A stretch of 64,000 bases of DNA from the NCBI RefSeq assembly GCF_015453285.1, contig NZ_JADLZT010000007.1:186001-250000 (forward strand). The letters are read 5' to 3'. The translations under genes and the position numbers were made by a program. This document shows positions 1-64,000 of this stretch, piece after piece. The stretch is from Lysobacter niastensis (GTDB taxonomy: Bacteria > Pseudomonadota > Gammaproteobacteria > Xanthomonadales > Xanthomonadaceae). How positions within the stretch are numbered: the first letter of the stretch is position 1; each line of letters opens with the position of its first letter. The notes under the pieces are model-generated. The model was given only the letters and a program-made list of their open reading frames with translations, was not told where the DNA came from and made no database searches.

Positions 1-1
1 G

Positions 2-589
2 GTGATCCGCGGCACGCTCGGCCTGGAATCGCAGGATGTCACCGCACAACTGGCGCCGGCGCTCAAGCTCGACGAGCCGCGTGGCGCGCTGGTGACGCAG
101 GTGTTCGCCGGCAGCGCCGCGGCAGGCGCAGGTCTGCGCGTGGGCGACGTGGTCGTCTCCGCCAATGGCGAGCGCATCGACGGCCGCGACGCGCTGCGCA
201 ACTTCGAGGGCCTGCAGCCGGTCGGCAGCCGCATCTCACTGGACGTCCGCCGCGACGGCAAGCCGCTGCAGCTGGCCACGACGCTGCGCGAGCAGCCACG
301 CTCGTTTGCAGGCGCGCAGATCGACGCGCGCCTGGACGGTGCGGTGTTCGCGGAACTGCCCGAGCGGCTGCGCCAATCGGGCTATTCGGGTGTGCTGGTC
401 GAGTCGGTGGCCCGCGGCAGCCGCGCGGCACGTAATGGTCTGCAGAAGGACGATGTCGTCGTCGCGGCCAGTTCCGGCAATTTCGAGGATCTGCCGGGCT
501 TCCGCGCGAGCTTCACGCAGGCTCCGGCACAGTTGGTCCTGCGCGTGATGCGCGGCGCCAACCGGCAGGGCGACCTGATGATGCAGTGA
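2..589 (+). CDS. Do/DegQ-type periplasmic serine protease, C-terminal PDZ part (partial)
   Basis: The gene enters from the left edge, so only its C-terminal ~195 residues are present. They form two PDZ-like repeats. The first (about residues 5-95) opens with LGLESQDVTAQLAPAL and contains the GLRVGDVVVSANGERI strand-turn. The second (about 100-190) contains SGVLVESVARGSRAARNGL and ends QGDLMMQ. This layout is typical of DegP/DegQ (HtrA) proteases, whose catalytic trypsin-like domain would lie upstream, outside the window. Known family members degrade or chaperone misfolded envelope proteins. DegP and DegQ cannot be told apart from this part alone. The next gene starts about 40 bases downstream with its own Shine-Dalgarno sequence. 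Confidence 0.85.
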   Translation: MIRGTLGLESQDVTAQLAPALKLDEPRGALVTQVFAGSAAAGAGLRVGDVVVSANGERIDGRDALRNFEGLQPVGSRISLDVRRDGKPLQLATTLREQPRSFAGAQIDARLDGAVFAELPERLRQSGYSGVLVESVARGSRAARNGLQKDDVVVAASSGNFEDLPGFRASFTQAPAQLVLRVMRGANRQGDLMMQ

Positions 590-632
590 TGGTCCCCTTG
601 CCGCCGCAACGACACCACCGGGAGAAATGATG

Positions 633-995
633 ATGACCCCTACACCGAGCGACGGCATGAAGACCCACCTCAGCGACGCGGGCGGCCACCTCAAGCAGGC
701 AGCCAGCGACGCGGGCGATGCCTTGCGTGGCGCGGCCGCCGCGGCCGGCGAAGAACTGAAGATCGGCAAGGCCAACATCAAGGCCGACCTGGCCGACGGC
801 GCACTGTCCGGCATCTCCGCGGCGGAATCCGCCGGCGGCGTGGCACGCGAGCAGGTCGATGCGCTGATGGACAAGGGCCGCGACCTGGTCGAAAGCGCGG
901 CCGACCTGATCCGCGAGCGTCCGCTGGCGTCGTTCGGCGTCGCCTTCGCGGCGGGCTGGATCATCGCCAAGCTCACCCGCCGCAGCAGCGAGTAA
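633..995 (+). CDS. YqjD/ElaB-like (DUF883) tail-anchored membrane protein
   Basis: This is a ~120-residue protein with a long Ala-rich amphipathic helical region followed by one C-terminal hydrophobic segment (LASFGVAFAAGWIIAKL) and a short basic end (TRRSSE). The segment is preceded by RERP, as is usual in the YqjD/ElaB family of inner-membrane proteins. E. coli YqjD binds ribosomes and anchors them to the membrane in stationary phase; whether this one does so is not visible. GGAG at 621-624 precedes three consecutive ATGs (627, 630, 633); 633 has the best spacing. The next two genes look like partners, as in the E. coli yqjCDEK locus. Confidence 0.75.
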   Translation: MTPTPSDGMKTHLSDAGGHLKQAASDAGDALRGAAAAAGEELKIGKANIKADLADGALSGISAAESAGGVAREQVDALMDKGRDLVESAADLIRERPLASFGVAFAAGWIIAKLTRRSSE

Positions 996-1000
996 GCGCC

Positions 1001-1558
1001 ATGGCCCCGGCAGAAGGCGGACACGACGAGGCCGATGGCGAACGTCGCCGTCCCGTGCCCGACCTGACCGGCTCGATACACGAGCTCGGCGAGAGTGGCC
1101 GCGCCAGCGTGGCCGCCGCGACCGATGCGGCCAAGGCGCTGCGCAGCCTGCTCGCCGCCGACATGTCGCTGGCACGCAGCGCGATGGGTCGCACCGCGAC
1201 CTTCGCCGGCATCGCCGTCGCGTTCGGCGCATCGGCGTGGCTGCTGCTGGTCGCGACGCTGGTGGTCGGACTCACATCGCTCGGCCTGTCGATGCTGCTG
1301 GCCCTGCTGGTCGGCGCGGCGATCAGCCTGGCGGTCACCGCCTACGCCGGCTGGCGCGCGGTGCACTACTTCGACTACACCCGCCTCAAGGCGACGCGGC
1401 GGCAACTGGCGCGGCTCGGCATCGGCGAGCTGGCGGACTTCATGCCGACGCCGGACTCGCCCGCGTCGGCGCGCGATGCTGCGCACGAGGAGCGCGAACG
1501 GAGCAACAATGAGGGACCGCCAAAGGATCCGCGCGGCGTGGACATCACGCCGCCCTGA
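1001..1558 (+). CDS. YqjE-like / phage-holin-superfamily (DUF1469) membrane protein
   Basis: The 185-residue protein has a soluble N-terminal helix region (about 1-65), two adjacent transmembrane helices (about 67-91 and 95-118) and a charged, Pro-rich tail. This matches DUF1469 (YqjE) proteins, which are annotated by analogy as putative holins, although YqjE is a housekeeping membrane protein. It starts 5 bases after the YqjD-like gene and was probably co-transcribed with it. The tail (SPASARDAAHEERERSNNEG) is low complexity. A lytic role should not be assumed from the family name. Confidence 0.75.
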   Translation: MAPAEGGHDEADGERRRPVPDLTGSIHELGESGRASVAAATDAAKALRSLLAADMSLARSAMGRTATFAGIAVAFGASAWLLLVATLVVGLTSLGLSMLLALLVGAAISLAVTAYAGWRAVHYFDYTRLKATRRQLARLGIGELADFMPTPDSPASARDAAHEERERSNNEGPPKDPRGVDITPP

Positions 1559-1585
1559 TCCGGCCCAGCCCGGTCCGTCTGCCCC

Positions 1586-1990
1586 ATGCGCTTCGAGCAG
1601 CTCATCGAAAAGGTGAAACAGGCCGAGAACGTGCTGGAGGCGCGCGAGCGCAGCGTCTCCACCCATCTGCGCCAGCTGAAACAGTCGTGGCTCGACGCCT
1701 GGACGCCCGGCCGCATCGTCGTCGCGGGGCTGGTCAGCGGTTTCCTGGTCGGTACGGCAGAGCCGATGCGCGCATTCGGCAAGAGCGGCGGACTGATGCA
1801 ACTGGCGACGATGCTGTCCGGTCTGTTTGCCGGTGGCAGCGCCCAGGCCGCGGCCAGCGAGGCCGCACACGCGGCCGGCAGCGCGCAGCAGGCTGCCGCG
1901 GCAGCCGATCCGGAAGCAGAAGCGCTGGCGCGCGCGGAAGCGGCGATGCAAGCTGCACGCGCCGCCGCCAGTGAACCGATCGACCCTTGA
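1586..1990 (+). CDS. Conserved hypothetical protein at the YqjK position, Ala-rich C-terminus
   Basis: This is a 134-residue protein with a charged N-terminal helix (EQLIEKVKQAENVLEARERS), a short hydrophobic stretch (RIVVAGLVSGFLVGTA, about 49-64) and a strongly Ala-rich C-terminal half likely to be helical or disordered. It follows the YqjE-like gene by 27 bases and so occupies the position of E. coli yqjK, but I see no convincing similarity to YqjK. It probably acts at the membrane with the two preceding proteins, judged by context only. Confidence 0.65.
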   Translation: MRFEQLIEKVKQAENVLEARERSVSTHLRQLKQSWLDAWTPGRIVVAGLVSGFLVGTAEPMRAFGKSGGLMQLATMLSGLFAGGSAQAAASEAAHAAGSAQQAAAAADPEAEALARAEAAMQAARAAASEPIDP

Positions 1991-3107
1991 TCGCCCGCCT
2001 TTGATTGTCGACCCAGCTCCCGAAGACATCCCGACCAGCGATGAGCCGGTACCGGCGCCTGTGCCGCGTCCCCGCGCCAGCACGGCGGTGGTCGTGCTTG
2101 CCACGCTCGCCATCGGCTACACGCTGTGGGCCGCGCAGACGCTGATCCTGCCGATCCTGTTGTCGATGTTCTTCGCCCTGGTCGGCAATCCGATCCTGCG
2201 CGGGTTGCAGCGGTTGTGGGTGCCGCGCTACCTCGGCGCAGTGGTGTTGCTGATCGGCGGCCTCGCCGGCGCGGCGGCGCTGGGGAGCCAGCTGGTCGAG
2301 CCGGCCGGCGAGTGGATCCGGCAGGTGCCGCGCGAGCTGAAGCAGGTCGCGCCGAAGCTGCGCGAGATGACCAAGCCGATGCAGGACGCCAACCGCGCCG
2401 CGCAGAACATCGCCCGCGCCGCCGGCGGCGAAACCAGCAGCAAGCCGGTGCAGGTGGTGCGCACCGAGGTCAACGAACCGTACAAGGCACTGGCCGCGAC
2501 GCCGCGCCGCCTCGCCTCGGTGCTGGCGGTGGTGCTGCTGACGTTCTTCTTCATGGTTTACGGCGAGTCGTTGCAGCGGAATGCGATAGCGCTGCTGCCG
2601 ACGCGCCAGCAGAAGAAGCTCACCGTCGACATCCTGCATTCGATCGAGCGCGAGATCTCGCGCTACGTGCTGACCATCACCATCATCAACCTGCTGGTGG
2701 GCCTGGCGCTGGCCGGCGCCCTGTACGGAATCGGCGTGCCGCTGCCGGAGGCGCTGCTGTGGGGCACGATGGCGGCAATCCTGAACTTCGCGCCGTATGT
2801 CGGCCCGCTGATCGGCATGCTGATCATGCTGCTGATGGGCTTCGTCACCTTCGACGACCTGTGGCCGTCGCTGCTGCCTGCGGGCCTCTACCTGTTGCTT
2901 CACACGATCGAGGGCCAGCTGGTCACGCCGATCGTGCTCGGCCGCCGCATGCGCCTGTCGCCGCTGGTGCTGATCCTGGCACTGATGCTGTTCGGCTGGC
3001 TGTGGGGAATCATCGGCCTGCTGCTGGCGGTCCCGCTGCTGGTGTGCGTGAAGCTGGTGCTGGCCCGGATCGAGGGCATGGAGGGGTGGGCGCGGCTGCT
3101 GGAATGA
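1971..3107 (+). CDS. AI-2E family transporter (PerM/YdiK-like permease)
   Basis: The ~378-residue polytopic membrane protein follows the AI-2E exporter family pattern: an N-terminal helix pair (TAVVVLATLAIGYTLWAA, LILPILLSMFFALVGNPIL), a central soluble region with EWIRQVPRELKQVAP, and a conserved C-terminal block with NFAPYVGPLIGM, the family hallmark. E. coli TqsA exports AI-2, but most members have unknown substrates and no autoinducer link should be inferred. The start is uncertain: GTG at 1971 overlaps the previous gene by 20 bases and TTG at 2001 follows it; neither has a clear Shine-Dalgarno. The long Ala/Arg-rich frame further upstream is out-of-frame reading of the previous gene. Confidence 0.85.
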   Translation: MNRSTLDRPPLIVDPAPEDIPTSDEPVPAPVPRPRASTAVVVLATLAIGYTLWAAQTLILPILLSMFFALVGNPILRGLQRLWVPRYLGAVVLLIGGLAGAAALGSQLVEPAGEWIRQVPRELKQVAPKLREMTKPMQDANRAAQNIARAAGGETSSKPVQVVRTEVNEPYKALAATPRRLASVLAVVLLTFFFMVYGESLQRNAIALLPTRQQKKLTVDILHSIEREISRYVLTITIINLLVGLALAGALYGIGVPLPEALLWGTMAAILNFAPYVGPLIGMLIMLLMGFVTFDDLWPSLLPAGLYLLLHTIEGQLVTPIVLGRRMRLSPLVLILALMLFGWLWGIIGLLLAVPLLVCVKLVLARIEGMEGWARLLE

Positions 3108-3185
3108 CCCGCTGGCACGCGCGGACAAATCCGGAACAGGCCATACCACTGCGCACGGCCGGGCGACCGCGGGAAACGGGATAAA

Positions 3186-3911
3186 ATGCGGCCCATGCAT
3201 TTCCAAGTCCGCGCGATCACCCTCGACCTCGACGACACCCTTTGGCCGTTCGCGCCGATTGGAGCCCGGGTCGAGCGGGTCCTCCACGACTGGCTGCTGC
3301 AGCACTGCCCGCGCACCGCGGAGCAGTTCCCGATCGAGGCGATGCGCGCACTGCGCGAGGCCGTCTACGTCGAGCGGCCGGACCTGTCCCACGACTTCAG
3401 CCAGCTGCGCATGCTCAGCCTGATCCGGGCGATGGAGCTCAGCGGCGACGACCCGGCCCACGCCGACGCGGCGTTCGAGACGTTCTACGCCGAGCGCAAC
3501 CGCGTCGAGTTCTACCCGGACTCGCTGGCGGCGCTGGAACGCCTGGCTGCGCGCGTGCCGCTGGCGGCGATCAGCAACGGCAATGCCGATCTGGCGCGCA
3601 TCGGCGTGCACCACCACTTCGCCTTCCAGCTCGGCGCGCGCGAACACGGCACGCCCAAGCCGGCGGCCAGCATCTTCCATGCGGCCTGCACGCAGCTCGC
3701 GATCGCGCCGGGTGAAGTCCTGCACGTCGGTGACGATATCGAGATGGATGTCGTCGGCGCGCATCGCGCCGGACTGCGCAGCTGCTGGATCAACCGCGAG
3801 GGTCATACCTGGCCGCACGAGCTGATCCGTCCCGACCTCGAGTTCACCACCCTTGCCGCGCTGGCCGACTGGCTCGACGCGGCGCATCAACCGGATACCG
3901 CCGCCGCATGA
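3186..3911 (+). CDS. HAD-superfamily hydrolase (YigB/YjjG-like phosphatase)
   Basis: This is a 241-residue haloacid dehalogenase-type hydrolase with all four motifs: motif I DLDDTLW (nucleophile Asp near residue 14), motif II SNGN, motif III Lys in GTPKPAASIF, and motif IV HVGDDIEMD. The helical cap between motifs I and II makes it subfamily I, closest in style to YigB (FMN phosphatase) or YjjG (nucleotide phosphatase). The exact substrate cannot be read from sequence. An in-frame ATG at 3195 is an alternative start. It shares an ATGA overlap with the next gene, so the two are translationally coupled. Confidence 0.85.
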   Translation: MRPMHFQVRAITLDLDDTLWPFAPIGARVERVLHDWLLQHCPRTAEQFPIEAMRALREAVYVERPDLSHDFSQLRMLSLIRAMELSGDDPAHADAAFETFYAERNRVEFYPDSLAALERLAARVPLAAISNGNADLARIGVHHHFAFQLGAREHGTPKPAASIFHAACTQLAIAPGEVLHVGDDIEMDVVGAHRAGLRSCWINREGHTWPHELIRPDLEFTTLAALADWLDAAHQPDTAAA

Positions 3912-5296
3912 ACACGCCGCCCGCCATCCTGCCCGTTGGCCTGACCACCAGCGCCACCAGCGTCCTGCCGCTGCACGTGGTCACCCGCGCCACGATCGCG
4001 GACTGGCGCGCGACACAGGACGCGACGGTGCAGGCGTGGATCGATGCGCACGGCTTCGACGGCTCGCCGGCAACCGCGCTGATGCTGCCCGGTGGCAGCG
4101 GCGCAGGCGGTGCCGTGATCGGCGTGGCCGATCCGCTCGATCCGTTCTCCTACGCACACGCGCCGTTCGCCCTGCCGGCCTCCGCGTGGACGCCGGCCGA
4201 CAAGCTGACCGCCGAGGCGCTGCTCGCGCTGCAGCTCGGCTGGGGCCTGGGCAGCTACCGCTTCAACCGCTACCGCCAGCCGCTGCGTGCGCCGGCTCAG
4301 CTGCAATTGCCGCAGTTCGACGACGACACGATGGCGCAGCTGTCTGCCTGCGTGCGCGTGCGCGACCTGGTCAACACGCCGACCGAGGACATGGGCCCGG
4401 ACCAGCTCGAGCAGGTGATCTGCGAGATCGCAGAACGCTTCGGCGCGAAGATCGAAGTGGTCAGCGGCGACGACCTGCTGACCCGCAACTTTCCCGCGAT
4501 CCACGCGGTCGGCCGCGCCAGCCACCGCGCGCCGCGACTGATCTCACTGCAGTGGGGCGACGCTTCCCACCCGCACGTCGCTATCGTCGGCAAGGGCGTG
4601 TGCTTCGACACCGGCGGCCTGGACATCAAGCCGGCTGACGGCATGCGCAACATGAAGAAGGACATGGGCGGCGCCGCGCACGCGATCGCGCTGGCCGAGC
4701 TGGTGATGACGCGCGGCCTGCCGCTGCACATCACGCTGCTGGTGCCGGCGGTCGAGAACGCGATCGGCCCGAACGCCTTCCGTCCGGGCGAAGTGGTCGC
4801 CACGCGCCTGGGCACATCGGTGGAGATCGACAACACCGATGCCGAAGGCCGCGTGATCCTGTGCGACGCGTTGACCTACGCCTCCGAGCAGAGGCCGGTG
4901 CTGCTGCTCGACTTCGCCACGCTGACCGGCGCGGCACGCATCGCGCTCGGCCCGGACCTGCCGGCGCTGTACGCCAACGACGAAACCGTCGCCACGCGCT
5001 GGCTCGAAGCCGGTATGCGGCAGTGGGACCCGCTGTGGCGCATGCCGCTGTGGCGTCCGTACCTGCGCTACCTCGCCAGCACCGTCGCCGACATCGCCAA
5101 CGGCGGGCCGTCGAGGATGGCCGGCAGCATCACCGCGGCGGTCTATCTGGAGCGCTTCGTCCCGCCGACCCAGACCTGGGCGCACCTGGACGTCTACGCC
5201 TGGAACGACAACGATCGCCCGGGCCGTCCCGCCGGTGGCGAAGCGCAGGGCCTGCGCTCGGCGTATTCGCTGCTGAAGGCGCAGGCGGGGGTTTGA
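3908..5296 (+). CDS. M17 family leucyl aminopeptidase (PepA/PepB-like)
   Basis: The 462-residue enzyme has the M17 metallopeptidase core. The metal-binding segment GKGVCFDTGGLDIKP carries K229, D234 and catalytic K241; KKDMGG supplies D252; and the family signature NTDAEGRVIL supplies D311, E313 and R315. Family members use two divalent metals to remove N-terminal residues from peptides. At 462 residues it is slightly shorter than E. coli PepA (503) and nearer PepB size. It starts by ATGA overlap with the HAD hydrolase. A hairpin follows its stop by 12 bases. Confidence 0.92.
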   Translation: MNTPPAILPVGLTTSATSVLPLHVVTRATIADWRATQDATVQAWIDAHGFDGSPATALMLPGGSGAGGAVIGVADPLDPFSYAHAPFALPASAWTPADKLTAEALLALQLGWGLGSYRFNRYRQPLRAPAQLQLPQFDDDTMAQLSACVRVRDLVNTPTEDMGPDQLEQVICEIAERFGAKIEVVSGDDLLTRNFPAIHAVGRASHRAPRLISLQWGDASHPHVAIVGKGVCFDTGGLDIKPADGMRNMKKDMGGAAHAIALAELVMTRGLPLHITLLVPAVENAIGPNAFRPGEVVATRLGTSVEIDNTDAEGRVILCDALTYASEQRPVLLLDFATLTGAARIALGPDLPALYANDETVATRWLEAGMRQWDPLWRMPLWRPYLRYLASTVADIANGGPSRMAGSITAAVYLERFVPPTQTWAHLDVYAWNDNDRPGRPAGGEAQGLRSAYSLLKAQAGV

Positions 5297-5307
5297 TAGC
5301 GGTGCTG

Positions 5308-5332
5308 GTCGTTACCTTGCCAAGGTAGCGAC
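5308..5332 (+). terminator. Stem-loop after the M17 aminopeptidase gene
   Basis: An 11-bp stem (GTCGTTACCTT / AAGGTAGCGAC, one G-T wobble) with a GCC loop lies 12 bases past the aminopeptidase stop. There is no T-run, so it may terminate weakly or protect the 3' end. Confidence 0.45.
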
Positions 5333-5446
5333 CCGGCGTCCGCCCGCCTCGTGCGGATCGTGGGTCCGTTGCCGAGCCCGCTTCAGGTGGCTCCGGGGCG
5401 CGTGGCTTTGGGCCTCAAGGCTTTCCGAGCTCCGTCGTTGGCCGAT

Positions 5447-5681
5447 GGAGCCCGGAACGCGGAGCAGATAGTCACACTTACGGAGCTATGGAGCCCCGAC
5501 GTTGGAGCAAAAAGCTCCGGCGCCGGAGCAAATAGCGTCACCGTCGGAGTGCTTGAACTCCGCCACTGGACAAAAAAGCACCACGCGCCGGGCAGATTGC
5601 TCCACGCGTGGAGCTCAGTCGCCCCGGCGTCGGAGCTCGGACAGCCGCGACTGGAGCGCAGAGCCGCATCGCGAGCGGAGC
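5447..5681. repeat. Field of GGAGC/GCTCC boxes with two 16-bp palindromes
   Basis: The 436-base gap between two convergent genes holds no credible gene. From 5447 to 5681 GGAGC occurs ten times (5447, 5461, 5482, 5490, 5504, 5525, 5609, 5632, 5653, 5677), with a GGAGT at 5546 and two GCTCC boxes (5514, 5599). Many spacings are 14 or 21 bases. Two boxes form perfect 16-bp palindromes: GCTCCGGCGCCGGAGC at 5514-5529 and GCTCCACGCGTGGAGC at 5599-5614. GGAGC-AAAAA-GCTCC at 5504-5518 is also a hairpin. The function is unknown. Confidence 0.75.
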
Positions 5682-5732
5682 CGGCGGTTGCGTGACGCTT
5701 GCCGGCCACTCGTGCGCTCGCGCGCAGCGCGA

Positions 5733-6350
5733 CTACAGCCAGCCCTTCTGCCGCGCCAGCCGATACGCCTCGATGCGGTTGCCGACGCCGAGCTTGCCGA
5801 TCGATTCGGACAGGTAGTTGCGCACCGTCCCTTGCGAGAGATTCAGCTGCGCTGCGATCTCGCCGGCAGTCATGCCTTCGCCGGCCAGTCGCAATACCTG
5901 CCGCTCGCGGTCGTTGAGCGGATCGGCCTCGCCCCAGGCATCGAGCGCGAGTTGCGGATCGATCGCGCGGCCGCCGCGATGCACCTGGCGGATCGCCTCG
6001 GCCAACTGCTCCGCCGGCGCGTCTTTGAGCAGGTAGCCGCAGGCGCCCGCGTCGAGTGCGCGGCGCAGGAAGCCGGCGCGCGCGAACGTGGTGACGATGA
6101 TGACCCGCGTCTTCAAGCCCTGACGCTGGATGCGCTGGGCCAGCTCCAGGCCGCTCAGGCCGGGCATCTCGATGTCGGTGACCAGCACGTCGGGCGCGCG
6201 GCCCTCGTTGGCGAGGCGCTGCAGTTCGCGCCATGCGATCTCGCCGTCGGCGGCCGCGCCGAGCACCTCGATGTCGGACTCGAGCTTGAGCAGCGCCGAC
6301 AGCGCGCCCAGCACCATCGCCTGGTCTTCAGCCAGCAACACCCCGATCAT
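5733..6350 (-). CDS. NarL/FixJ (DesR-like) response regulator
   Basis: The 205-residue regulator has an N-terminal receiver domain (acidic pair E8-D9, phosphoacceptor D59 in VTDIEMPG, Lys in GYLLKD near 109) and a C-terminal LuxR-type helix-turn-helix (LNDRERQVLRLAGEGMTAGE, then GTVRNYLSESIGKLG). Start at the second ATG (MIGVLLAEDQ) matches family length; an in-frame ATG 21 bases upstream is possible. It lies directly downstream of its cognate histidine kinase and of an ABC exporter, so it probably controls that exporter. DesR-type systems often sense membrane state, but the signal here is unknown. Confidence 0.9.
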   Translation of the reverse strand: MIGVLLAEDQAMVLGALSALLKLESDIEVLGAAADGEIAWRELQRLANEGRAPDVLVTDIEMPGLSGLELAQRIQRQGLKTRVIIVTTFARAGFLRRALDAGACGYLLKDAPAEQLAEAIRQVHRGGRAIDPQLALDAWGEADPLNDRERQVLRLAGEGMTAGEIAAQLNLSQGTVRNYLSESIGKLGVGNRIEAYRLARQKGWL

Positions 6351-6421
6351 CGCGCCCGCATCCCGTCCCATGTCGTGCGCACGTTATCACCGCCGGCCGC
6401 ACTTCCCTCGGCCGCGGAGGA

Positions 6422-7636
6422 TCAGGCGGCCGCTGGAGGCAAGGTCATGCGCGGCGTCGCCTCGTCCTGATCGCCCGGCTGCGACTGGTTGCGCAGCGGC
6501 AGGTGGGCGTGGATGCAGGTGCCGCGGCCCGGCGTGGAGTCGACGCGCAGGCGGCCGCCGAGCGCCTCGATGCGTTCGCGCATGCCGCAAAGGCCGTTGC
6601 CGGGCGAGATCGCACCGCCGCGTCCGTCGTCCTCCACGCGCAGCACGACTTCGTCGACGTCGCTGAGCAGTTGCGCCTGCGCGTGTCTTGCGCGGGCATG
6701 GCGCTCGATGTTGGTCACCGCCTCGCGCAGCGTCATCGCCAGCACCGTTTCCACCTCTGGCGGCAGCACGACCGGCGCCAGCTCGTAGCGGAAGTCGACG
6801 CCGCCGGTTTCCAGCAGCAGGCGCGCGGAGGCGAGCTCGGCGGCCAGTCCGGCGGCGCGGATGCCGGTGACGGCGCTGCGAACCTGGGTCAGCGCGTCTC
6901 GCGCGACGCGGGTCACTTCGTTCAGCTCGCGCCGCGCCGCCTGCGGGTCGCGGTCGATCAGCTTGCCGGCCAGCTCCGACTTCAACGCCACCAGCGACAG
7001 CGTGTGGCCGAGCAGGTCGTGCAGGTCGCGGCCGATGCGCTCGCGCTCGGCCAGCGCGGCCAGGCGCCGGATCTCATCGTGCGAGAGCTGCAGCTCGGCG
7101 CGCTTGCGTCGGTTCTCGATGAAGTGGTGGTTGCCGAAGAACACGGCCACCGCGACGATCGTGGTCACCAGGAACACGAACAACGGGTAGCGCAGCAGCA
7201 CGATCTCGAGCAGCAGCCCGGCGAGGATCGCCGACAGCCACCCGATCCGCTTCCACAGCGCCCCTCCGCACGTCGCCGCGAATCCAGCGGCGTAGATCAG
7301 GTAGGTGTTGGCGAAGACGTTCGACGGCAGCATCGCGTAGCCGATCGCGGCGATCGCGAGCATGCAGGCGATTGCCTTGATGCCGTTGTAGCGGTAACCG
7401 GCGAAGTAGATCGGCAGGAACACCGCGATCGAGATCAGCGTCGGCCACAGCGGCGCCATCGGAATGCCGCTTCGATTCGTCTCGCCGAACCAGGCGAGCA
7501 CGGCCGGCAGGAACAGGAACACCAGGTAGCCCAGCAGGAAGATCGGCGTCCAGCCGAGGCCGCGCGATTCGGGAATCAGGCGTCCCCGCCAACGCAGCAG
7601 CGTTGGCATGATCGTCGTTCTGATCGATCGCAGCAT
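6422..7636 (-). CDS. Membrane sensor histidine kinase, HisKA_3 (DesK-like)
   Basis: This is a 404-residue kinase. The N-terminal half has about five transmembrane helices with no periplasmic domain. Then come a cytoplasmic helix, the HisKA_3 dimerisation segment with phosphoacceptor H206 in GRDLHDLLGHTL, and a HATPase domain with LREAVTNIERHARA (N box) and GGAISPGNGLCGMRER (G box). Start ATG 7636 has GGAGG about 8 bases upstream and is preferred over an in-frame ATG 33 bases earlier. It is followed by its response regulator and preceded by an ABC-2 exporter, the usual DesK-DesR export arrangement. The C-terminal tail is low complexity. Confidence 0.9.
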   Translation of the reverse strand: MLRSIRTTIMPTLLRWRGRLIPESRGLGWTPIFLLGYLVFLFLPAVLAWFGETNRSGIPMAPLWPTLISIAVFLPIYFAGYRYNGIKAIACMLAIAAIGYAMLPSNVFANTYLIYAAGFAATCGGALWKRIGWLSAILAGLLLEIVLLRYPLFVFLVTTIVAVAVFFGNHHFIENRRKRAELQLSHDEIRRLAALAERERIGRDLHDLLGHTLSLVALKSELAGKLIDRDPQAARRELNEVTRVARDALTQVRSAVTGIRAAGLAAELASARLLLETGGVDFRYELAPVVLPPEVETVLAMTLREAVTNIERHARARHAQAQLLSDVDEVVLRVEDDGRGGAISPGNGLCGMRERIEALGGRLRVDSTPGRGTCIHAHLPLRNQSQPGDQDEATPRMTLPPAAA

Positions 7637-7685
7637 GGCGCTGCCTCCGTGTGTATCGCGCGTCGTCATGACTCTAGCTCCCCAG

Positions 7686-7745
7686 TTCTCGGTGGGAAAG
7701 TTCTCGGTGGGAAAGTTCTCGGCGGGAAAGGTCTCAGCGCGAAAG
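7686..7745. repeat. 15-bp tandem repeat, four units
   Basis: Unit TTCTCGGTGGGAAAG occurs at 7686-7700 and 7701-7715 identically, at 7716-7730 with one change and at 7731-7745 with four changes. The last, diverged unit runs into the 3' end of the permease gene, so the array probably grew from the end of the coding sequence into the 97-base spacer before the kinase gene. Confidence 0.9.
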
Positions 7746-8504
7746 GCGGCGGCGCGCCAGCAGGAAGAACACGACCGTGATGCCCGCCAGCACCGCCAGG
7801 TGCATCACGACGGGCCTGCCGGCGTCGTGCCCGACCACCTTCAGCGCAAGCTGGCCCAGGTGCCAGGCCGGCCACACCACCGCTATCTTGGCGAACACCG
7901 GCGGCAGCATCTTCAGCGGCATCCACAGCCCCGACAGGAACGTCATCGGCAGGTACACGATGTTGACCACCGCGGGCGCGCCGTTGCCGCCGACCAGGCT
8001 GCCGATGTACAGACCCATCGCGCAGAACGGCAGCGCGCCGGCCACGTCGACCACGAGCAGCGTCGCCCACTGCCACGGCTGCAGCTCCACGCCGGCCAGC
8101 GTGAAGGCCAGCACCGCCAGCAACGTGGAGATGATCGCCGAGAACAGCATCGCCATCGCCATCTTCGCCAGCAGGTACGCGCCGGGCGGCATCGGCAGCA
8201 CGCGCTTGAGCACGAGGTATCCGTTCTGGCGCTCGATCGCGACAGTGACGCCGAAGCCGAACAGCGCCGCGCCCATCACGCCGAACACGCCATAGGTGGC
8301 GAGCAGGTACTGCGCCGCGGCGACACCGCCGCGCGAGCCGGCCATCAGCACGCCGAACAGCACGTAGAACAGCGTCGGGAACAGCAGCGTCGGCACCGAG
8401 AACATCGGCGTGCGCAGCAGGCGCAGGAACTCGTACTTCGCCTCCAGCCAGTAGCTGCGCAGCGGGGTGCGCGATGCGGGCAGGGTCATGTCGATGGTGT
8501 TCAT
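7734..8504 (-). CDS. ABC-2 type transporter permease
   Basis: The 256-residue integral membrane protein has six predicted helices in the ABC-2 exporter layout, starting with LRTPMFSVPTLLFPTLFYVLF and including the conserved turn before the last helices (VYLPMTFLSGLWMPL) and PAWHLGQLAL. It starts with ATG at 8504, sharing one base with the stop of the upstream ATPase gene (TGATG), so the two are co-translated. Together they form an exporter of the drug or lipid type, and the downstream two-component genes probably regulate it. The substrate is not identifiable. Confidence 0.88.
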   Translation of the reverse strand: MNTIDMTLPASRTPLRSYWLEAKYEFLRLLRTPMFSVPTLLFPTLFYVLFGVLMAGSRGGVAAAQYLLATYGVFGVMGAALFGFGVTVAIERQNGYLVLKRVLPMPPGAYLLAKMAMAMLFSAIISTLLAVLAFTLAGVELQPWQWATLLVVDVAGALPFCAMGLYIGSLVGGNGAPAVVNIVYLPMTFLSGLWMPLKMLPPVFAKIAVVWPAWHLGQLALKVVGHDAGRPVVMHLAVLAGITVVFFLLARRRLSR

Positions 8505-9427
8505 CACGCGGCCTCCTTGATGTCGTCGTGCTTGATTGAGTCGCGGGTCAGTTCCAGGAATGCTTCGGCCAGGCCGGCACGCTGCACTTCCAGTTCGGCC
8601 AGCTCGGCGTCCTCGGCCAGCAAACGGCGCACCACCGGCTCGGCCGCGTCCGCGATCACTTCCAGGCGCTCGCCATCGCGACGGGCGTCGAGCACGTGCG
8701 GCCAGGCGGATACCCATTCCGCCGGCAATGCGCTGGTGCAGCGGATGCGGCGCTGTCCGACGTGCGCGCGGATCTCGTGGACGCTGCCTTCGGCGACGAT
8801 GCGGCCGCGGTTGAGCACGGCGACGCGATCGGCCAGCGCTTCGGCCTCTTCCAGGTAGTGCGTGGTCAGCAGCACGCCGCAACCTTCGGCGACGAGTTCG
8901 CGGATCGCGCGCCACAACGTCTGGCGCGCCTCGATGTCCATGCCGGTCGTGGGCTCGTCGAGGAACAGCAGCTGCGGGCGTCCGCACAGCGCCAGCGCGA
9001 ACTGCACGCGACGCTGCTGGCCGCCGGACAGCTTCGTGTAACGCCGCGGCAACAGTCCGTCGAGCCCGGCCAATGCCACGCAATCGGCAACACTGCGCGG
9101 GTTGGGGTAGTAGCTGCGGGTCAGGTCGAGCAGCTCGGACACCTTCAGCGTGTCCGGTATGCCCGCGCTCTGCAGCATCACGCCGACCCGGCGCCGCGCC
9201 TGCAGCTCGTGCGGCGGCTCGCCGAACAGGGACGCCGCACCCGCGTCTGGCGACTCCAGACCGAGCAGCAGGCCAATCGCCGTGCTTTTGCCCGCGCCAT
9301 TGGGGCCAAGCAGGGCCAGCATCTCGCCGCCGCGCACCTTGAGGTCGACACCGGCCAGCGCCTCGACCGCGCCGTAGTGCTTGCGCACCCGGTCCAGCCG
9401 CGCCAGTACTGCATGTTCACTGCCCAT
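8504..9427 (-). CDS. ABC-2 type transporter ATP-binding protein
   Basis: The ~307-residue ATPase has Walker A GPNGAGKST, signature LSGGQQRR, Walker B LLFLDEP followed by TTGMD, and the H-loop TTHYLEEAE. The C-terminal ~90 residues are the accessory domain common to CcmA/DrrA-like ATPases. ATG 9427 (MGSEHAVL) is preferred; ATG 9457 and TTG 9466 upstream only add residues outside the domain. It is the first gene of a four-gene minus-strand operon (ATPase, permease, kinase, regulator) and is divergent from the MacAB-like operon, sharing a 232-base control region with it. Confidence 0.9.
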   Translation of the reverse strand: MGSEHAVLARLDRVRKHYGAVEALAGVDLKVRGGEMLALLGPNGAGKSTAIGLLLGLESPDAGAASLFGEPPHELQARRRVGVMLQSAGIPDTLKVSELLDLTRSYYPNPRSVADCVALAGLDGLLPRRYTKLSGGQQRRVQFALALCGRPQLLFLDEPTTGMDIEARQTLWRAIRELVAEGCGVLLTTHYLEEAEALADRVAVLNRGRIVAEGSVHEIRAHVGQRRIRCTSALPAEWVSAWPHVLDARRDGERLEVIADAAEPVVRRLLAEDAELAELEVQRAGLAEAFLELTRDSIKHDDIKEAA

Positions 9428-9659
9428 CGCATCGCTCCATACCGGGGATGCGGCCATCTTCGGCAAGTGCGTTGGCCGGATGCAGTAGCAGGCATCAGGC
9501 GCTTCACATGACAGGCATCAGGTGACCGGGCGCAGCGGGATGACATACGCTTCGCACTGGCCGCCCGACCGGGCCGGACATTACGAAGTGACTTCCGGCC
9601 CCTATCGCCGTGCTTCGCGGCGTGGTCACACTTTCCCCCCTGCCACCGACTGATCGTTG

Positions 9660-10919
9660 ATGAACAACTCTGCCGACCTGCTCAAGGAACTTCGCATCGA
9701 TCGCAAGGCACCGCCGGAACCGCCCTCGCGGCGCGGGCTGTGGATCGGGCTCGGCGTCGCCGGCGCCGTGCTGCTGCTGGGCGTGGCCGGCTGGGCGCTG
9801 TTCGGCCGCAACAGCGCGCCGGAAGTGCGCACCGCCACCGCGACGGCGATCGGCAACACCGGTTCCAGCGCGTCCGTGCTGGATGCGACCGGCTATGTGG
9901 TGGCGCGGCGCATGGCGACGGTGTCGGCCAAGATCACCGGCAAGGTGCGCGAGGTGATGATCGAGGAAGGCCAGAAGGTCGAGGCCGGCCAGGTCATGGC
10001 GACGCTGGACCCCATCGACGCCGATGCCGAGCGCAATCTCGCCACCTCGCAGGCCGGCGCGGCACGCAGCCAGGTCGAAAGCGTGCGCGCGCAGCTGGCC
10101 GAGGCAGAGGCCAACACCCGCCGCCTGTCCACGCTCGTGAACCAGCAGCTGGTGTCGAAGGCGCAGTACGACGAAGCCATCGCCGCACGCGACTCGTTGC
10201 GTGCCGAACTGATCACCGCGCAGCGCAATGCGGGCGTCGCCGGCGACCGTCTGCGCATTGCCGACCTCGGCGTCGACAACACGATCGTGCGCGCGCCGTT
10301 TGCCGGCGTGGTCACCGCCAAGGCCGCGCAGCCGGGCGAAATCGTTTCTCCGCTGGCGACCGGCGGCTTCACCCGCACCGGCATCGGCACCATCGTCGAC
10401 ATGGACTCGCTGGAGATCGAAGTCGAGGTCGGCGAGGCCTTCATCGGCCGCGTGCAGCCGAAGATGCCGGTCGAAGCGACGCTCAACGCGTACCAGGACT
10501 GGAAGATCCCGGCCGAAGTGATCGCGATCATCCCGGCCGCCGACCGCGGCAAGGCCACGGTCAAGGTGCGCATCGCGCTGAAGGTGAAGGATCCGCGCAT
10601 CGTGCCCGATATGGGCGTGCGCGTGAGCTTCCTGGAAGCCGCGCGCGCCGAAGCACCGAAGCAGCAGCCGGGCGTGCTGGTGCCGGCCGCGGCGATCGCA
10701 TCGCGCGGCAACGACCAGGTCGCCTTCGTCGTCAGCGACGAGAAGGTGCAGCAGCGCAAGGTCAGCGTTGGCCGCAGCCTCGGCGAGGACCGCGAGGTCA
10801 CGCAGGGTCTCTCGGCCGGTGACACGGTGGTGCTGGACGCTCCCGACAAGCTCGCCGACGGCGACCGCGTGCGCGTGGCGGCGGAAGGCGAAGGCGCTTC
10901 CGGCACCGACAACGAGTAA
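9660..10919 (+). CDS. Periplasmic adaptor (membrane fusion protein), HlyD/MacA-like
   Basis: The 419-residue protein has a cytoplasmic N-terminus, one transmembrane anchor (about 26-48, LWIGLGVAGAVLLLGVAGWALF), a split lipoyl domain (ITGKVREVMIEEGQKVEAGQ and TIVRAPFAGVVTAKAAQPGEIV), an alpha-hairpin between them (about 125-200), and beta-barrel plus membrane-proximal domains. This is the MacA/RND adaptor fold. It begins with ATG 9660 directly after a TTG and heads an operon with an ATPase and two FtsX-type permeases. A tripartite pump would need an outer membrane channel, which is not encoded here. Confidence 0.88.
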   Translation: MNNSADLLKELRIDRKAPPEPPSRRGLWIGLGVAGAVLLLGVAGWALFGRNSAPEVRTATATAIGNTGSSASVLDATGYVVARRMATVSAKITGKVREVMIEEGQKVEAGQVMATLDPIDADAERNLATSQAGAARSQVESVRAQLAEAEANTRRLSTLVNQQLVSKAQYDEAIAARDSLRAELITAQRNAGVAGDRLRIADLGVDNTIVRAPFAGVVTAKAAQPGEIVSPLATGGFTRTGIGTIVDMDSLEIEVEVGEAFIGRVQPKMPVEATLNAYQDWKIPAEVIAIIPAADRGKATVKVRIALKVKDPRIVPDMGVRVSFLEAARAEAPKQQPGVLVPAAAIASRGNDQVAFVVSDEKVQQRKVSVGRSLGEDREVTQGLSAGDTVVLDAPDKLADGDRVRVAAEGEGASGTDNE

Positions 10920-10989
10920 GGCGTCGGCCGCCCGACGAAATGAATTAGCAAGCAGCAGTCTCCCCCTCTACCCTTTCGAGGAAGTGCAG

Positions 10990-11685
<696 letters not shown>

Positions 11686-11693
11686 GATCTGTC

Positions 11694-11800
11694 CCCTCCC
11701 CCGCGTGCGGGGGAGGGTCAGGGTGGGGGCGACGAGCCATGCTGTCGGAGCCTGCCCTCATCCGCCCTTCGGGCACCTTCTCCCGCCAGCGGGAGAAGGG
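11694..11800. repeat. Bipartite hairpin repeat element, copy 1 (inside the MacAB-like operon)
   Basis: Two stem-loops are separated by 24 bases. The first (11694-11717) is CCCTCCCCC-GCGTGC-GGGGGAGGG followed by a G-rich tail to 11730. The second (11755-11800) reads CCCTCATCCGCCCTTCGGGC and continues to the stem TTCTCCCG-CCAG-CGGGAGAA. The second half is almost identical to 22676-22721. The element sits between the ATPase and first permease genes of the operon. Confidence 0.85.
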
Positions 11801-11824
11801 ACAAACATTCGAGGAAGCAGATAT

Positions 11825-12982
11825 ATGAAATACCTGCACCTGATCTGGGCCGCGCTGTTCCGCAGCAAGACCCGCACGTTCCTGACGCTGCTGTCGGTCG
11901 TCACCGCGTTCCTGCTGTTCGGCATGCTCGACTCGGTGCGCGTGGCGTTCAACTCCAGCGCCAACGTGTCCGGCTACAACCGCCTGATCGTCACGTCGAA
12001 ACTGTCGATCACGTCGTCCCTGCCCTACCGGCTCAACTCGCAGATCGAGAGCGTGCCGGGCGTGAAGAAAGCCTCGTACGCCACCTGGTTCGGCGGCATC
12101 TACCAGGATCCGAAGAACTTCTTCCCCAACTTCGCGGTCGGCCCGGGCTACATCGAGCTGTATCCGGAGTACGTGATCTCGCCCGAGCAGCTCAAGGCGT
12201 TCTACGCGACGCAGGACGGCGCCATCGTCGGCGAGGCGCTGGCCAAGCAGCACGGCTGGAAGCTCGGCGACACGATCCCGCTGCAGGCGACGATCTTCCC
12301 GACCAAGGGCAGCAACAACTGGAACTTCAAGCTGGTCGGCATCTTCCACATGAACGACAACAAGCGGAAGGGCGAAGAAAAGCAGCTGATGTTCAACTGG
12401 AAGTACTTCGACGAGGCCAACGACTACATCAAGGGCCAGGTGCACTGGTACGTGGTCGACGTGGCCAACGCCAGCCAGTCGAACCAGGTGGCGCAGGCCA
12501 TCGACAAGCTGTCCGACAACTCCGACCACGAGACCAAGACGCAGACCGAGCAGGCCTTCAACCAGGCCTTCTTCAAGCAGATCGGCGACATCGGCCTGAT
12601 CGTCACCTCGATCATGGCGGCAGTGTTCTTCACGCTGCTGCTGCTGACCGGCAACACGATGGCGCAGGCAGTGCGCGAGCGCATCCCGGAACTGGCGGTG
12701 CTCAAGACGATCGGCTTCTCCAACCGCAGCGTGCTGTGGCTGGTGCTGGTCGAGGCGATCGCGCTGGTCGCGCTGGGTGGCCTGATCGGGCTGGCGATCG
12801 CGGCGGCGATGATGCCGGCGATCAGCAGCGCCAGCCGCGGCCTGATCCAGCTGCCGCACATGCCGGCCGCGACCTGGGGCCTGGGTATCGGCCTGATGAT
12901 CCTGTTCGGCGTCGTCGTCGGGCTGCTGCCCGCGTTGCGCGCCATGCGCCTGAACATCGTCGACGCCCTGGCCGGGCGCTGA
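11825..12982 (+). CDS. ABC transporter permease, FtsX/MacB_PCD type (first)
   Basis: The 385-residue protein has one N-terminal helix (RTFLTLLSVVTAFLLFGMLD), a large periplasmic domain (about 45-250) and three C-terminal helices with the FtsX-family segment ELAVLKTIGFSNRSVLWLVLVE. This MacB-like topology works with the ATPase upstream to drive extrusion through the periplasmic adaptor. ATG 11825 follows GAGGAAGCAG. It is paired with a second, different permease 10 bases downstream, so the transporter core is probably a heterodimer, unlike homodimeric MacB. Confidence 0.88.
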   Translation: MKYLHLIWAALFRSKTRTFLTLLSVVTAFLLFGMLDSVRVAFNSSANVSGYNRLIVTSKLSITSSLPYRLNSQIESVPGVKKASYATWFGGIYQDPKNFFPNFAVGPGYIELYPEYVISPEQLKAFYATQDGAIVGEALAKQHGWKLGDTIPLQATIFPTKGSNNWNFKLVGIFHMNDNKRKGEEKQLMFNWKYFDEANDYIKGQVHWYVVDVANASQSNQVAQAIDKLSDNSDHETKTQTEQAFNQAFFKQIGDIGLIVTSIMAAVFFTLLLLTGNTMAQAVRERIPELAVLKTIGFSNRSVLWLVLVEAIALVALGGLIGLAIAAAMMPAISSASRGLIQLPHMPAATWGLGIGLMILFGVVVGLLPALRAMRLNIVDALAGR

Positions 12983-12992
12983 GGAGAGAACC

Positions 12993-14312
12993 ATGAAATT
13001 CCTGACCAATGCAGGGATCGTGTTGTTGCTGGCGCTGGGCCTGGTCGCCTGGATCATGGCGCCGTGGCCGGTCGTGCTGGGCCTGGCGGTGGCGCTGGTG
13101 CTGTGGCTGCTGCTGACCCGCTCCGGCCGGCTGGCGCTGGAGGCGGCGAAGATCGGCATCGCCAGCCTGCCGCAGCGCTGGGGTGCGTCGAGCGTGATCG
13201 TGGTCGGCATCGCCGGCGTGGTCGGCGTGCTGGTGGCGATGCTGGCGATGGGCGCGGGCTTCGAAGCCACGCTCAAGCAGACCGGCAACGACAGCACCGC
13301 GATCATCCTGCGCGGCGGTTCGCAGGCCGAGACCAACTCGGTGATCCTGCGCGACCAGGTGCCGTTGATCAGCAGTCTGGCCGGCATCGCCCGCAGCGCC
13401 GACGGCCGTGCCGCGGTGTCGCCGGAGTTGTCGCAGGTGGTGAACATGGTGACCCGCGCCGACCACACCGACGCCAACGCGCAGTTGCGCGGCGTCGGCG
13501 ATGCGGCGTGGGCACTGCGCCCGCAGGTGAAGATCGTCGAAGGCCGCAAGTTCAATCCCGGCATGCGCGAGCTGATCATCGGCCAGGGCGCGAAGCGGCA
13601 GTATGTGGATCAGCAGTTCCACGACCTCAAGCCCGGCACGCAGCTCGAGCTGGCCAACCAGATCTGGACGGTGGTCGGCATCTTCGCCTCGGGCGACTCG
13701 CACGATTCGGAACTGTGGGCCGACGCCGAAACGCTGGCCTCCACCTATCGCCGCCAGTCCTACCAGTCGGTGACGGTGAAGCTGGACGGCAAGGACGGCT
13801 TCCAGAAACTGAAGGCCTCGATGGCCGCCGATCCGCGCCTGAAGCTCGACGTCGACACCACGCAGCACTACTACGCCAAACAATCGGAAGGCCTGAGCAA
13901 GTTCCTGAAGATCCTGGGCACGGTGATCGGCGGGATCATGGCGGTGGGCGCGGTGTTCGGCGCGCTCAACACGATGTACGCCGCCGTCGCCGGCCGCGCG
14001 CGCGAGATCGCGACGATGCGTGCGATCGGCTTCCGTGGCCTGCCGGTCGTGATGGCGGTGATGCTGGAGACGATGCTGCTGGCATTGCTGGGCGGCCTGC
14101 TCGGCGGCCTGGTCGCATGGCTGGTGTTCAACAACTACAGCGTGTCGACGCTGGGCAACAACTTCAGCCAGGTGATGTTCCAGTTCAAGGTCTCGCCAGA
14201 CCTGCTGTGGACCGGTCTGAAGTGGGCGCTCGGCATTGGCCTGATCGGTGGACTGTTCCCGGCCCTGCGCGCGGCGCGATTGCCGGTCACCGACGCGTTG
14301 CGCGCCGCCTGA
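12993..14312 (+). CDS. ABC transporter permease, FtsX/MacB_PCD type (second)
   Basis: The 439-residue protein resembles its neighbour in having a large periplasmic domain and three C-terminal helices with REIATMRAIGFRGLPVVMAV. It has additional hydrophobic segments at the N-terminus (VLLLALGLVAWIMAPW and VVLGLAVALVLWLLL) before the usual first helix (SVIVVGIAGVVGVLVAM). GAGGAG lies 8 bases before ATG 12993. It ends the operon and is followed by a strong hairpin. The extra N-terminal hydrophobic pair separates this subunit from the first permease. Confidence 0.88.
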   Translation: MKFLTNAGIVLLLALGLVAWIMAPWPVVLGLAVALVLWLLLTRSGRLALEAAKIGIASLPQRWGASSVIVVGIAGVVGVLVAMLAMGAGFEATLKQTGNDSTAIILRGGSQAETNSVILRDQVPLISSLAGIARSADGRAAVSPELSQVVNMVTRADHTDANAQLRGVGDAAWALRPQVKIVEGRKFNPGMRELIIGQGAKRQYVDQQFHDLKPGTQLELANQIWTVVGIFASGDSHDSELWADAETLASTYRRQSYQSVTVKLDGKDGFQKLKASMAADPRLKLDVDTTQHYYAKQSEGLSKFLKILGTVIGGIMAVGAVFGALNTMYAAVAGRAREIATMRAIGFRGLPVVMAVMLETMLLALLGGLLGGLVAWLVFNNYSVSTLGNNFSQVMFQFKVSPDLLWTGLKWALGIGLIGGLFPALRAARLPVTDALRAA

Positions 14313-14335
14313 GGCACGCCCTGCGCCAGCACGCA

Positions 14336-14376
14336 GCAACGGCAGCGCCAGCCTTCGGGCTGGCGCTGTTGCTTTC
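14336..14376 (+). terminator. Intrinsic terminator of the MacAB-like operon
   Basis: An 11-bp stem CAGCGCCAGCC / GGCTGGCGCTG with a TTCG tetraloop (14344-14369), flanked by GCAAC/GTTGC and followed by a short CTTTC, lies 24 bases past the second permease stop. The opposing cytidylyltransferase gene ends at 14389, so it separates convergent transcripts. Confidence 0.75.
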
Positions 14377-14388
14377 AGGGTTGGCGCG

Positions 14389-15012
14389 CTAATCCGCCGT
14401 CACTGCATCCAGCCAGCCGGCCGCCACCGCACCGGCTTCATCGCGTGCGGTGTCGATATCGAGTTGCAACTCCGGTGCATCGAGGCACCACAACTGCTCC
14501 GCGGGCAGCTGCGCCAGCCAGGAGCCGAAGCCGCGGTCGCCCTGCAGTTCCTGCGCACGCCGCAGCATCGTCGCTGAAATCACCGCCGGTACTCCGCGAT
14601 GACCGTCGTGGCGGGTAGCCGCGCATCCCGACGTGCTTGCGGCCGCGCCTCGCAGCAGCGAGCGAAGGTGATCGATGGTCAGCGCAGGCTGATCGCAGGC
14701 AAGCACCAGCACCGGGCCGAGATGATTCGCCAACGCATTGGCGGCGAGGCGAAGACTGGAGGCGAGTCCATCGCGCCAGCGATCGTTGAAGACCTCCTGC
14801 ATCGGCAGGCCCTGGCACGCCCCGACGACGCCGTCGCGATTCGCACCCGACACCAGCAGCAGTTGCCGGGGATGCGTTTCATGGGCCAGCCGCAGTGCGC
14901 GGTGCACCAGCGTTTCACCGTCGCGCGTCAACAACTGCTTGGGACGGCCGAGGCGCGTGCTGCCTCCGGCTGCCAGCACTACCGTCGCGTGCGCATTCGC
15001 GGGCTGCGTCAT
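14389..15012 (-). CDS. MobA-like nucleotidyltransferase (molybdenum cofactor cytidylyltransferase)
   Basis: The 207-residue protein has the MobA/MocA-type Rossmann start VVLAAGGSTRLGRPKQLL, the metal/nucleotide motif VLACDQPALT, and HRGVPAVIS near the C-terminus. MocA enzymes make molybdopterin cytosine dinucleotide, the cofactor form used by xanthine dehydrogenase family hydroxylases. That fits its setting: it overlaps xdhC by four bases (ATGA at 15009-15012) and lies divergent from an iorAB-type hydroxylase operon. Start ATG 15012 is fixed by that overlap. GTP versus CTP use is inferred from context. Confidence 0.85.
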   Translation of the reverse strand: MTQPANAHATVVLAAGGSTRLGRPKQLLTRDGETLVHRALRLAHETHPRQLLLVSGANRDGVVGACQGLPMQEVFNDRWRDGLASSLRLAANALANHLGPVLVLACDQPALTIDHLRSLLRGAAASTSGCAATRHDGHRGVPAVISATMLRRAQELQGDRGFGSWLAQLPAEQLWCLDAPELQLDIDTARDEAGAVAAGWLDAVTAD

Positions 15013-16001
15013 CGCTTGTTCCGATGGCTGTGCAGTTGCGCGACGATGCTCAAGGCGATGGCCTCCGCGCCCTGCCCGCCCAGATCGAGACCGACCGGCG
15101 AGCGCAGCCGTGATTGCAGCGATGCTTGCTCGGCATCGCTGAGCACGCGGAACAGGTCCTCGCGCCGCCGCGCCGGTCCGAGCAGGCCGATGTACTCGAT
15201 GGCGGTGCTCGCCAGCGCCGACAACGCTTCGCGGTCTAGCTCGAAATTGTGGTGCATCACCAGCGCCGCGTCGAAACGCGCCGTTGCGGGGATCGCAGCC
15301 TGCGGCGCGAGCTCGACGACGGTGTCTGCACAGGCGGCCGCCTCGCGCCAGCGCTCGCGACGCTCCACCAGCGTGGTGATCCAGCCGAGACGCCGCAGCC
15401 ACGGCACCAGCACCGGTGTTTCGGGACCAGCCCCGAACACCAGCACCGACGGCGGCGACGGCCACGTCACTCGCCACTGCGCTTGCGCATCCGCGTGTTC
15501 TTGCGGCGCGGCCGGCAGCGTCCATCGCCATGTGGCGTCGTCGACACGACACGACACGCTGCCATCGCTGGCGATGTGCAGGTCCAGACCGTGCGCGGAC
15601 ATTCGCCAGGCCGCGATGGGTTCGTGCCAGCCCGGCAACTCCGACAGCGACAGCAGCGCGAGGCGCAGACGCCCGCGGCAGCCCACCGCCGAACCGGAGA
15701 ACAGGTCCTCGTCGTCGCGCGTGTCGATATCGAGCCATTCGATCCGGCGCTGAGCAGCGGCGAGCATGGCGCGCCGTGCGATCTCCGGCTCCAGGCAGCC
15801 GCCGCTGAGCCAGCCGACCTGGCCGCCATCGGTGAACAGGGCAACGCCGCCGGGACGCACATAGGTCGAGCCCTCGGTGTCGACGACCACCACGAGCACC
15901 GCACTGGCATCGTGGCGAGACGCGGCCGACGCCTCGAGGACGCCGCGCAGCCCGCCGGCCGGCGCCAGCGCGGTGTGCGAAACGGCAGGCAAGGAGTCCA
16001 T
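15009..16001 (-). CDS. XdhC/CoxI family molybdenum hydroxylase maturation factor
   Basis: The ~330-residue protein has the two-domain XdhC arrangement: an N-terminal XdhC/CoxI domain ([20 protein letters not shown], then [16 protein letters not shown] with the conserved Cys) and a C-terminal Rossmann XdhC_C domain ([13 protein letters not shown], then [12 protein letters not shown] and [15 protein letters not shown]). XdhC proteins bind the molybdenum cofactor, promote its sulfuration and insert it into the hydroxylase. Start ATG 16001 has AAGG upstream. It is divergent from the iorA-like gene across 136 bases, so this gene pair probably matures that enzyme. Confidence 0.88.
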
Positions 16002-16053
16002 GCGATCCCTTAGGCAGCCCGGACACCCTGAGTCTAAGCCCGGGCCGTCGCCG

Positions 16054-16079
16054 CGGCCTACACACCCCGGCCTACACAC
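16054..16079. promoter_or_regulatory. 12-bp direct repeat in the divergent xdhC/iorA-like control region
   Basis: CGGCCTACACAC occurs twice (16054-16065 and 16068-16079), exact, with a 14-bp period, in the 136-base region between the divergent maturation genes and the oxidoreductase operon. It could bind a regulator of both. No regulator gene is adjacent. Confidence 0.5.
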
Positions 16080-16137
16080 AGCATGGGTAGGCAGGGGAGT
16101 AGGCTTTTTTCATTCCGGGTCTGGAGGAGGTGCGGCC

Positions 16138-16593
16138 GTGAAACTGCACGTCAATGGCACCGAGCACGAGGTCGCGGCCACACCCGACATGCCGCTGCTC
16201 TGGGCCCTGCGCGACCTGATGGGACTCACCGGCACCAAGTTCGGCTGCGGCATCGCCCAATGCGGCGCCTGCACGGTGCATGTCGATGGCTCGCCACGGC
16301 GCGCCTGCGTCACGCCGGTGGAGGCCGTCGCGGGCAAGAAGATCACCACCATCGAGGGCCTGTCCAAGGACGGCAGCCATCCGGTGCAGCGCGCGTGGGC
16401 CGAGCTCGACGTGGTCCAGTGCGGCTACTGCCAGTCCGGACAGATCATGTCGGCCGCGGCGCTGCTGGCGAAGGTGCCTGCGCCCAGCGACACCGACATC
16501 GACCAGGCGCTGTCCGGCAACATCTGCCGCTGCGGCACCTATCCGCGCATCCGCGCCGCCGTGCATCGCGCGGCTGAGCTGACAAAGACCTGA
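16138..16593 (+). CDS. [2Fe-2S] subunit of isoquinoline 1-oxidoreductase-like molybdenum hydroxylase
   Basis: The 151-residue protein has a plant-ferredoxin-type N-terminal cluster (C37, C42, C45, C57 in [13 protein letters not shown] and RRAC) and the C-terminal helical [2Fe-2S] domain (C95, C98, C130, C132 in [10 protein letters not shown] and [12 protein letters not shown]). It is the small electron-transfer subunit of xanthine oxidase family enzymes, IorA type. The start is GTG 16138 with GGAGG about 7 bases upstream; earlier in-frame ATGs lie in the xdhC control region. It precedes the molybdopterin subunit by about 60 bases. Confidence 0.93.
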
Positions 16594-16655
16594 TCCAACG
16601 TCCTGATTCAATCCCGCCGCGCGAATGCGCGGCACGTCGTGCAACGGAGGTGTCC

Positions 16656-18854
16656 GTGAACGCCGTGATGCAACCTTCCCGACGCCGTTTCCTCCAGGTG
16701 TCCGCGCTCGCGGGCGGCGGCCTGGTGCTCGGCTTCATGATCCCGGGCGCAAGCCGCTTCGCGCTCGCCGATCCAACCGCCGCGGCCACGACGGGGTTCG
16801 TGCCCAATGCCTTCCTGCGCGTCGGCAACGACGACAGCGTGACCGTGCTGATCAGCCATTCCGAGATGGGCCAGGGCGTGTGGACCGCGTTGTCGATGCT
16901 GATCGCGGAGGAACTCGACGCCGACTGGTCGAAGATCCGCGTCGAGCACGCACCGGCCGCACAGGCGTATGCGCACACCGTGTTCGGCATGCAGATGACC
17001 GGTGGCTCGACCTCGACGTGGTCGGAGTTCGACCGTTATCGCCGTGCCGGTGCCGCCGCGCGCTCGATGCTGATGCAGGCCGCCGCGCAGCGTTTCAACG
17101 TGCCGCTGGAACAGGTGCGCACCGAGAACGGCGAAGTGATCGCCGGCGACCAGCGCGTGCGCTTTGGCGCGCTCGCCGACGACGCCGGCAAGCTGAAGGC
17201 ACCCGATCCTGCTTCGCTTGCGCTGAAGGACCCGAAGGACTGGAAGTTCATCGGCAAGCCGACGCGTCGGCTCGACACACCGGAGAAGATCAGCGGCCAA
17301 GCCAAGTTCGGCATGGACGTGCAGTTCCCCGGCCTGATGACCGCGGTGGTCGCGCGCGCACCCGTGTTCGGCGGCAAGGTGAAATCGTTCGACGCGGCCG
17401 CGGCGAAGGCCGTGCCCGGCGTGCGCAATGTCGTGCAGGTGCCGACAGGCGTGGCGGTGATCGCGGATCACTACTGGGCTGCCAAGCTCGGGCGCGACGC
17501 GCTGAAGGTCGATTGGGACCCCGGCGATTTCGCCAGTACCGGCAGCGAACAACTTCGCACGCAACTCGCGCAGCTGGCGACGACGCCCGGTGCCAAGGTC
17601 GTCGAGGCGGGCGATGCGGCCGGCGCGCTCGCCAAGGCAGCCAAGCCGTTCGACGCGGTGTATGCGGTGCCTTACCTCGCGCATGCGCCGATGGAACCGC
17701 TCAACTGCACGGTCAAGATCGGACCGGACAGTTGCGAGATCTGGACCGGCACGCAGTTCCAGACCGTCGACCAGGGCGTCGCGGCGAAGATCACCGGGCT
17801 CAAGCCCGAGCAGGTGCAGATCCACACGATGTTCCTCGGCGGTGGTTTCGGCCGACGCGCGACGCCGACGTCCGACTTCGTCAGCGAAGCGGTGCAGGTC
17901 GCCAAGGCGGCGGGGGTACCGGTGAAAACGGTGTGGTCGCGCGAGGACGACGTGCGCGGCGGCTACTACCGTCCGGCTTACGTGCACGACGTCCGCATCG
18001 GCACCGATTCACAGGGCATGCCAGTGGCATGGCAACACGGCATCGCCGGGCAATCCATCCTCGCCGGCACGCCGTTCGAGGCTGCATTGGTGAAAGGTGG
18101 CATCGACGCGACCTCGGTCGAGGGCGTGTCGGATTCGCCGTATCTCAAGGAGATCGCCAACCATCGCGTCGGCCTGCATTCGCCGAAGACGCCGATCCCG
18201 GTGCTGTGGTGGCGCTCGGTCGGCCACAGCCACACCGCGTTCGTGATGGAAAGCATCATCGACGAGCTGGCCCACGCCGCAGGCAAGGACCCGGTCGAGT
18301 ACCGACGCGCGTTGCTGAAGAACCACCCGCGCCATCTCGGCGTGCTCAACCTCGCTGTCGACAAGGCCGGTTGGTCTACGCCGCTGGCACAAGGCCGCGG
18401 GCGCGGCGTGGCCGTGCACGAATCGTTCGGCAGCTGGGTAGCCCAGGTGGCGGAAGTATCGGTCGACGACACTCCCACCGGACCGGCCGTGCGTGTGCAT
18501 CGCGTGGTGTGCGCGGTCGACTGCGGCATCGCGATCAATCCGGAGACGATCCGCGCGCAGATCGAGTCGGCGGTCGCGTTCGGCCTCGGCGCAGTGCTGC
18601 ACAGCCGCCTCAGTTTCAAGGACGGCCAGGTGGAGCAGTCGAACTACCACGACTACCAGGTGCTGCGGCTCCACGAGATGCCGAAGGTCGAGGTGCATAT
18701 CCTGCCGAGCACGGAGAAGCCCGGCGGCATCGGCGAGACTGGCGTACCGCCGGTCGCACCCGCGGTGGCGAACGCGGTGTTCGCGCTGACGGGCCAACGA
18801 CTGCGCGAACTGCCGTTGCACCTGGCGCCGCAATCCGCTCCCGCACAGGCCTGA
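16656..18854 (+). CDS. Molybdopterin-binding subunit, isoquinoline 1-oxidoreductase beta-like
   Basis: The 732-residue protein has a twin-arginine signal (SRRRFLQVSALAGGGLVLGF) and no separate FAD domain. Molybdopterin-binding segments include SHSEMGQGVWTAL, MFLGGGFGRRATPTSDFV and, near the C-terminus, the catalytic-Glu region GGIGETGVPPVAPAVANAVF. IorB-type subunits fuse two hydroxylase modules and oxidise N-heterocycles or aldehydes in the periplasm. GTG 16656 sits 5 bases after GGAGG; GTG 16650 overlaps that site and is less likely. With the [2Fe-2S] subunit and the downstream diheme lipoprotein it forms a periplasmic oxidoreductase chain. The substrate is not known. Confidence 0.92.
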   Translation: MNAVMQPSRRRFLQVSALAGGGLVLGFMIPGASRFALADPTAAATTGFVPNAFLRVGNDDSVTVLISHSEMGQGVWTALSMLIAEELDADWSKIRVEHAPAAQAYAHTVFGMQMTGGSTSTWSEFDRYRRAGAAARSMLMQAAAQRFNVPLEQVRTENGEVIAGDQRVRFGALADDAGKLKAPDPASLALKDPKDWKFIGKPTRRLDTPEKISGQAKFGMDVQFPGLMTAVVARAPVFGGKVKSFDAAAAKAVPGVRNVVQVPTGVAVIADHYWAAKLGRDALKVDWDPGDFASTGSEQLRTQLAQLATTPGAKVVEAGDAAGALAKAAKPFDAVYAVPYLAHAPMEPLNCTVKIGPDSCEIWTGTQFQTVDQGVAAKITGLKPEQVQIHTMFLGGGFGRRATPTSDFVSEAVQVAKAAGVPVKTVWSREDDVRGGYYRPAYVHDVRIGTDSQGMPVAWQHGIAGQSILAGTPFEAALVKGGIDATSVEGVSDSPYLKEIANHRVGLHSPKTPIPVLWWRSVGHSHTAFVMESIIDELAHAAGKDPVEYRRALLKNHPRHLGVLNLAVDKAGWSTPLAQGRGRGVAVHESFGSWVAQVAEVSVDDTPTGPAVRVHRVVCAVDCGIAINPETIRAQIESAVAFGLGAVLHSRLSFKDGQVEQSNYHDYQVLRLHEMPKVEVHILPSTEKPGGIGETGVPPVAPAVANAVFALTGQRLRELPLHLAPQSAPAQA

Positions 18855-18864
18855 GGAGACCATC

Positions 18865-19470
18865 ATGTCCCGCATCGCCGAAGCGATCGTCTCTGCGCCC
18901 GGTCTGCGCATGTGCGTGGGCACGGCTTTCGTGTTCGTGCTTGCGGCATGCGGCCAGCGCGCGAGCCCGGAGCAGGAGAAGGCCGCCATCGCCGCGTTCG
19001 CGACGGTGGAGAAGGTGTTCCAGCATCCGCGCTGCAGCAATTGCCACATCCCCGGCGACCAGCCGCTGCAGTTCGACCATCAGAGCCCGCACGCGATGGG
19101 CGTGGTGCGCGGCCCCGACGGACACGGTGCACCCGGCCTGCCCTGCTCGGCCTGCCATGGCGAGAAGAACCTGCCGGCGAGCTACGGGCCGAACGCGCCT
19201 CCGGGCGCGCCGCACTGGGGGCTGCCGCCGCCGGACCACAGGATGGCGTGGATTGGACTGCCCGCCGCGCAGCTGTGCGGGATGATCAAGGACAAGAAGC
19301 GCAATGGAAACCGCGACTTCGCCGCACTGGTCAAGCACGTCTCCGAAGACAAACTGGTGTTGTGGGGCTGGGATCCGGGCGGAACGCGCGCGCCGGTGCC
19401 GGTGCCGCACGATCAGTTCGTCGCCGCGTTCAAGACCTGGGCGGACGCCGGGGGTCCTTGCCCTGGGTGA
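18865..19470 (+). CDS. Diheme c-type cytochrome lipoprotein of the oxidoreductase operon
   Basis: The 201-residue protein has an N-terminal hydrophobic segment ending in a lipobox (VLAAC, Cys29) and two heme-attachment motifs, CSNCH at 57-61 and CSACH at 94-98. It starts 10 bases after the molybdopterin subunit with GAGGAG upstream, so it belongs to that operon. It probably accepts electrons from the [2Fe-2S] subunit and passes them to the respiratory chain. Standalone family members of this type are annotated only as oxidoreductase-associated. No methionine ligand can be assigned by eye. Confidence 0.85.
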   Translation: MSRIAEAIVSAPGLRMCVGTAFVFVLAACGQRASPEQEKAAIAAFATVEKVFQHPRCSNCHIPGDQPLQFDHQSPHAMGVVRGPDGHGAPGLPCSACHGEKNLPASYGPNAPPGAPHWGLPPPDHRMAWIGLPAAQLCGMIKDKKRNGNRDFAALVKHVSEDKLVLWGWDPGGTRAPVPVPHDQFVAAFKTWADAGGPCPG

Positions 19471-19484
19471 GCACGTAACCAAGC

Positions 19485-19526
19485 CGCCCTCACCCCAACC
19501 CCTCTCCCGCTTGCGGGAGAGGGGCT
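19485..19526. repeat. Single half of the hairpin repeat element
   Basis: GCCCTCACCCCAACCCCTCT followed by the stem CCCCTCTCCCG-CTTG-CGGGAGAGGGG lies between two convergent genes. Its reverse complement is the first half of the element at 22610-22721. It may serve as the bidirectional terminator here. Confidence 0.8.
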
Positions 19527-19534
19527 CAGCAACT

Positions 19535-20032
19535 TCAACGCGCGCGAGTCGCCTCGATCTTGCCGAGCAGCCATTGCAGGCCGGCCAGGTGCTGCTGGTC
19601 ATGGCTGCACAGGTAATGCGCGAGGCTGCGCAGCGTGACCGTGCCGTAGCCTTCGAACTCCGCCGTGCGCAGCAGCTCATCGGGTGTCAACGCAGTCAGC
19701 ATCACGATCGTGCGTGCGCGGGCGTCGCGGAAGGCCATCATCACTTCCGCGGCATCGGCATGCGTGTAGTCGCGCTCGACCGCCAGCGCGCCGCTGTCGA
19801 TGGACAGCAGCAGCGGATGCTCCTCGTGCAGCGTGCGGCGGATGCGCGACTGGTAGCCCTCGGTCTCGAGGTCGCGCACGTGGCAGAGCTGCTCGATCGC
19901 AGTGAACGGCTCGCTCGGCACGCCATGCCAGCTCGGCGGCGCCCAGCGCCTGAAGTCCGCCGGGATGGCAGCGAAGTGCGCCTCCAGCTGCAGCGGAAAC
20001 AGGGCCAGCGCGTTGAGGGTGGTCTGGTTCAT
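19535..20032 (-). CDS. DinB/YfiT superfamily metal-dependent protein
   Basis: The 165-residue four-helix-bundle protein has the DinB pattern of three histidines that bind a divalent metal: one in EQLCHVRDLE and two in LAHYLCSHDQQHLAGLQ near the C-terminus. Superfamily members include thiol S-transferases, while many are uncharacterised. ATG 20032 (MNQTTLNAL) has AAGG upstream; longer in-frame starts would read into the transporter gene. It lies 40 bases downstream of the rarD gene on the same strand and is convergent with the oxidoreductase operon. Confidence 0.85.
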   Translation of the reverse strand: MNQTTLNALALFPLQLEAHFAAIPADFRRWAPPSWHGVPSEPFTAIEQLCHVRDLETEGYQSRIRRTLHEEHPLLLSIDSGALAVERDYTHADAAEVMMAFRDARARTIVMLTALTPDELLRTAEFEGYGTVTLRSLAHYLCSHDQQHLAGLQWLLGKIEATRAR

Positions 20033-20072
20033 CGCGACCTTACTGACGGTGGGGGAACCCGTGCCGGTGCGC

Positions 20073-20984
20073 TCAGGTCGTCGCCAGTGCGGCCTGACGT
20101 CGTGAACGCCACAGGCCATCGCTGGCGAAGATCGCCAACGCGACCCAGATGAAACCAAAGCCTACCGCACGATCGTGGTCGAACGCTTCGTTGAAGAAGA
20201 GTACGCCGAGCAGGAACTGCAGTGTGGGGGCGATGTACTGCATCAACCCCACCACCGACAGGGGCACCCGTCGGACCGCGAAGGCGAAGCCGATCAGCGG
20301 CAGGGCCGTCAGCGCGCCGGCGATCACCAGCAGGACATCGATGCCCACGCCCCAGCCGCCCGACAGGAAGCCACCGCTGCCGTGGGTCTCGCCCCACAGC
20401 AGCACCGCCAGCGCGGGCAGGAACAGATACACGCTCTCCACGCCCAGGCCGCTGACCGCATCGATCGCGACCAGTTTGCGGATCAGTCCATAAAGGCCGA
20501 ACGACAGCGCCAGGCCGATCGCGATCCACGGCGGCTGGCCGAGCTGCCAGGTCAGCCAGGCCACGCCCAGCGTTGCCAGCGCCACCGACAGCCATTGCAC
20601 GCGGTTGAGCCGCTCGTGCAGGAACGCCACGCCCAGCACGACGCTGATCAGCGGGTTGATGAAATACCCCAGGCTGCTCTCGACCACGTGGCCGGCGTTC
20701 ACCGCCCATATGTAGAGACCCCAGTTGAACGCGATCAGCAGCCCGGAGAGTGCCAGCATCCACGCCGCGCGCGGCCGCGCCAGCGCCGCCTGCAACCAGC
20801 CGCGACCCTGCTTCCACAGCAGCCACGCCGACACGAGCAGTGCGCTCCAGACGATGCGGTGCACGACGATCTGCAGCGACGGCACCACCTTGAGCAGGTG
20901 CCAGTAGAGCGGCATCAGGCCCCACAGCACGAACGAGGCGATCGCGACCCACAGGCCCGTGCGGGCCTCCGTTGCATTGCTCAC
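20073..20984 (-). CDS. rarD: RarD-type EamA transporter
   Basis: The 303-residue protein has ten predicted helices in two EamA repeats. It opens with the RarD-type segment ASFVLWGLMPLYWHLLKVV and contains VHRIVWSALLVS, FNWGLYIWAVNAGHVVESSLGY and LMQYIAPTLQFLLGV, all characteristic of RarD. E. coli RarD was once described as chloramphenicol-sensitive protein; the substrate is unknown. Its first codon overlaps the stop of the upstream EamA gene (ATGA), so two different EamA transporters are translated as a pair. Confidence 0.9.
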   Translation of the reverse strand: MSNATEARTGLWVAIASFVLWGLMPLYWHLLKVVPSLQIVVHRIVWSALLVSAWLLWKQGRGWLQAALARPRAAWMLALSGLLIAFNWGLYIWAVNAGHVVESSLGYFINPLISVVLGVAFLHERLNRVQWLSVALATLGVAWLTWQLGQPPWIAIGLALSFGLYGLIRKLVAIDAVSGLGVESVYLFLPALAVLLWGETHGSGGFLSGGWGVGIDVLLVIAGALTALPLIGFAFAVRRVPLSVVGLMQYIAPTLQFLLGVLFFNEAFDHDRAVGFGFIWVALAIFASDGLWRSRRQAALATT

Positions 20985-21922
20985 GCCGCCGGCTCGCTCG
21001 AAGCGGCCGGCACCGCGGGCTTGCTGCCGGCGCGCGCCTTCGCCAGCGTGATGATGACCACGCCGAGCAGGATCACCGCCATCGCGCCGAGGTCGTGCGC
21101 GGTGAAGCGCTCATTGGCAAGCAGCGCGCCGAACAGCACCGCGATCGGCGGGTTCACGTACGCATAGCTGGTCGCCAGCGCGGGACGCACGTGGTGCAGC
21201 AGCCAGATGTAGGCGGTGAAGCCGAAGATCGAACCGGCGACGACCAGGTACAGCATCGCCGTGGTCGCGCCCATCGTCGGCATCGTGGTGATGCGTTCGC
21301 CGTGCAGTCCGGCCGCCAGCAGCATCCACACGCTGCCGGTCAGCATCTGCCCGGCCGCCGACATGAAGGGCTGCGGCAGATCCTGGTCGCGGCTCCAGAT
21401 CGAGCCCCAGGCCCAGGCCAGCGGCGCGATCACCAGGCACACCAGGCCCAGCAGCGACGACGACAGCTCGCCGCCGGCGTTGAGCCAGAGCACGCCGAGG
21501 AATCCGATCACCAGGCCGACCCATTCGATCTTCGAAGGATGACGGCCGCGAAGCATCGCGAACACGCCGGCGAACAGCGGCATCGATGCCACGGCGATCG
21601 CCGCCAGGCCGGAACCGACCTGGGTCTCGGCCAGGTTCACCAGTCCGTTGGACAGCAGCACCATCCAGATCGACAGCACCCACAGCGTGCGCCATTGCTT
21701 GCCGGTCGGCGCCGTGACCCCGCGCCAGCGCAGCACCGCGTACATCAGCGCGCCGGCCAGGAACATGCGGATCGCACCGAGCAGGAACGGCGGATAGCTT
21801 TCCAGCGCGAAGCGGATCGCCAGGTAGGTCGAGCCCCAGAGGATGTAGACCGAGGCCAGGGCAAAGGCGACGGCGAGTCCGCCGGGAACGGCCCGTGCGG
21901 CGGTGGGAACGGCAGTACTCAT
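20981..21922 (-). CDS. EamA family drug/metabolite exporter (YedA-like)
   Basis: The 313-residue protein has ten predicted helices, starting with VAFALASVYILWGSTYLAIRF and containing GSGLAAIAVASMPLF and SYAYVNPPIAVLFGALL, the YedA/RhaT-like EamA pattern. ATG 21922 fits family length; a longer frame to 22033 runs into the promoter of the divergent regulator. It is transcribed away from an Lrp/AsnC regulator 150 bases away, a standard layout for amino-acid exporters controlled by such regulators. An amino-acid substrate is therefore plausible but unproven. Confidence 0.88.
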   Translation of the reverse strand: MSTAVPTAARAVPGGLAVAFALASVYILWGSTYLAIRFALESYPPFLLGAIRMFLAGALMYAVLRWRGVTAPTGKQWRTLWVLSIWMVLLSNGLVNLAETQVGSGLAAIAVASMPLFAGVFAMLRGRHPSKIEWVGLVIGFLGVLWLNAGGELSSSLLGLVCLVIAPLAWAWGSIWSRDQDLPQPFMSAAGQMLTGSVWMLLAAGLHGERITTMPTMGATTAMLYLVVAGSIFGFTAYIWLLHHVRPALATSYAYVNPPIAVLFGALLANERFTAHDLGAMAVILLGVVIITLAKARAGSKPAVPAASSEPAA

Positions 21923-22037
21923 GCGGCTTCCAGTGGGGGGTGGATTCGCGGCTGCTGGGCTCCGGTCGGAGGCACGCGGCTGCGGTGCCTGCAGCATCCG
22001 GATCCCGTACAGCGTAGCCGCAGGACCCGACACGGGG

Positions 22038-22067
22038 TTGATAAATCGTGCGCGTTAACGCAAGAAT
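22038..22067 (+). promoter_or_regulatory. Candidate promoter with internal palindrome for the Lrp/AsnC gene
   Basis: TTGATA (22038-22043) and AAGAAT (22062-22067) are spaced by 18 bases and flank the perfect palindrome GCGTTAACGC (22052-22061). Transcription would begin close to ATG 22073, and there is no Shine-Dalgarno, so the message may be leaderless. The palindrome is a candidate operator for the regulator itself. Confidence 0.45.
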
Positions 22068-22072
22068 TTTGC

Positions 22073-22564
22073 ATGGCCACGCCCGTTTCACTCGATGAAT
22101 TCGACCACCGCCTGCTCGATCTCCTGCAGCGCGATGCGGATGCCACGCTGACCGCGCTCGGCGAAGCGGTCGGCCTGTCGGCCAGCGCGGTGCAACGCCG
22201 CATCACGCGTTACCGCAAGAGCGGACTGCTGCGGCAGGTCGCGGTGCTCGATCCGGCCGTGCTCGGCGGCATTACGCTGGCCACCGTGCTGGTGGCGATG
22301 GAGCGCGAGTCGGCCAAGCACCACGCGGCCTTCCACGCGCGCATGCGCGCCGCACCGGAAGTGCAGCAGTGCTACACGCTCGCCGGGGAATGGGACTACC
22401 TCGTCATCCTGGTGACCACCGGCGTGGCGCATGTCCGCGAAGTCGCCGACCGCCTGTTCGGCAGCGACGACAACCTCAAGCGTTACGAGACGCGCGTCGT
22501 ATTCGAGCCGATCAAGCTCGGCCTGACGCTGCCGACGCGGCCGCCGGTGCGGCGCAAGCGGTAG
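22073..22564 (+). CDS. Lrp/AsnC family transcriptional regulator
   Basis: The 163-residue regulator has an N-terminal helix-turn-helix (DHRLLDLLQRDADATLTALG, then LSASAVQRRITRYRKSGLL) and a C-terminal RAM/AsnC ligand domain (VQQCYTLAGEWDYLVILVT). The GEWDY segment corresponds to the conserved ligand-region G-x-[YW]-D of the family. It starts with ATG 22073 without a Shine-Dalgarno sequence. It is divergent from the YedA-like exporter and most likely controls that exporter in response to an amino acid. It is convergent with the Ada-like gene across a repeat-rich gap. Confidence 0.92.
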   Translation: MATPVSLDEFDHRLLDLLQRDADATLTALGEAVGLSASAVQRRITRYRKSGLLRQVAVLDPAVLGGITLATVLVAMERESAKHHAAFHARMRAAPEVQQCYTLAGEWDYLVILVTTGVAHVREVADRLFGSDDNLKRYETRVVFEPIKLGLTLPTRPPVRRKR

Positions 22565-22609
22565 CCCTTCACTCGCGGCGAGGCTCGCACCCGCGCCGCT
22601 CGCTCTTTC

Positions 22610-22721
22610 GAGCCCCTCTCCCGTTTGCGGGAGAGGGGTTGGGGTGAGGGCACGTAGCGCGACAAAGCAAAAGCACCCTCATCCGCCCTTCGGGCACCTT
22701 CTCCCGCAAGCGGGAGAAGGG
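22610..22721. repeat. Bipartite hairpin repeat element, copy 2
   Basis: The first half (22610-22651) is the stem CCCCTCTCCCG-TTTG-CGGGAGAGGGG plus a GTTGGGGTGAGGGC tail. After 24 bases comes the second half (22676-22721), starting CCCTCATCCGCCCTTCGGGC and ending in the stem TTCTCCCG-CAAG-CGGGAGAA. Spacing and order match copy 1 at 11694-11800. It lies between convergent genes. Confidence 0.88.
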
Positions 22722-22751
22722 AAGCGCTTGAGTCGCTTGCTCTTCACGCGA

Positions 22752-22796
22752 TCACCGCAGTCACCGCAGTCAACGCAGTCACCGCAGTCACCGCAG
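22752..22796. repeat. 9-bp tandem repeat, five units
   Basis: Unit TCACCGCAG is repeated five times in a row (third unit TCAACGCAG), ending 7 bases before the stop codon of the Ada-like gene. It is non-coding on the evidence of the flanking genes. Confidence 0.9.
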
Positions 22797-22803
22797 TCAG
22801 AAC

Positions 22804-23634
22804 CTACGCCGCCTGCTCGCGCTCCAGCACGCGCTGCTTCATCGGCAGGCCCCAGCGGTAACCGCCGAGCGAACCGTCGCTGCGCACCACGCGATGACAC
22901 GGCACGACGATCGCGACGCGGTTGTGCGCGCAGGCGCTGGCCACCGCGCGCGCGCCCTGCGGTGCGCCGAGTTCGGCGGCGAGCTGCGAATAGCTGCGGG
23001 TTTCGCCGCGCGGGATTTTCATCAGCGCATCCCAGACGCGCTTCTGGAACGCGGTACCGATCAGGTCGACTGGCACGCTGACCTGCTTGCCGCCCAACGC
23101 TTCGGCAACCGCGCGCAGGCGCGGCGCGAGGAAATCGTCACGCCCGGCGTCCACGCGATCGAGCGAGGCCTTCGGGAACTCCTCACGCAGTTTCGCTTCC
23201 AGCACTTCGGCGTCGTCGCCCAGTTCGATCATGCACACGCCACGCTCCGTCGCTGCCACCAGCGCCTGGCCCAGCGCGGTCGTGGCGATGCTCCAGCGGA
23301 TCTGTTCGCCCTCGCCGCCGGCGCGGTAGCGCGCGGGCGTCATGCCGAGCCTGGCCGCGCCGCCTTCATAGACGCGCGACGGCGAACCGTAGCCGGCTTC
23401 GTACAGCGCTGCACTGACGTCGTTGCCTTCGCGCAGCGCCGAGCGCAGCGTGCCGAGCTTGCGCTGGGCGAGGTACTGCGCCGGGCTCAGGCCGAAGCGG
23501 GCGGTGAACCGGCGCTGCAGGTGCGAGGCGCTCAGGCCGGTCGATGCGGCCAGTTCGGGCAGGGTCGGCTCGCCGGCATCGAGCAGCTGGCGTGCGTGGT
23601 CGAGCTTGTCGCGGATGGCACGGGCAGTGTTCAT
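22804..23634 (-). CDS. Ada-like methylated-DNA-protein-cysteine methyltransferase with AraC domain
   Basis: The 276-residue protein has an N-terminal AraC-type double helix-turn-helix (PTLPELAASTGLSASHLQRR, then DVSAALYEAGYGSPSRVYEG) and a C-terminal O6-alkylguanine-DNA alkyltransferase domain with active-site Cys in VVPCHRVVRSDGSLGGYRWG. It lacks the N-terminal zinc/phosphotriester domain of E. coli Ada (354 residues), the part that senses methylation damage. It is therefore a two-domain Ada variant that can repair O6-methylguanine, but its activation mechanism must differ. ATG 23634 begins directly at the AraC domain. Confidence 0.9.
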   Translation of the reverse strand: MNTARAIRDKLDHARQLLDAGEPTLPELAASTGLSASHLQRRFTARFGLSPAQYLAQRKLGTLRSALREGNDVSAALYEAGYGSPSRVYEGGAARLGMTPARYRAGGEGEQIRWSIATTALGQALVAATERGVCMIELGDDAEVLEAKLREEFPKASLDRVDAGRDDFLAPRLRAVAEALGGKQVSVPVDLIGTAFQKRVWDALMKIPRGETRSYSQLAAELGAPQGARAVASACAHNRVAIVVPCHRVVRSDGSLGGYRWGLPMKQRVLEREQAA

Positions 23635-23719
23635 GGCCCCAAGCGTAGCGGGCGCCCGAAGGCGCCCGCTATCCGATCCTTGTTGTCGTTTCCCAGGCCG
23701 CGCCTGGGAAATCCCAACC

Positions 23720-25900
23720 TCAGTCGGCCCAATGGCCCGGTTGGACGGCCGTCGGCAGCACCTGCGCCGACAGCTGGCGGTCGCTGTCGAGCAGTCGCAC
23801 CGCGTCGGCCAGGATCGACGCCGACTCGCGCAGCAGCGGGTCGGGACGGTTCTCAGCCAGCTTCTCGCGGGCGGCGTCCTTGGCGATGTCGCGCTCGTTG
23901 GCGGCCAGGCCGTCGTCGATGTCGTCATCGGCCAGCGGATCCAGCTCCAGTCCCAGCGCCTTGCGATCGGCCTGGCGCTGCTTGCGCTTGGCGTCCTCGG
24001 TGTCGCGCTCGACGCGGCGCTCGTTCTCGTTGAGCGAGATCGACTTCTTGGCTCGTTCGGCACGGAACTGGGCGACGTCGTCAGACCACCACTGGAATTC
24101 CTTGTCATTGGCGACGCGCGCCGAGTGCAGCGTTTCCAGCTTCGGCAGCAGCGGCGCGAAGTTGCCATAGCTCGTGTGCGGCACGGCCGCGATGCGGGTC
24201 CACGGCAGCGCGTTGTCGTAGGTGCTCTCGCCGAACTCGCTGGCGTCGACCGACGCCGGGAACGAGAGGTCCGGCACCACGCCCTTGTTCTGCGTGGAGC
24301 CGCCGCTGACGCGGAAGAACTGCGCGATGGTCAGCTTGACCTGGCCGAAGCGCGGCTCTTCGTTGGCGGGCCAGCGGTCGAGGTCGACCAGGTTCTGCAC
24401 GGTGCCCTTGCCGAAGCTGGTCTCGCCGATGACGAGGCCGCGGCCGTAGTCCTGGATCGCGCCAGCGAAGATTTCCGAGGCCGATGCCGAACCGCGGTTG
24501 ATCAGCACCGCGAGCGGGCCTTCCCACGCGATGCCGCTGTCGGTGTCACCTTCCACGGCGACGCGGCCACCGGACTCGCGCACCTGCACGACCGGGCCAC
24601 GGTCGATGAACAGACCGGTGAGTTCGATCGCCTCGTTCAACGAACCGCCGCCGTTGTTGCGCAGGTCGAGCACGACGCCGTCGACCTTCTGCGCGCTGAG
24701 CTGCGTCAGCAGCCGGGCGACGTCACGCGTGGCCGAGGCATAGTCGTCGGCGTTCTTCCGGCGGCCTTCGAAGTCCTGGTAGAAGCCCGGCAGCTCGATC
24801 ACGCCGATGCGCTTGGCCGGCGCGCCGTTACCGGCCGGAATCGCCAGCACCTTCGACTTGGCGGCCTGCTCTTCGAGCTTGATCTTGTCGCGGGTCAGCA
24901 CGATGCGGTTGGGCTTGCTGTCGATGCCGGCTTCGACCGGGATCACGTCGAGCCGCACCTTCGTGCCCTTGGTGCCGCGGATCTTGGCGACAACGTCGTC
25001 GATGCGCCAGCCGATCACGTCTTCCATCGCGCCGCTTTCGCCCTGGCCGACGCCGACGATGCGGTCGCCCGGCTTGAGCTTGTTGCTGCGCGAAGCCGGG
25101 CCACCCGGGATGATCTCGCGGATCGCAACGACGTCGTCCTGCTTCTGCAGCTGCGCGCCGATGCCTTCCAGCGACAGCGACATCGACTGGTTGAAGTTCT
25201 CCGCCGCGCGCGGCGTGAAGTAGTCGGTGTGCGGATCGATCGCGTTGGCGTACGCGTTGACGAACGCCTGGAACACGTCCTCGCCCTTCAGTTCGGCGAA
25301 GCCCTTGCCCATGTTGTTGTAGCGCTTGTCGAGCGTCTTGCGGATCTCGTCGGGCTTCTTGCCGGCGAGCTTCAGGCGCAGCCAGTCGTTACGGACCGAC
25401 TGCTTCCACAGCGTGTCGAGCGCGGCGTTGTCGGCCGCCCACGGCGCGTCCTCGCGGTCGTACTCGTAACGGTCGGTGCCGTTGAAATCGAAGATGTCCT
25501 GGTTGAGCAGCGCGCGCGCGAACTTCACGCGCTCGTTGGCGCGCTGCTGGAACGTCGCGAAGACCGCATAGGCCGGATCGAGCTTGCCGCTCTTGATCGC
25601 GTCGTCCAGCTTGTCCTTGTAGGGATCGAAGCGGGCGATGTCCTGCGCGGTGAAGAACTGCTTCGCGGGATCGAGCGATTCCAGGTAGCGCTTGTACATG
25701 TCCTGCGAGAGGGCATCGTCGAGCGCACGCGGACGGTAGGCGTAACGGCTGTCGGACAGCAGGCCGTATACCAGCTTCGCGGCGGTGGCCTGGTCGGCCG
25801 TCGGCGCGTTCGGAATCGCGATGCTGCCGCCGTCAGCCCGGGCCAGCAGGGCCAGGGGCGCGGTGAGCAACAGGGCAAGCAGGGGAGTCTTGGCGTTCAT
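23720..25900 (-). CDS. prc: Tail-specific carboxy-terminal processing protease (Tsp/Prc)
   Basis: The 726-residue protein has a signal peptide (MNAKTPLLALLLTAPLALLA), a long N-terminal helical region, a PDZ domain (IGAQLQKQDDVVAIREIIPG, then KLKPGDRIVGVGQGESG), the S41 protease domain with Ser/Lys dyad in NRGSASASEIFAG and FGKGTVQNL (about residues 475 and 500), and a C-terminal DUF3340-like extension. E. coli Tsp (682 residues) cuts periplasmic proteins from the C-terminus and regulates murein hydrolases. Its position next to wall and lipoate genes is consistent with that role. ATG 25900 is chosen because the signal peptide starts there. Confidence 0.93.
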   Translation of the reverse strand: MNAKTPLLALLLTAPLALLARADGGSIAIPNAPTADQATAAKLVYGLLSDSRYAYRPRALDDALSQDMYKRYLESLDPAKQFFTAQDIARFDPYKDKLDDAIKSGKLDPAYAVFATFQQRANERVKFARALLNQDIFDFNGTDRYEYDREDAPWAADNAALDTLWKQSVRNDWLRLKLAGKKPDEIRKTLDKRYNNMGKGFAELKGEDVFQAFVNAYANAIDPHTDYFTPRAAENFNQSMSLSLEGIGAQLQKQDDVVAIREIIPGGPASRSNKLKPGDRIVGVGQGESGAMEDVIGWRIDDVVAKIRGTKGTKVRLDVIPVEAGIDSKPNRIVLTRDKIKLEEQAAKSKVLAIPAGNGAPAKRIGVIELPGFYQDFEGRRKNADDYASATRDVARLLTQLSAQKVDGVVLDLRNNGGGSLNEAIELTGLFIDRGPVVQVRESGGRVAVEGDTDSGIAWEGPLAVLINRGSASASEIFAGAIQDYGRGLVIGETSFGKGTVQNLVDLDRWPANEEPRFGQVKLTIAQFFRVSGGSTQNKGVVPDLSFPASVDASEFGESTYDNALPWTRIAAVPHTSYGNFAPLLPKLETLHSARVANDKEFQWWSDDVAQFRAERAKKSISLNENERRVERDTEDAKRKQRQADRKALGLELDPLADDDIDDGLAANERDIAKDAAREKLAENRPDPLLRESASILADAVRLLDSDRQLSAQVLPTAVQPGHWAD

Positions 25901-26164
25901 CGCGTAGGCATCCGGCCGGTGACGGCCTGTTCTTCGTTCGTGGGATCGGGGACCAGCATGTGCCAAGCCTTCGACAGCCCCACAGTGCCGAAAGTTGCGG
26001 TCGCTGTCACCCGTTGCCGGCGGGAAATTGCGTGCCATTGGCCGCAGCCCGGCCGATTCAGCGCGCGCCGGGCGGCCAACGTTCAGTTTCGACGCGCAGA
26101 GCGTTAGTGCCGCGTTATTAGTGACGGCAAGCCGTGCATGGTCCGGCCGTGACCGCGTGTTGCG

Positions 26165-27181
26165 TCACGCGAGTTCGACGACGCCAGCTTCTATCGCCGA
26201 GCGGTCGGCGTGGTACGACGAGCGGACCAGCGGACCGGACGCGACGTGGGTGAATCCCAGCGACATGCCGTATTCCTCCAGCGCCTTGAACTCATCGGGC
26301 GTCCAGTAGCGCAGCACCGGATGATGGTGGGGCGACGGCTGCAGGTACTGGCCGATCGTGATCATGTCGACATCGTGCGCGCGCAGGTCGCGAAGCGTCG
26401 CCTGCACCTGCTCCATCGTCTCGCCGAGGCCGAGCATGATGCCGGACTTGGTGGCGACCGACGGATGCTGCGCCTTGAAGCGCTGCAGCAGCGTCAGCGA
26501 CCACTGGTAGTCCGCACCCGGACGCACGTTGCGATACAGGTCCGGCACGGTCTCGACGTTGTGGTTGAACACGTCCGGCGGATTGGTCGCGAGGATTTCC
26601 AGCGCGCGGTCCATGCGGCCCTTGCCGCGGAAGTCCGGGGTCAGGACCTCGATGCGCGTGCGCGGGCTGTGCTCGCGGATCGCGGCGATGCAGTCGACGA
26701 AGTGCTGGGCACCGCCGTCGCGCAGGTCGTCGCGGTCGACGCTGGTCACCACGACGTACTTCAGGCCCATGTCGGCGACGGTGGTCGCCAGGTGGATCGG
26801 CTCGGACGGATCCGGCGGCTTCGGACGGCCGTGGGCGACGTCGCAGAAGCTGCAACGGCGCGTGCAGACCTCGCCGAGGATCATGAAGGTCGCGGTGCCG
26901 TGGCTGAAGCACTCGTGGATGTTCGGGCAGCTCGCCTCCTCGCACACGGTGACGAGGCGGTTCTCGCGCAGCTTGGCCTTGAGCTGCTGCACCGAGTTGC
27001 CCGACGGGATGCGCACGCGGATCCACGACGGTTTGCGCAGCACCGGCGCGTCGGCGAACTGCACCGGCGAACGGTTGATCTTGTCGCCCGCCAGCTGCTT
27101 CACACCGGGCTGCAGCGGAGCAGGCGCGGCGTCGCCGCTCACCACCGCGAGCGGAATGGTCTTGGGGGCGGACTCGGTCAT
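26165..27181 (-). CDS. lipA: Lipoyl synthase
   Basis: The 338-residue radical SAM enzyme inserts two sulfur atoms into octanoyl chains on E2/H proteins. Both iron-sulfur clusters are visible: the auxiliary cluster motif [12 protein letters not shown] (C80, C85, C91) and the radical SAM motif CTRRCSFC (C106, C110, C113). The C-terminal RSSYHA carries the conserved Ser ligand. It follows lipB by 27 bases in the ybeD-lipB-lipA operon. Confidence 0.97.
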
Positions 27182-27208
27182 GGTGTGTGGATCGCGGGCG
27201 TTACGTAT

Positions 27209-27913
27209 TCAGGCGGCGGGGATCGGCGGCGCCGGAGCCTGCTCCACCGCCATCCCGAACAGGCGGGCGATATGCGAGACCAGGACCGGCTTGACCGCGT
27301 CCAGGCCGGACGGGCCGCCCAAGTCTAGCATCGAGGTCACCTGCAGCCCCTGATAGCCGCACGGGTTGATGCGCTGGAATGGCTCCAGGTCCATCGCGAT
27401 GTTGAATGCCAGGCCGTGGAACGTGCAGCCATGGCGTACGCGGATGCCCAGCGCGCCGATCTTGGCCCCGTTCACGTAGACGCCGGGGGCGCCTTCGCGT
27501 CGCTCGGCGTGGATGTTCCACTCCGCCAGCGTGTCGATCATCGCCTGCTCGATGCGGCAGACGTATTCCTTCACGCCGATCTTCAACCGGCGCAGATCCA
27601 GCAGCGGGTACAGCACGATCTGGCCCGGGCCGTGGTAAGTCACCTGGCCGCCGCGGTCGACGTGCAGCACGGGTATCTCACCCGGGAACAGCACGTGCTC
27701 GTCCTTGCCGGCCTGGCCCAGCGTGAACACGGGGTCGTGCTCGACCAGCCACAGCTCGTCCGGCGTGGCGTCGCCGCGGCTGTCGGTGAAGGCCTGCATC
27801 GCGCGCCACACGGGCTCGTACGGGCGGCGGCCAAGGTCGCGGACCTGCGCCACCGGCACCGCCGGTACCGGCTCTGGCACCACGGAGGCCGGGCAGGCGG
27901 TTACAGCGTCCAC
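27209..27913 (-). CDS. lipB: Octanoyl-ACP:protein N-octanoyltransferase
   Basis: The ~234-residue enzyme transfers octanoate from acyl carrier protein to lipoyl domains, the step before LipA. Diagnostic segments are [32 protein letters not shown], the catalytic Lys in [10 protein letters not shown] and catalytic Cys in [10 protein letters not shown]. No ATG lies at the expected start. GTG 27913, preceded by GGAAG and overlapping the end of ybeD, is preferred; GTG 27883 is an alternative. Overlap with ybeD implies coupled translation. Confidence 0.93.
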
Positions 27914-28179
27914 TTCACTTCCGGATGGTCGCGCAGCACCTGGTGCGCCAGCTCCCACTGCTCGCGGCTGTCGGCGCGGAAGCTGATCCGCACCGACACG
28001 TACTTGCCGTTGGAGGAATGCTTCCACTGCACGGTCTCGGACTCGACCTCGATGCCGGCATCGATCAGCCGCTGCGGCAGTTCGCGCTCGAGGCCGGCAT
28101 CGGCCGTGCCCATTGCGCTCAGTTCGAAGGTGCCCGGGAACTGGAAGCCGTGGTCGGGATTGTCGGATTTGATTTCCAT
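27901..28179 (-). CDS. YbeD-like DUF493 protein
   Basis: The 92-residue protein matches DUF493/YbeD in size and pattern ([14 protein letters not shown] near the start, [20 protein letters not shown], then [13 protein letters not shown] at the end), an ACT-like fold. It is commonly the gene before lipB in gammaproteobacteria, as here, and overlaps it by 13 bases. Its biochemical role is unknown; a regulatory role in lipoate metabolism has been proposed from conserved context. ATG 28179 is the family start. Confidence 0.9.
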
Positions 28180-28259
28180 GGGGGCGATTATGGGTACGGG
28201 GGTGGCGGAACCCAAGGAGGCGTAGGATGCGCCCGAATCCGTGACGGAGCGATCGACCG

Positions 28260-28463
28260 ATGGACAAGGCACCACTGCTGTGGGGGGTGTTGTTCAGTTC
28301 GATCGGCCTGGGCTATTTCATCTACGGCAAGCGCCAGGGTGCGCCGGTGCCGCTGGTGTGCGGAATCGGGCTGATGATCTTCCCCTACTTCGTGCCGAAC
28401 TCCTGGGCGATGGTGCTGGTCGGCGCGGCGCTGATGGCGGTGCCGTATTTCGTGCGGCTGTAG
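28260..28463 (+). CDS. Small two-helix membrane protein
   Basis: The 67-residue protein has two hydrophobic segments ([17 protein letters not shown] and [16 protein letters not shown]) and a third short one ([16 protein letters not shown]), with a charged KRQG loop after the first. I recognise no named family; similar small membrane proteins are common and uncharacterised. It is divergent from ybeD by 80 bases and lies upstream of the DUF695/RraB-like gene on the same strand. Confidence 0.65.
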
Positions 28464-28508
28464 CCTTCGTAATAGGATCGCCGCTCACACCATCGCCAGG
28501 GACGTCCG

Positions 28509-29267
28509 ATGAGCGAGCAATGGGATTTCTTCTTCTGCCACGTGGATGACAAGCCGGCCTCGATCTTCGTGGATCTTGGCCTGCACGATCAGGCCCCCAT
28601 CGCGACATTGCCTCATCGCGCCTACCTCAGCGTGGCGTTGCACCACCCTCGCGACGATGGCCTGTCGAGCCAAGAGGAGTTCGAAGCGCTCAAGGGGCTC
28701 GAGGATGCGATCCACCAGCGTCTGGTTTCTCCGACGGTCATGTACGTAGGCCGTAACACCAGCGACGGACGGCGCGACTTCTGGTTCTACCTGCCGGATG
28801 GGGGGGCATGGGAGAAGCTGACCGAGGACTTCATGGCCCGCTTCCCGGACTACCGCTTCGAGGCGGACGCGGGCCCCGATCCGGAATGGGAGGCCTACCT
28901 CGACTTCCTCTACCCGAACGACGAAGGTTGGGACTTCATCACCAACCGCCAAGTCTGCGACCGGCTGGAGGAAGGCGGCGACCCGCTCACTGAAGCACGC
29001 GACATCGACCATTGGGCGTACTTCCCGGACCCGGCATCGCGCGACGCCTTCATCGCGCGCGTGCGCGAACTGGGCTTCGACATCCGCGAGCTTCTGCAGC
29101 CCGACGAGGAGCGCGCTGAATATGGTGTGCAGCTATGGCGGTGCGATGTGCCCAGCCACCGCGCCATCCACGACATCACCATTCCGCTGCTTCGTGCCGC
29201 TCGCGAAGCCGGTGGAGATTACGAGGGCTGGGAAACGCAACGGCTGGCCGAGACGCCCGCAGGGTGA
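28509..29267 (+). CDS. DUF695-RraB fusion protein
   Basis: The 252-residue cytoplasmic protein has an N-terminal DUF695-like domain (QWDFFFCHVDDKPASIFVDL, then RRDFWFYLPDG; about 1-135) and a C-terminal domain resembling RraB, the regulator of RNase E (WDFITNRQVCDRLEEGGDPL, then ARDIDHWAYFPDPASRDAFI; about 137-235). The protein is acidic. Fusions of these two domains occur in other bacteria. Whether it inhibits RNase E is unknown. It is convergent with dacC, sharing a bidirectional terminator. Confidence 0.78.
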   Translation: MSEQWDFFFCHVDDKPASIFVDLGLHDQAPIATLPHRAYLSVALHHPRDDGLSSQEEFEALKGLEDAIHQRLVSPTVMYVGRNTSDGRRDFWFYLPDGGAWEKLTEDFMARFPDYRFEADAGPDPEWEAYLDFLYPNDEGWDFITNRQVCDRLEEGGDPLTEARDIDHWAYFPDPASRDAFIARVRELGFDIRELLQPDEERAEYGVQLWRCDVPSHRAIHDITIPLLRAAREAGGDYEGWETQRLAETPAG

Positions 29268-29310
29268 TTCGCAGCGAATGCCGGGCCGTACTCCGCTCCA
29301 GCACGCAAAC

Positions 29311-29337
29311 AAAAGGCCGGCTTGCGCCGGCCTTTTT
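29311..29337. terminator. Bidirectional intrinsic terminator
   Basis: Stem AAAAGGCCGGC / GCCGGCCTTTT with a TTGC loop, A-run on one side and T-run on the other, lies between the convergent DUF695-RraB and dacC genes and can serve both. Confidence 0.85.
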
Positions 29338-29370
29338 GCTTGATCCGTTGCGATCAGGCGAAGCGGATGA

Positions 29371-30585
29371 TCACTCCGACTCCCACCACATCCAGAACTC
29401 GTCCCACAGACGCTTGAAGAAACCGCCCTGCTCGACCGCGTTGATCGCCACCAGCGGACGCTGCGCGACGACCTTGCCGTCCAGCATGACCTTCACGGTG
29501 CCGATCTTCTGGCCCTTCGCGATCGGCGCGACCAGCTGCTTCGGCACGTCCATCATCGGCTTGAGCTGGTTGTACTTGCCGCGCGGCACGGTCACCAGCA
29601 TCGGCTCGGCGACGCCGAGCTGGACCTGGTCGGAGGCGCCCTTCCAGACCTTCTGCTGGGCGATCTGCTTGCCCACGTCGTAGAGCTTGTGCGTCTCGAA
29701 GAAGCGGAAGCCCCAGTTGAGCAGCGCCTGGCTGTCGTCGGCGCGCTGCTTCTCGGAGGTCGAACCCATCACCACCGAGATCAGGCGCTGGTCGCCGCGC
29801 TTGGCCGAGGCCATCAGGCAGTAGCCGGCGCCGGAGTGGTGGCCGGTCTTGATGCCATCGACCGACGGATCGCGCCACAGCAGCAGGTTGCGGTTCGGCT
29901 GCGTGATCGGGCCGACCGTGAATTCCTTGATCTTGTTGTACGAGTACGCCACCGGGAAGTCGCGGGACAGCGCGCGGCCGAGCAGCGCCAGGTCGTGCGC
30001 GGTCGAGTAGTGCCCTTCCGCCGACAGGCCGTGCGGATTGACGAAGTGCGAGTTCTTCATGCCGATGCGCGCGGCGTACTGGTTCATCAACGACGCGAAC
30101 GCATCGGTGCTGCCGGCGACGTGCTCGGCCAGGGCGATCGCGGCGTCGTTGCCGGACTGCACCACCATGCCCTTTTCCATCTCCAGCAGCGGCGCGGTCT
30201 TGTTGACCTCGAAGCCGGAGTAGCTGCCGTCGGTACCGGCGCCGCCGGCACGCCAGGCGTTCTCGGTCATCATTACCTGGTCGTCGCCCTTGACCTTGCC
30301 GCCGGCCATTTCGGCGGCGATCACGTAGCTGGTCATGACCTTGGTGATGCTGGCCGGTTCCAGGCGCTGGTCGTAGTTCTCACCGGCCAGGATGTTGCCG
30401 CTGGCGGCATCCATCAGCACCCACGCGGTGCCGGTGATCGCCGGCGGCGGCGGCACGGGCAGTGAGTCGCTGGCCGGCGGCTGCGTGGCTGCAGGCTGCG
30501 ACGCCGGCGTCTGGGCGACGGCGAATCCGACCGCGAAGGTGGTCAGCGCGGCGAAGGCCATGGCCTTGCGGGTGAAACTGGTCAT
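29371..30585 (-). CDS. dacC: D-alanyl-D-alanine carboxypeptidase (PBP5/6 family)
   Basis: The 404-residue low-molecular-weight penicillin-binding protein trims pentapeptide stems in the periplasm. It has a signal peptide (MAFAALTTFAVGFAVAQ), a Pro-rich linker, the active-site motifs S79-x-x-K82 (SITK), S144-G-N and K246-T-G, and a C-terminal amphipathic end typical of membrane-associated PBP5/6 (GGFFKRLWDEFWMWWESE). It is the last gene of the minus-strand wall cluster, 57 bases after rlpA. Confidence 0.95.
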   Translation of the reverse strand: MTSFTRKAMAFAALTTFAVGFAVAQTPASQPAATQPPASDSLPVPPPPAITGTAWVLMDAASGNILAGENYDQRLEPASITKVMTSYVIAAEMAGGKVKGDDQVMMTENAWRAGGAGTDGSYSGFEVNKTAPLLEMEKGMVVQSGNDAAIALAEHVAGSTDAFASLMNQYAARIGMKNSHFVNPHGLSAEGHYSTAHDLALLGRALSRDFPVAYSYNKIKEFTVGPITQPNRNLLLWRDPSVDGIKTGHHSGAGYCLMASAKRGDQRLISVVMGSTSEKQRADDSQALLNWGFRFFETHKLYDVGKQIAQQKVWKGASDQVQLGVAEPMLVTVPRGKYNQLKPMMDVPKQLVAPIAKGQKIGTVKVMLDGKVVAQRPLVAINAVEQGGFFKRLWDEFWMWWESE

Positions 30586-30642
30586 CGTTCAACTGCTCCG
30601 GTTGCCGGTGTCGTTCCGGCCAATATCAAAAGTGGAAAGAAT

Positions 30643-31845
30643 CTAGTCGCGTACGCGCTGCGGCTGGCCGAAACCGAGGCCGGCAATGCGCTCGGCCAGC
30701 GCCGGTGCCGCCTCGGCCTGCAAGGGCCCGACGCGCAGGCGCCACACCTTCTGGCCATTGGCGCTGCCATCGAGCAGCATCGCCTCGCCGATCCCCGCGC
30801 CGCGCAGGATCGATAACGCGCGATCGGCGTTGTCGCGCGTGGCGAAGCTGGCGATCTGCAGGGTGACACCCTCGTTGTTCGCGGTCGTCGTGGCCGGCGC
30901 CGTCTGCTGCGCCTGCACGGGTGCGGGCTTGCCGGTGGCGACGGTGATGCGGCGCGCCTTCATCCAGGCATCGAACTCGGCGGCGGTCATCGGCTGGCCG
31001 TCCTGGCCCATGTCGAAGCGCTTTTCAGTGACCCGGGCGCCCTGCGGAAGTTCACCGGCGTTGGCGCTGGCGATCGGCATCGCCGCCACCAGCGTGTCGA
31101 TCGCGCTGGGCTTGGCCGGCTTGGGTGCCGGTTCCGCAGCGGCAGTGGAACGGCCATCGTCGTCCGCCGTCAGCGCGCGCACCTCGACGCGGCCGGTGCC
31201 GCGCTGGGTGATGCCGAGCTTGACCGCGGCGGCGTAGCTGAGATCGATCACGCGGCCTTCGTGGAACGGGCCGCGGTCGTTGACGCGCACCACCACTGAC
31301 TTGCCGTTGTCGAGGTTGGTGACGCGGGCGAAGCTCGGCAGCGGCAGCGTCTTGTGCGCGGCGGTGAAGGCGTACATGTCGTACACCTCCAGGTTGGAGG
31401 TCTTGCGGCCATGGAACTTCTGGCCGTAGTACGACGCCGTGCCCTTCTCGACATAGCCCTTGGGGTTGTCGAGCACTTTGTACTTCTTGCCGAGCACCGC
31501 GTAGACCGGGCGGTTGCCGACCTTGGAGCGCGGCTCGCTGGTGACCTCGGGCTCGGGGATTTCATCGACATCGGGCACGTGGTCCGGCGTGGTGTCCTTC
31601 TCGCCCGGACGGAACAGGCCGCCGGCCACGTAGTCGCCGCGCTTGCTGGGGTCTTCCTTCGCGGCCGCGTAAGGCGACTTCTTCTTGCCGTGCGGCAGCG
31701 GCGCACCATGCACGCCGCCGTTGTCCGGCACCGGCATCGATTCGGACGCCGATTTCTTCGGCGCGCTGACGCAGGCGGCGAGGGCCAGTGGCAGCAGCGC
31801 GGCGGTCAGCCGCAGCAGCGCCTTGGCGGTCGTCGAGCGGGTCAT
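30643..31845 (-). CDS. rlpA: RlpA septal ring lytic transglycosylase lipoprotein
   Basis: The 400-residue lipoprotein (lipobox PLALAACVS) has a disordered linker, the double-psi beta-barrel domain (GTASYYGQKFHGRKTSNLEV, then VVVRVNDRGPF with the catalytic Asp region) and a C-terminal SPOR domain (TLQIASFATRDNADRALSIL) that binds denuded septal glycan. In Pseudomonas, RlpA cleaves such glycan strands at division. Its first codon overlaps the mltB stop (ATGA). Confidence 0.94.
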   Translation of the reverse strand: MTRSTTAKALLRLTAALLPLALAACVSAPKKSASESMPVPDNGGVHGAPLPHGKKKSPYAAAKEDPSKRGDYVAGGLFRPGEKDTTPDHVPDVDEIPEPEVTSEPRSKVGNRPVYAVLGKKYKVLDNPKGYVEKGTASYYGQKFHGRKTSNLEVYDMYAFTAAHKTLPLPSFARVTNLDNGKSVVVRVNDRGPFHEGRVIDLSYAAAVKLGITQRGTGRVEVRALTADDDGRSTAAAEPAPKPAKPSAIDTLVAAMPIASANAGELPQGARVTEKRFDMGQDGQPMTAAEFDAWMKARRITVATGKPAPVQAQQTAPATTTANNEGVTLQIASFATRDNADRALSILRGAGIGEAMLLDGSANGQKVWRLRVGPLQAEAAPALAERIAGLGFGQPQRVRD

Positions 31846-33026
31846 GCCGGGGGTTGCTCCGCGGCGGCCGCGGCTACCGGCGCGGCGGTTTCCGGCGGCG
31901 CGCGCCCGGCGATCGCCTCGCCCAGCTGGTACACCGCCATCGCGTAGTGCTTGGAGATGTTGTAGCGGGTGATCGCATAGAAGTTCTGGAAGCCGAGCCA
32001 GTATTCCGGCCCGTTGACGCCGTCGAGGTTGATCAGCGTCGCGTGCTGCGTCGGCGCGACCTCGGCGAGCGGACGGTAGCCGCGCGTCGCCAGGTCGCCC
32101 AGCGTGTACAGCGGCTCGAGCTCCTCGGTCGCGAACTCCTGCGCGTTGTCGGCGCGGGTGGCGCGCACCGTCACCGGACCGCCACGCTGCCAGCCGCCCT
32201 TCTTCACGAAGTAGTTGGCGATCGAGGCGAACACGTCGTCGGTGCTGTTGAACAGGTCGCGACGGCCATCGCCATTGCCGTCGACTGCGAACTCACGGTA
32301 GCTCGATGGCATGAATTGGCCCCAGCCCATCGCGCCGGCGTAGCTGCCGGTGAGCGTGGTGATGTCCAGCCCGGTTTCCTTGCCCAGCGCGAACAGCTGC
32401 GCCAGTTCGCCGCGGAAGAACGCCTCGCGACGGTTCTCGCGATCGGCCTTGGCCGGATCACCGCTGCGCGGATAGGCGAAGGCCAGCGTGTAGAGCGCAT
32501 CCACCACCGGGTACTTGCCGGTGTTGGTGCCGTAGCTGGTTTCCACGCCGATGATCGAAACGATGATCTCGGCCGGCACGCCGTACTGGCCCTGCACGCG
32601 CGCCAGCGCATCGCGGTTCTGCGCCAGGAAGGCCTGGCCGCCGTCGATGCGCGACTGGGTGATGAAGATCGGCCGGTAATCGCGCCACGGCTTGGCTTCG
32701 GCCGGTCGCGACATCGCCGCGACGATCGCGTCGCGGATCTGCGCCTTGGCCAGCACGGATTCGATGTATGCCGGATCGACGCCGTATTTCGCCGCGGTGT
32801 CGCGCACGAACTCGGCGCGGGCCTGCTCCAGCGGCATCGCCGTGACCGGTTCGGGCAACGCCTGCGTGCCCGGGACAGCGGTCCTGGGCTTGGCAGTGTG
32901 CTTGGAAGCGGGCGCGGCGTGGCTGGCGGTCGGCGGCGTCTGGGTGGCGCAGGCCGCCAGGGCGAGCGTCAGGGAGAGCATCGTGGCGCGGGTCAGCGCG
33001 CGCTGGGCATAGGGGCGACGGGTCAT
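31842..33026 (-). CDS. mltB: Membrane-bound lytic murein transglycosylase B
   Basis: The ~394-residue protein has an N-terminal lipoprotein signal (LSLTLALAACATQ) and the SLT_2 domain with catalytic Glu in SIIGVETSYGTNTGKYPV, followed by GAMGWGQFMPSSYREFAVDG. MltB cleaves glycan to 1,6-anhydro ends. ATG 33026 is used because the signal peptide begins nearby; ATG 33083, with an AAAGG site, would add 19 residues and is also possible. It sits between rodA and rlpA in the wall operon. Confidence 0.93.
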   Translation of the reverse strand: MTRRPYAQRALTRATMLSLTLALAACATQTPPTASHAAPASKHTAKPRTAVPGTQALPEPVTAMPLEQARAEFVRDTAAKYGVDPAYIESVLAKAQIRDAIVAAMSRPAEAKPWRDYRPIFITQSRIDGGQAFLAQNRDALARVQGQYGVPAEIIVSIIGVETSYGTNTGKYPVVDALYTLAFAYPRSGDPAKADRENRREAFFRGELAQLFALGKETGLDITTLTGSYAGAMGWGQFMPSSYREFAVDGNGDGRRDLFNSTDDVFASIANYFVKKGGWQRGGPVTVRATRADNAQEFATEELEPLYTLGDLATRGYRPLAEVAPTQHATLINLDGVNGPEYWLGFQNFYAITRYNISKHYAMAVYQLGEAIAGRAPPETAAPVAAAAAEQPPA

Positions 33027-33119
33027 CGCGGGCAGGGTAGCACGCGTGCCTGAACGCAAAAAACCGTGGATTTTCGCCTTCATGAACGGCCTTTCAGCTT
33101 GCCGGCCGGAACCGCGGGG

Positions 33120-34232
33120 TCATCGCGAGTGCACCGGCCGGTGTGCCCGCACCGCCATCACCACGCCCAGGCCGGCCAGCAGCGATACCGCCGAGGTGCC
33201 GCCGTAGCTCAGCAGCGGCATCGGCACGCCGACCACGGGCAGCATGCCGGCGATCATGCCGCCGTTGACGATGACGTAGACGCAGAACGCCAGGCCCAGC
33301 GCGCCGGCGATCAGACGCGAGTAGCCGTCGCGGGCCTCGCTGGCGATCCACAGGCAGCGGCCGATCACGAACAGGTACAGCGCCAGCACGGTAGCCACGC
33401 CTATCCAGCCGAACTCCTCGCTGAGTACCGCGAAGATGAAGTCGGTGGTGTGCTCGGGCAGGTAGTTCAGATGGGACTGCGAGCCCTGGCCCCAGCCCTT
33501 GCCGGTCAGGCCGCCGGCGCCGATCGCGATCTTGGACTGGATGATGTTCCAGCCGGTGCCGAGTGGATCGGACTCCGGATTCAGGAAGGTGAGGATGCGG
33601 TCCTTCTGATAGGGCCGCAGCAGCCAGAACCACGCCACCGGCGCGATCGCAGCGACGGCGCCGAACGCCATGCCGAACCACCACCACGGCAGGCCGGCCA
33701 GGTACAGGGCGAACGCGCCGCTGGTGGCGACCAGCATCGCGGTGCCGAAGTCCGGCTGCAGCAGGATCAGGCCGGTCGGGACCGCGATCAGCAGGCCGGC
33801 GACGATCACCGTGCGCAGCCGCGGCGGCAGCGGCCGCCGGTCGAGGTACCAGGCCACCATCATCGGCAGGCTCAGCTTGAGCAGTTCAGCCGGCTGCACA
33901 TAGACCACGCCGAGGTTGATCCAGTGACGGCCGTGTTTACCGGTGCCGATCACCAGCACCAGCAGCAGCGGCAGCAGCGATGCGCCGAACACCAGCGGCG
34001 ACCAGTTACGCAGCTGGTTCGGCGGCACCCGCGACAGCGCCCACATCACGCCCAGGCCGGCCAGGAAGAACGCGCCCTGCCGCACCACCAGACCCATCGC
34101 ATGGTCGGCGGCGCTGTACAGGACGGCCAGGCCGATCACCATCAGCGCCAGCAGCGCGCCGAGCAGCGGCAGGTCCAGCGTGCGCATGAAGCGCAGCAGC
34201 AGGTCGAACAGCCAGCGCAGGATCACTCTCAT
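33120..34232 (-). CDS. rodA: Peptidoglycan glycosyltransferase RodA (SEDS)
   Basis: The 370-residue SEDS protein has ten predicted helices and polymerises glycan strands for the elongasome with PBP2. Family motifs include GKHGRHWINLGVVYVQPAEL, LLQPDFGTAMLV, the catalytic-loop region with the conserved Asp in LNPESDPLGTGWNIIQSKIA, and FAVLSEEFGWIG. ATG 34232 overlaps the mrdA stop (ATGA), so the two partners are co-translated. Confidence 0.96.
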   Translation of the reverse strand: MRVILRWLFDLLLRFMRTLDLPLLGALLALMVIGLAVLYSAADHAMGLVVRQGAFFLAGLGVMWALSRVPPNQLRNWSPLVFGASLLPLLLVLVIGTGKHGRHWINLGVVYVQPAELLKLSLPMMVAWYLDRRPLPPRLRTVIVAGLLIAVPTGLILLQPDFGTAMLVATSGAFALYLAGLPWWWFGMAFGAVAAIAPVAWFWLLRPYQKDRILTFLNPESDPLGTGWNIIQSKIAIGAGGLTGKGWGQGSQSHLNYLPEHTTDFIFAVLSEEFGWIGVATVLALYLFVIGRCLWIASEARDGYSRLIAGALGLAFCVYVIVNGGMIAGMLPVVGVPMPLLSYGGTSAVSLLAGLGVVMAVRAHRPVHSR

Positions 34233-36283
34233 CGGGTGGGCTCCGGCTTGGGCTGCGGGCGCGTGGCCTGCGCGCCGGTATTCACGGAGGCCGGTGCCGC
34301 GGGCTTGGGCGCCGCAGTGGCGGCAGCCGCAGTCGTCGTCGCGGCAGTTGCGGGAGCGGCCACTACGGCATTGCCGTCGTCGTCGACTGGCGCCGCGGTC
34401 GGCAACGGCGGGCGCACGTGCTTGGGATCGGTCGGCACTGGCTCGGGCATCTTGCCCAGCAGGTAAGCGTCGAAGATCTTGCGCGCGATCGGCGCAGCGG
34501 TGCTGCCGCCGAAGCCACCGTGCTCGACCGAGATCGCCACCGCGATGGTGGGATTGTCGGCAGGCGCGTAGCCGACGAACAGCGCCTGGTGTCGCAGGTG
34601 GTACGGCAGGTTGTGCGGATCGAAACTGACGCTGCCCTTGCGGCTGATCTTCTGCGCGGTGCCGGTCTTGCCGGCCATCAGGTACGGCGCGCCGCGGGCC
34701 ATGGCCGCACCGGTACCACCGCCGTGGATCGTCGCGATCATGCCTTCCTGCACCGCACGCAGGTGGTCGGGGTTGTCGGTGATGCGAGGCGGCGCCTGCT
34801 GCGGCAGCAGCGTCCATGGCGCCTCATAGCCGTCGCGGCGCGCGGCGACCAGGTGCGGGCGGACCAGATTGCCGCCATTGGCGATCGCCGCTGTGCCCCG
34901 CGCCAGTTGCAGCACGGTGGCGATCCAGTAACCCTGGCCGATGCCGGCGTTGACCGTCTCGCCCGCGTACCACGGCTCCTTGCTGCGCTTGCGCTTCCAC
35001 TCCGGCGATGGCACCACGCCCTTGTTCTCGCCGGCCAGGTCGATGCCGGTCGGCTCGCCAAAGCCGTACTTCCGCATGTACTGGTCGAAACGGACGATGC
35101 CCATCTCGTACGCGAGCTTGTAGTAGTAGAAGTTGACCGACTGCGAGATCGACTTGCGCAGATCGGTCCAGCCGGCACCGCCGTGCGCGTCACGCCAGCC
35201 ACGACGCTGGCCGGGGATGTAGAACGTACCGGTCGAGAACACCTTGTCTTCGGGCCTGCGCAGGCCGCTGTCGAGGCCGGCCAGGCCGATCAGCGGCTTC
35301 ACCGTCGAGCCCGGCGGGCCGCCGCCGAGCACGTTGCGGTTGAACAGCGGGCGCGAAGGGTTGTCCATCAGCGCGCGGTAATCGGCATTGGAGATGCCGT
35401 TGACGAACAGGTTGGTGTCGTAGCCCGGCAGGCTGACCATGGCGAGGATCTCACCGGTGCGCGGATCCATCGCGACCGCCGAGCCGTCCATGTCGCCGAA
35501 GGCGGTGACCATCGCCTGCTGCAGGTCCAGATCGACGGACAGGCGCAGGTCCGCACCCGGCGTCGCCGGCACATGGCCGACCTGGCGCATCGGCCGGCCG
35601 TCGACGTTGGTCTCGATCTGCTCGTAGCCGACCTTGCCGCGCAGCGCTTCCTCGTAATAGCGCTCCAGGCCGGTCTTGCCGATGTGGGTGAGCGCGGCGT
35701 TGCCCTCGCCCATCGTCTCCAGGTCCTTGGCGTCGATGCGGCCGACATAGCCGATCACGTGCGAGAACAGGTCGCCGTGCGGATAACGGCGATTGAGGTA
35801 GGACACCAGCTCGATGCCCGGGTAGCGCCAGCGATCCACGGCGAAGCGCGCGACTTCCTCCTCGGTGACGCGCAGTTTCAGCGGGAGCGGCTTGAAGCCG
35901 CGCGAGGCGCGGCGCTCGTCTTCGAAGCGCTCGATGTCTTCCGGCGACAGCGCGATGATCTTCGACAGCGCCGGCAGCCAGGTCTCGGTCTTGCCCGCTT
36001 CGTAAGGCGTGACCTCGATGCGGTACGCCGGCACGTTGTCGGCGAGCACGCGCCCCTTGCGGTCCAGGATCAGTCCGCGTCCCGGCACCACCGGCCGCAG
36101 CTTGATGCGGTTGGCTTCCGAACGCGTGGCGTAGTCGGCGTGCTCCCACACCTGCAGGCGGAAATACCACAAGCCGAGCCCGATCAGCGCCAGCAGCACG
36201 CCGAGGAACGCGATCGCAGCGCGGCTGCGGAACTGCTCGGCCTCGGCGGCGGTGTTCTTCAGGATGCGGCGGCGTGGACCCAC
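34229..36283 (-). CDS. mrdA: Penicillin-binding protein 2 (elongasome transpeptidase)
   Basis: The 684-residue protein has a transmembrane anchor (about 23-42), a pedestal domain and a transpeptidase domain with S326-T-V-K329, S382-V-N384 and K539-T-G541. It cross-links lateral wall peptidoglycan together with RodA. GTG 36283 starts just inside the mreD stop region. Residues about 628-684 form an Ala/Thr/Pro-rich tail (AATTTAAAATAAPKPAAP) beyond the normal end of PBP2 (E. coli 633 residues), probably disordered and periplasmic. Confidence 0.96.
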   Translation of the reverse strand: MGPRRRILKNTAAEAEQFRSRAAIAFLGVLLALIGLGLWYFRLQVWEHADYATRSEANRIKLRPVVPGRGLILDRKGRVLADNVPAYRIEVTPYEAGKTETWLPALSKIIALSPEDIERFEDERRASRGFKPLPLKLRVTEEEVARFAVDRWRYPGIELVSYLNRRYPHGDLFSHVIGYVGRIDAKDLETMGEGNAALTHIGKTGLERYYEEALRGKVGYEQIETNVDGRPMRQVGHVPATPGADLRLSVDLDLQQAMVTAFGDMDGSAVAMDPRTGEILAMVSLPGYDTNLFVNGISNADYRALMDNPSRPLFNRNVLGGGPPGSTVKPLIGLAGLDSGLRRPEDKVFSTGTFYIPGQRRGWRDAHGGAGWTDLRKSISQSVNFYYYKLAYEMGIVRFDQYMRKYGFGEPTGIDLAGENKGVVPSPEWKRKRSKEPWYAGETVNAGIGQGYWIATVLQLARGTAAIANGGNLVRPHLVAARRDGYEAPWTLLPQQAPPRITDNPDHLRAVQEGMIATIHGGGTGAAMARGAPYLMAGKTGTAQKISRKGSVSFDPHNLPYHLRHQALFVGYAPADNPTIAVAISVEHGGFGGSTAAPIARKIFDAYLLGKMPEPVPTDPKHVRPPLPTAAPVDDDGNAVVAAPATAATTTAAAATAAPKPAAPASVNTGAQATRPQPKPEPTR

Positions 36284-36284
36284 C

Positions 36285-36770
36285 TCAGCGCCTCTTCCAC
36301 TGGCCCAGCCGCATCGTGTCCATGCCGAGGAACACCAGCGGCCACAGCAGCATGCCGATCAGCGGCGCGGCCCAGAACTCATGCTGCGGCGACGGCGCGC
36401 CGAGCACGAAATGGATCACCGCGGCGACGATGCGGTCGTTGAGCAGCAGGCCGCCGATCGCCAGCGCCTGCTGCGACATCGGGAAGAAGCGCAGGCGCGC
36501 GCGGAAGCGCTGCAGGATGAAGGCCATCACCACCAGCCGCAGCGCCTGTTCGCCGAACAGCGTGCCGAAGGTGAGGTCGGCGGCCAGGCCGGCGATGAAC
36601 GCCACGCCGAGTCCGACGCGGTCGGGATCCTCGATCAGCCAGTACGCCAGGACCAGCGCCAGCCAGTACGGACGCAGCGGCTGCAGCATCACCGGAAGCG
36701 GCAGCAGTCCCAGCACCAGCGCCAGCAGCAGGCTGACCGGCAGCGCCCAGGAAGCGTTCGAGCGGCTCAT
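36285..36770 (-). CDS. mreD: Rod shape-determining protein MreD
   Basis: The 161-residue membrane protein has about five to six helices with the MreD segments YWLALVLAYWLIEDPDRVGL and FIAGLAADLTFGTLFGEQAL. It links MreB and MreC with the synthases at the inner membrane. It overlaps mreC by four bases (ATGA at 36767-36770) and is followed directly by mrdA. Confidence 0.93.
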   Translation of the reverse strand: MSRSNASWALPVSLLLALVLGLLPLPVMLQPLRPYWLALVLAYWLIEDPDRVGLGVAFIAGLAADLTFGTLFGEQALRLVVMAFILQRFRARLRFFPMSQQALAIGGLLLNDRIVAAVIHFVLGAPSPQHEFWAAPLIGMLLWPLVFLGMDTMRLGQWKRR

Positions 36771-37954
36771 CGGCGCTCCTCGCCGGCGGCCGGCGGTGCA
36801 GTGGGCGAAGGGGCCGGCTGGACCGGAGCCTGTACAGGTGGCTGCGCAGGCTTCTGCACCGGCGGCTGCACCGGCACGGTCGCCGTCGAAGGACGGGGCG
36901 CGCGCGCGGCGTTGCCTGAAGTTGAAGCCCCCGGCGCCGCAGTAGTCGCAGGTCTGGCGGTCGCAGCAGCGGGCTTCGCTGGGGCAGTCGTGGGCGCGGC
37001 ATTGCCGGTGGCGTTCGCTGCCGTTCCTGCCGCCGTCACGGTGCCCGGCGCGACGGTGGCCGCGGTGCTTTCCGGCGGCGGCGTCGAATCGAACTTGCCG
37101 ACATCCAGCGGCGTCGGCATCGACAGCAGCACCAGCACCTCGCGGCCGCGGTCGAACTGTGCGGAAGGCTTCACGTCGCCCTCGAGGAAGGCGCGACTGT
37201 CGTCCGGATGCAGACGGGTGATCGTGCCGACCGGGAAACCGGCCGGGAAGCGCCCGCCCAGGCCCGAGGTCACCAGCACGTCGCCGACCTTCACGTCGCT
37301 CGACAGCGGCACGCTCGACAGGCGCAGGAGGTCGCTGCGGCCTTCGCCGTAGGCGACCAGGCGCACGCCGTTGCGGGCGATGGCGACCGGCACCGCGTGC
37401 GAGGGATCGGTGATCAGCAGCACGCTGGCGTGCATCGGCGTGATGCCGATGATCTGGCCGAGCAGGCCACCGGAGTCGATCACGCTCTGTCCGACCTGAA
37501 CGCGGTCGCGGCTGCCGGCGTCGAGCACCAGGCGCTGGCGCGCAGGATCGAGATCGATGTCGAGCACCGGAGCGAGCATCACGTCGAGGTTGCGGCCGCT
37601 GGACGCATCGAGCAACCCACGCAGGCGGGCATTGTCGGCGGCGAGCGTCTGCAGCCGCGCCATGCGCGCCTGGTTCAGCAGCAGCTCTTCGCGCAGTCGG
37701 CGGTTCTCGGTGGTCAACTGGCCGAGCGTGCCGGCGTCGTCGCTGATCCGTTCGGCGATGCGCCCGGGCACCCCGGCCACCGTCCACAGCGGCTGCACGA
37801 ACAGCGCGGCCTGCTGGCGCATCCGGTTCAGCCAGCCGCCGCGATGGTCGAGCACGATCAGAACTACGGCCAGCGCCAGATACGCCAGCAGCCGGAGGGT
37901 TCCAGCGACTTCACCGGTTCGGGCAGCGGTGGGTGGACCGGCGTAGGAAGGCAC
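36767..37954 (-). CDS. mreC: Rod shape-determining protein MreC
   Basis: The 395-residue protein has one N-terminal helix (about 20-37), a coiled coil (about 73-116, ENRRLREELLLNQARMARLQ) and the beta-rich MreC core (DVMLAPVLDIDLDPARQRLV, then SGGLLGQIIG and VLVTSGLGGRFPAGFPVG). Residues about 291-395 are a Pro/Ala/Thr/Val low-complexity tail with repeated PVQPPVQKPAQPPVQAPVQP. The tail would be periplasmic. MreC activates PBP2; the tail is outside the known interaction core. Confidence 0.95.
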   Translation of the reverse strand: MPSYAGPPTAARTGEVAGTLRLLAYLALAVVLIVLDHRGGWLNRMRQQAALFVQPLWTVAGVPGRIAERISDDAGTLGQLTTENRRLREELLLNQARMARLQTLAADNARLRGLLDASSGRNLDVMLAPVLDIDLDPARQRLVLDAGSRDRVQVGQSVIDSGGLLGQIIGITPMHASVLLITDPSHAVPVAIARNGVRLVAYGEGRSDLLRLSSVPLSSDVKVGDVLVTSGLGGRFPAGFPVGTITRLHPDDSRAFLEGDVKPSAQFDRGREVLVLLSMPTPLDVGKFDSTPPPESTAATVAPGTVTAAGTAANATGNAAPTTAPAKPAAATARPATTAAPGASTSGNAARAPRPSTATVPVQPPVQKPAQPPVQAPVQPAPSPTAPPAAGEERR

Positions 37955-38080
37955 AGGGCTTAAGGTTGAAGACCAGAAACGGGGAAAATCGGAGGGGAAC
38001 GCGGCCGGCGGGGCAAGCGAAGCGGCAGCGCTGATGCGGCTGCCTGGGATTATCCCGTTTCCCCTTCCCCGTCCCCGTTA

Positions 38081-39347
<1,267 letters not shown>

Positions 39348-39434
39348 CTACGCGCCCGCGCGGCATCCCGCCGCCCGCGATCCCGACCCGCACGACCGGT
39401 GCGGGCTCGGAAACACCACACCAGGACGATACCG

Positions 39435-40367
39435 ATGTCTGCACTGATCTGCGGCTCGCTGGCCTACGACACCATCATGGTGTTTCCGGACCAGTTCAAG
39501 AACCACATCCTGCCGGACAAGGTGCACATCCTGAACGTCTCGTTCCTGGTGCCGCGCATGCGTCGCGAGTTCGGCGGCTGCGCCGGCAACATCGCCTACA
39601 ACCTCAAGCTGCTGGGCGGCGACCCGATCCCGATGGCGACCGTCGGCACGGACTTCGGCCCGTACCGCGCCCACTTCGAGGAACAGGGCATCCGCCTCGA
39701 CTGCATCAAGGTGATCGAGGAACTGTTCACGCCGCAGGCCTTCATCACCACCGACCACGACAACAATCAGATCACCGCGTTCCATCCGGGCGCGATGATG
39801 CGTTCGTTCGAGAACCACGTGCGCGACGTCAAGGGCGTCACCTTCGGCATCGTCAGCCCCGACGGCCGCGAGGGCATGCTGCAGAACGCGCAGGAGTTCG
39901 CCGAGGCCGGCATTCCCTTCATCTTCGACCCGGGCCAGGCGATGCCGCTGTTCAACGGCGCCGAGCTGCGCGCCTTCATCGAGCAGGCCGACTACGTCAC
40001 CGTCAACGACTACGAGTCCAACCTGCTGCAGGAACGCACCGGCTGGAGCGAGAACGACATCGTCCAGCGCGTGAAGGCCTACATCACCACGCGCGGCCCG
40101 CACGGCTCGCAGATCCACACCAGCGAGAAGACCTTCGACATCCCGCCGGCGCACGAGCGCCGCGTGACCGATCCGACCGGCTGCGGCGACGCGTTCCGCG
40201 CCGGCCTGATCTTCGGCATCGAGAAGGGCTACGACTGGCTGACCATCGGCCGCATGGGCAACCTGATGGGCGCGCTGAAGGTGGAACACCCGGGCACCCA
40301 AAACCAGCGCTTCGACTACGAAGAGTTCGCCGAGCAGTTCAAGCAGCAGTTCGGTTACGCGCTGTAA
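39435..40367 (+). CDS. PfkB family carbohydrate/adenosine kinase
   Basis: The 310-residue kinase has the ribokinase-fold motifs: the N-terminal glycine pair in REFGGCAGNIAYNLKLLGGD and the C-terminal anion-hole/catalytic signature DPTGCGDAFRAGLIFGIEKG, with catalytic Asp in GCGD. Proteins of this subgroup are often annotated adenosine kinase; ribose or fructose derivatives are also possible. ATG 39435 follows AGGA; 12 further upstream codons are open but lack support. It is divergent from mreB and ends in a clear terminator. Confidence 0.9.
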   Translation: MSALICGSLAYDTIMVFPDQFKNHILPDKVHILNVSFLVPRMRREFGGCAGNIAYNLKLLGGDPIPMATVGTDFGPYRAHFEEQGIRLDCIKVIEELFTPQAFITTDHDNNQITAFHPGAMMRSFENHVRDVKGVTFGIVSPDGREGMLQNAQEFAEAGIPFIFDPGQAMPLFNGAELRAFIEQADYVTVNDYESNLLQERTGWSENDIVQRVKAYITTRGPHGSQIHTSEKTFDIPPAHERRVTDPTGCGDAFRAGLIFGIEKGYDWLTIGRMGNLMGALKVEHPGTQNQRFDYEEFAEQFKQQFGYAL

Positions 40368-40391
40368 CTCCGCGCGATTCAGAGTCATGAC

Positions 40392-40422
40392 AAAGCCCCG
40401 CTGTTGCGGGGCTTTTGTTTTT
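40392..40422 (+). terminator. Intrinsic terminator after the PfkB kinase
   Basis: Stem AAAGCCCCGC / GCGGGGCTTT with a TGTT loop, followed by TGTTTTT, lies 24 bases past the stop codon. Confidence 0.88.
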
Positions 40423-40500
40423 CACGTTCGTTCCGGCGGGCGCCCCATCCTGCCTCCACGCAGCAAGGCGAGCGCTTCTGACGGGGAGTAGAATCCGGGC

Positions 40501-40857
40501 ATGCCGCTGCGCCACCTCGCCCGCGTCGCGTTCCACCTGCTCCTGGCCCTGATGCTGGCCTTGCCGGCCGCGGCTGCGCCCGCACAGGGCGTGCATGACG
40601 CCCTTCAGACGGCGAGCGCGGCGGCAACCGATGACATGCCCTGCGACGAGATGGGCATGCCGGAGCACGACTCGAAACCGTGCGATTGCTGCACGCCGCA
40701 CCAGTGCGATTTTTCCGCGTGCCTGGGCGTGGCCTGCTTGCCGGAACTGCAGCGCGTCGTCGCTCACATTCCGCCCGCCAGGGCGCCCTCGGCGTGGCGT
40801 CACGTCGCCGCCGCACCGCGGCCGCTGGAAACTCCTTTCAGGCCTCCCATCGCCTGA
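40501..40857 (+). CDS. CopL-like Cys/Met/His-rich exported protein
   Basis: The 118-residue protein has a signal peptide (VAFHLLLALMLALPAAAAPA) and a metal-binding-looking middle (MPCDEMGMPEHDSKPCDCC, then HQCDFSACLG), ending in RPPIA. This resembles Xanthomonas CopL, a small protein needed for copper-induced expression of copAB. Here no copA or copB follows; instead MerP/MerT-like genes do. It could bind copper, mercury or another thiophilic metal. DUF2946-type proteins are the main alternative. Confidence 0.7.
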   Translation: MPLRHLARVAFHLLLALMLALPAAAAPAQGVHDALQTASAAATDDMPCDEMGMPEHDSKPCDCCTPHQCDFSACLGVACLPELQRVVAHIPPARAPSAWRHVAAAPRPLETPFRPPIA

Positions 40858-40926
40858 CACCTCCGTAGACGATCCGGGCGCATCGCGCGCCCCACGCCGC
40901 CGTGCGCGGCAATAACGGAGAGTTTC

Positions 40927-41580
40927 ATGAAAACCACATCAGGCTGGGCAGCCGTTGCGCTGCTCGGGCTGCTGCCCATGGCGGCGGCGGCCAAGCCGAT
41001 CGCCTTCGCGAAAGGCACGACGGTGATGGCGGAGTACGGCGCCGGCACCATGAACGAAGTCCAGGTGTTCCATGCACCGCGCTACTGGTGGTCCGTGGGC
41101 GGCGGGTGGCTGGAGCTGAGCAGCGAGGACGGCGACAAGCTGCGGCACATCACCTACGCACGCGCCAACCTGCTCGCCAAACGCTGGAACCTGCCCGCGG
41201 CTCAAGCCAACGTCTTCGTCTGGGGCGGCCTTGGCCGCGCCACCGGCAACGACTTCGATGGCAGCGACCTGGCACGCAATGTCGGCTTTCAGACCGACTA
41301 CGAGACGCGGCGCGTCTACGCGGCGTTCCGCGCTGACCTGCAGGAGAGCGACCACTTCTCGCACCGCATCGACACCCTGCAACTCGGATGGGCGCCGTAT
41401 GCCCACGACTACGACACGCTGGCCACCTGGTTCGTCGTACAGGGCCGCCGCTACACCGGCGACCTGTTCGATGGCACCGAGACCGCCCTGCTCGTCCGCT
41501 TCTTCAAGGGCGGCACCTGGGTCGAGTTCGGCGCCACTCGCGACGGCAAGCTCCAGGCCATGGCCATGTTCAACTTTTGA
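40927..41580 (+). CDS. Unknown exported protein of the metal module
   Basis: The 217-residue protein has a clear signal peptide (WAAVALLGLLPMAAAAKPIA). The mature part is rich in aromatic residues and alternating strands (YWWSVGGGWLEL, TWFVVQGRRYTG, TWVEFGATRDGKLQAMAMFN), ending in Phe, as in small outer-membrane beta-barrels. I recognise no family. It lies 69 bases after the CopL-like gene and 10 bases before the MerP-like gene, so a role in metal handling at the outer membrane is suggested only by position. Confidence 0.72.
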   Translation: MKTTSGWAAVALLGLLPMAAAAKPIAFAKGTTVMAEYGAGTMNEVQVFHAPRYWWSVGGGWLELSSEDGDKLRHITYARANLLAKRWNLPAAQANVFVWGGLGRATGNDFDGSDLARNVGFQTDYETRRVYAAFRADLQESDHFSHRIDTLQLGWAPYAHDYDTLATWFVVQGRRYTGDLFDGTETALLVRFFKGGTWVEFGATRDGKLQAMAMFNF

Positions 41581-41590
41581 GGATTACTCC

Positions 41591-41920
41591 ATGAAGCGAT
41601 TCAAACTGCTGCTGGCCACGCTGCTGATGGGCGTATCGACCTTCGCATCCGCGAAGACCATCGAGATGGACGTCAACGGGCTGGTCTGCGCCTTCTGCGC
41701 GCAGGGCATCGAAAAGACGCTCAAGACCTTTCCCGCCACCGAGGCCGTGTTCGTCAGCCTCGAGAACCGCATCGTCGCGGTGAAGCTCAAGGACGGCAAC
41801 GACATCGACGACGACACCCTGCGCAAGGCGATCAAGGATGCCGGCTACACCGTCGTGGCCATCCACCGGACGGAGCGGTCACTCGAACAGGTCCGGGCCC
41901 AGGTGAAGCATGAAAGCTGA
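41591..41920 (+). CDS. Periplasmic heavy-metal-associated (MerP-like) protein
   Basis: The 109-residue protein has a signal peptide (LLLATLLMGVSTFASA) and an HMA domain with the metal site GLVCAFCAQGIEKTL (CxxC). MerP proteins bind Hg(II) in the periplasm and pass it to MerT. The site is CAFC rather than the usual MerP form CxxC in GMTCAAC, so other soft metals remain possible. It overlaps the next, MerT-like gene by 11 bases. Confidence 0.85.
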   Translation: MKRFKLLLATLLMGVSTFASAKTIEMDVNGLVCAFCAQGIEKTLKTFPATEAVFVSLENRIVAVKLKDGNDIDDDTLRKAIKDAGYTVVAIHRTERSLEQVRAQVKHES

Positions 41921-42311
41921 CGCGGCCGACGCGCAGATCCCACTGCACCGGAACCTCGGCGTCGCCTTCATCGCGCTCCTCGCCAGCGGCGGCACGCTGG
42001 TGTGCTGCGTGCTGCCGGCGGCGATGGTGGCGCTGGGTGCCGGCGCGGCATTGGCCGGACTGGTCACCGCCGTGCCGCAGCTGATCTGGCTGTCCGAGCA
42101 CAAGGCACTGGTGTTTGGCGTGGCGCTTGCCATGCTGGCGCTGTCCGGTGCCATGCTATGGCGTGCGCGCCGCCTGCCCTGCCCGGCCGACCCGGCACTG
42201 GCCTCGGCGTGCACGCGGTTGCGGCGCGCCAGCTCGTTCGTATGGGCCGCGGCGCTCGCCTTGACCCTGCTCGGCGCCGTGTTCGCGTTTGTCATTCCAG
42301 TACTGGCTTGA
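41910..42311 (+). CDS. MerT/MerC-like inner-membrane metal transporter
   Basis: The 133-residue protein has about four hydrophobic helices. The first contains a vicinal Cys pair (TLVCCVLPAAMVALGAG), as in MerT/MerC, and a cytoplasmic loop holds two more Cys residues (LPCPADPALASACTRL). In mercury systems such pairs relay Hg(II) across the membrane. The downstream merA reductase expected for full resistance is absent from the window. The 11-base overlap with the MerP-like gene supports coupled synthesis. Confidence 0.78.
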   Translation: MKADAADAQIPLHRNLGVAFIALLASGGTLVCCVLPAAMVALGAGAALAGLVTAVPQLIWLSEHKALVFGVALAMLALSGAMLWRARRLPCPADPALASACTRLRRASSFVWAAALALTLLGAVFAFVIPVLA

Positions 42312-42361
42312 AGGCAACAGAGGGAGCGGACGCACCGCTCCCTCTCCTCTGGGGAAGCTCG

Positions 42362-42568
42362 ATGAACATCGAACTGCAAAGCACGCTGACGTGTCCGCTC
42401 TGCGGCTTCGCCGCGGCCGAAGCCATGCCGACGGAAGCCTGTGTCTTCTTCTACACCTGCCAGGGTTGTGGCGAGACCCTGCAGCCGCTGCCCGGCGATT
42501 GCTGTGTGTTCTGCTCATACGGAACAGCAGTGTGTCCGCCGATGCAGCAGGGGCAGTGTTGCGGCTAG
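42362..42568 (+). CDS. GDCCVxC domain small metal-binding protein
   Basis: The 68-residue protein contains nine Cys residues, including CPLC near the start, CQGCG, and the family motif GDCCVFCSYG followed by CPP and a CC end. GDCCVxC proteins are found beside mercury/heavy-metal transport genes and are uncharacterised. The four CxxC-like pairs suggest a zinc-ribbon or metal-buffering role. It is the last gene of the module, 50 bases after the MerT-like gene, and is followed by a hairpin. Confidence 0.85.
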   Translation: MNIELQSTLTCPLCGFAAAEAMPTEACVFFYTCQGCGETLQPLPGDCCVFCSYGTAVCPPMQQGQCCG

Positions 42569-42596
42569 GTGCTGTCACACGTTCGAACGCAACGAC

Positions 42597-42619
42597 AAGC
42601 CCCGCCATCGGCGGGGCTT
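42597..42619 (+). terminator. Hairpin closing the metal module
   Basis: Stem AAGCCCCGCC / GGCGGGGCTT with loop ATC, 28 bases past the GDCCVxC stop, no T-run. Its 23 bases are the exact reverse complement of 50033-50055, at the other end of the RHS island. Confidence 0.6.
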
Positions 42620-42831
42620 GCAAACCTGCAATCGAGTACCGCCACTTCCGGTTTGATCCCAACCCTGATCAAGGCACGCATGCAACTTCGATTCTATTGA
42701 TGCGCCCTGTTCGAACCGCAAACTTCAGCCAGAACCCATTGCGCGGGCCTTTGCATACGGCGGATTGCGCTTCGCTAATCGCCCTACCGCTCTTACCTTC
42801 TTGTGGAAGTGGTTGTGCCTTTCTGATCTTC

Positions 42832-43050
42832 TCAATCAGCAATGGCGAGAAGGTGCGCCTTGAGATCCGCCATGAACCTGTCGGATTCAAACCCCTGGAT
42901 CTTCAGACCCAGAACTGCGTCGGACTCGGCTTCAAGCTGCGTGGCTATTGCCGAAGCAAGGTCTCCGCGTGATCGGATCAGCCGAAGCTCGGCCCCGGAG
43001 ATTACGACCCCCAACTCAAGCAGGTTTTCGCCACTCAAGTACGAAGCCAT
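42832..43050 (-). CDS. Small hypothetical protein, distal gene of the RHS island
   Basis: The ~72-residue acidic protein (MASYLSGENLLELGVVISGA at the start) has no recognised domain. ATG 43050 overlaps the preceding small gene by 35 bases; ATG 43110 would overlap it by 95 bases and is less likely. Base composition is visibly lower in GC than the core genome. It lies on the same strand and downstream of the RHS genes, where immunity genes usually lie, which is the only hint to function. Confidence 0.5.
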   Translation of the reverse strand: MASYLSGENLLELGVVISGAELRLIRSRGDLASAIATQLEAESDAVLGLKIQGFESDRFMADLKAHLLAIAD

Positions 43051-43270
43051 CGGTTTCGACCACGTGATTCCCCAGGTAGTAGCGAGGACCTGACAGTTCG
43101 TCGTCGACATCGCTTCCGTCCATCAAATCCAGACCCATCACCACCTCCTCGACACCTGGGCCGTAATCCGCGGCCTCGAGCTTCGAACTCAGAACCGATT
43201 CGATCTCATCGGAAAGCTGAGTCAGCCAGTACACCCCCTCGGACACTCGAACCCCAAACCCGATTTTCAT
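43016..43270 (-). CDS. Small acidic hypothetical protein in the RHS island
   Basis: The 84-residue acidic protein (GVYWLTQLSDEIESVLSSKL, then EEVVMGLDLMDGSDVDDELS) has AGGTG 5 bases before ATG 43268-43270, a good translation start. It is not recognised. Small, acidic, cytoplasmic and downstream of an RHS gene, it fits the general profile of an immunity protein, but this is inference. It overlaps the next small gene. Confidence 0.6.
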   Translation of the reverse strand: MKIGFGVRVSEGVYWLTQLSDEIESVLSSKLEAADYGPGVEEVVMGLDLMDGSDVDDELSGPRYYLGNHVVETDGFVLEWRKPA

Positions 43271-43350
43271 GCATCACCTATGGGTAAAGGGCCAGGTTCA
43301 CTTCCCTTGCAAAATTCCCCTTTCGGCCGTTGAGCGTCACTCCCGCATGG

Positions 43351-43578
43351 CTAAATCCCCCAAAAGATATCCAAGACGGCTTTCCAGGCCTGCCTCAAGT
43401 TCATCCCACGCTTCTTGAACACAATCTGATAGATCGTCGCAAATACCGCACCGATGAACATCGCAAGAAATACGAGCAACCCAATCCACTTGGGGAGGTA
43501 TAGACAGGACCAAGCAGCCAGCACGCCAACGGCTAGCAACCCTAGAACAAAGCGAATGCCTTCAATCTTGGCTTTCAT
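43351..43578 (-). CDS. Small two-helix membrane protein in the RHS island
   Basis: The 75-residue protein has two transmembrane segments (FVLGLLAVGVLAAWSCLYL and WIGLLVFLAMFIGAVFATIY) and a basic C-terminal part (KKRGMNLRQAWKAVLDIFWG). No family is recognised. It lies downstream of the RHS genes on the same strand. A membrane immunity protein is possible. The translation signal is weak. Confidence 0.55.
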   Translation of the reverse strand: MKAKIEGIRFVLGLLAVGVLAAWSCLYLPKWIGLLVFLAMFIGAVFATIYQIVFKKRGMNLRQAWKAVLDIFWGI

Positions 43579-43673
43579 GGAGAAAGTGACCCCATCTCAA
43601 TCATGAACACCCCCGCAGAGAGGTGAACCTGCCCCTTCCGTGACGGATGCAACCCTCGCCTTGCCTTGGATGG

Positions 43674-43913
43674 TCATGGTCCACTCCTATTACGATCCAC
43701 ACCCGGCCTCCTTTCAGCTCTTCTTTCAACAACAACACCCAAGGCAGAACAGATTGCAAGAAGCAAAATTGCCACAACCGCATACCTCCACCCGCCGGAG
43801 GGGAAAAGAAGGGGCTTGATGGCTCCCGCCATGAACGCCCCCACTCCCCAAACAGTCCACCGCAGAGCCCGCGCAAGAGTCATAGCAGAATCCCGGTTCT
43901 GGTTACTTTCCAT
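43674..43913 (-). CDS. Small membrane protein overlapping the RHS 3' end
   Basis: The ~79-residue protein has two hydrophobic stretches (LRWTVWGVGAFMAGAIKPLL and YAVVAILLLAICSALGVVVE) and a basic tail. ATG 43913 overlaps the RHS stop by 11 bases, so translation is probably coupled to the RHS gene. This is the classic place for a cognate immunity gene; a membrane immunity protein would suit a membrane-acting toxin. No family is recognised. Confidence 0.6.
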   Translation of the reverse strand: MESNQNRDSAMTLARALRWTVWGVGAFMAGAIKPLLFPSGGWRYAVVAILLLAICSALGVVVERRAERRPGVDRNRSGP

Positions 43914-46900
43914 TGTTCTCAACGTCTTCCCGCTTCAGTCGCGCCGAATCAACAGCACCGCGAACCTCGATAATCTTGACTCCGTCCATTTGCTTGCTCT
44001 TGTCACCATTCGCAACATCCTGACCTAACCGCTTTAGGACGACTCCAGTTGCAGCCGCACCTGCGGTTTCAGCAACATCTCCTGCTGCCGCTGCAGCACC
44101 CGCAACATGCTTCGTCTCTCGAGCCGCGAGCTTCTGAGCTCTGTTTGCAGTGTTTCGCGCCTGTGCCGATACCTTTTTAGCAGCGCTCACAGATCTCTTT
44201 ATCACTGACACCGCAGATTTCGCTCTAAGTGCAACAGACCCCATTCCAGGCAACACCGTGCCGATTGCCGCGGCGACTGCGACATCGGACCTGTCTATTT
44301 CTGACCATGACCGCTTTCCATCAAGCACAACCTGCATACCGATCTCGACCGCTGCCCCAGTTGCCGCGCCGAGGCCAGCTCGGCTAAGAACTGCCGCAGG
44401 AACGCACACCGGACAGCGTCCGTCGGGATCCGTGAACGCATATGGGTTGTTGTACGCATAGGCGAATCGATTGAAATGTCGCCAGCCTCCGTCGTAGGCA
44501 GTCACGGGATCCACACTTAGGAATCGCCCCACCTGCGGGTCGTAGTACCGCTGCTGCATATACGTCAGCCCGGTCGCCGCATCCATGACGTGGCCGGTGT
44601 AGCCGATGCCGTCGATGGCCTTTCCGATTGATGCGCCGTAGGGCTCGTAGTTCGTGCGCTCGATGATGTTGCCGGCTTTGTCGGTCACCGCGACCGGGCT
44701 TCCGAGTGCGTCGGTGTGCTGGTAGCGAGCTTCCCAGGCCTCGCCGTATTGGCCGGTGTCCGCACTGGCCACCAGGCTGCCAGCCAGGTAGTAGTGCTCG
44801 GTTGAGCCGGGCTTGCGGCTGTCGTGCTGGACCAGCAACTGACCGGACTGACTGTAGTACGACAACACCTGGCTGACGTCGGTACGCTCAATCTGCACGC
44901 GCCGGCCGTAGCCGTCGTAGCGGTACGACTCGATGCCCGCTGCATCGCGCAGGCGGTTGCCGTAGTCGAACGCGTAGGTCTGGCCGTTCTTCCTTGCCAG
45001 GTTGCCCTGCGCGTCGTAGTCCAGACCGATGACCGTGGCGCCGGCACCGTTCTTGACGTTGATCAGCCGGTTTCGGGCGTCGTACCAGTAGACGTGGTCC
45101 TTGACGCCTGCCAGCTTCGCTGAACGCAGGTTGTCGAGGCCGTCGTAGCTGTATTGGTAGACACCGTCGCCGCCGAACATGCTTGAAGATGCGGTGATCA
45201 CACGATCGAGGCCGTCATATTGCATCGTGCGGTCGTAGATCGCTCCCTGCACGCCGTCGGCGATCGACGCGACGTTGCCGTTCGGATCGAATGCGTAATG
45301 CAGGTCGAGCACGTCCGCCGAGCCCATGGCCGACGTGCCGTCCACAAGAGACATCAGGCCATGGCCGTCGCTGCTGCGTGTAGGCAACTGGCGCGCGTTC
45401 TGGGTCATCGTGTGAACGAGACCGTTGCCGTAGGTGAATCGACGAATCGCGCCGTTGGGGTAGTAGGCGGCCCCGCTGGCATACGCACCCACCCGCGTCG
45501 GCTGTCCCCAGGCGTTGGGTGCGTACTCGACGGTGGTGCCTGAGGGGTAGGTCTGGGCCGCCAGATGGCCGGCGCTGTCGTAACCGTAGCCGATGCTCCA
45601 CGCGATGCCGCCAGGCCCCTCCAGTGATTCGCCAGTCAGCAGGCGCCGCCGGTTGTAGGTGTAACTGTTGGTCACCGCGATGCCGCTCGCATCCCACGTG
45701 ACGATCTGCTCGGGCTGGCCGTCCGGGGTGTAGGTCCAGCCCTGGTCGCCGTTGCCGTCCGGGAACGCCAGTGTCGCTAGGCGATTGCGCGCGTCGTAGC
45801 CACGCCACACCGCGCGCCCCGAAGCCAAGGCCTGACTGCGGTCACAACTGGCGGCGGACGGCAAGTCCAGGCCGCTGGCAGACCAGGCCGTATTGCCGGC
45901 AGCGTCGTAGTCGACAACAGTTGCGCCGACTTCGGGCTCGATGGTCTTGCAGAGCCTATGGTGCTGATCATAGACGTAGCGGCGCGAAAGCGATTGCGCT
46001 GGCGGAACAGACAGGACACCAGAGCCATCGAGCGGCCTGTTGTCGGCGCCGCTCGGCGAGATGCCAAGGACGTGGATCTTCTTGTTTGCATGCGCCTGCC
46101 GGATCGCAAGGGTGATTGGGATCCGGAAGCGATATGCGGCACCCTGAGCCTGGCAAATGGAAGCGATACCCGTATCGCTGGGCTGGTCGGCGTGATAGGT
46201 AGCGATGAGCGTGCCGATGCTGGCGGCGTCACCGGCATACAGCTGCACATCAATGGACGCGCTTCGTCCGGTCGAGCATGCCCATCCCTGTAGCTGGTAG
46301 CCCTGGTCCGACTGCAACTGCAGGTCTTCCACTTTGCCGATCAACGTGGGCGCGCCGACCGTGACACCCACTGGCGGCGAACTTGCCTCGATGCCGTTGT
46401 TGTCCGTCGCCCGAGCGGTGAGCGTGTAGGCTCCGCTGGCGACACTGCTCCACGTGATCGCGTACGGAGCCGTGGCGTCAGTGCCGACCAGCGTGTCGTT
46501 GGCATAGAACGCCACTTGCGCGACGGCGCCATCAGGATCGCTTGTCGTAGCGGACAACCCGATTGTGGCCGGCGCGATGAATGGCGCTCCTGTCGGTACG
46601 CCCATCGTCACCGTAGGCGGGAAGCCGCCCGGCACCATTACGCTGATGCTATGAGGCAGCGACTGCAGCGTCCGACCGAGGTTGGTCTTGACGACCGAGT
46701 AGAACTGGTAGCTGCCTGCCGGCAGCGCGGTCAGTGTGTGGGTCAACGTACGGGTGTTGCCGTAAGCAATCTGGCCGCCGTTGCGGTACAGGCGGTGCTC
46801 GACGACACGCTCGCCGTCGGCGGCAAACTCGGACTCGGAGGTCACGGTAACGGTCGCAGGCTCGGCGTAGGTGGAACCCTCGGCCGGCGCACTGAGCCAG

Positions 46901-46971
46901 ATCTCGTCGGTGGCATGGACAGCGGGGCTGATCAACCCGATCAGCAAAAACAGAGTCATGGACCTGAACAT
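43903..46971 (-). CDS. Secreted RHS-repeat protein with Ig-like N-terminus and variable C-terminal tip
   Basis: The 1022-residue protein has a signal peptide (MTLFLLIGLISPAVHA), Ig/cadherin-like domains (about 20-210, including FYANDTLVGTDATAPYAITW), a further beta domain (about 210-325), YD/RHS repeats from about residue 327 (RRYVYDQHHRLCKTIEPE) and the RHS core end (RYYDPQVGRFLSVDPVTAYD, then NPYAFTDPDGR at about 852). The final 170 residues are Ala-rich, begin CPVCVPAAVL and match no toxin fold I know. They and the downstream DNA are lower in GC than the rest. The start ATG 46971 fits the signal peptide. It lies 76 bases after another RHS gene that seems to supply its missing N-terminal half. 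Confidence 0.88.
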   Translation of the reverse strand: MFRSMTLFLLIGLISPAVHATDEIWLSAPAEGSTYAEPATVTVTSESEFAADGERVVEHRLYRNGGQIAYGNTRTLTHTLTALPAGSYQFYSVVKTNLGRTLQSLPHSISVMVPGGFPPTVTMGVPTGAPFIAPATIGLSATTSDPDGAVAQVAFYANDTLVGTDATAPYAITWSSVASGAYTLTARATDNNGIEASSPPVGVTVGAPTLIGKVEDLQLQSDQGYQLQGWACSTGRSASIDVQLYAGDAASIGTLIATYHADQPSDTGIASICQAQGAAYRFRIPITLAIRQAHANKKIHVLGISPSGADNRPLDGSGVLSVPPAQSLSRRYVYDQHHRLCKTIEPEVGATVVDYDAAGNTAWSASGLDLPSAASCDRSQALASGRAVWRGYDARNRLATLAFPDGNGDQGWTYTPDGQPEQIVTWDASGIAVTNSYTYNRRRLLTGESLEGPGGIAWSIGYGYDSAGHLAAQTYPSGTTVEYAPNAWGQPTRVGAYASGAAYYPNGAIRRFTYGNGLVHTMTQNARQLPTRSSDGHGLMSLVDGTSAMGSADVLDLHYAFDPNGNVASIADGVQGAIYDRTMQYDGLDRVITASSSMFGGDGVYQYSYDGLDNLRSAKLAGVKDHVYWYDARNRLINVKNGAGATVIGLDYDAQGNLARKNGQTYAFDYGNRLRDAAGIESYRYDGYGRRVQIERTDVSQVLSYYSQSGQLLVQHDSRKPGSTEHYYLAGSLVASADTGQYGEAWEARYQHTDALGSPVAVTDKAGNIIERTNYEPYGASIGKAIDGIGYTGHVMDAATGLTYMQQRYYDPQVGRFLSVDPVTAYDGGWRHFNRFAYAYNNPYAFTDPDGRCPVCVPAAVLSRAGLGAATGAAVEIGMQVVLDGKRSWSEIDRSDVAVAAAIGTVLPGMGSVALRAKSAVSVIKRSVSAAKKVSAQARNTANRAQKLAARETKHVAGAAAAAGDVAETAGAAATGVVLKRLGQDVANGDKSKQMDGVKIIEVRGAVDSARLKREDVENNGK

Positions 46972-47047
46972 CGGCGGATCCTTCCAGTCGATGGCGACGT
47001 CGCCCTGCAGCGTCGCGGTGCACAAACAGCAATGTCGGAATGACCTC

Positions 47048-49807
47048 TCAGCCCCCGGGGCCAGAGCGGCTCACTTCCAGCGGCTTGAGGTAGCGATCAC
47101 GCGCGATGGTCGTGGAGGCGCCTTCGGGTGCGTCCTGTCCGATCAGTGCGTCGTAACTGGGTTCGTCGTACACCTGGAATCGCTGCAGGACCGGATGGCC
47201 ACGCGGGTTGGTGATTCGACGTTCGAAGCCCGGCAGGTACTCGGTCCGCGTCAGCAGTGGCCCGAGTTCTGAATCCTGCTCGACGTGCGTGACCCTGCCC
47301 AGTGCGTCGTACCGCGTCCGCACGCCTTGGACCAGGCTGTTGTAGGCGTTCGCAGTGTCCGATGGGTACGACGCGAACGTTTCGCGCCCGTCGGCGTCGT
47401 AGCTGCGCGACCGGTATCGCGGTGCGGCTGCGCTGTCGCCAATGTCCCGTTCGATCTCGAACACCGGTCGCCACAACGCGTCGAAGTACTGTTCCTTCCG
47501 GTAGCGTCCGGTGATCGTGGTACGCAGCCAGGAGCCCACAGGCAGGTCCCAGGCAGTTGTCGGTATGGACTGGAACGACAGCACTGTTGTGGCGCCCGCG
47601 GGCACATCGCCTGCCGGCGGCTTGATGGTCGCCAACCGCCCCATCGCGTCGTAGGTGTAGGCCGTGGTGTAGCCATTCTCGTCGGTAGTCGCAGTGATCC
47701 AGCCCAACGAATTGACTTGCGCCGACTCCAGGCGGCCGTCGGCATGGCGGATCTGACGCGGCACGCCGCGATACCAGCCAGTCAGCTCTGTTGTGTGCTC
47801 AGCACCATCCTTCACAGTCGCCACGGTGCCATCGGTGTTGTAGCCCAACGTCTGCTGTAGCTTGCCGAAGCGAAACTCGCGAATCGGTAGCACCGACGCC
47901 GGCTCGTAATCGGTCTGGGCCATGACCTTGCCCTGTTCGACATCCACCTGCTGGCGCACCTGCCCGATAACCCATTTCGACAGGTCGTCGTAATAGGCGG
48001 TGGCGTCTGTCTTGGAATAGCCCAGCGAACTTGCCCTGCGGGTGCTGGTGGCCCGGGCGAAGGCGTCGAAGCCAGTGACGGCCTGATCGAAGGCAACCTC
48101 GTCCTGCGTGATCGCCTTTCCCGACTGCGGCCGCAGGTACTCTGAGGTAAATCCATCACCTCGCGGCTGCGGACTGGTACCGATCGGCGTTGCGTACGGG
48201 CGACCCGATTGCGCGAGATCGTAGGTGCTGACCTCGGTCTTGAGGATGGCATCTGGGCCATTGCCGGTCTCCACCTTCAGCAACTTGCCTTCGTTGTAGC
48301 GATAGCTGTTGCCAAAGGTATGGCGCTCCCACACGCCGTCCGGCCCCGCGAGTACGGTCATCGCCTTGCCAGCGCAGCTGTCCGACGTGCAGACGACCGC
48401 ACCGCAATTGGATGTTGTGCAGACAGGTCCGGTGCCGGGTGCGAAGGTGGCATCGGATGAGTACGAATAGGTCCATTCGGCCGGAGCGAGCGCAGGCCCT
48501 GTGACGCGCTTCTTCACGACGCTCAGAGCGTCATAGTTCAGGGGGTAGTACGCGGTGTCGTCGTTCGGATCGTTGTAAGGACTGGTGTACCCGCTGCACA
48601 GCATCGGCACGTTGCTGCGGCCGTGCCGGGTCGGCTCCACGGTGAACTCGCCGGTGGCCCCGGAGGGATGGGTGATGGTGCCGAAAGCGCCTGCCGTGAT
48701 GACTATTCCGGGATCGCCACAGCTGCGGACCGGATCGCAGATCTGGCCCAGCCCTGCCGGCCTGCAGAACGGCTTCTCGTAGCGGATTTTCGCGTCGGTG
48801 AGTGCTGCGAAGGCGATCGTCCAGCGACTCTGATCGGGGAGGATTACAGCCGAGAGACTGCCCTTTCCGATGCTTTGGTATGTGTATTGGTACGTCCAAG
48901 TCTGCGCACCGTTGCTGACAGTCGCCACCTGTCCCAGCGCGTTGTAAGTGAGGGACATCGCACGACCATCGCTCGCATCCATCCGCGTTAGGCGCACTGG
49001 CGCCGCCGCTGCGTTGGCGTAGGTATAGGTCAGCCAGTTGCCGAATCGGTCCTGGACGCGAGAGACATACAACACCCGCTTCCTGCGAAGAATGACGTCA
49101 CCGCCACCGGCTCCACTCTTAAGATCCGGTTCCTGGTAGGAGGCCATCCAGTCGAACCAGTACTTCGTTCCATCCTTGCTGATCGCGAGAAAGCCCTCAC
49201 CCCCACCATTCTTGATCTTGGCCAGGCAGGAGAAGTAGGTGAACTCGCTGGTCATCCAGTAGTACGGCCCGCCTGAGCTTGGAGACGGAGCACCGGAACT
49301 CGCCAGCAGCATCTCGCCACCACCAGGCATCGAAGCCTGATTGCCTTGCCAGTAGTCCTCCGGCGGAAACATGCTGGAGCCAATGTGCAGTTGTGGCGGC
49401 CTGGCCTGCGCGGGAGTGCTTGCGGTGCACGGCGTACCAAACCCATCGTTTTCCCCGCCAGCGCCAAAAACGCCGCTGATCCTCGGAATATCCAGATCCC
49501 AGTCCGCCATCGGCAGATCGTTGACGCGATAGCCCTTGCGGTTGCTGACCGTGTACGTTCGGGTAAGCGCCATCGGCAAGGCCACGCTGTTACCAGAAAC
49601 CGAGACATCGGTCGTGGAGAACGACAACGCTCCATTCATCAGGTTGACCTGATCCCCGAGCAGGGCCGGTCCAAGCACCGCGATCGACTCGCGATTCTTG
49701 ATGAGCTTGTCGTACTCCTCCCACGGCTGCTTCGCGTCATCCTGCGACCAGGCCGGTGACGCCGCAATGCCGAGCAGTGCTGCAAGCGCCCAACAGAAAG
49801 TTTTCAT
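47048..49807 (-). CDS. Secreted RHS-repeat protein, N-terminal-half type
   Basis: The 919-residue protein has a signal peptide (MKTFCWALAALLGIAASPAW), the N-terminal RHS cap (SIAVLGPALLGDQVNLMNGA, then FADWDLDIP-like MADWDLDIPRISG), a DUF6531-like beta region and YD repeats (GYTTAYTYDAMGRLATIKPP). It ends RYLKPLEVSRSGPGG without an RHS core signature or C-terminal toxin domain. The start ATG 49807 has AAGGAAGG upstream. The RHS repeats appear to continue in the next gene, so the two products may form one shell. Full single-chain versions of this protein type exist in related bacteria, to my recollection. Confidence 0.88.
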   Translation of the reverse strand: MKTFCWALAALLGIAASPAWSQDDAKQPWEEYDKLIKNRESIAVLGPALLGDQVNLMNGALSFSTTDVSVSGNSVALPMALTRTYTVSNRKGYRVNDLPMADWDLDIPRISGVFGAGGENDGFGTPCTASTPAQARPPQLHIGSSMFPPEDYWQGNQASMPGGGEMLLASSGAPSPSSGGPYYWMTSEFTYFSCLAKIKNGGGEGFLAISKDGTKYWFDWMASYQEPDLKSGAGGGDVILRRKRVLYVSRVQDRFGNWLTYTYANAAAAPVRLTRMDASDGRAMSLTYNALGQVATVSNGAQTWTYQYTYQSIGKGSLSAVILPDQSRWTIAFAALTDAKIRYEKPFCRPAGLGQICDPVRSCGDPGIVITAGAFGTITHPSGATGEFTVEPTRHGRSNVPMLCSGYTSPYNDPNDDTAYYPLNYDALSVVKKRVTGPALAPAEWTYSYSSDATFAPGTGPVCTTSNCGAVVCTSDSCAGKAMTVLAGPDGVWERHTFGNSYRYNEGKLLKVETGNGPDAILKTEVSTYDLAQSGRPYATPIGTSPQPRGDGFTSEYLRPQSGKAITQDEVAFDQAVTGFDAFARATSTRRASSLGYSKTDATAYYDDLSKWVIGQVRQQVDVEQGKVMAQTDYEPASVLPIREFRFGKLQQTLGYNTDGTVATVKDGAEHTTELTGWYRGVPRQIRHADGRLESAQVNSLGWITATTDENGYTTAYTYDAMGRLATIKPPAGDVPAGATTVLSFQSIPTTAWDLPVGSWLRTTITGRYRKEQYFDALWRPVFEIERDIGDSAAAPRYRSRSYDADGRETFASYPSDTANAYNSLVQGVRTRYDALGRVTHVEQDSELGPLLTRTEYLPGFERRITNPRGHPVLQRFQVYDEPSYDALIGQDAPEGASTTIARDRYLKPLEVSRSGPGG

Positions 49808-49884
49808 AACACCTTCCTTTTCGACCTTCCGGTCGAACTCCATGGCTTGTTTTTCTTTCCATAACGGCCTCGATGTGGCCGTGC

Positions 49885-49917
49885 GCTATATCCGCTCCTG
49901 GCAACGCGCAATGTCAA
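49885..49917 (-). promoter_or_regulatory. Candidate promoter of the RHS gene pair
   Basis: On the minus strand a perfect TTGACA (49917-49912) lies 18 bases from GGATAT (49893-49888) or 21 from TATAGC (49890-49885), giving a leader of roughly 75 bases. Spacing is not ideal. The surrounding 49808-50030 region is A+T-richer than the core and holds no gene. Confidence 0.45.
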
Positions 49918-50030
49918 GGCACATTTGCATATGTGATCTGCAGTACGGATTCGACTGATGCAGTTGCGCATGAACACAACCATTTCGCGCGCCCTAATGC
50001 TCTCTATCGAAAACGCTCGCACCTATAACT

Positions 50031-50057
50031 AAAAGCCCCGCCGATGGCGGGGCTTTT
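50031..50057. terminator. Bidirectional terminator at the right end of the RHS island
   Basis: AAAAGCCCCGCC / GGCGGGGCTTTT with loop GAT has A- and T-runs on either side. It serves the YbaK-like gene (minus). Bases 50033-50055 are the exact reverse complement of the hairpin at 42597-42619. Confidence 0.85.
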
Positions 50058-50117
50058 CATTGCACGTCATGACACACCGCGCGCCCTGTGCGCACGTTGG
50101 TTACTGCAAACGCCGCC

Positions 50118-50585
50118 TCACATCATGTGCGCAAGCCAGAGCATCTCCGGTGCCGCGAGCCGTTCGAACTCCGAATACGGCATGCGCACGATCTCGGTGT
50201 GGTTGCCGGCGTTAAAGGCGACCATCTTCTGGTGCGCTAGACGCGAGTCGACGTATACCGGCATGCCGTAGAGATGACCGAACGGCGGCATCGCGCCGGG
50301 TTCGCAGTCGGGGAACTGACCGCGGAACTCCGCTTCCTCGGCAAGCTCCACGGCAGCACCACCCAGGGCGAGCGAGAGGCGATGCAGGTCCGCGCGATAG
50401 GCGGCCGGCATCACCACCATGCACAGCCGGCCATCGGCCTTGATCATCACGGTCTTGGCGAAATGCTCGGGCTCGATGTGGGCCACTGACGCGGTGTCGT
50501 GCGCGGTGATGGTGCGCGCGTGGTTGAGCGTGGTGTATGGCGCCTGCCCGTTGTCGAGCAGGTTGTGCAAACGTGGCGAGAGCAT
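50118..50585 (-). CDS. YbaK/ProX-type aminoacyl-tRNA deacylase domain protein
   Basis: The 155-residue protein has the YbaK/EbsC fold pattern: HTARTI-like NHARTITAHDTASVAHIEPE, the conserved catalytic-Lys region FAKTVMIKADGRLCMVVMPA, and the substrate-pocket loop MPPFGHLYGMPVYVDSRLA. Family members hydrolyse mischarged tRNAs such as Cys- or Ala-tRNA(Pro). ATG 50585 is the family start. It is a single-gene transcript ending in the bidirectional terminator at 50031-50057. Confidence 0.86.
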   Translation of the reverse strand: MLSPRLHNLLDNGQAPYTTLNHARTITAHDTASVAHIEPEHFAKTVMIKADGRLCMVVMPAAYRADLHRLSLALGGAAVELAEEAEFRGQFPDCEPGAMPPFGHLYGMPVYVDSRLAHQKMVAFNAGNHTEIVRMPYSEFERLAAPEMLWLAHMM

Positions 50586-50795
50586 GTGGTCCTCCGCCCG
50601 GCATGGTCGCGGTCCGCTCACGGCCTATGCGCATTGGGGCGAACGGGCGTGCGCGTCCGGCGTCACGCCGCCACGCCGGCGCTCTGATGTCGCGCCGCCG
50701 CCTTGCGAGCTTACTCCCCGCGTTGCGGTGCAGCGTGCACGCCGTCTTGATCCGGTGGCACGCCGCGTTCGTAACGCAACGTTAGCGTTCGCCGA

Positions 50796-51533
50796 TCAGT
50801 TCCACTTCGGCAGCTTCGATGCGTCGAGTCCGCCGACCTCGTAAACGGCGATGCGGGTGCCCCCCGCCTTCACCGGGAACTCGATCTCGATGCGCTTGGC
50901 GCCCTTCACGGTCCGCCACAGCATCTTCTCGTCCTCGATGAACATCGCGATCGCTTCGTCGGTCTTCGGGCGGCTGGCATCGACCGGCTTCGGCGCGGCA
51001 TCGTCGACCTTGAGCTTCACCTTGCACCCGCCATAGCAGTCGAAGTCGCCCTTCTCCAGCACCAGGTAGCTGCTGCGGCCCCATTCGGGGTGGTCGCGGA
51101 AGATCAGCTGCACCGGCCGCGCGCCGCTGCCGTCGACATCGACCGGGTCCTTCGAATAGATCGACGCCGACAACTGCACGCCACCTTTGACCGGCGGATT
51201 CAGGTAGGTCCACAGGCCGGCGAGACGGCGCTCCTCGCGTGAGGCGGCGGCCTTGGCCTTGGCATCGTCGATCTGCGTCTGCAGCCGTGCGACCGCATCG
51301 CTGGTCGGGTACTTGGCCTTGAGCACTTCGCCGTGCGCGCTGGCCAGTTCCCAGTTCTGCTTGCCGTATTCAGTCTCGAACGCGCGCGCGTATTCGCTCG
51401 CGGCCTGTTCGGTCGCGGCGCGCTGCGCCTTGGCGGCGGCTTCCGGATCCTGCGCCGGGCCGCAGGCCGACAGTGCCAGCGCGGCGGCGAGCGACAGCAC
51501 CAGCGGGCGAAGGGTGCGAAGAGGGGCGTTCAT
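50796..51533 (-). CDS. Lipoprotein of unknown function
   Basis: The 245-residue protein has a lipoprotein signal (LSLAAALALSACGPAQ), a helical, Ala/Gln-rich coiled-coil-like region (about 35-100, QIDDAKAKAAASREERRLAG) and a beta-rich C-terminal domain with two Cys residues in GDFDCYGGCKVKL that may form a disulfide. I recognise no named family. Its start overlaps the stop of the upstream alpha/beta hydrolase gene (ATGA), so the two are coupled. Confidence 0.75.
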   Translation of the reverse strand: MNAPLRTLRPLVLSLAAALALSACGPAQDPEAAAKAQRAATEQAASEYARAFETEYGKQNWELASAHGEVLKAKYPTSDAVARLQTQIDDAKAKAAASREERRLAGLWTYLNPPVKGGVQLSASIYSKDPVDVDGSGARPVQLIFRDHPEWGRSSYLVLEKGDFDCYGGCKVKLKVDDAAPKPVDASRPKTDEAIAMFIEDEKMLWRTVKGAKRIEIEFPVKAGGTRIAVYEVGGLDASKLPKWN

Positions 51534-52504
51534 CGTCTGGGTTGTCCTTGTTCGATCAGCGTCGTCACGGCCTGCGCGACCGCATCGGGTTTTTCCATCA
51601 CCGACATGTGCCCGCAGCCGTCGAGCAGCACTCGGCTCGCCTGCGGGATCTGCCGCGCGTAAAGGTCCAGGGCGCTCGCATCGATCACCGCGTCCTGGCG
51701 GCACCACAGCAGCAGCGCCGGCTGGTGAATCTTGGCGGCTTCCTCGCCCGGCAGGAAGCTTTCCGGGCCGCGACCGATGCGATCCAGCACGCCCTGCTCG
51801 AAGGCGGCCTCGCCGCGCCGGTGCGAGATGTAGATGTCTGCGCCCGGCCACGGCATGGCCGGGCGCACGCGCGCATCCACGAAGACCGTGCCGAGATAGC
51901 GCTCCAGCGTCTGCGCGTCGCTGACGGCGAACGGGTTGTGTCCGGCCAGCACCTGCTCGCCGAAACGGTTGTCGGCGAAGCGCACGCCGGCGGCGTCGAT
52001 CAGGCCGACACGGGCGACGTCGCGTGGATACCGCGCCGCAGCCAGCGCGGCGATGCCGCCGCCCATCGAGTGGCCGAGCAGCACGACGCCGTGCTGCTTC
52101 CCGCCTATTGCGTCGATGAACGCCGCGACGCGTGCGCTCTGCGCGGCGAAACCGTAGTCGGCGCCGGCAATCCGCTGGCTTTCGCCCCAGCCCGGCAGAT
52201 CGGGCACCAGCAGGCGGTAATGGCCGCGCAGGCGCTGCGCGACCAGGTACCAGTTCTCCTTGCTGCCGGTGAAGCCGTGCAGCATCACCACCGTCGGCGC
52301 ATTGGCCGGTGCGTCGTCGCTGTAGGCATACACCCAGCGGTGATCGCCGACGACGACACTCTCTTTCGACAGACCGGCGGACACGCGCTGGCGGGCGAAC
52401 TCGGCACGCACCAGCGAGTACGGGTCGCGCCAGAGCAGGATCGCGGCCGCGGCCAGCGCGATCGCGAGGATGACGATGACGATGCGCAAGCCGCGTCGAA
52501 ACAC
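51530..52504 (-). CDS. Membrane-anchored alpha/beta hydrolase
   Basis: The ~324-residue enzyme has an N-terminal hydrophobic anchor (LRIVIVILAIALAAAAILLW), the oxyanion strand VVMLHGFTGSKENWY, nucleophile motif GHSMGGG, and a catalytic His in DGCGHMSVMEKPD. Acid residue probably is in RQDAVIDAS. This is the fold of lipases and esterases; the substrate is unknown. GTG 52504 follows GAGGA; an earlier TTG at 52531 is less likely. It is coupled to the lipoprotein gene that follows. Confidence 0.85.
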   Translation of the reverse strand: MFRRGLRIVIVILAIALAAAAILLWRDPYSLVRAEFARQRVSAGLSKESVVVGDHRWVYAYSDDAPANAPTVVMLHGFTGSKENWYLVAQRLRGHYRLLVPDLPGWGESQRIAGADYGFAAQSARVAAFIDAIGGKQHGVVLLGHSMGGGIAALAAARYPRDVARVGLIDAAGVRFADNRFGEQVLAGHNPFAVSDAQTLERYLGTVFVDARVRPAMPWPGADIYISHRRGEAAFEQGVLDRIGRGPESFLPGEEAAKIHQPALLLWCRQDAVIDASALDLYARQIPQASRVLLDGCGHMSVMEKPDAVAQAVTTLIEQGQPRR

Positions 52505-52542
52505 ACCCGATCCTCTGGCGCGAAGAAGCAAAGGCTTACCCC

Positions 52543-52641
52543 TCCTGTCCGGCCCGACGGCTTGGCCGTCGGGCGTTCGTCGGGCCGCGAGCCAATGGCT
52601 CGCAAACGGCCGTCCTCACTCCCTGCACGCAGGGGAGGGAG
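52543..52641. repeat. Cluster of hairpins between the M1 peptidase and hydrolase genes
   Basis: Three hairpins lie close together: CCCGACGGC-TTG-GCCGTCGGG, GCGAGCCA-A-TGGCTCGC, and CCCTGC-AC-GCAGGG, bounded by CCCCTCC and GGAGGG. It resembles the dispersed intergenic elements elsewhere in the window but is a different sequence. It may end the M1 peptidase transcript. Confidence 0.6.
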
Positions 52642-52663
52642 CAAAGCGACGACCGCGTGCCGC

Positions 52664-54613
52664 TTACTTCGCCGGTGCCGCCGCCGTGGCCTTGGCCTTG
52701 GCGATCGCTTCCTCGACCGAGGTCGTGGTGATCGGGTGGTAACCCGGGCGAGCCTTGGCGAAGGTGTCCTCGGCCAGCTTCAGGCCTTCGGGCGTCTTAA
52801 CCAGTTCGTTGTAGGTCGGCATGATCAGCTTGCGGCGGCCGACGCGGGTGATGAACTCGGCTGCGGCCGTGTTCGCCTGCGTGTAGCCGCTGCGCACCGC
52901 CAGCGGGTACCAGCGCTGGGCGATCTCGCCGTTGGGCGTGCCGGTGAAGTGGTAGGCGGCATCGAGCGCGGCGAGCTGCTCGGTCTTCAGCGTCTTCGGC
53001 ATGCCGTCGATGAAGTGCACCCATTCCTGCGTGCTCCACTTCGCGGTCGCTTCCTTCGCCGGCAGAGTGCCGGCGTCGAGGAAGGCCTTGCGCGCGGCAT
53101 CGACCGCGTCGAAGCGCGGCGACACCGTCTTGGGCGCGCTGTCCGGCACGCCCGGCCCGTAGATCCAGGCGTCCATCTCGGCCTCGGTGACCTTGCCCGG
53201 GTTCTTGTCGAGCAGGTTGGCCTTGGCGTACTCGATGAACTTCGTGGTCGGGATCGACTGGAACGCGAAGTGGTTGAAGTATTCCTTCAGGAACGGATCG
53301 AACGTCTCGCGGCCGAAACGCTCCTCCAGGAACTGCAGGAACCACGCGCCCTTGGTGTAGTTGGTCGACGCGCTGGAGCCATCAGGATCGGCCAGCGTGC
53401 CGGGACGCAGCGCCAGCGCCTGCAGCTTCGGATCGATTTCCTTGTATTCGGCGGCCAGCTCGTTGCGCGAGATGACCTTCTCCATGTCGGCCGCTTCCTT
53501 GCCGTACAGGTCCTCGATGATGCGGTTCTCGACGTAGCTGGTGAAACCTTCGTTGAGCCAGCTGTCGTTCGGCGTGTAGAACGTCACCAGGTTGCCGGAC
53601 CAGCTGTGCGCCAGTTCATGCGCGACCAGCGACACCAGCGACTTGTCGCCGACGATCACGGTCGGCGTGGCGAACGTCAGACGCGGATTCTCCATACCGC
53701 CGTACGGGAACGACGGCGGCAGCACCAGGATGTCGTAGCGTTCCCAGCGGTACGGGCCGTACAGGCGCTCGGCCGTCTGCATCATCTTGTCGGTGTCGGC
53801 GAACTCGGTGGCCGCCTTCTTCACCATGCCCGGCTCGGCCCACACGCCGGCGCGGCCGCTGATCGGCTGGAACACCAGGTCGCCCGCGGCGATCGCCAGC
53901 AGGTACGACGGGATCTTCTGCGGCATCTTGAAGGTGTAATCGCCGTCACGCGCCGCCTTCGGATCGTTGTCGGCGCTCATCAGCACCATCGTGTCCTGCG
54001 GCGACGTCACGTGCGCGGTGTAGGTGAAGCGCACGCTCGGCGTGTCCTGCAGCGGCACCCACGAACGCGCGTGGATCTGCTGCGACTGGCTGAACATGAA
54101 GGGCGTCTTCTTGCCCTGCGTCATCTCCGGCGTCATCCACTGCAGGCCGGAAGCCTCCGGCGAGGTGTGGTAGGTCACGCGGATGCGCGGATTGCGCGCG
54201 GGGGAATCGATGGTGAGCCGACTTCCCAGCTTCTCGTCCTTGGCGGCCAGCGTGTACTTGAGGTCGGCCCACTTGCCGTCGCTGCGTTCGCCGACGACCT
54301 TCTCGATGGTGAGGTCGCGCGTGTCGAGGTCGAGCTGGGTGGCCTTGGGATCGGTCCAGTCCAGCGTGTAGGTCGCGCTGCCGGCCAGTTCCTTCTTGTC
54401 GAAGTCGACCTTCAGCTCCAGCGCGAGGTCGTTGATGCGGACCTTGCCGGGCTCGGCGTACGAGTACTCGTCGGGCCTTGCGGAGGTCGTCTGGTCGGCG
54501 GTGGTCACGGCGGCGGCGCTCTGGTCGGCGGTGGCGGACGGCGTCGCGCCGTCGCGGGAACAACCGGCGGCGAGCGCGGCGGCCAGGCAGAGGGACAGGA
54601 TCGAATAACGCAT
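52664..54613 (-). CDS. M1 family zinc aminopeptidase lipoprotein
   Basis: The 649-residue lipoprotein (lipobox LAAALAAGCSRD) has the M1 layout: N-terminal beta domain, exopeptidase motif GGMENPRLTF, zinc motif HELAHSWSGN (HExxH, about residue 325) with the second Glu in WLNEGFTSYVENR, and a C-terminal helical domain. Size and domain number resemble leukotriene A4 hydrolase/cold-active aminopeptidases rather than 870-residue PepN. It probably removes N-terminal residues from peptides in the periplasm. A short Ala/Lys-rich tail ends the protein. Confidence 0.93.
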   Translation of the reverse strand: MRYSILSLCLAAALAAGCSRDGATPSATADQSAAAVTTADQTTSARPDEYSYAEPGKVRINDLALELKVDFDKKELAGSATYTLDWTDPKATQLDLDTRDLTIEKVVGERSDGKWADLKYTLAAKDEKLGSRLTIDSPARNPRIRVTYHTSPEASGLQWMTPEMTQGKKTPFMFSQSQQIHARSWVPLQDTPSVRFTYTAHVTSPQDTMVLMSADNDPKAARDGDYTFKMPQKIPSYLLAIAAGDLVFQPISGRAGVWAEPGMVKKAATEFADTDKMMQTAERLYGPYRWERYDILVLPPSFPYGGMENPRLTFATPTVIVGDKSLVSLVAHELAHSWSGNLVTFYTPNDSWLNEGFTSYVENRIIEDLYGKEAADMEKVISRNELAAEYKEIDPKLQALALRPGTLADPDGSSASTNYTKGAWFLQFLEERFGRETFDPFLKEYFNHFAFQSIPTTKFIEYAKANLLDKNPGKVTEAEMDAWIYGPGVPDSAPKTVSPRFDAVDAARKAFLDAGTLPAKEATAKWSTQEWVHFIDGMPKTLKTEQLAALDAAYHFTGTPNGEIAQRWYPLAVRSGYTQANTAAAEFITRVGRRKLIMPTYNELVKTPEGLKLAEDTFAKARPGYHPITTTSVEEAIAKAKATAAAPAK

Positions 54614-54707
54614 GCGTGGGCCCAGTGAGTGCAGGTCAGCGGGCGAGTTTAGCGCCTCGGCCCGGGGCCGAGATGGCGACGCATGTCCATTTCCGCCGTG
54701 CGGCGGG

Positions 54708-54726
54708 GCCGGCCGTGCTGGCCGGC
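54708..54726 (-). terminator. GC-rich hairpin after ubiE
   Basis: GCCGGCC and GGCCGGC form a 7-bp stem with loop GTGCT, 12 bases beyond the ubiE stop on the minus strand. No T-run follows. Confidence 0.35.
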
Positions 54727-54738
54727 CTGTTCAGGCCA

Positions 54739-55503
54739 TCAGACCTTGTAGCCGGTATGGATCGCGACGATGCCGCCGGACAGGTTGCGGTAGTCGCTGC
54801 GGGCGAAACCGGCGGCCTGCATCATCGCCTTCAGCTCGTCCTGCGGGGGGTGCTTGCGGATGCTCTCGGCCAGGTACTGGTAGCTGTCGGCGTCGCCCGC
54901 GAACAGCTTGCCGAGCTTGGGCAGCACCTGGAACGAGTGGAAGTCGTAGATCGGCTTGAACCAGTCCGCCTTCACTTCCGAGAACTCCAGCACGCGCGCC
55001 TGGCCGCCGACCTTCAGCACGCGGTGCATCTCGCGCAGCGCGGCGTCCTTGTCGGTGACGTTGCGCAGGCCGAAGGCGATCGTGACCAGGTCGAAAGTGC
55101 CGTCCGGGAACGGCAGCTTCTCGGCGTTCATCTGCACGTACTCGAAGCCGGCGACCTTGCCCATGTCGGTCATGCGGTCGCGGCCGACGCGCAGCATCTC
55201 GCCGTTGATGTCGCCGAGCACGATGCTGCCCGCTTCGCCGACGCGGTCGCGCAGCAGCAGGGCGATGTCGCCGGTGCCGCCGGCCAGGTCGAGCACGCGG
55301 TCGCCGCGCTTGACCTGCGCGGTGGCGACGAAATATCGCTTCCACACGCGGTGCACGCCCAGCGACATAAGGTCGTTCATCAGGTCGTACTTGCTGGCGA
55401 CCGAGGAGAACACCTGGCCGACCAGCTTCTGCTTCTCGCCCGTGGGCACGTCGCGGAAGCCGAAATGGGTGGTGCCGGGCTTGGAGTGGTTGGATTCGCT
55501 CAT
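54739..55503 (-). CDS. ubiE: Ubiquinone/menaquinone C-methyltransferase UbiE
   Basis: The 254-residue class I SAM methyltransferase methylates the benzoquinol (and demethylmenaquinol) ring. Motifs are the family N-terminal segment FSSVASKYDLMNDLMSLGVH with VWKR, SAM motif DLAGGTGDIALLL, and the COQ5/UbiE signatures FPDGTFDLVTIAFGLRNVTD and RVLEFSEV. It is divergent from the MFS transporter gene across 83 bases. Confidence 0.96.
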   Translation of the reverse strand: MSESNHSKPGTTHFGFRDVPTGEKQKLVGQVFSSVASKYDLMNDLMSLGVHRVWKRYFVATAQVKRGDRVLDLAGGTGDIALLLRDRVGEAGSIVLGDINGEMLRVGRDRMTDMGKVAGFEYVQMNAEKLPFPDGTFDLVTIAFGLRNVTDKDAALREMHRVLKVGGQARVLEFSEVKADWFKPIYDFHSFQVLPKLGKLFAGDADSYQYLAESIRKHPPQDELKAMMQAAGFARSDYRNLSGGIVAIHTGYKV

Positions 55504-55586
55504 GCCGGGATTATCGCACCAACGTACAAGTCTCCGCCCGATGCGGGGACGAGGCTGATGGCCGGTCCGGCACTGCAGGCCCGCCG

Positions 55587-57227
55587 ATGATCCCGTACGC
55601 CTCCCGCGAATGGCTGCCGCACGAACGGCCGCAGTTCCCCGGCTCGCCGTCGACGCCGGACCACCCGGTGCCGCTGCGCTGGGCGTTCGCCGTGGTGGGC
55701 GCGCTGGTCGCCATCACCGGCAGCCTCGGCAACGCGATGGTCACCACCAACCTGCTGCAGCTGCAGGGCGCCCTGGGCGTGACCGCTGCCGAAATCGCGT
55801 GGCTGCCGGCCGCCTACGTGATGACCAACGTCTCGGCCAACCTGGTGCTGATCAAGTTCCGCCAGCAATTCGGCCTGCGCCTCTTCACCGAGATCAGCCT
55901 GGTGGTCTACGCGCTGGTGACGTTCGCGCACCTGTTCGTGCACGGCCTGGGTTCGGCCATCAGCGTGCGCGCCGCGCACGGCATCGTCGGCGCCGCACTG
56001 ACCACGCTCGGCGTGTTCTACATGATCCAGGCGATACCGGCGCAGCACCGCCTGCGCGCGCTGGCGCTGGGGATCGGCCTGAGCCAGCTCGGCACGCCGC
56101 TGGCGCGCGTCATCTCCAGCAGCTTGCTCGAATACGGCGAATGGCGCGGCCTGTACCTGTTCGAACTCGGCCTGGCGCTGCTGTCGCTGGGCGGCGTGCT
56201 GTTGCTGAGGCTGCCGCCGGGCGACCGCTACCAGGTGTTCGAGAAGCTGGATGCAGTCACCATCACGCTGCTGTCGGTCGGCATGGCGCTGCTGTGCGCG
56301 GTGCTGTCGCTGGGCCGCATTGAGTGGTGGCTGGAGGCGCCGTGGCTCGGCTGGTCGCTGGCAATCTCCATCGTGCTGGTGGTGTCCGGCATCGCGGTCG
56401 AGCACTTCCGCGCCAATCCGCTGATCAACACGCGCTGGCTCGGTAGCGGTCTGATGCTGCGTCTGGGCATCGCGATCGTGCTGCTGCGCACGGCACTGTC
56501 GGAGCAGAGCGTCGGCGCGGTCGGGTTCCTGCAGGCGATGGGGCTGACCAACGACGAGATGCGCGGGCTCTTCACCGTGGTACTGATGGGCTGCCTGCTC
56601 GGCATCGCGGTGAGCGCGATGACGGTGCGTCCGGTGCTGACGCGGTTGCCGGCCCTGATCGCGCTGGGCTGCGTGATGACCGGCGCGTTGATGGATGCGT
56701 TCTCCAACAACCTGACCCGGCCCGCGCAGTTGATGTTCAGCCAGTTCCTGATCGGCTTCGGCAGCACGTTCTTCCTCGCGCCGGCACTGATCGCCGGCGT
56801 CGGCAGCGTCATCGCCCAGCCACGCAACCTGATCAGCTTCTTCGTGATGTTCAACATCGCCAACAACGTCGGCGGCCTGATCGGCTCGGCGTTCCTCGGC
56901 ACGTTCCAGGTGATCCGCGAGAAGTACCACTCCAGCCAGCTCGTCGAGCACCTGACGCTGCTTGACCCGCAGGTCGTGGGCCGCATCCAGGCGGCGCTGG
57001 GCGGCTACGCCCCGGCGTTGACCGACCCGGCCCTGCGCAATGCCGCCAGCGTGCGTGCCCTGGGAGCAGCCGCTTCACGCGAAGCGAATGTGCTTGCCTA
57101 TAACGATGTGTACCTCGCCATCGCCGCGATCGCGCTCATGACGATGATCTGGCTGACCTACGTCGCCACGCGCGCCCGCCTGTACGCCAGGCGCGAGCGG
57201 CTCGCGGCCGCCGCGAGTGCCGCATGA
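55587..57227 (+). CDS. MFS transporter, DHA2 family (EmrB-like)
   Basis: The 546-residue protein has about 14 predicted helices. Typical DHA2 features are the early TNLLQLQGALGVTAAEIAWL and the motif-rich loops GIGLSQLGTPLARVISSSLL and VSAMTVRPVLTRLPAL. Two features suggest it exports drugs or fusaric-acid-like compounds: coupling by ATGA overlap to an EmrA/HlyD-type adaptor, and family resemblance. An outer membrane factor is not adjacent. Confidence 0.9.
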   Translation: MIPYASREWLPHERPQFPGSPSTPDHPVPLRWAFAVVGALVAITGSLGNAMVTTNLLQLQGALGVTAAEIAWLPAAYVMTNVSANLVLIKFRQQFGLRLFTEISLVVYALVTFAHLFVHGLGSAISVRAAHGIVGAALTTLGVFYMIQAIPAQHRLRALALGIGLSQLGTPLARVISSSLLEYGEWRGLYLFELGLALLSLGGVLLLRLPPGDRYQVFEKLDAVTITLLSVGMALLCAVLSLGRIEWWLEAPWLGWSLAISIVLVVSGIAVEHFRANPLINTRWLGSGLMLRLGIAIVLLRTALSEQSVGAVGFLQAMGLTNDEMRGLFTVVLMGCLLGIAVSAMTVRPVLTRLPALIALGCVMTGALMDAFSNNLTRPAQLMFSQFLIGFGSTFFLAPALIAGVGSVIAQPRNLISFFVMFNIANNVGGLIGSAFLGTFQVIREKYHSSQLVEHLTLLDPQVVGRIQAALGGYAPALTDPALRNAASVRALGAAASREANVLAYNDVYLAIAAIALMTMIWLTYVATRARLYARRERLAAAASAA

Positions 57228-58327
57228 GCACGCCGACCCCCACCGCTCCGCCTGCCCCGGCGCCGGCCGCGCCGCCGGTGCTGCCGCCGCGTCCGCGCTG
57301 GCAGATTGCCGCGTTCGCCGCGGTGGCCGTCATTGGTGCGCTGGTGGTGCTGTACGCCTGGCGGCTGCCGCCGTTCCGCAGCGCCATCCAATCCACCGAG
57401 AACGCCTACGTGCGCGGCCAGGTGACGCTGATCAGCCCGCAGGTGAGCGGCTACGTGATGCAGGTGCCGGTGCGGGACTTCCAGCGCGTCCGCAAGGGCC
57501 AGCTGCTGGTGCAGATCGACGACCGCATCTACCGCCAGCAGGTCGACCAGGCCCGTGCGCAGTTGCAGGCCGCGCACGCCAGCCTCGACAACTGGACGCA
57601 GCAGTTGCGCAGCGCGCAGGCCAACGTCGCCCAGAGCCGCGCCGCCAAGTCCAGCAACGATGCCCTGCACGTGCGCACCGCGGCGACGCTGGGCCGCACC
57701 GACCGCCTCGCACGCGATCAGCTGTTGTCGGCTCAGGACCTGGACACGGCGCTCGCCGCCAACGCCCAGGCCGTCGCCGGAGTCAACCAGTCGCGCGCAG
57801 CCGTGGATGCGGCCGAACAGAGCGTGCGCAGCGTCAGCGTCAATCACGCCGCGCTGGAAGCGTCGGTCGCCGGCGCCGAGGCGGCGGTGCAGCTCGCGCA
57901 GATCAACCTCGACCACACGCGCATTGAAGCGCCGCGCGACGGCCAGCTCGGCCAGATCCTGGTGCGGGAAGGCGCCTACGTCACCAACGGCTCGCAGCTG
58001 ATGGCGCTGGTGCCGGCCACGTTCTGGGTCATCGCCAACTTCAAGGAGACGCAGATGGAGCGCGTGCGCATCGGCCAACCGGTGCGTTTCACCGTCGACG
58101 CGCTCGGCCGGCAGAAACTCAACGGGCATGTGCAGGAGATCTCGCCCGCGGCGGGTTCCGAGTTCGCGTTGCTTCCGGCCGACAACGCCACCGGCAACTT
58201 CGTCAAGATCGCGCAGCGCATCCCGGTGAAGGTGTCCATCGATCCGGGCCAGCCCCTGGCGTCGCGGCTGCGTCCGGGCATGTCGGTGGTGGTCGACGTC
58301 GACACGTCGGAAGCGAAGGAACGCTGA
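57224..58327 (+). CDS. EmrA/HlyD-type efflux adaptor
   Basis: The 367-residue membrane fusion protein has a Pro/Ala-rich cytoplasmic start, one helix (IAAFAAVAVIGALVVLYAW), lipoyl half-domains (NAYVRGQVTLISPQVSGYVM and IEAPRDGQLGQILVREGAYV), a long alpha-hairpin between them and a beta-barrel (VIANFKETQMERVRIGQPVR). The NAYV and DGxL segments are characteristic of EmrA. It overlaps the MFS gene by four bases and forms with it a two-component inner-membrane pump. Confidence 0.92.
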   Translation: MSTPTPTAPPAPAPAAPPVLPPRPRWQIAAFAAVAVIGALVVLYAWRLPPFRSAIQSTENAYVRGQVTLISPQVSGYVMQVPVRDFQRVRKGQLLVQIDDRIYRQQVDQARAQLQAAHASLDNWTQQLRSAQANVAQSRAAKSSNDALHVRTAATLGRTDRLARDQLLSAQDLDTALAANAQAVAGVNQSRAAVDAAEQSVRSVSVNHAALEASVAGAEAAVQLAQINLDHTRIEAPRDGQLGQILVREGAYVTNGSQLMALVPATFWVIANFKETQMERVRIGQPVRFTVDALGRQKLNGHVQEISPAAGSEFALLPADNATGNFVKIAQRIPVKVSIDPGQPLASRLRPGMSVVVDVDTSEAKER

Positions 58328-58364
58328 GCGCCTCGACGATCCCGCGTGCTGGCATCATGGCGGC

Positions 58365-58865
58365 ATGAACCCGGCCGCCTCTCCTTCCGCGGTGCGATGG
58401 CTGGCCAGGCCATTCCGCGATCTCGACATCGACACCCTGTACGCGCTGCTGAAGCTGCGCTCGGAGGTCTTCGTCGTCGAACAGAACTGCGTCTACCTCG
58501 ACCCGGACGGCAAGGACCGGCACCCCGAAGCGGTGCACCTGCTCGGCATCGCGGACGACGGTTCGCTGGCCGGTTACCTGCGCATCCTGCCGGCCGGCCT
58601 GAGCTATCCGCAGGTCAGCTTCGGACGCGTGCTGACGGCGCCGGACTGGCGTGGCCGCGGCCTCGGCGCCCCGATGCTGCAGGCAGCGCTGGCGGAAATC
58701 GAACGCCGGTGGCCCGGTGCCGACGTGCAGATCGGCGCGCAGTCGCACCTGCAGGAGTTCTATGGCTGCCACGGTTTCGAACCGTCCTCGGAACCCTACG
58801 TCGAGGACGGCATTCCCCACATCGACATGCTGCGCCGCGCCGGCGCGAGCAGCCCCCACGGATGA
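58365..58865 (+). CDS. ElaA-type GNAT N-acetyltransferase
   Basis: The 166-residue protein matches ElaA: LYALLKLRSEVFVVEQNCVY near the N-terminus, the acetyl-CoA loop VLTAPDWRGRGLGAPMLQAA, and AQSHLQEFYGCHGFEPSSEP at the end. GNAT enzymes transfer acetyl from acetyl-CoA to an amine; the ElaA substrate is unknown. It lies 37 bases after the efflux adaptor gene and just before a deaminase gene. Confidence 0.9.
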   Translation: MNPAASPSAVRWLARPFRDLDIDTLYALLKLRSEVFVVEQNCVYLDPDGKDRHPEAVHLLGIADDGSLAGYLRILPAGLSYPQVSFGRVLTAPDWRGRGLGAPMLQAALAEIERRWPGADVQIGAQSHLQEFYGCHGFEPSSEPYVEDGIPHIDMLRRAGASSPHG

Positions 58866-58869
58866 CTCC

Positions 58870-59331
58870 ATGACCACGATCGCGACACCCGACTACCGCG
58901 CCCTGCTCGCCACCGCGGTCGCCGAAGCCCGCCTGGGCCTGGCCGAGGGCGGCATCCCGATCGGCGCGGCGCTGTACCACCGCGACGGCCGCATGCTCGG
59001 CTGCGGCCACAACCGCCGCATCCAGGAGGACGACCCGTCGGTGCACGGCGAGACCGACGCGTTCCGCAAGGCCGGACGCCAGCGCCGCTACCGCGACACG
59101 ATCATGGTCACGACGCTGGCGCCATGCTGGTACTGCAGCGGCCTGGTGCGGCAGTTCAACATCGGCACCGTGGTGGTCGGCGAATCGGTCAACTTCCGTG
59201 GCGGCATCGACTGGCTGCGCGAGAACGGCGTGAACGTGATCGACCTCGAGGACGGCGAGTGCATCGAGATGCTCGGCCGCTACATCGCCGGGCACCCCGA
59301 GGTCTGGAACGAGGACATCGGCGAAGACTGA
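58870..59331 (+). CDS. Cytosine-deaminase-like nucleoside/base deaminase
   Basis: The 153-residue zinc deaminase has the catalytic HGETDAF (His zinc ligand, Glu proton shuttle) and PCWYCSGLV (two Cys ligands) motifs. Overall pattern (EGGIPIGAALYHRDGRMLGC, VVVGESVNFRGGIDWLRENG) is close to yeast-type cytosine deaminase rather than tRNA deaminase TadA. It starts at ATG 58870, 4 bases past the GNAT stop. Likely role is base salvage. Confidence 0.88.
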   Translation: MTTIATPDYRALLATAVAEARLGLAEGGIPIGAALYHRDGRMLGCGHNRRIQEDDPSVHGETDAFRKAGRQRRYRDTIMVTTLAPCWYCSGLVRQFNIGTVVVGESVNFRGGIDWLRENGVNVIDLEDGECIEMLGRYIAGHPEVWNEDIGED

Positions 59332-59395
59332 ACGGCATCCGGGCGAATGACTTCTGCCCCATGAGCCGGCACCGGCAGGCGCCCACCATCGCCGC

Positions 59396-60100
59396 ATGCA
59401 GGACCACGTCGACCACGAAACCCGCCACGCCTCCGGCGATGCGCTGCGCACGCACCGGCACGGACCGGCGTACGCGGCGCTGGTGCTGGAAGGCAGCTAC
59501 GTCGAGGCCAGCGCCGACGGCCCGGTCGAATGCACGCCGGGCACGCTGGTGCTGCATCCGCGCTACCACGCGCATGGCAACCGCTTCGGCCACCTCGGCG
59601 CACGCGTGGTCAACCTGGCCCTGCCCGAGTCCGGCGAACCGGCAACACTGCAGGTGCTGCGCGTGCCCGGCCGATCCGACGCCGAAGCGGTATTCCTGCG
59701 CGGCCCGCATGAACTGTTGGCACTGATCGAGGCATCCAGCAGCGAGCAGGTGGTGTTGCTGCATGCGTGGCAGGCCGGGTTCCTGCACGAACTGCAGCAC
59801 GGCGACGCGCCGATCGAGCAGATTGCTCGCCACGCCGGCGTGTCGTGCGAGCACGCCAGCCGCACGTTCCTGCGCACGCATGGCATGGCGCCGCAGGCCC
59901 TGCGCCGCGAACTGCGCAGTCGCCAGGCACTGGCGCTGCTGGCCGGTGGAGCGTCGCTGGCCGACATCGCCGCGCGCAGCGGCTTCGCCGACCAGAGCCA
60001 CCTGACCCGCACCGTGCGCGCCATGACCGGCCAGCCGCCCGGTCGCTTGCGCCGGCAGATCAACTGCGTTCAAGACGCCGCCACTGCCGCAATGCGCTAA
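59396..60100 (+). CDS. AraC family transcriptional regulator
   Basis: The 234-residue regulator has an N-terminal cupin-like ligand domain (HGPAYAALVLEGSYVE, then VLHPRYHAHGNRFG) and a C-terminal AraC double helix-turn-helix (APIEQIARHAGVSCEHASRT and ASLADIAARSGFADQSHLTR, followed by TVRAMTGQPPG). Target genes are not clear; the adjoining exported HExxH protein and the deaminase are both candidates. It starts 64 bases after the deaminase gene. Confidence 0.88.
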   Translation: MQDHVDHETRHASGDALRTHRHGPAYAALVLEGSYVEASADGPVECTPGTLVLHPRYHAHGNRFGHLGARVVNLALPESGEPATLQVLRVPGRSDAEAVFLRGPHELLALIEASSSEQVVLLHAWQAGFLHELQHGDAPIEQIARHAGVSCEHASRTFLRTHGMAPQALRRELRSRQALALLAGGASLADIAARSGFADQSHLTRTVRAMTGQPPGRLRRQINCVQDAATAAMR

Positions 60101-60141
60101 TGCCTGCGAAGCCGGTCCCGTGACCGCGCGGATACTCCCCC

Positions 60142-61191
60142 ATGCGCATTGCCCGCCCCGTCCTGCTTTGCCTGTTCCTCGCCTCTTTCGCCGCCTCGGC
60201 AGCGCCGCCCGCCCCGGCATCGACGCCTGAGGCCACCACCGCGATCGCCGACTCGACCAGCGCCATCCTGCAGGGCGACAGCGACCGCGCGGTGGCCGCG
60301 CTCGAACGCAGTCCCGCCGACGGCTTCATTGGTGCCGACGCCGGCTACCGCGCCTGCATGATCGGCCGCTATCGCCGCACCACGCCGGAACTGGACACGC
60401 GGTCCGCCGACGATGCTTTCGTGCGCGACATCTACGCCACCTACCAGGATTACTGGTGGCATGCACTGCAACAGCCCTCGCAACGCGATGCGCTGCAGGC
60501 CACGTTGTACGCGACGCTGCGCAAGCGGCTGGGCGATGCCGCAGCGGGGACCACCGACATGGACACGCTGGAACCCGTGCTTCAGCAGGCGCTGCTCGAC
60601 CGCGGCTACCACTCCCAGCTCGGCATGACGATGCCGCTGCGCGAACTGATGCTGTGGCGCAAGCAGGAAACCCGCTACTACGACGTCGAACTGCCGGAGG
60701 GCAGGCACCGCGCACGCGTGGAACTGCTGGACGGTTTCGTCAGCCGTGGCTGGAGCGGCTATGCCCGCTGCGGGCGCGGCTCGAACGGCGGCTGGGCCAC
60801 CGCCGAAGCGCTGTACGCCATCGTGCCCAGCTACACCGAGGGGCTGGACAGCGAGGCGTTCCGGGTGGTGTTCCTCGGCCACGAAACCCAGCATTTCGCC
60901 GACCAGAACGCATTCCCCGGCATCAAACCGTGGGAACTCGAGTACCGCGCGAAGCTGGTCGAGCTGGTGCAGGCGCGCGAGGTCAGCGCGAAGCGGCTGG
61001 GCTACATGGTCACCGCACAAAGCGACAACGTCGATTCGCCGCACACCTATGCCAACAAGCGCGTGGTGTCCGACCTCACCGCGCGGCTGGGACGTGCCCC
61101 GGATCAGGTGGGTATCGACGAACTGCAACGGGCGGCGCGCGAGTTGTTGGTCGAGGACACGCAGCGGCGGCGGAGCACCGCCAGCCAGTAA
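60142..61191 (+). CDS. Exported protein with HExxH zinc-peptidase-like motif
   Basis: The 349-residue protein has a signal peptide (PVLLCLFLASFAASA). Residues 247-251 read HETQH in FLGHETQHFADQNAF, followed by WELEYRAKLVEL with Glu 265 and 267. This HExxH plus downstream Glu resembles gluzincin metallopeptidases, but the spacing of 14-16 residues and the rest of the sequence match no family I know. N-terminal region is helical. It follows an AraC regulator by 41 bases. Enzymatic activity is inference; the motif could be a chance match. Confidence 0.7.
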   Translation: MRIARPVLLCLFLASFAASAAPPAPASTPEATTAIADSTSAILQGDSDRAVAALERSPADGFIGADAGYRACMIGRYRRTTPELDTRSADDAFVRDIYATYQDYWWHALQQPSQRDALQATLYATLRKRLGDAAAGTTDMDTLEPVLQQALLDRGYHSQLGMTMPLRELMLWRKQETRYYDVELPEGRHRARVELLDGFVSRGWSGYARCGRGSNGGWATAEALYAIVPSYTEGLDSEAFRVVFLGHETQHFADQNAFPGIKPWELEYRAKLVELVQAREVSAKRLGYMVTAQSDNVDSPHTYANKRVVSDLTARLGRAPDQVGIDELQRAARELLVEDTQRRRSTASQ

Positions 61192-61213
61192 CCGAGCGTG
61201 CGGGTGGACGAAC

Positions 61214-61804
61214 TCAGCCGTCGCCGAGTTCGTCCTGCAGCGCGCGCAACTGGAGCAGCCGCGCGCGTGCCTTGCGGGTGATGTACCAGGCCGTCAGTGC
61301 CGACAACACCAGCCCGATGCAGCCTCCGGTCATGCCGCCGATCAGCCTGCCCAGTTCGCTTGCTCCGGCCTGCCAGGCCAGCGTCACGCCGACCGCGCAG
61401 GTGAGCAGCCACAACACCAGACCCACCCACATCCCATAACGCCAGTAACGCAGCGAGGTGCGGGCGCGCTCGCTTTCCAGCGCCAGCAGGGCAGCCGCGT
61501 CGAGGCCTTCGTCGCGCAACTGGCGGCGGCGGATCCACAGCGACCACGCCTGGAACGCGACGACCGCCACGGTCATGACGACGCACAGCGCGTTGAACAG
61601 GCGTGGCTCCGTCCCGCGCCCGATGATGACAGCCAGTGCCGCCACGACCGCGATCGAGGTTGCCACTTCCAGGCCGAGCGCGAGTTTCAGCTTCGTACCG
61701 CGCCTTGCCGCCTCAGCGCGGAGCGCGTCGATGTCGATGCCGGGCGCGTCCTGGCCCCGCCATTCCTCGCCCAGCGATTGCCAGTCGTGCTGGAGGTCGT
61801 TCAT
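61214..61804 (-). CDS. Four-helix membrane protein coupled to a sigma factor (anti-sigma candidate)
   Basis: The 196-residue protein has a short cytoplasmic N-terminus (LQHDWQSLGEEWRGQ), four hydrophobic helices (about 42-62, 70-90, 121-143, 150-170) and a basic helical C-terminus. Its ATG overlaps the sigma-factor stop by four bases. Such coupled membrane proteins are often anti-sigma factors, but there is no zinc-binding anti-sigma motif, so the role is inferred from position. Confidence 0.78.
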   Translation of the reverse strand: MNDLQHDWQSLGEEWRGQDAPGIDIDALRAEAARRGTKLKLALGLEVATSIAVVAALAVIIGRGTEPRLFNALCVVMTVAVVAFQAWSLWIRRRQLRDEGLDAAALLALESERARTSLRYWRYGMWVGLVLWLLTCAVGVTLAWQAGASELGRLIGGMTGGCIGLVLSALTAWYITRKARARLLQLRALQDELGDG

Positions 61805-62373
61805 GCGGTTTCTCCGAGCCAGTCACGCAGTTGCCGGCGCGAGCGGCTCAGCCGTTGCGCCACGGTGTTCTCCTCCAGGGCCAGCGCGTCGCCGATCTCG
61901 CGCAACGAGAAGCCTTCCAGCGCCAGCACCACCACCTGGCGCTGTCCCAGCGGCAGTCGCCGTACCGCTTCGAGCAGGTTGCTGCGGCGCTGATGCGCTT
62001 CGGCATGCCGCAGCGGATCGTCGCCCGGATCGGGATGCTCGTCGTCGAGTTCCTCTTCGATCCGACGCTGCCGCGACAACGCATCGATCGCGCGGTTGTG
62101 GGCGACGCGGGCGACGAAGGTGCGCAGCGAGGCCTCGCCGCGCCAGCTCGGCAGCGCGCGCCAGATCGCCAGGCTGATCTCCTGCAGCAGGTCCTCGCGG
62201 CGTGCGCGCTCGCCTTCGTAGCTGCCGACGATACGCGCCAGCATCGGACCGTGGTCGTGCAGCACCGCCTCGACATTGGGACGGACGATGGCGCCGCCCG
62301 CCGCCGGAGGCGACGGGCTCGCGTCCGGCAACGCGGGCGCGAGCGTGGAGCGGGTGGCGGCGGCACTGTCCAT
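61801..62373 (-). CDS. ECF-type RNA polymerase sigma factor
   Basis: The 190-residue protein has sigma region 2 (REDLLQEISLAIWRALPSWR, then SLRTFVARVAHNRAIDALSR) and region 4 (LPLGQRQVVVLALEGFSLRE, then ENTVAQRLSRSRRQLRDWLG). ATG 62373 precedes a ~40-residue Ala/Pro-rich extension; TTG 62418 is an unlikely earlier start. The downstream coupled membrane gene is the probable regulator. It lies just beyond the TonB-dependent receptor gene on the same strand but has no visible FecI-FecR layout. Confidence 0.9.
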   Translation of the reverse strand: MDSAAATRSTLAPALPDASPSPPAAGGAIVRPNVEAVLHDHGPMLARIVGSYEGERARREDLLQEISLAIWRALPSWRGEASLRTFVARVAHNRAIDALSRQRRIEEELDDEHPDPGDDPLRHAEAHQRRSNLLEAVRRLPLGQRQVVVLALEGFSLREIGDALALEENTVAQRLSRSRRQLRDWLGETA

Positions 62374-62471
62374 AGGCGAATCCGTCGGGTCTGCCGTTGG
62401 CAGTCTGCCCGAAGGCAAAAAACCTGACAGCGTCCGGCGTCCCCGGCGGAAACGTCTAGCCCACAGTGGCT

Positions 62472-62491
62472 GGCCGGGTCGAAGCCCGGCC
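62472..62491 (-). terminator. GC-rich hairpin after the TonB-dependent receptor
   Basis: GGCCGGG and CCCGGCC form a 7-bp stem with loop TCGAAG, 11 bases past the receptor stop on the minus strand. No T-run follows. Confidence 0.4.
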
Positions 62492-62502
62492 GGCTGCCGG
62501 CC

Positions 62503-64000
62503 TTACATCTTGTAGCTGAAGCCGATCAGGTACTGGCGACCGTACTCGGTGTACTCCTCGGGCAGGAAGATCCCGGTGCCGGTGGACTCGCTGGCCTCGG
62601 TGCGGAACGGTTCGTTGTTGAGGTTGTTCACCTGGAACAACAACGACAGACCGCTCAGACGGCTGGTCTCGGCGAAGTCGTAGCTGAGCTGCAGGTCGAC
62701 GGTCTTCTCGCTGAGGGTGTAGCGATACTGGCGCTGGCCGAACAGCGAGCTGTACTCACCGCGGTACTTGTCGCGGTAACGCTCGCTGATGCGGGCCGCG
62801 AAACCGTGGTTCTCGTAGTAGAAGGTCGCGTTGGCGACGACCTTCGACAAGCCCGGGATCGTGTCTGTGCTGGAGCCCAGGTCGGGGCCGTCCGGGTCGA
62901 TGGACGACTCGGTGTAGGAACCGTTGAGCTGCAGGCCGAAGCCGGTCAGCGCGTCCGAGAACAGGTCGCCGGCCAGCGTGGTGCTGACTTCGACGCCGCG
63001 CATGTAGCCGCCGGTGCCGTTCTTCCAGGTGTAGAACGTGCCGAAGTCCGAGATCGGCGTCTTTCCGTCCGGGTCATAGCCGCTGAAGTCCCACGGCATG
63101 TTGTCCTGGTAGATGTAGCTCTCCAGGTCCTTGTAGAACAGCGCCAGCGCGATGTAGCTGGCCGGCCCCATGTACTTCTCGAACGAGATGTCCGCGGAGT
63201 TGGCGCGATAGGGCTCCAGCAGCGGATTGCCGCCACCGCCGCTCCACTCGTTGGTGATCTCGCTGACGCTGGCCGAGCTGTCCGCGCTGAGGTAGTTGAT
63301 CGGCGGACGCATCATCTCCTTGGCCGCGCCGAAGCGGACCATCCAGCCGTCGCCGAAGTCGGCCACGAGGTTCAGGCTCGGCAGGATGTCGCCGTAGGAC
63401 GCGCCCAGCGTCTGTGCGCCGACGATCGCGTCGCTGGTCGCGTTGAAGCCGGTCGACGACTGTTCGGTGTGGACGTACTGCACGCCGGCGTTGCCGCGCA
63501 GGCGCACGCGCTCGGTGAGGTCCATGTCCAGGTTGGCGCGGAGGTAGAACGTGTCGACGTCCTCATCGACCGTGAAGTCCTTGCGCAGGTCGTCGTTGCT
63601 CTCGCTCAGGCGCACGTCGTAGTAGCGCGACAGCAGGTCGCGCGCGTTGTAGCTGAGCAGGTTGCCCATGCCGACGAAACCCAGCGAGGTCGGCGACATC
63701 AGCAGCGCCGGATCGACCGTCGCCGGCGCGCGGTCGTTGAGCAGGTCGGCGAAATAGGTCTGCGACACCTTCTCCTTGGTGCGGCGGTTGAGGTTGACGC
63801 CGACGTCGTAGCTGCGCATCCAGTCGGAGTTCTCCATCTGGTGCGTCAGCTGCAGGCGCGCGGCCTTGATCTCGTCCTCCTGGCGCGAGTTCTCCAGGCG
63901 GCCGTCATGGCCCCACATCTGCGGGTCCCACAGGTGGACGCTGGACGGATCGGACAGGTCCGGCAGCGCGTACTGATTGAAGCCCTGGCCCGGCGACAGC
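62503..64000 (-). CDS. TonB-dependent receptor, C-terminal barrel (partial)
   Basis: The reading frame is open to the right edge, so the N-terminal part (signal, plug domain) is missing. The ~499 residues present are TonB-dependent beta-barrel: alternating strands rich in Tyr/Phe/Gly with DLTERVRLRGNAGVQYVHTE, NPLLEPYRANSADISFEKYM, and the C-terminal strand EYGRQYLIGFSYKM ending in aromatic-x-Met as in TonB receptors of Xanthomonadaceae. The loop lengths resemble the large CUT-locus/oligosaccharide receptors. The ligand cannot be assigned. Confidence 0.92.
   Translation of the reverse strand, partial: LSPGQGFNQYALPDLSDPSSVHLWDPQMWGHDGRLENSRQEDEIKAARLQLTHQMENSDWMRSYDVGVNLNRRTKEKVSQTYFADLLNDRAPATVDPALLMSPTSLGFVGMGNLLSYNARDLLSRYYDVRLSESNDDLRKDFTVDEDVDTFYLRANLDMDLTERVRLRGNAGVQYVHTEQSSTGFNATSDAIVGAQTLGASYGDILPSLNLVADFGDGWMVRFGAAKEMMRPPINYLSADSSASVSEITNEWSGGGGNPLLEPYRANSADISFEKYMGPASYIALALFYKDLESYIYQDNMPWDFSGYDPDGKTPISDFGTFYTWKNGTGGYMRGVEVSTTLAGDLFSDALTGFGLQLNGSYTESSIDPDGPDLGSSTDTIPGLSKVVANATFYYENHGFAARISERYRDKYRGEYSSLFGQRQYRYTLSEKTVDLQLSYDFAETSRLSGLSLLFQVNNLNNEPFRTEASESTGTGIFLPEEYTEYGRQYLIGFSYKM

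Follow-up and report, generated by a model that had tools for sequence, protein, structure and literature searches.

The window analysed here, a stretch of 64,000 nucleotides from Lysobacter niastensis (contig NZ_JADLZT010000007.1), carries two neighbouring genes that together read like one RHS protein, and the question is whether they are the remains of a broken gene, two proteins of separate function or the two parts of a single container. The features of the locus, with an upstream gene for chain A and a downstream gene for chain B, are collected in Table 1. We consider it probable that the locus encodes one polymorphic toxin of the RHS-shell type, made as two Sec-exported polypeptides that assemble into one shell.

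Table 1. Features of the two-gene RHS locus, in positions of the window
Feature	Position	Strand	Description
Chain A	47048..49807	-	919 aa; signal peptide, weak DUF6531-like start, YD repeats; without RHS core
Predicted signal peptide of chain A	49745..49807	-	21 aa; home-made score and sequence
Gap between chains A and B	46972..47047	-	76 bases, from the TGA of A to the ATG of B
Chain B	43903..46971	-	1022 aa; signal peptide, Ig-like domains, second part of the RHS strip, core, tip
Predicted signal peptide of chain B	46912..46971	-	about 20 aa; home-made score, cut site by eye
Two Ig-like stretches of chain B	46414..46908	-	PF17957, 61.8 bits
Bd3, third extra domain of chain B	46006..46356	-	residues 206-322; without Pfam match
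B1 of chain B	44752..46005	-	residues 323-740; RHS/YD repeats restart at RRYVYDQHHRLCKTIEPE
B2 of chain B, RHS core	44416..44751	-	residues 741-856; TIGR03696
C-terminal tip of chain B	43906..44415	-	about 170 aa
Small ORF	43674..43913	-	79 aa from ATG; overlaps the end of chain B; membrane-like by eye

The two genes lie in different frames, both open, and the frame of B is also open backward into the end of A. Chain A ends in ..RDRYLKPLEVSRSGPGG and was cut for the analysis into A1 (residues 1-590) and A2 (residues 591-919). The sequence-only reading had credited the upstream gene with a good Shine-Dalgarno; a sequence of this type precedes the ATG of both chains, AAGGAAGG in the case of A and GGAAGGA, inside the gap, in the case of B. 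Signal peptides were judged by a home-made score with one threshold, fixed after a first look, and the score is positive for MKTFCWALAALLGIAASPAWS in A and for a stretch of B beginning MFRSMTLFLLIGLISPAVHA, so that the claim of a signal peptide on each half holds as a prediction. Pfam RHS_repeat (PF05593) is above its cut-off in both chains, and its matches in this genome are confined to their two genes. NCBIfam Rhs_assc_core (TIGR03696, 72.9 bits with a cut-off of 32.5) is found in B only, in agreement with the earlier statement that A lacks the RHS core end. The YD repeats that had been read in A were recovered with RHS_repeat, whereas the N-terminal cap is weak, DUF6531 scoring 21.2 bits against a cut-off of 24.1. 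The Ig domains that had been placed at the split are Big_7 stretches, absent from A and lying between the signal peptide of B and B1; the best of them covers residues 119-186 (46414-46617), the limits of the other being approximate.

At the end of the B2 core stands PYAFTDPDGR, a site of the PxxxxDPxG type that corresponds to the autoprotease consensus PxxxxDPxGL minus its final L, with D848, P849 and G851 invariant in 47 aligned rows. The tip that follows gave no Pfam match at E 0.1 and no recognised toxin fold, and along most of its length it shares 42% identity with the tip of locus L069. The small ORF at the end of chain B, which matches MFS_1 below the cut-off (19.5 bits against 33.4), occupies what would be the place of an immunity gene.

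Of 148 genomes, counting that of the window, 64 were matched by chain A and 122 by chain B, with many hits of B limited to the common RHS core. Sixty regions were fetched, that of the window among them, and the best 79 of 205 relatives, from one scan with the B1 alignment, constitute the named loci; some loci belong to both sets (L072/L142, L091/L131 and others). The family parts A1, A2, B1 and B2 were then located in the open frames of each locus. The earlier reading was made on the window alone and had no view of the four break sites or of the three-chain and gene-order-permuted relatives described below.

In single-chain homologues A2 and B1 are joined within one polypeptide by a short turn, for example ..RDIFGKPLSIRRRDVNSTVSVTRSYVYD.. 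in L087, so that the two segments are contiguous there, as the earlier reading had stated. With strands assigned from the repeat pattern, the break falls in a turn between two YD-repeat strands, and strand motifs are retained up to the stop of chain A. The same break is present in Xanthomonas, Stenotrophomonas, Luteibacter, Pseudoxanthomonas and other Lysobacter. The stop of chain A lies 12-20 residues past an R-D (R-N in L128) in 25 of 25 comparable rows, which represent 24 distinct loci since L072 and L142 are one; these were taken from 29 rows after removal of L114 (degenerate), L115 (contig end), L133 (frameshift-like) and L162 (other site). Given that the same stop and the same two-gene layout recur in other genera, chance or an assembly error, the latter raised in the earlier reading, is excluded and the break is real.

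Where the break lies between A2 and B1, the second chain consists of a signal peptide and extra domains followed by B1. Among the second chains of the 17 named loci of this layout, 11 match the Ig domain of the window, 5 match the third domain only and L182 matches neither, the Bd3 domain thus recurring in second chains of relatives; Big_7 was found in all six second chains checked by Pfam, and N_BRCA1_IG in three. The order of Ig and third domains seen in the window is shared by the two-chain relatives L065, L128 and L136, whose identity with the window is 50, 46 and 40% in A, 46, 47 and 48% in B and 43, 37 and 44% in the extra domains of B, respectively. The first residues of chain A of L065 are in another frame, and therefore this copy may be broken.

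The break in the window is, on sequence comparison, one of four recurrent breaks in this RHS family. Within the named loci (the best 79 of 205 relatives), 19 are single-chain and 49 consist of two chains with the break at one of three sites: between A1 and A2 in 10, with A1 of L173 on the opposite strand and L191 cut by a contig end; between A2 and B1, as in the window, in 17; and between B1 and the core in 22, the core chain being upstream in L129 and L132. A break inside A2 occurs in one (L162). Five loci are in three parts with A1 and A2-B1 separate, of which L156, L165, L197 and L202 have a separate core chain; no core chain was seen in the fetched stretches of L172, the fifth, and of L130. 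Elsewhere, L139 and L194 are cut by contig ends and L133 and L153 are frameshift-like. Taking the named and viral loci together (81), 65 of 68 chain ends are within 30 residues of the four sites, which were picked after the data had been seen; L133, L183 and L197 fall outside this range, the end in L197 being that of an alignment and not of a chain. Two loci were found on viral contigs, one broken in A1 with no signal score and the other showing only A1-A2-B1, and 11 plasmid records matched, with 24-31% identity for ten among the matches listed. A wider draw took in 369 genomes of the class and gave matches in 31, four of which are the window's own genome or closely related to it; 15 regions from 12 genomes were then read. 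A separate core chain whose start looks signal-like to the eye is present in three genomes outside the order, G165, G343 and G511, the rest of the locus being fragmented in G165. In G464 the later chains are separate, with signal-like starts, and one copy is frameshift-like. G285 is single-chain, and the remaining genomes of the 12 gave weak or ambiguous pictures.

Export signals accompany the divisions. Later chains scored positive in 16 of 18 B chains of the A2-B1 layout (L139 included), in 9 of 11 A2-B1-B2 chains and in 5 of 5 A2-B1 chains, L133 and four tip fragments being excluded from these counts; all 21 core chains that immediately follow a first chain (20 loci) were positive, and so were 30 of 41 when every core-only ORF, fragments included, was taken. 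The B chains of L150 and L152 and the core chain of L202, missed by the score, have a hydrophobic start by eye, and the frameshift-like breaks of L133 and L153 have no signal peptide score. Positive first chains amount to 14/19 for A1-A2, 15/16 for A1 and 28/31 for A1-A2-B1, and single chains are positive in 16/19. As a control, the homologous positions of 41 single-chain ORFs, some of them loci under two identifiers, gave 0 positives in 123, and interior windows of single chains gave 1 in 884. Three chains, each with a positive score, are found in L085, L156, L165 and L197.

Additional domains occur at the other joints too. In the core-proximal layout the first chain mostly ends in what we read as FNIII-like repeats, on which Pfam evidence is indirect (ChitinaseA_N above its cut-off in L093; fn3 at 23.5 against 25 bits in L073), and the second chain, of about 300 aa, comprises signal peptide, core and tip. 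Repeats or Ig domains are found, by eye or by Pfam, at some A1-A2 breaks (L073, L081, L082, L141), and N_BRCA1_IG at those of L074/L178 and L192. A four-base overlap of consecutive genes, counted from mechanical first starts, was recorded for 32 chain pairs, 7 of them second copies of a locus; the overlapping start is the one that scores as a signal peptide in L073, L083, L091, L092, L093, L097 (twice) and L098. The window chains are separated by a gap and have no such overlap.

The order of the parts is variable. In L202 (Xanthomonas melonis) and L165 (Pseudoxanthomonas wuyuanensis) it is A2-B1, core, A1; in L113 B comes before A, and in L227 no A part was found upstream of this B; and A1 is on the opposite strand in L173/L086. 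In the permuted loci L165, L202 and L113 and in the opposite-strand L173/L086, the parts therefore cannot be united by readthrough or frameshifting. Both chains are under purifying selection in relatives: in the 10 closest pairs of the window layout (7 distinct), dN/dS was 0.07-0.15 in A, and it was 0.12-0.33 in B for the 8 unsaturated pairs; L066, L133, L153 and L162 were left out of the tables, and the A1-A2 layout offered no pair close enough for the estimate.

How far do these data separate one divided shell from other arrangements? The strongest competitor, which we regard as unlikely, takes A and B for independent exported proteins, B closing a smaller shell equipped with Ig adhesion domains and A being a cap, a chaperone or a binding protein. 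It would accommodate a gene and a signal peptide for each chain, the location of core and tip in B alone and the reversed order in L113; it is harder to reconcile with A and B together equalling one single-chain relative whose break is in a turn, with strand motifs maintained to the very stop of A, and with an RHS part of B that has only about 530 residues, compared with about 900 in the shell of RhsA by arithmetic from passages of PMC8765631. All 17 named A chains of the A2-B1 layout (from the best 79 of 205 relatives) adjoin a B chain, which counts little since the named loci were found via B1 and cannot show whether, or how often, A occurs without B. The divergence of the two halves is correlated (r = 0.78, against r = 0.12 for the same test within one chain of another layout), which is weak evidence since correlated divergence is expected anyway of linked genes.

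Much less probable is decay, that is, a broken single gene or a tip fragment displaced as in enterobacterial rhs loci. C-terminal displacement is known from such loci, and in the passages of PMC2935791 that treat displaced core-tip ORFs the Serratia fragments are described as likely silent extras beside a complete gene. The family has examples that resemble it, with dissociated core-tip fragments in L128, L140, L175 and L195, the breaks of L133 and L153 and the shifted start in L065. Against it stand the two open frames of the window, selection on both chains, a signal peptide at the break and, refuting decay in the main, a layout that recurs across genera with the same stop position. For chain B the displaced-fragment version is rejected: since A lacks a core, B cannot be a spare, as it carries the sole core of the locus along with a predicted signal peptide; the separate chains of relatives also differ from displaced fragments in often overlapping the first gene by four bases. 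Least credible of all is a single polypeptide restored by a sequencing error or a programmed frameshift near the C/G run CCCCGGGGG at the end of A, where the frame of B is open; it is rejected on the stop positions that recur in other genera and on the permuted relatives, and is opposed by the opposite-strand relatives, by the Shine-Dalgarno, ATG and signal peptide of B and by the Ig domains between the halves.

We thus return to one shell from two chains, for which the closest precedent is the Tc toxin. There, according to passages of PMC11067744 and PMC8765631, TcB and TcC form one RHS shell with core, autoprotease and toxin on the second chain, and one TcB can work with three TcC chains (PMC11067744). 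In the window, core, putative autoprotease site and tip likewise lie on the second chain. The differences are several. TcC has about 680 residues before its variable part in those passages of PMC11067744, against about 530 for the RHS part of B, and extrapolation of a profile match (A4 679-855 to YenC2 498-689) places the start of TcC about 150 residues upstream of the window break; as far as length and profile tell, this would not be the TcB/TcC break. The family has four break sites, unlike TcB/TcC, and its second chain in the window has a signal peptide, although PMC3482391, in the passages concerned, gives one to the TcdB/TcaC type itself. SpvB and propeller families were absent from A at E 0.1, as was SpvB from B; SpvB (PF03534) had no match in this genome with a control positive in 1 of 14 genomes, and the TcA partner family PF18276 had none here, its control also lacking a match anywhere.

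With the T6SS Rhs effectors (RhsA and its relatives) the locus shares the RHS strip, the core with a PxxxxDPxG-type site and the C-terminal tip, and the solved structure that the B profile matches best is 7q97 (E 6.5e-29), of an Rhs family protein. Neither PAAR nor VgrG was matched in A or B; the locus has predicted signal peptides instead and is in two chains, and Hcp (PF05638) had no match in this genome with a control positive in E. coli. A further group is that of Sec-exported RHS toxins, of which WapA is an example. Sec/T2SS trafficking is listed as a mode for such toxins in PMC3482391, which also notes Ig domains near RHS repeats. Signal peptide, RHS repeats and tip are common to them and the window; the chain of the window is divided, a division that those passages of PMC3482391 do not mention. 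The two-chain RHS shell is known for Tc toxins; the new element would be a Sec-exported multi-chain variant with four joints, and in the open-licence literature we found no report of divided Sec-exported RHS proteins outside the Tc toxins.

Taking into account the single-chain relatives and the Tc precedent, we propose the following sequence of events. Chain A, with the first part of the strip, and chain B would be exported separately and fold in or beyond the periplasm. B would supply the Ig arms, the rest of the strip, the core with its autoprotease-type site and the tip. The two chains would dock edge to edge into one shell around the tip, by analogy with TcB and TcC; the enclosed tip would be released by the core, and the Ig domains, projecting outward at the joint, would attach to a target or surface. 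That a type II system carries the toxin onward from the periplasm is a guess; a gene for the secretin GspD is present in the genome. In the family as a whole four joints would be used repeatedly, sometimes two at once to give three chains, and this recurrent division into two or three chains with export signals suggests that the container is assembled outside the cell interior.

A broader proposal is offered tentatively, as plausible rather than probable: that in a widespread class of RHS toxins the shell is put together outside the cytoplasm, two or three separately exported chains contributing to it, that a few fixed joints have served evolution repeatedly to divide the shell and to carry adhesion domains, and that the core-toxin gene can be swapped whole at the core-proximal joint while the shell gene stays as it is. 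If true, strand edges can dock after export to close an RHS shell, the family would provide natural points for splitting as well as toxin chains in separate form, and many RHS "fragments" with signal peptides that annotators meet may be working subunits.

The swap, which rests on three of seven pairs, lowers our confidence in that proposal. In the seven distinct pairs of the core-proximal layout the sequence after the core is unlike in all (3-29% over the aligned part). In three pairs the core has clearly diverged further than the first chain (85 against 96%, 67-68 against 95%, 77 against 92%), in two the values for core and first chain are close (84 and 87%, 95 and 93%), and in the other two the core has diverged less (93 against 78%, 82 against 69%). 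By these comparisons toxin tips are exchanged in general and, perhaps, the whole core-toxin chain in three of the seven pairs. A swap of the whole gene as a general rule, which whole-chain identities had suggested, was discarded, as elsewhere the tip alone differs, as in ordinary RHS genes. A C-terminal motif suspected by eye across tips was likewise dropped, with 1 match in 93 core-bearing ORFs.

In a quick tree of 61 B1 segments (first set) there are 20 changes of layout, with a mean of 32.6 on shuffling and a number as low in 0 of 200 shuffles. Well-supported branches force at least 5 changes for the A1-A2 break, at least 3 for the A2-B1 break and at least 4 for the core-proximal break, and as the tree is unrooted these stand for gain and loss alike. 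The A2-B1 label is hardly clustered (7 changes against a shuffled mean of 8.6, with a number as low in 27 of 500 shuffles). Part of the alternation of layouts may be due to recombination among tandem RHS genes.

A minor resemblance is to teneurins, which are animal proteins. The teneurin YD shell is matched weakly by B (PF25023, 28.1 bits with a cut-off of 50), and Tox-GHH, a class named for teneurins that in them lies outside the shell in passages of PMC8765631, is found on the separate core chain of one relative, the second chain of L093 (75.1 bits with a cut-off of 25).

The pieces of the RHS shell protein, which in the window are divided between chains A and B, occur in another order at two related loci. 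In Xanthomonas melonis (positions 8963-15836 of the fetched region) and Pseudoxanthomonas wuyuanensis (8882-18454), a chain joining A2 (chain A residues 591-919) to B1 (the YD repeats, chain B residues 323-740) comes first, followed by the core and then by A1 (chain A residues 1-590). The frames are open and predicted export signals are present at both loci, that of the X. melonis core chain being recognized by eye only. Nature has thus set up, at these permuted loci, an experiment on whether the pieces can assemble in trans. At the related locus L085 (3145-9753) the protein is distributed over three chains, A1, A2-B1-FNIII-like and core, each with a signal peptide score.

A fourth break site lies within A2, near chain A residue 838, and is found in distant lineages (L215 and L217 of genome G464, and L162). 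At L065 (genome G074) the copy of chain A may be broken or mis-sequenced, since its first residues match in a different frame from the remainder.

Chain B carries a third extra domain, found again in the second chains of relatives, with matches in genomes G006, G024 and G041.

Third extra domain of chain B
Feature	Length	Chain B residues	Window	Strand	Pfam match
Domain with GWAC.. motif	~115 residues	206-322	46006-46356	(-)	none

At the tip, the variable C-terminal end after the core, the G+C content falls to 54% in window 43000-43999, compared with 59-69% for the remaining 1-kb steps between 38 and 56 kb. The low step covers the end of the tip and the small ORFs downstream, and the tip region has possibly been exchanged. 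Two Stenotrophomonas maltophilia loci (L129 and L132) each contain three core-tip ORFs ahead of the shell gene, upstream of 7217; one of the three has a signal peptide score and the other two are fragments.
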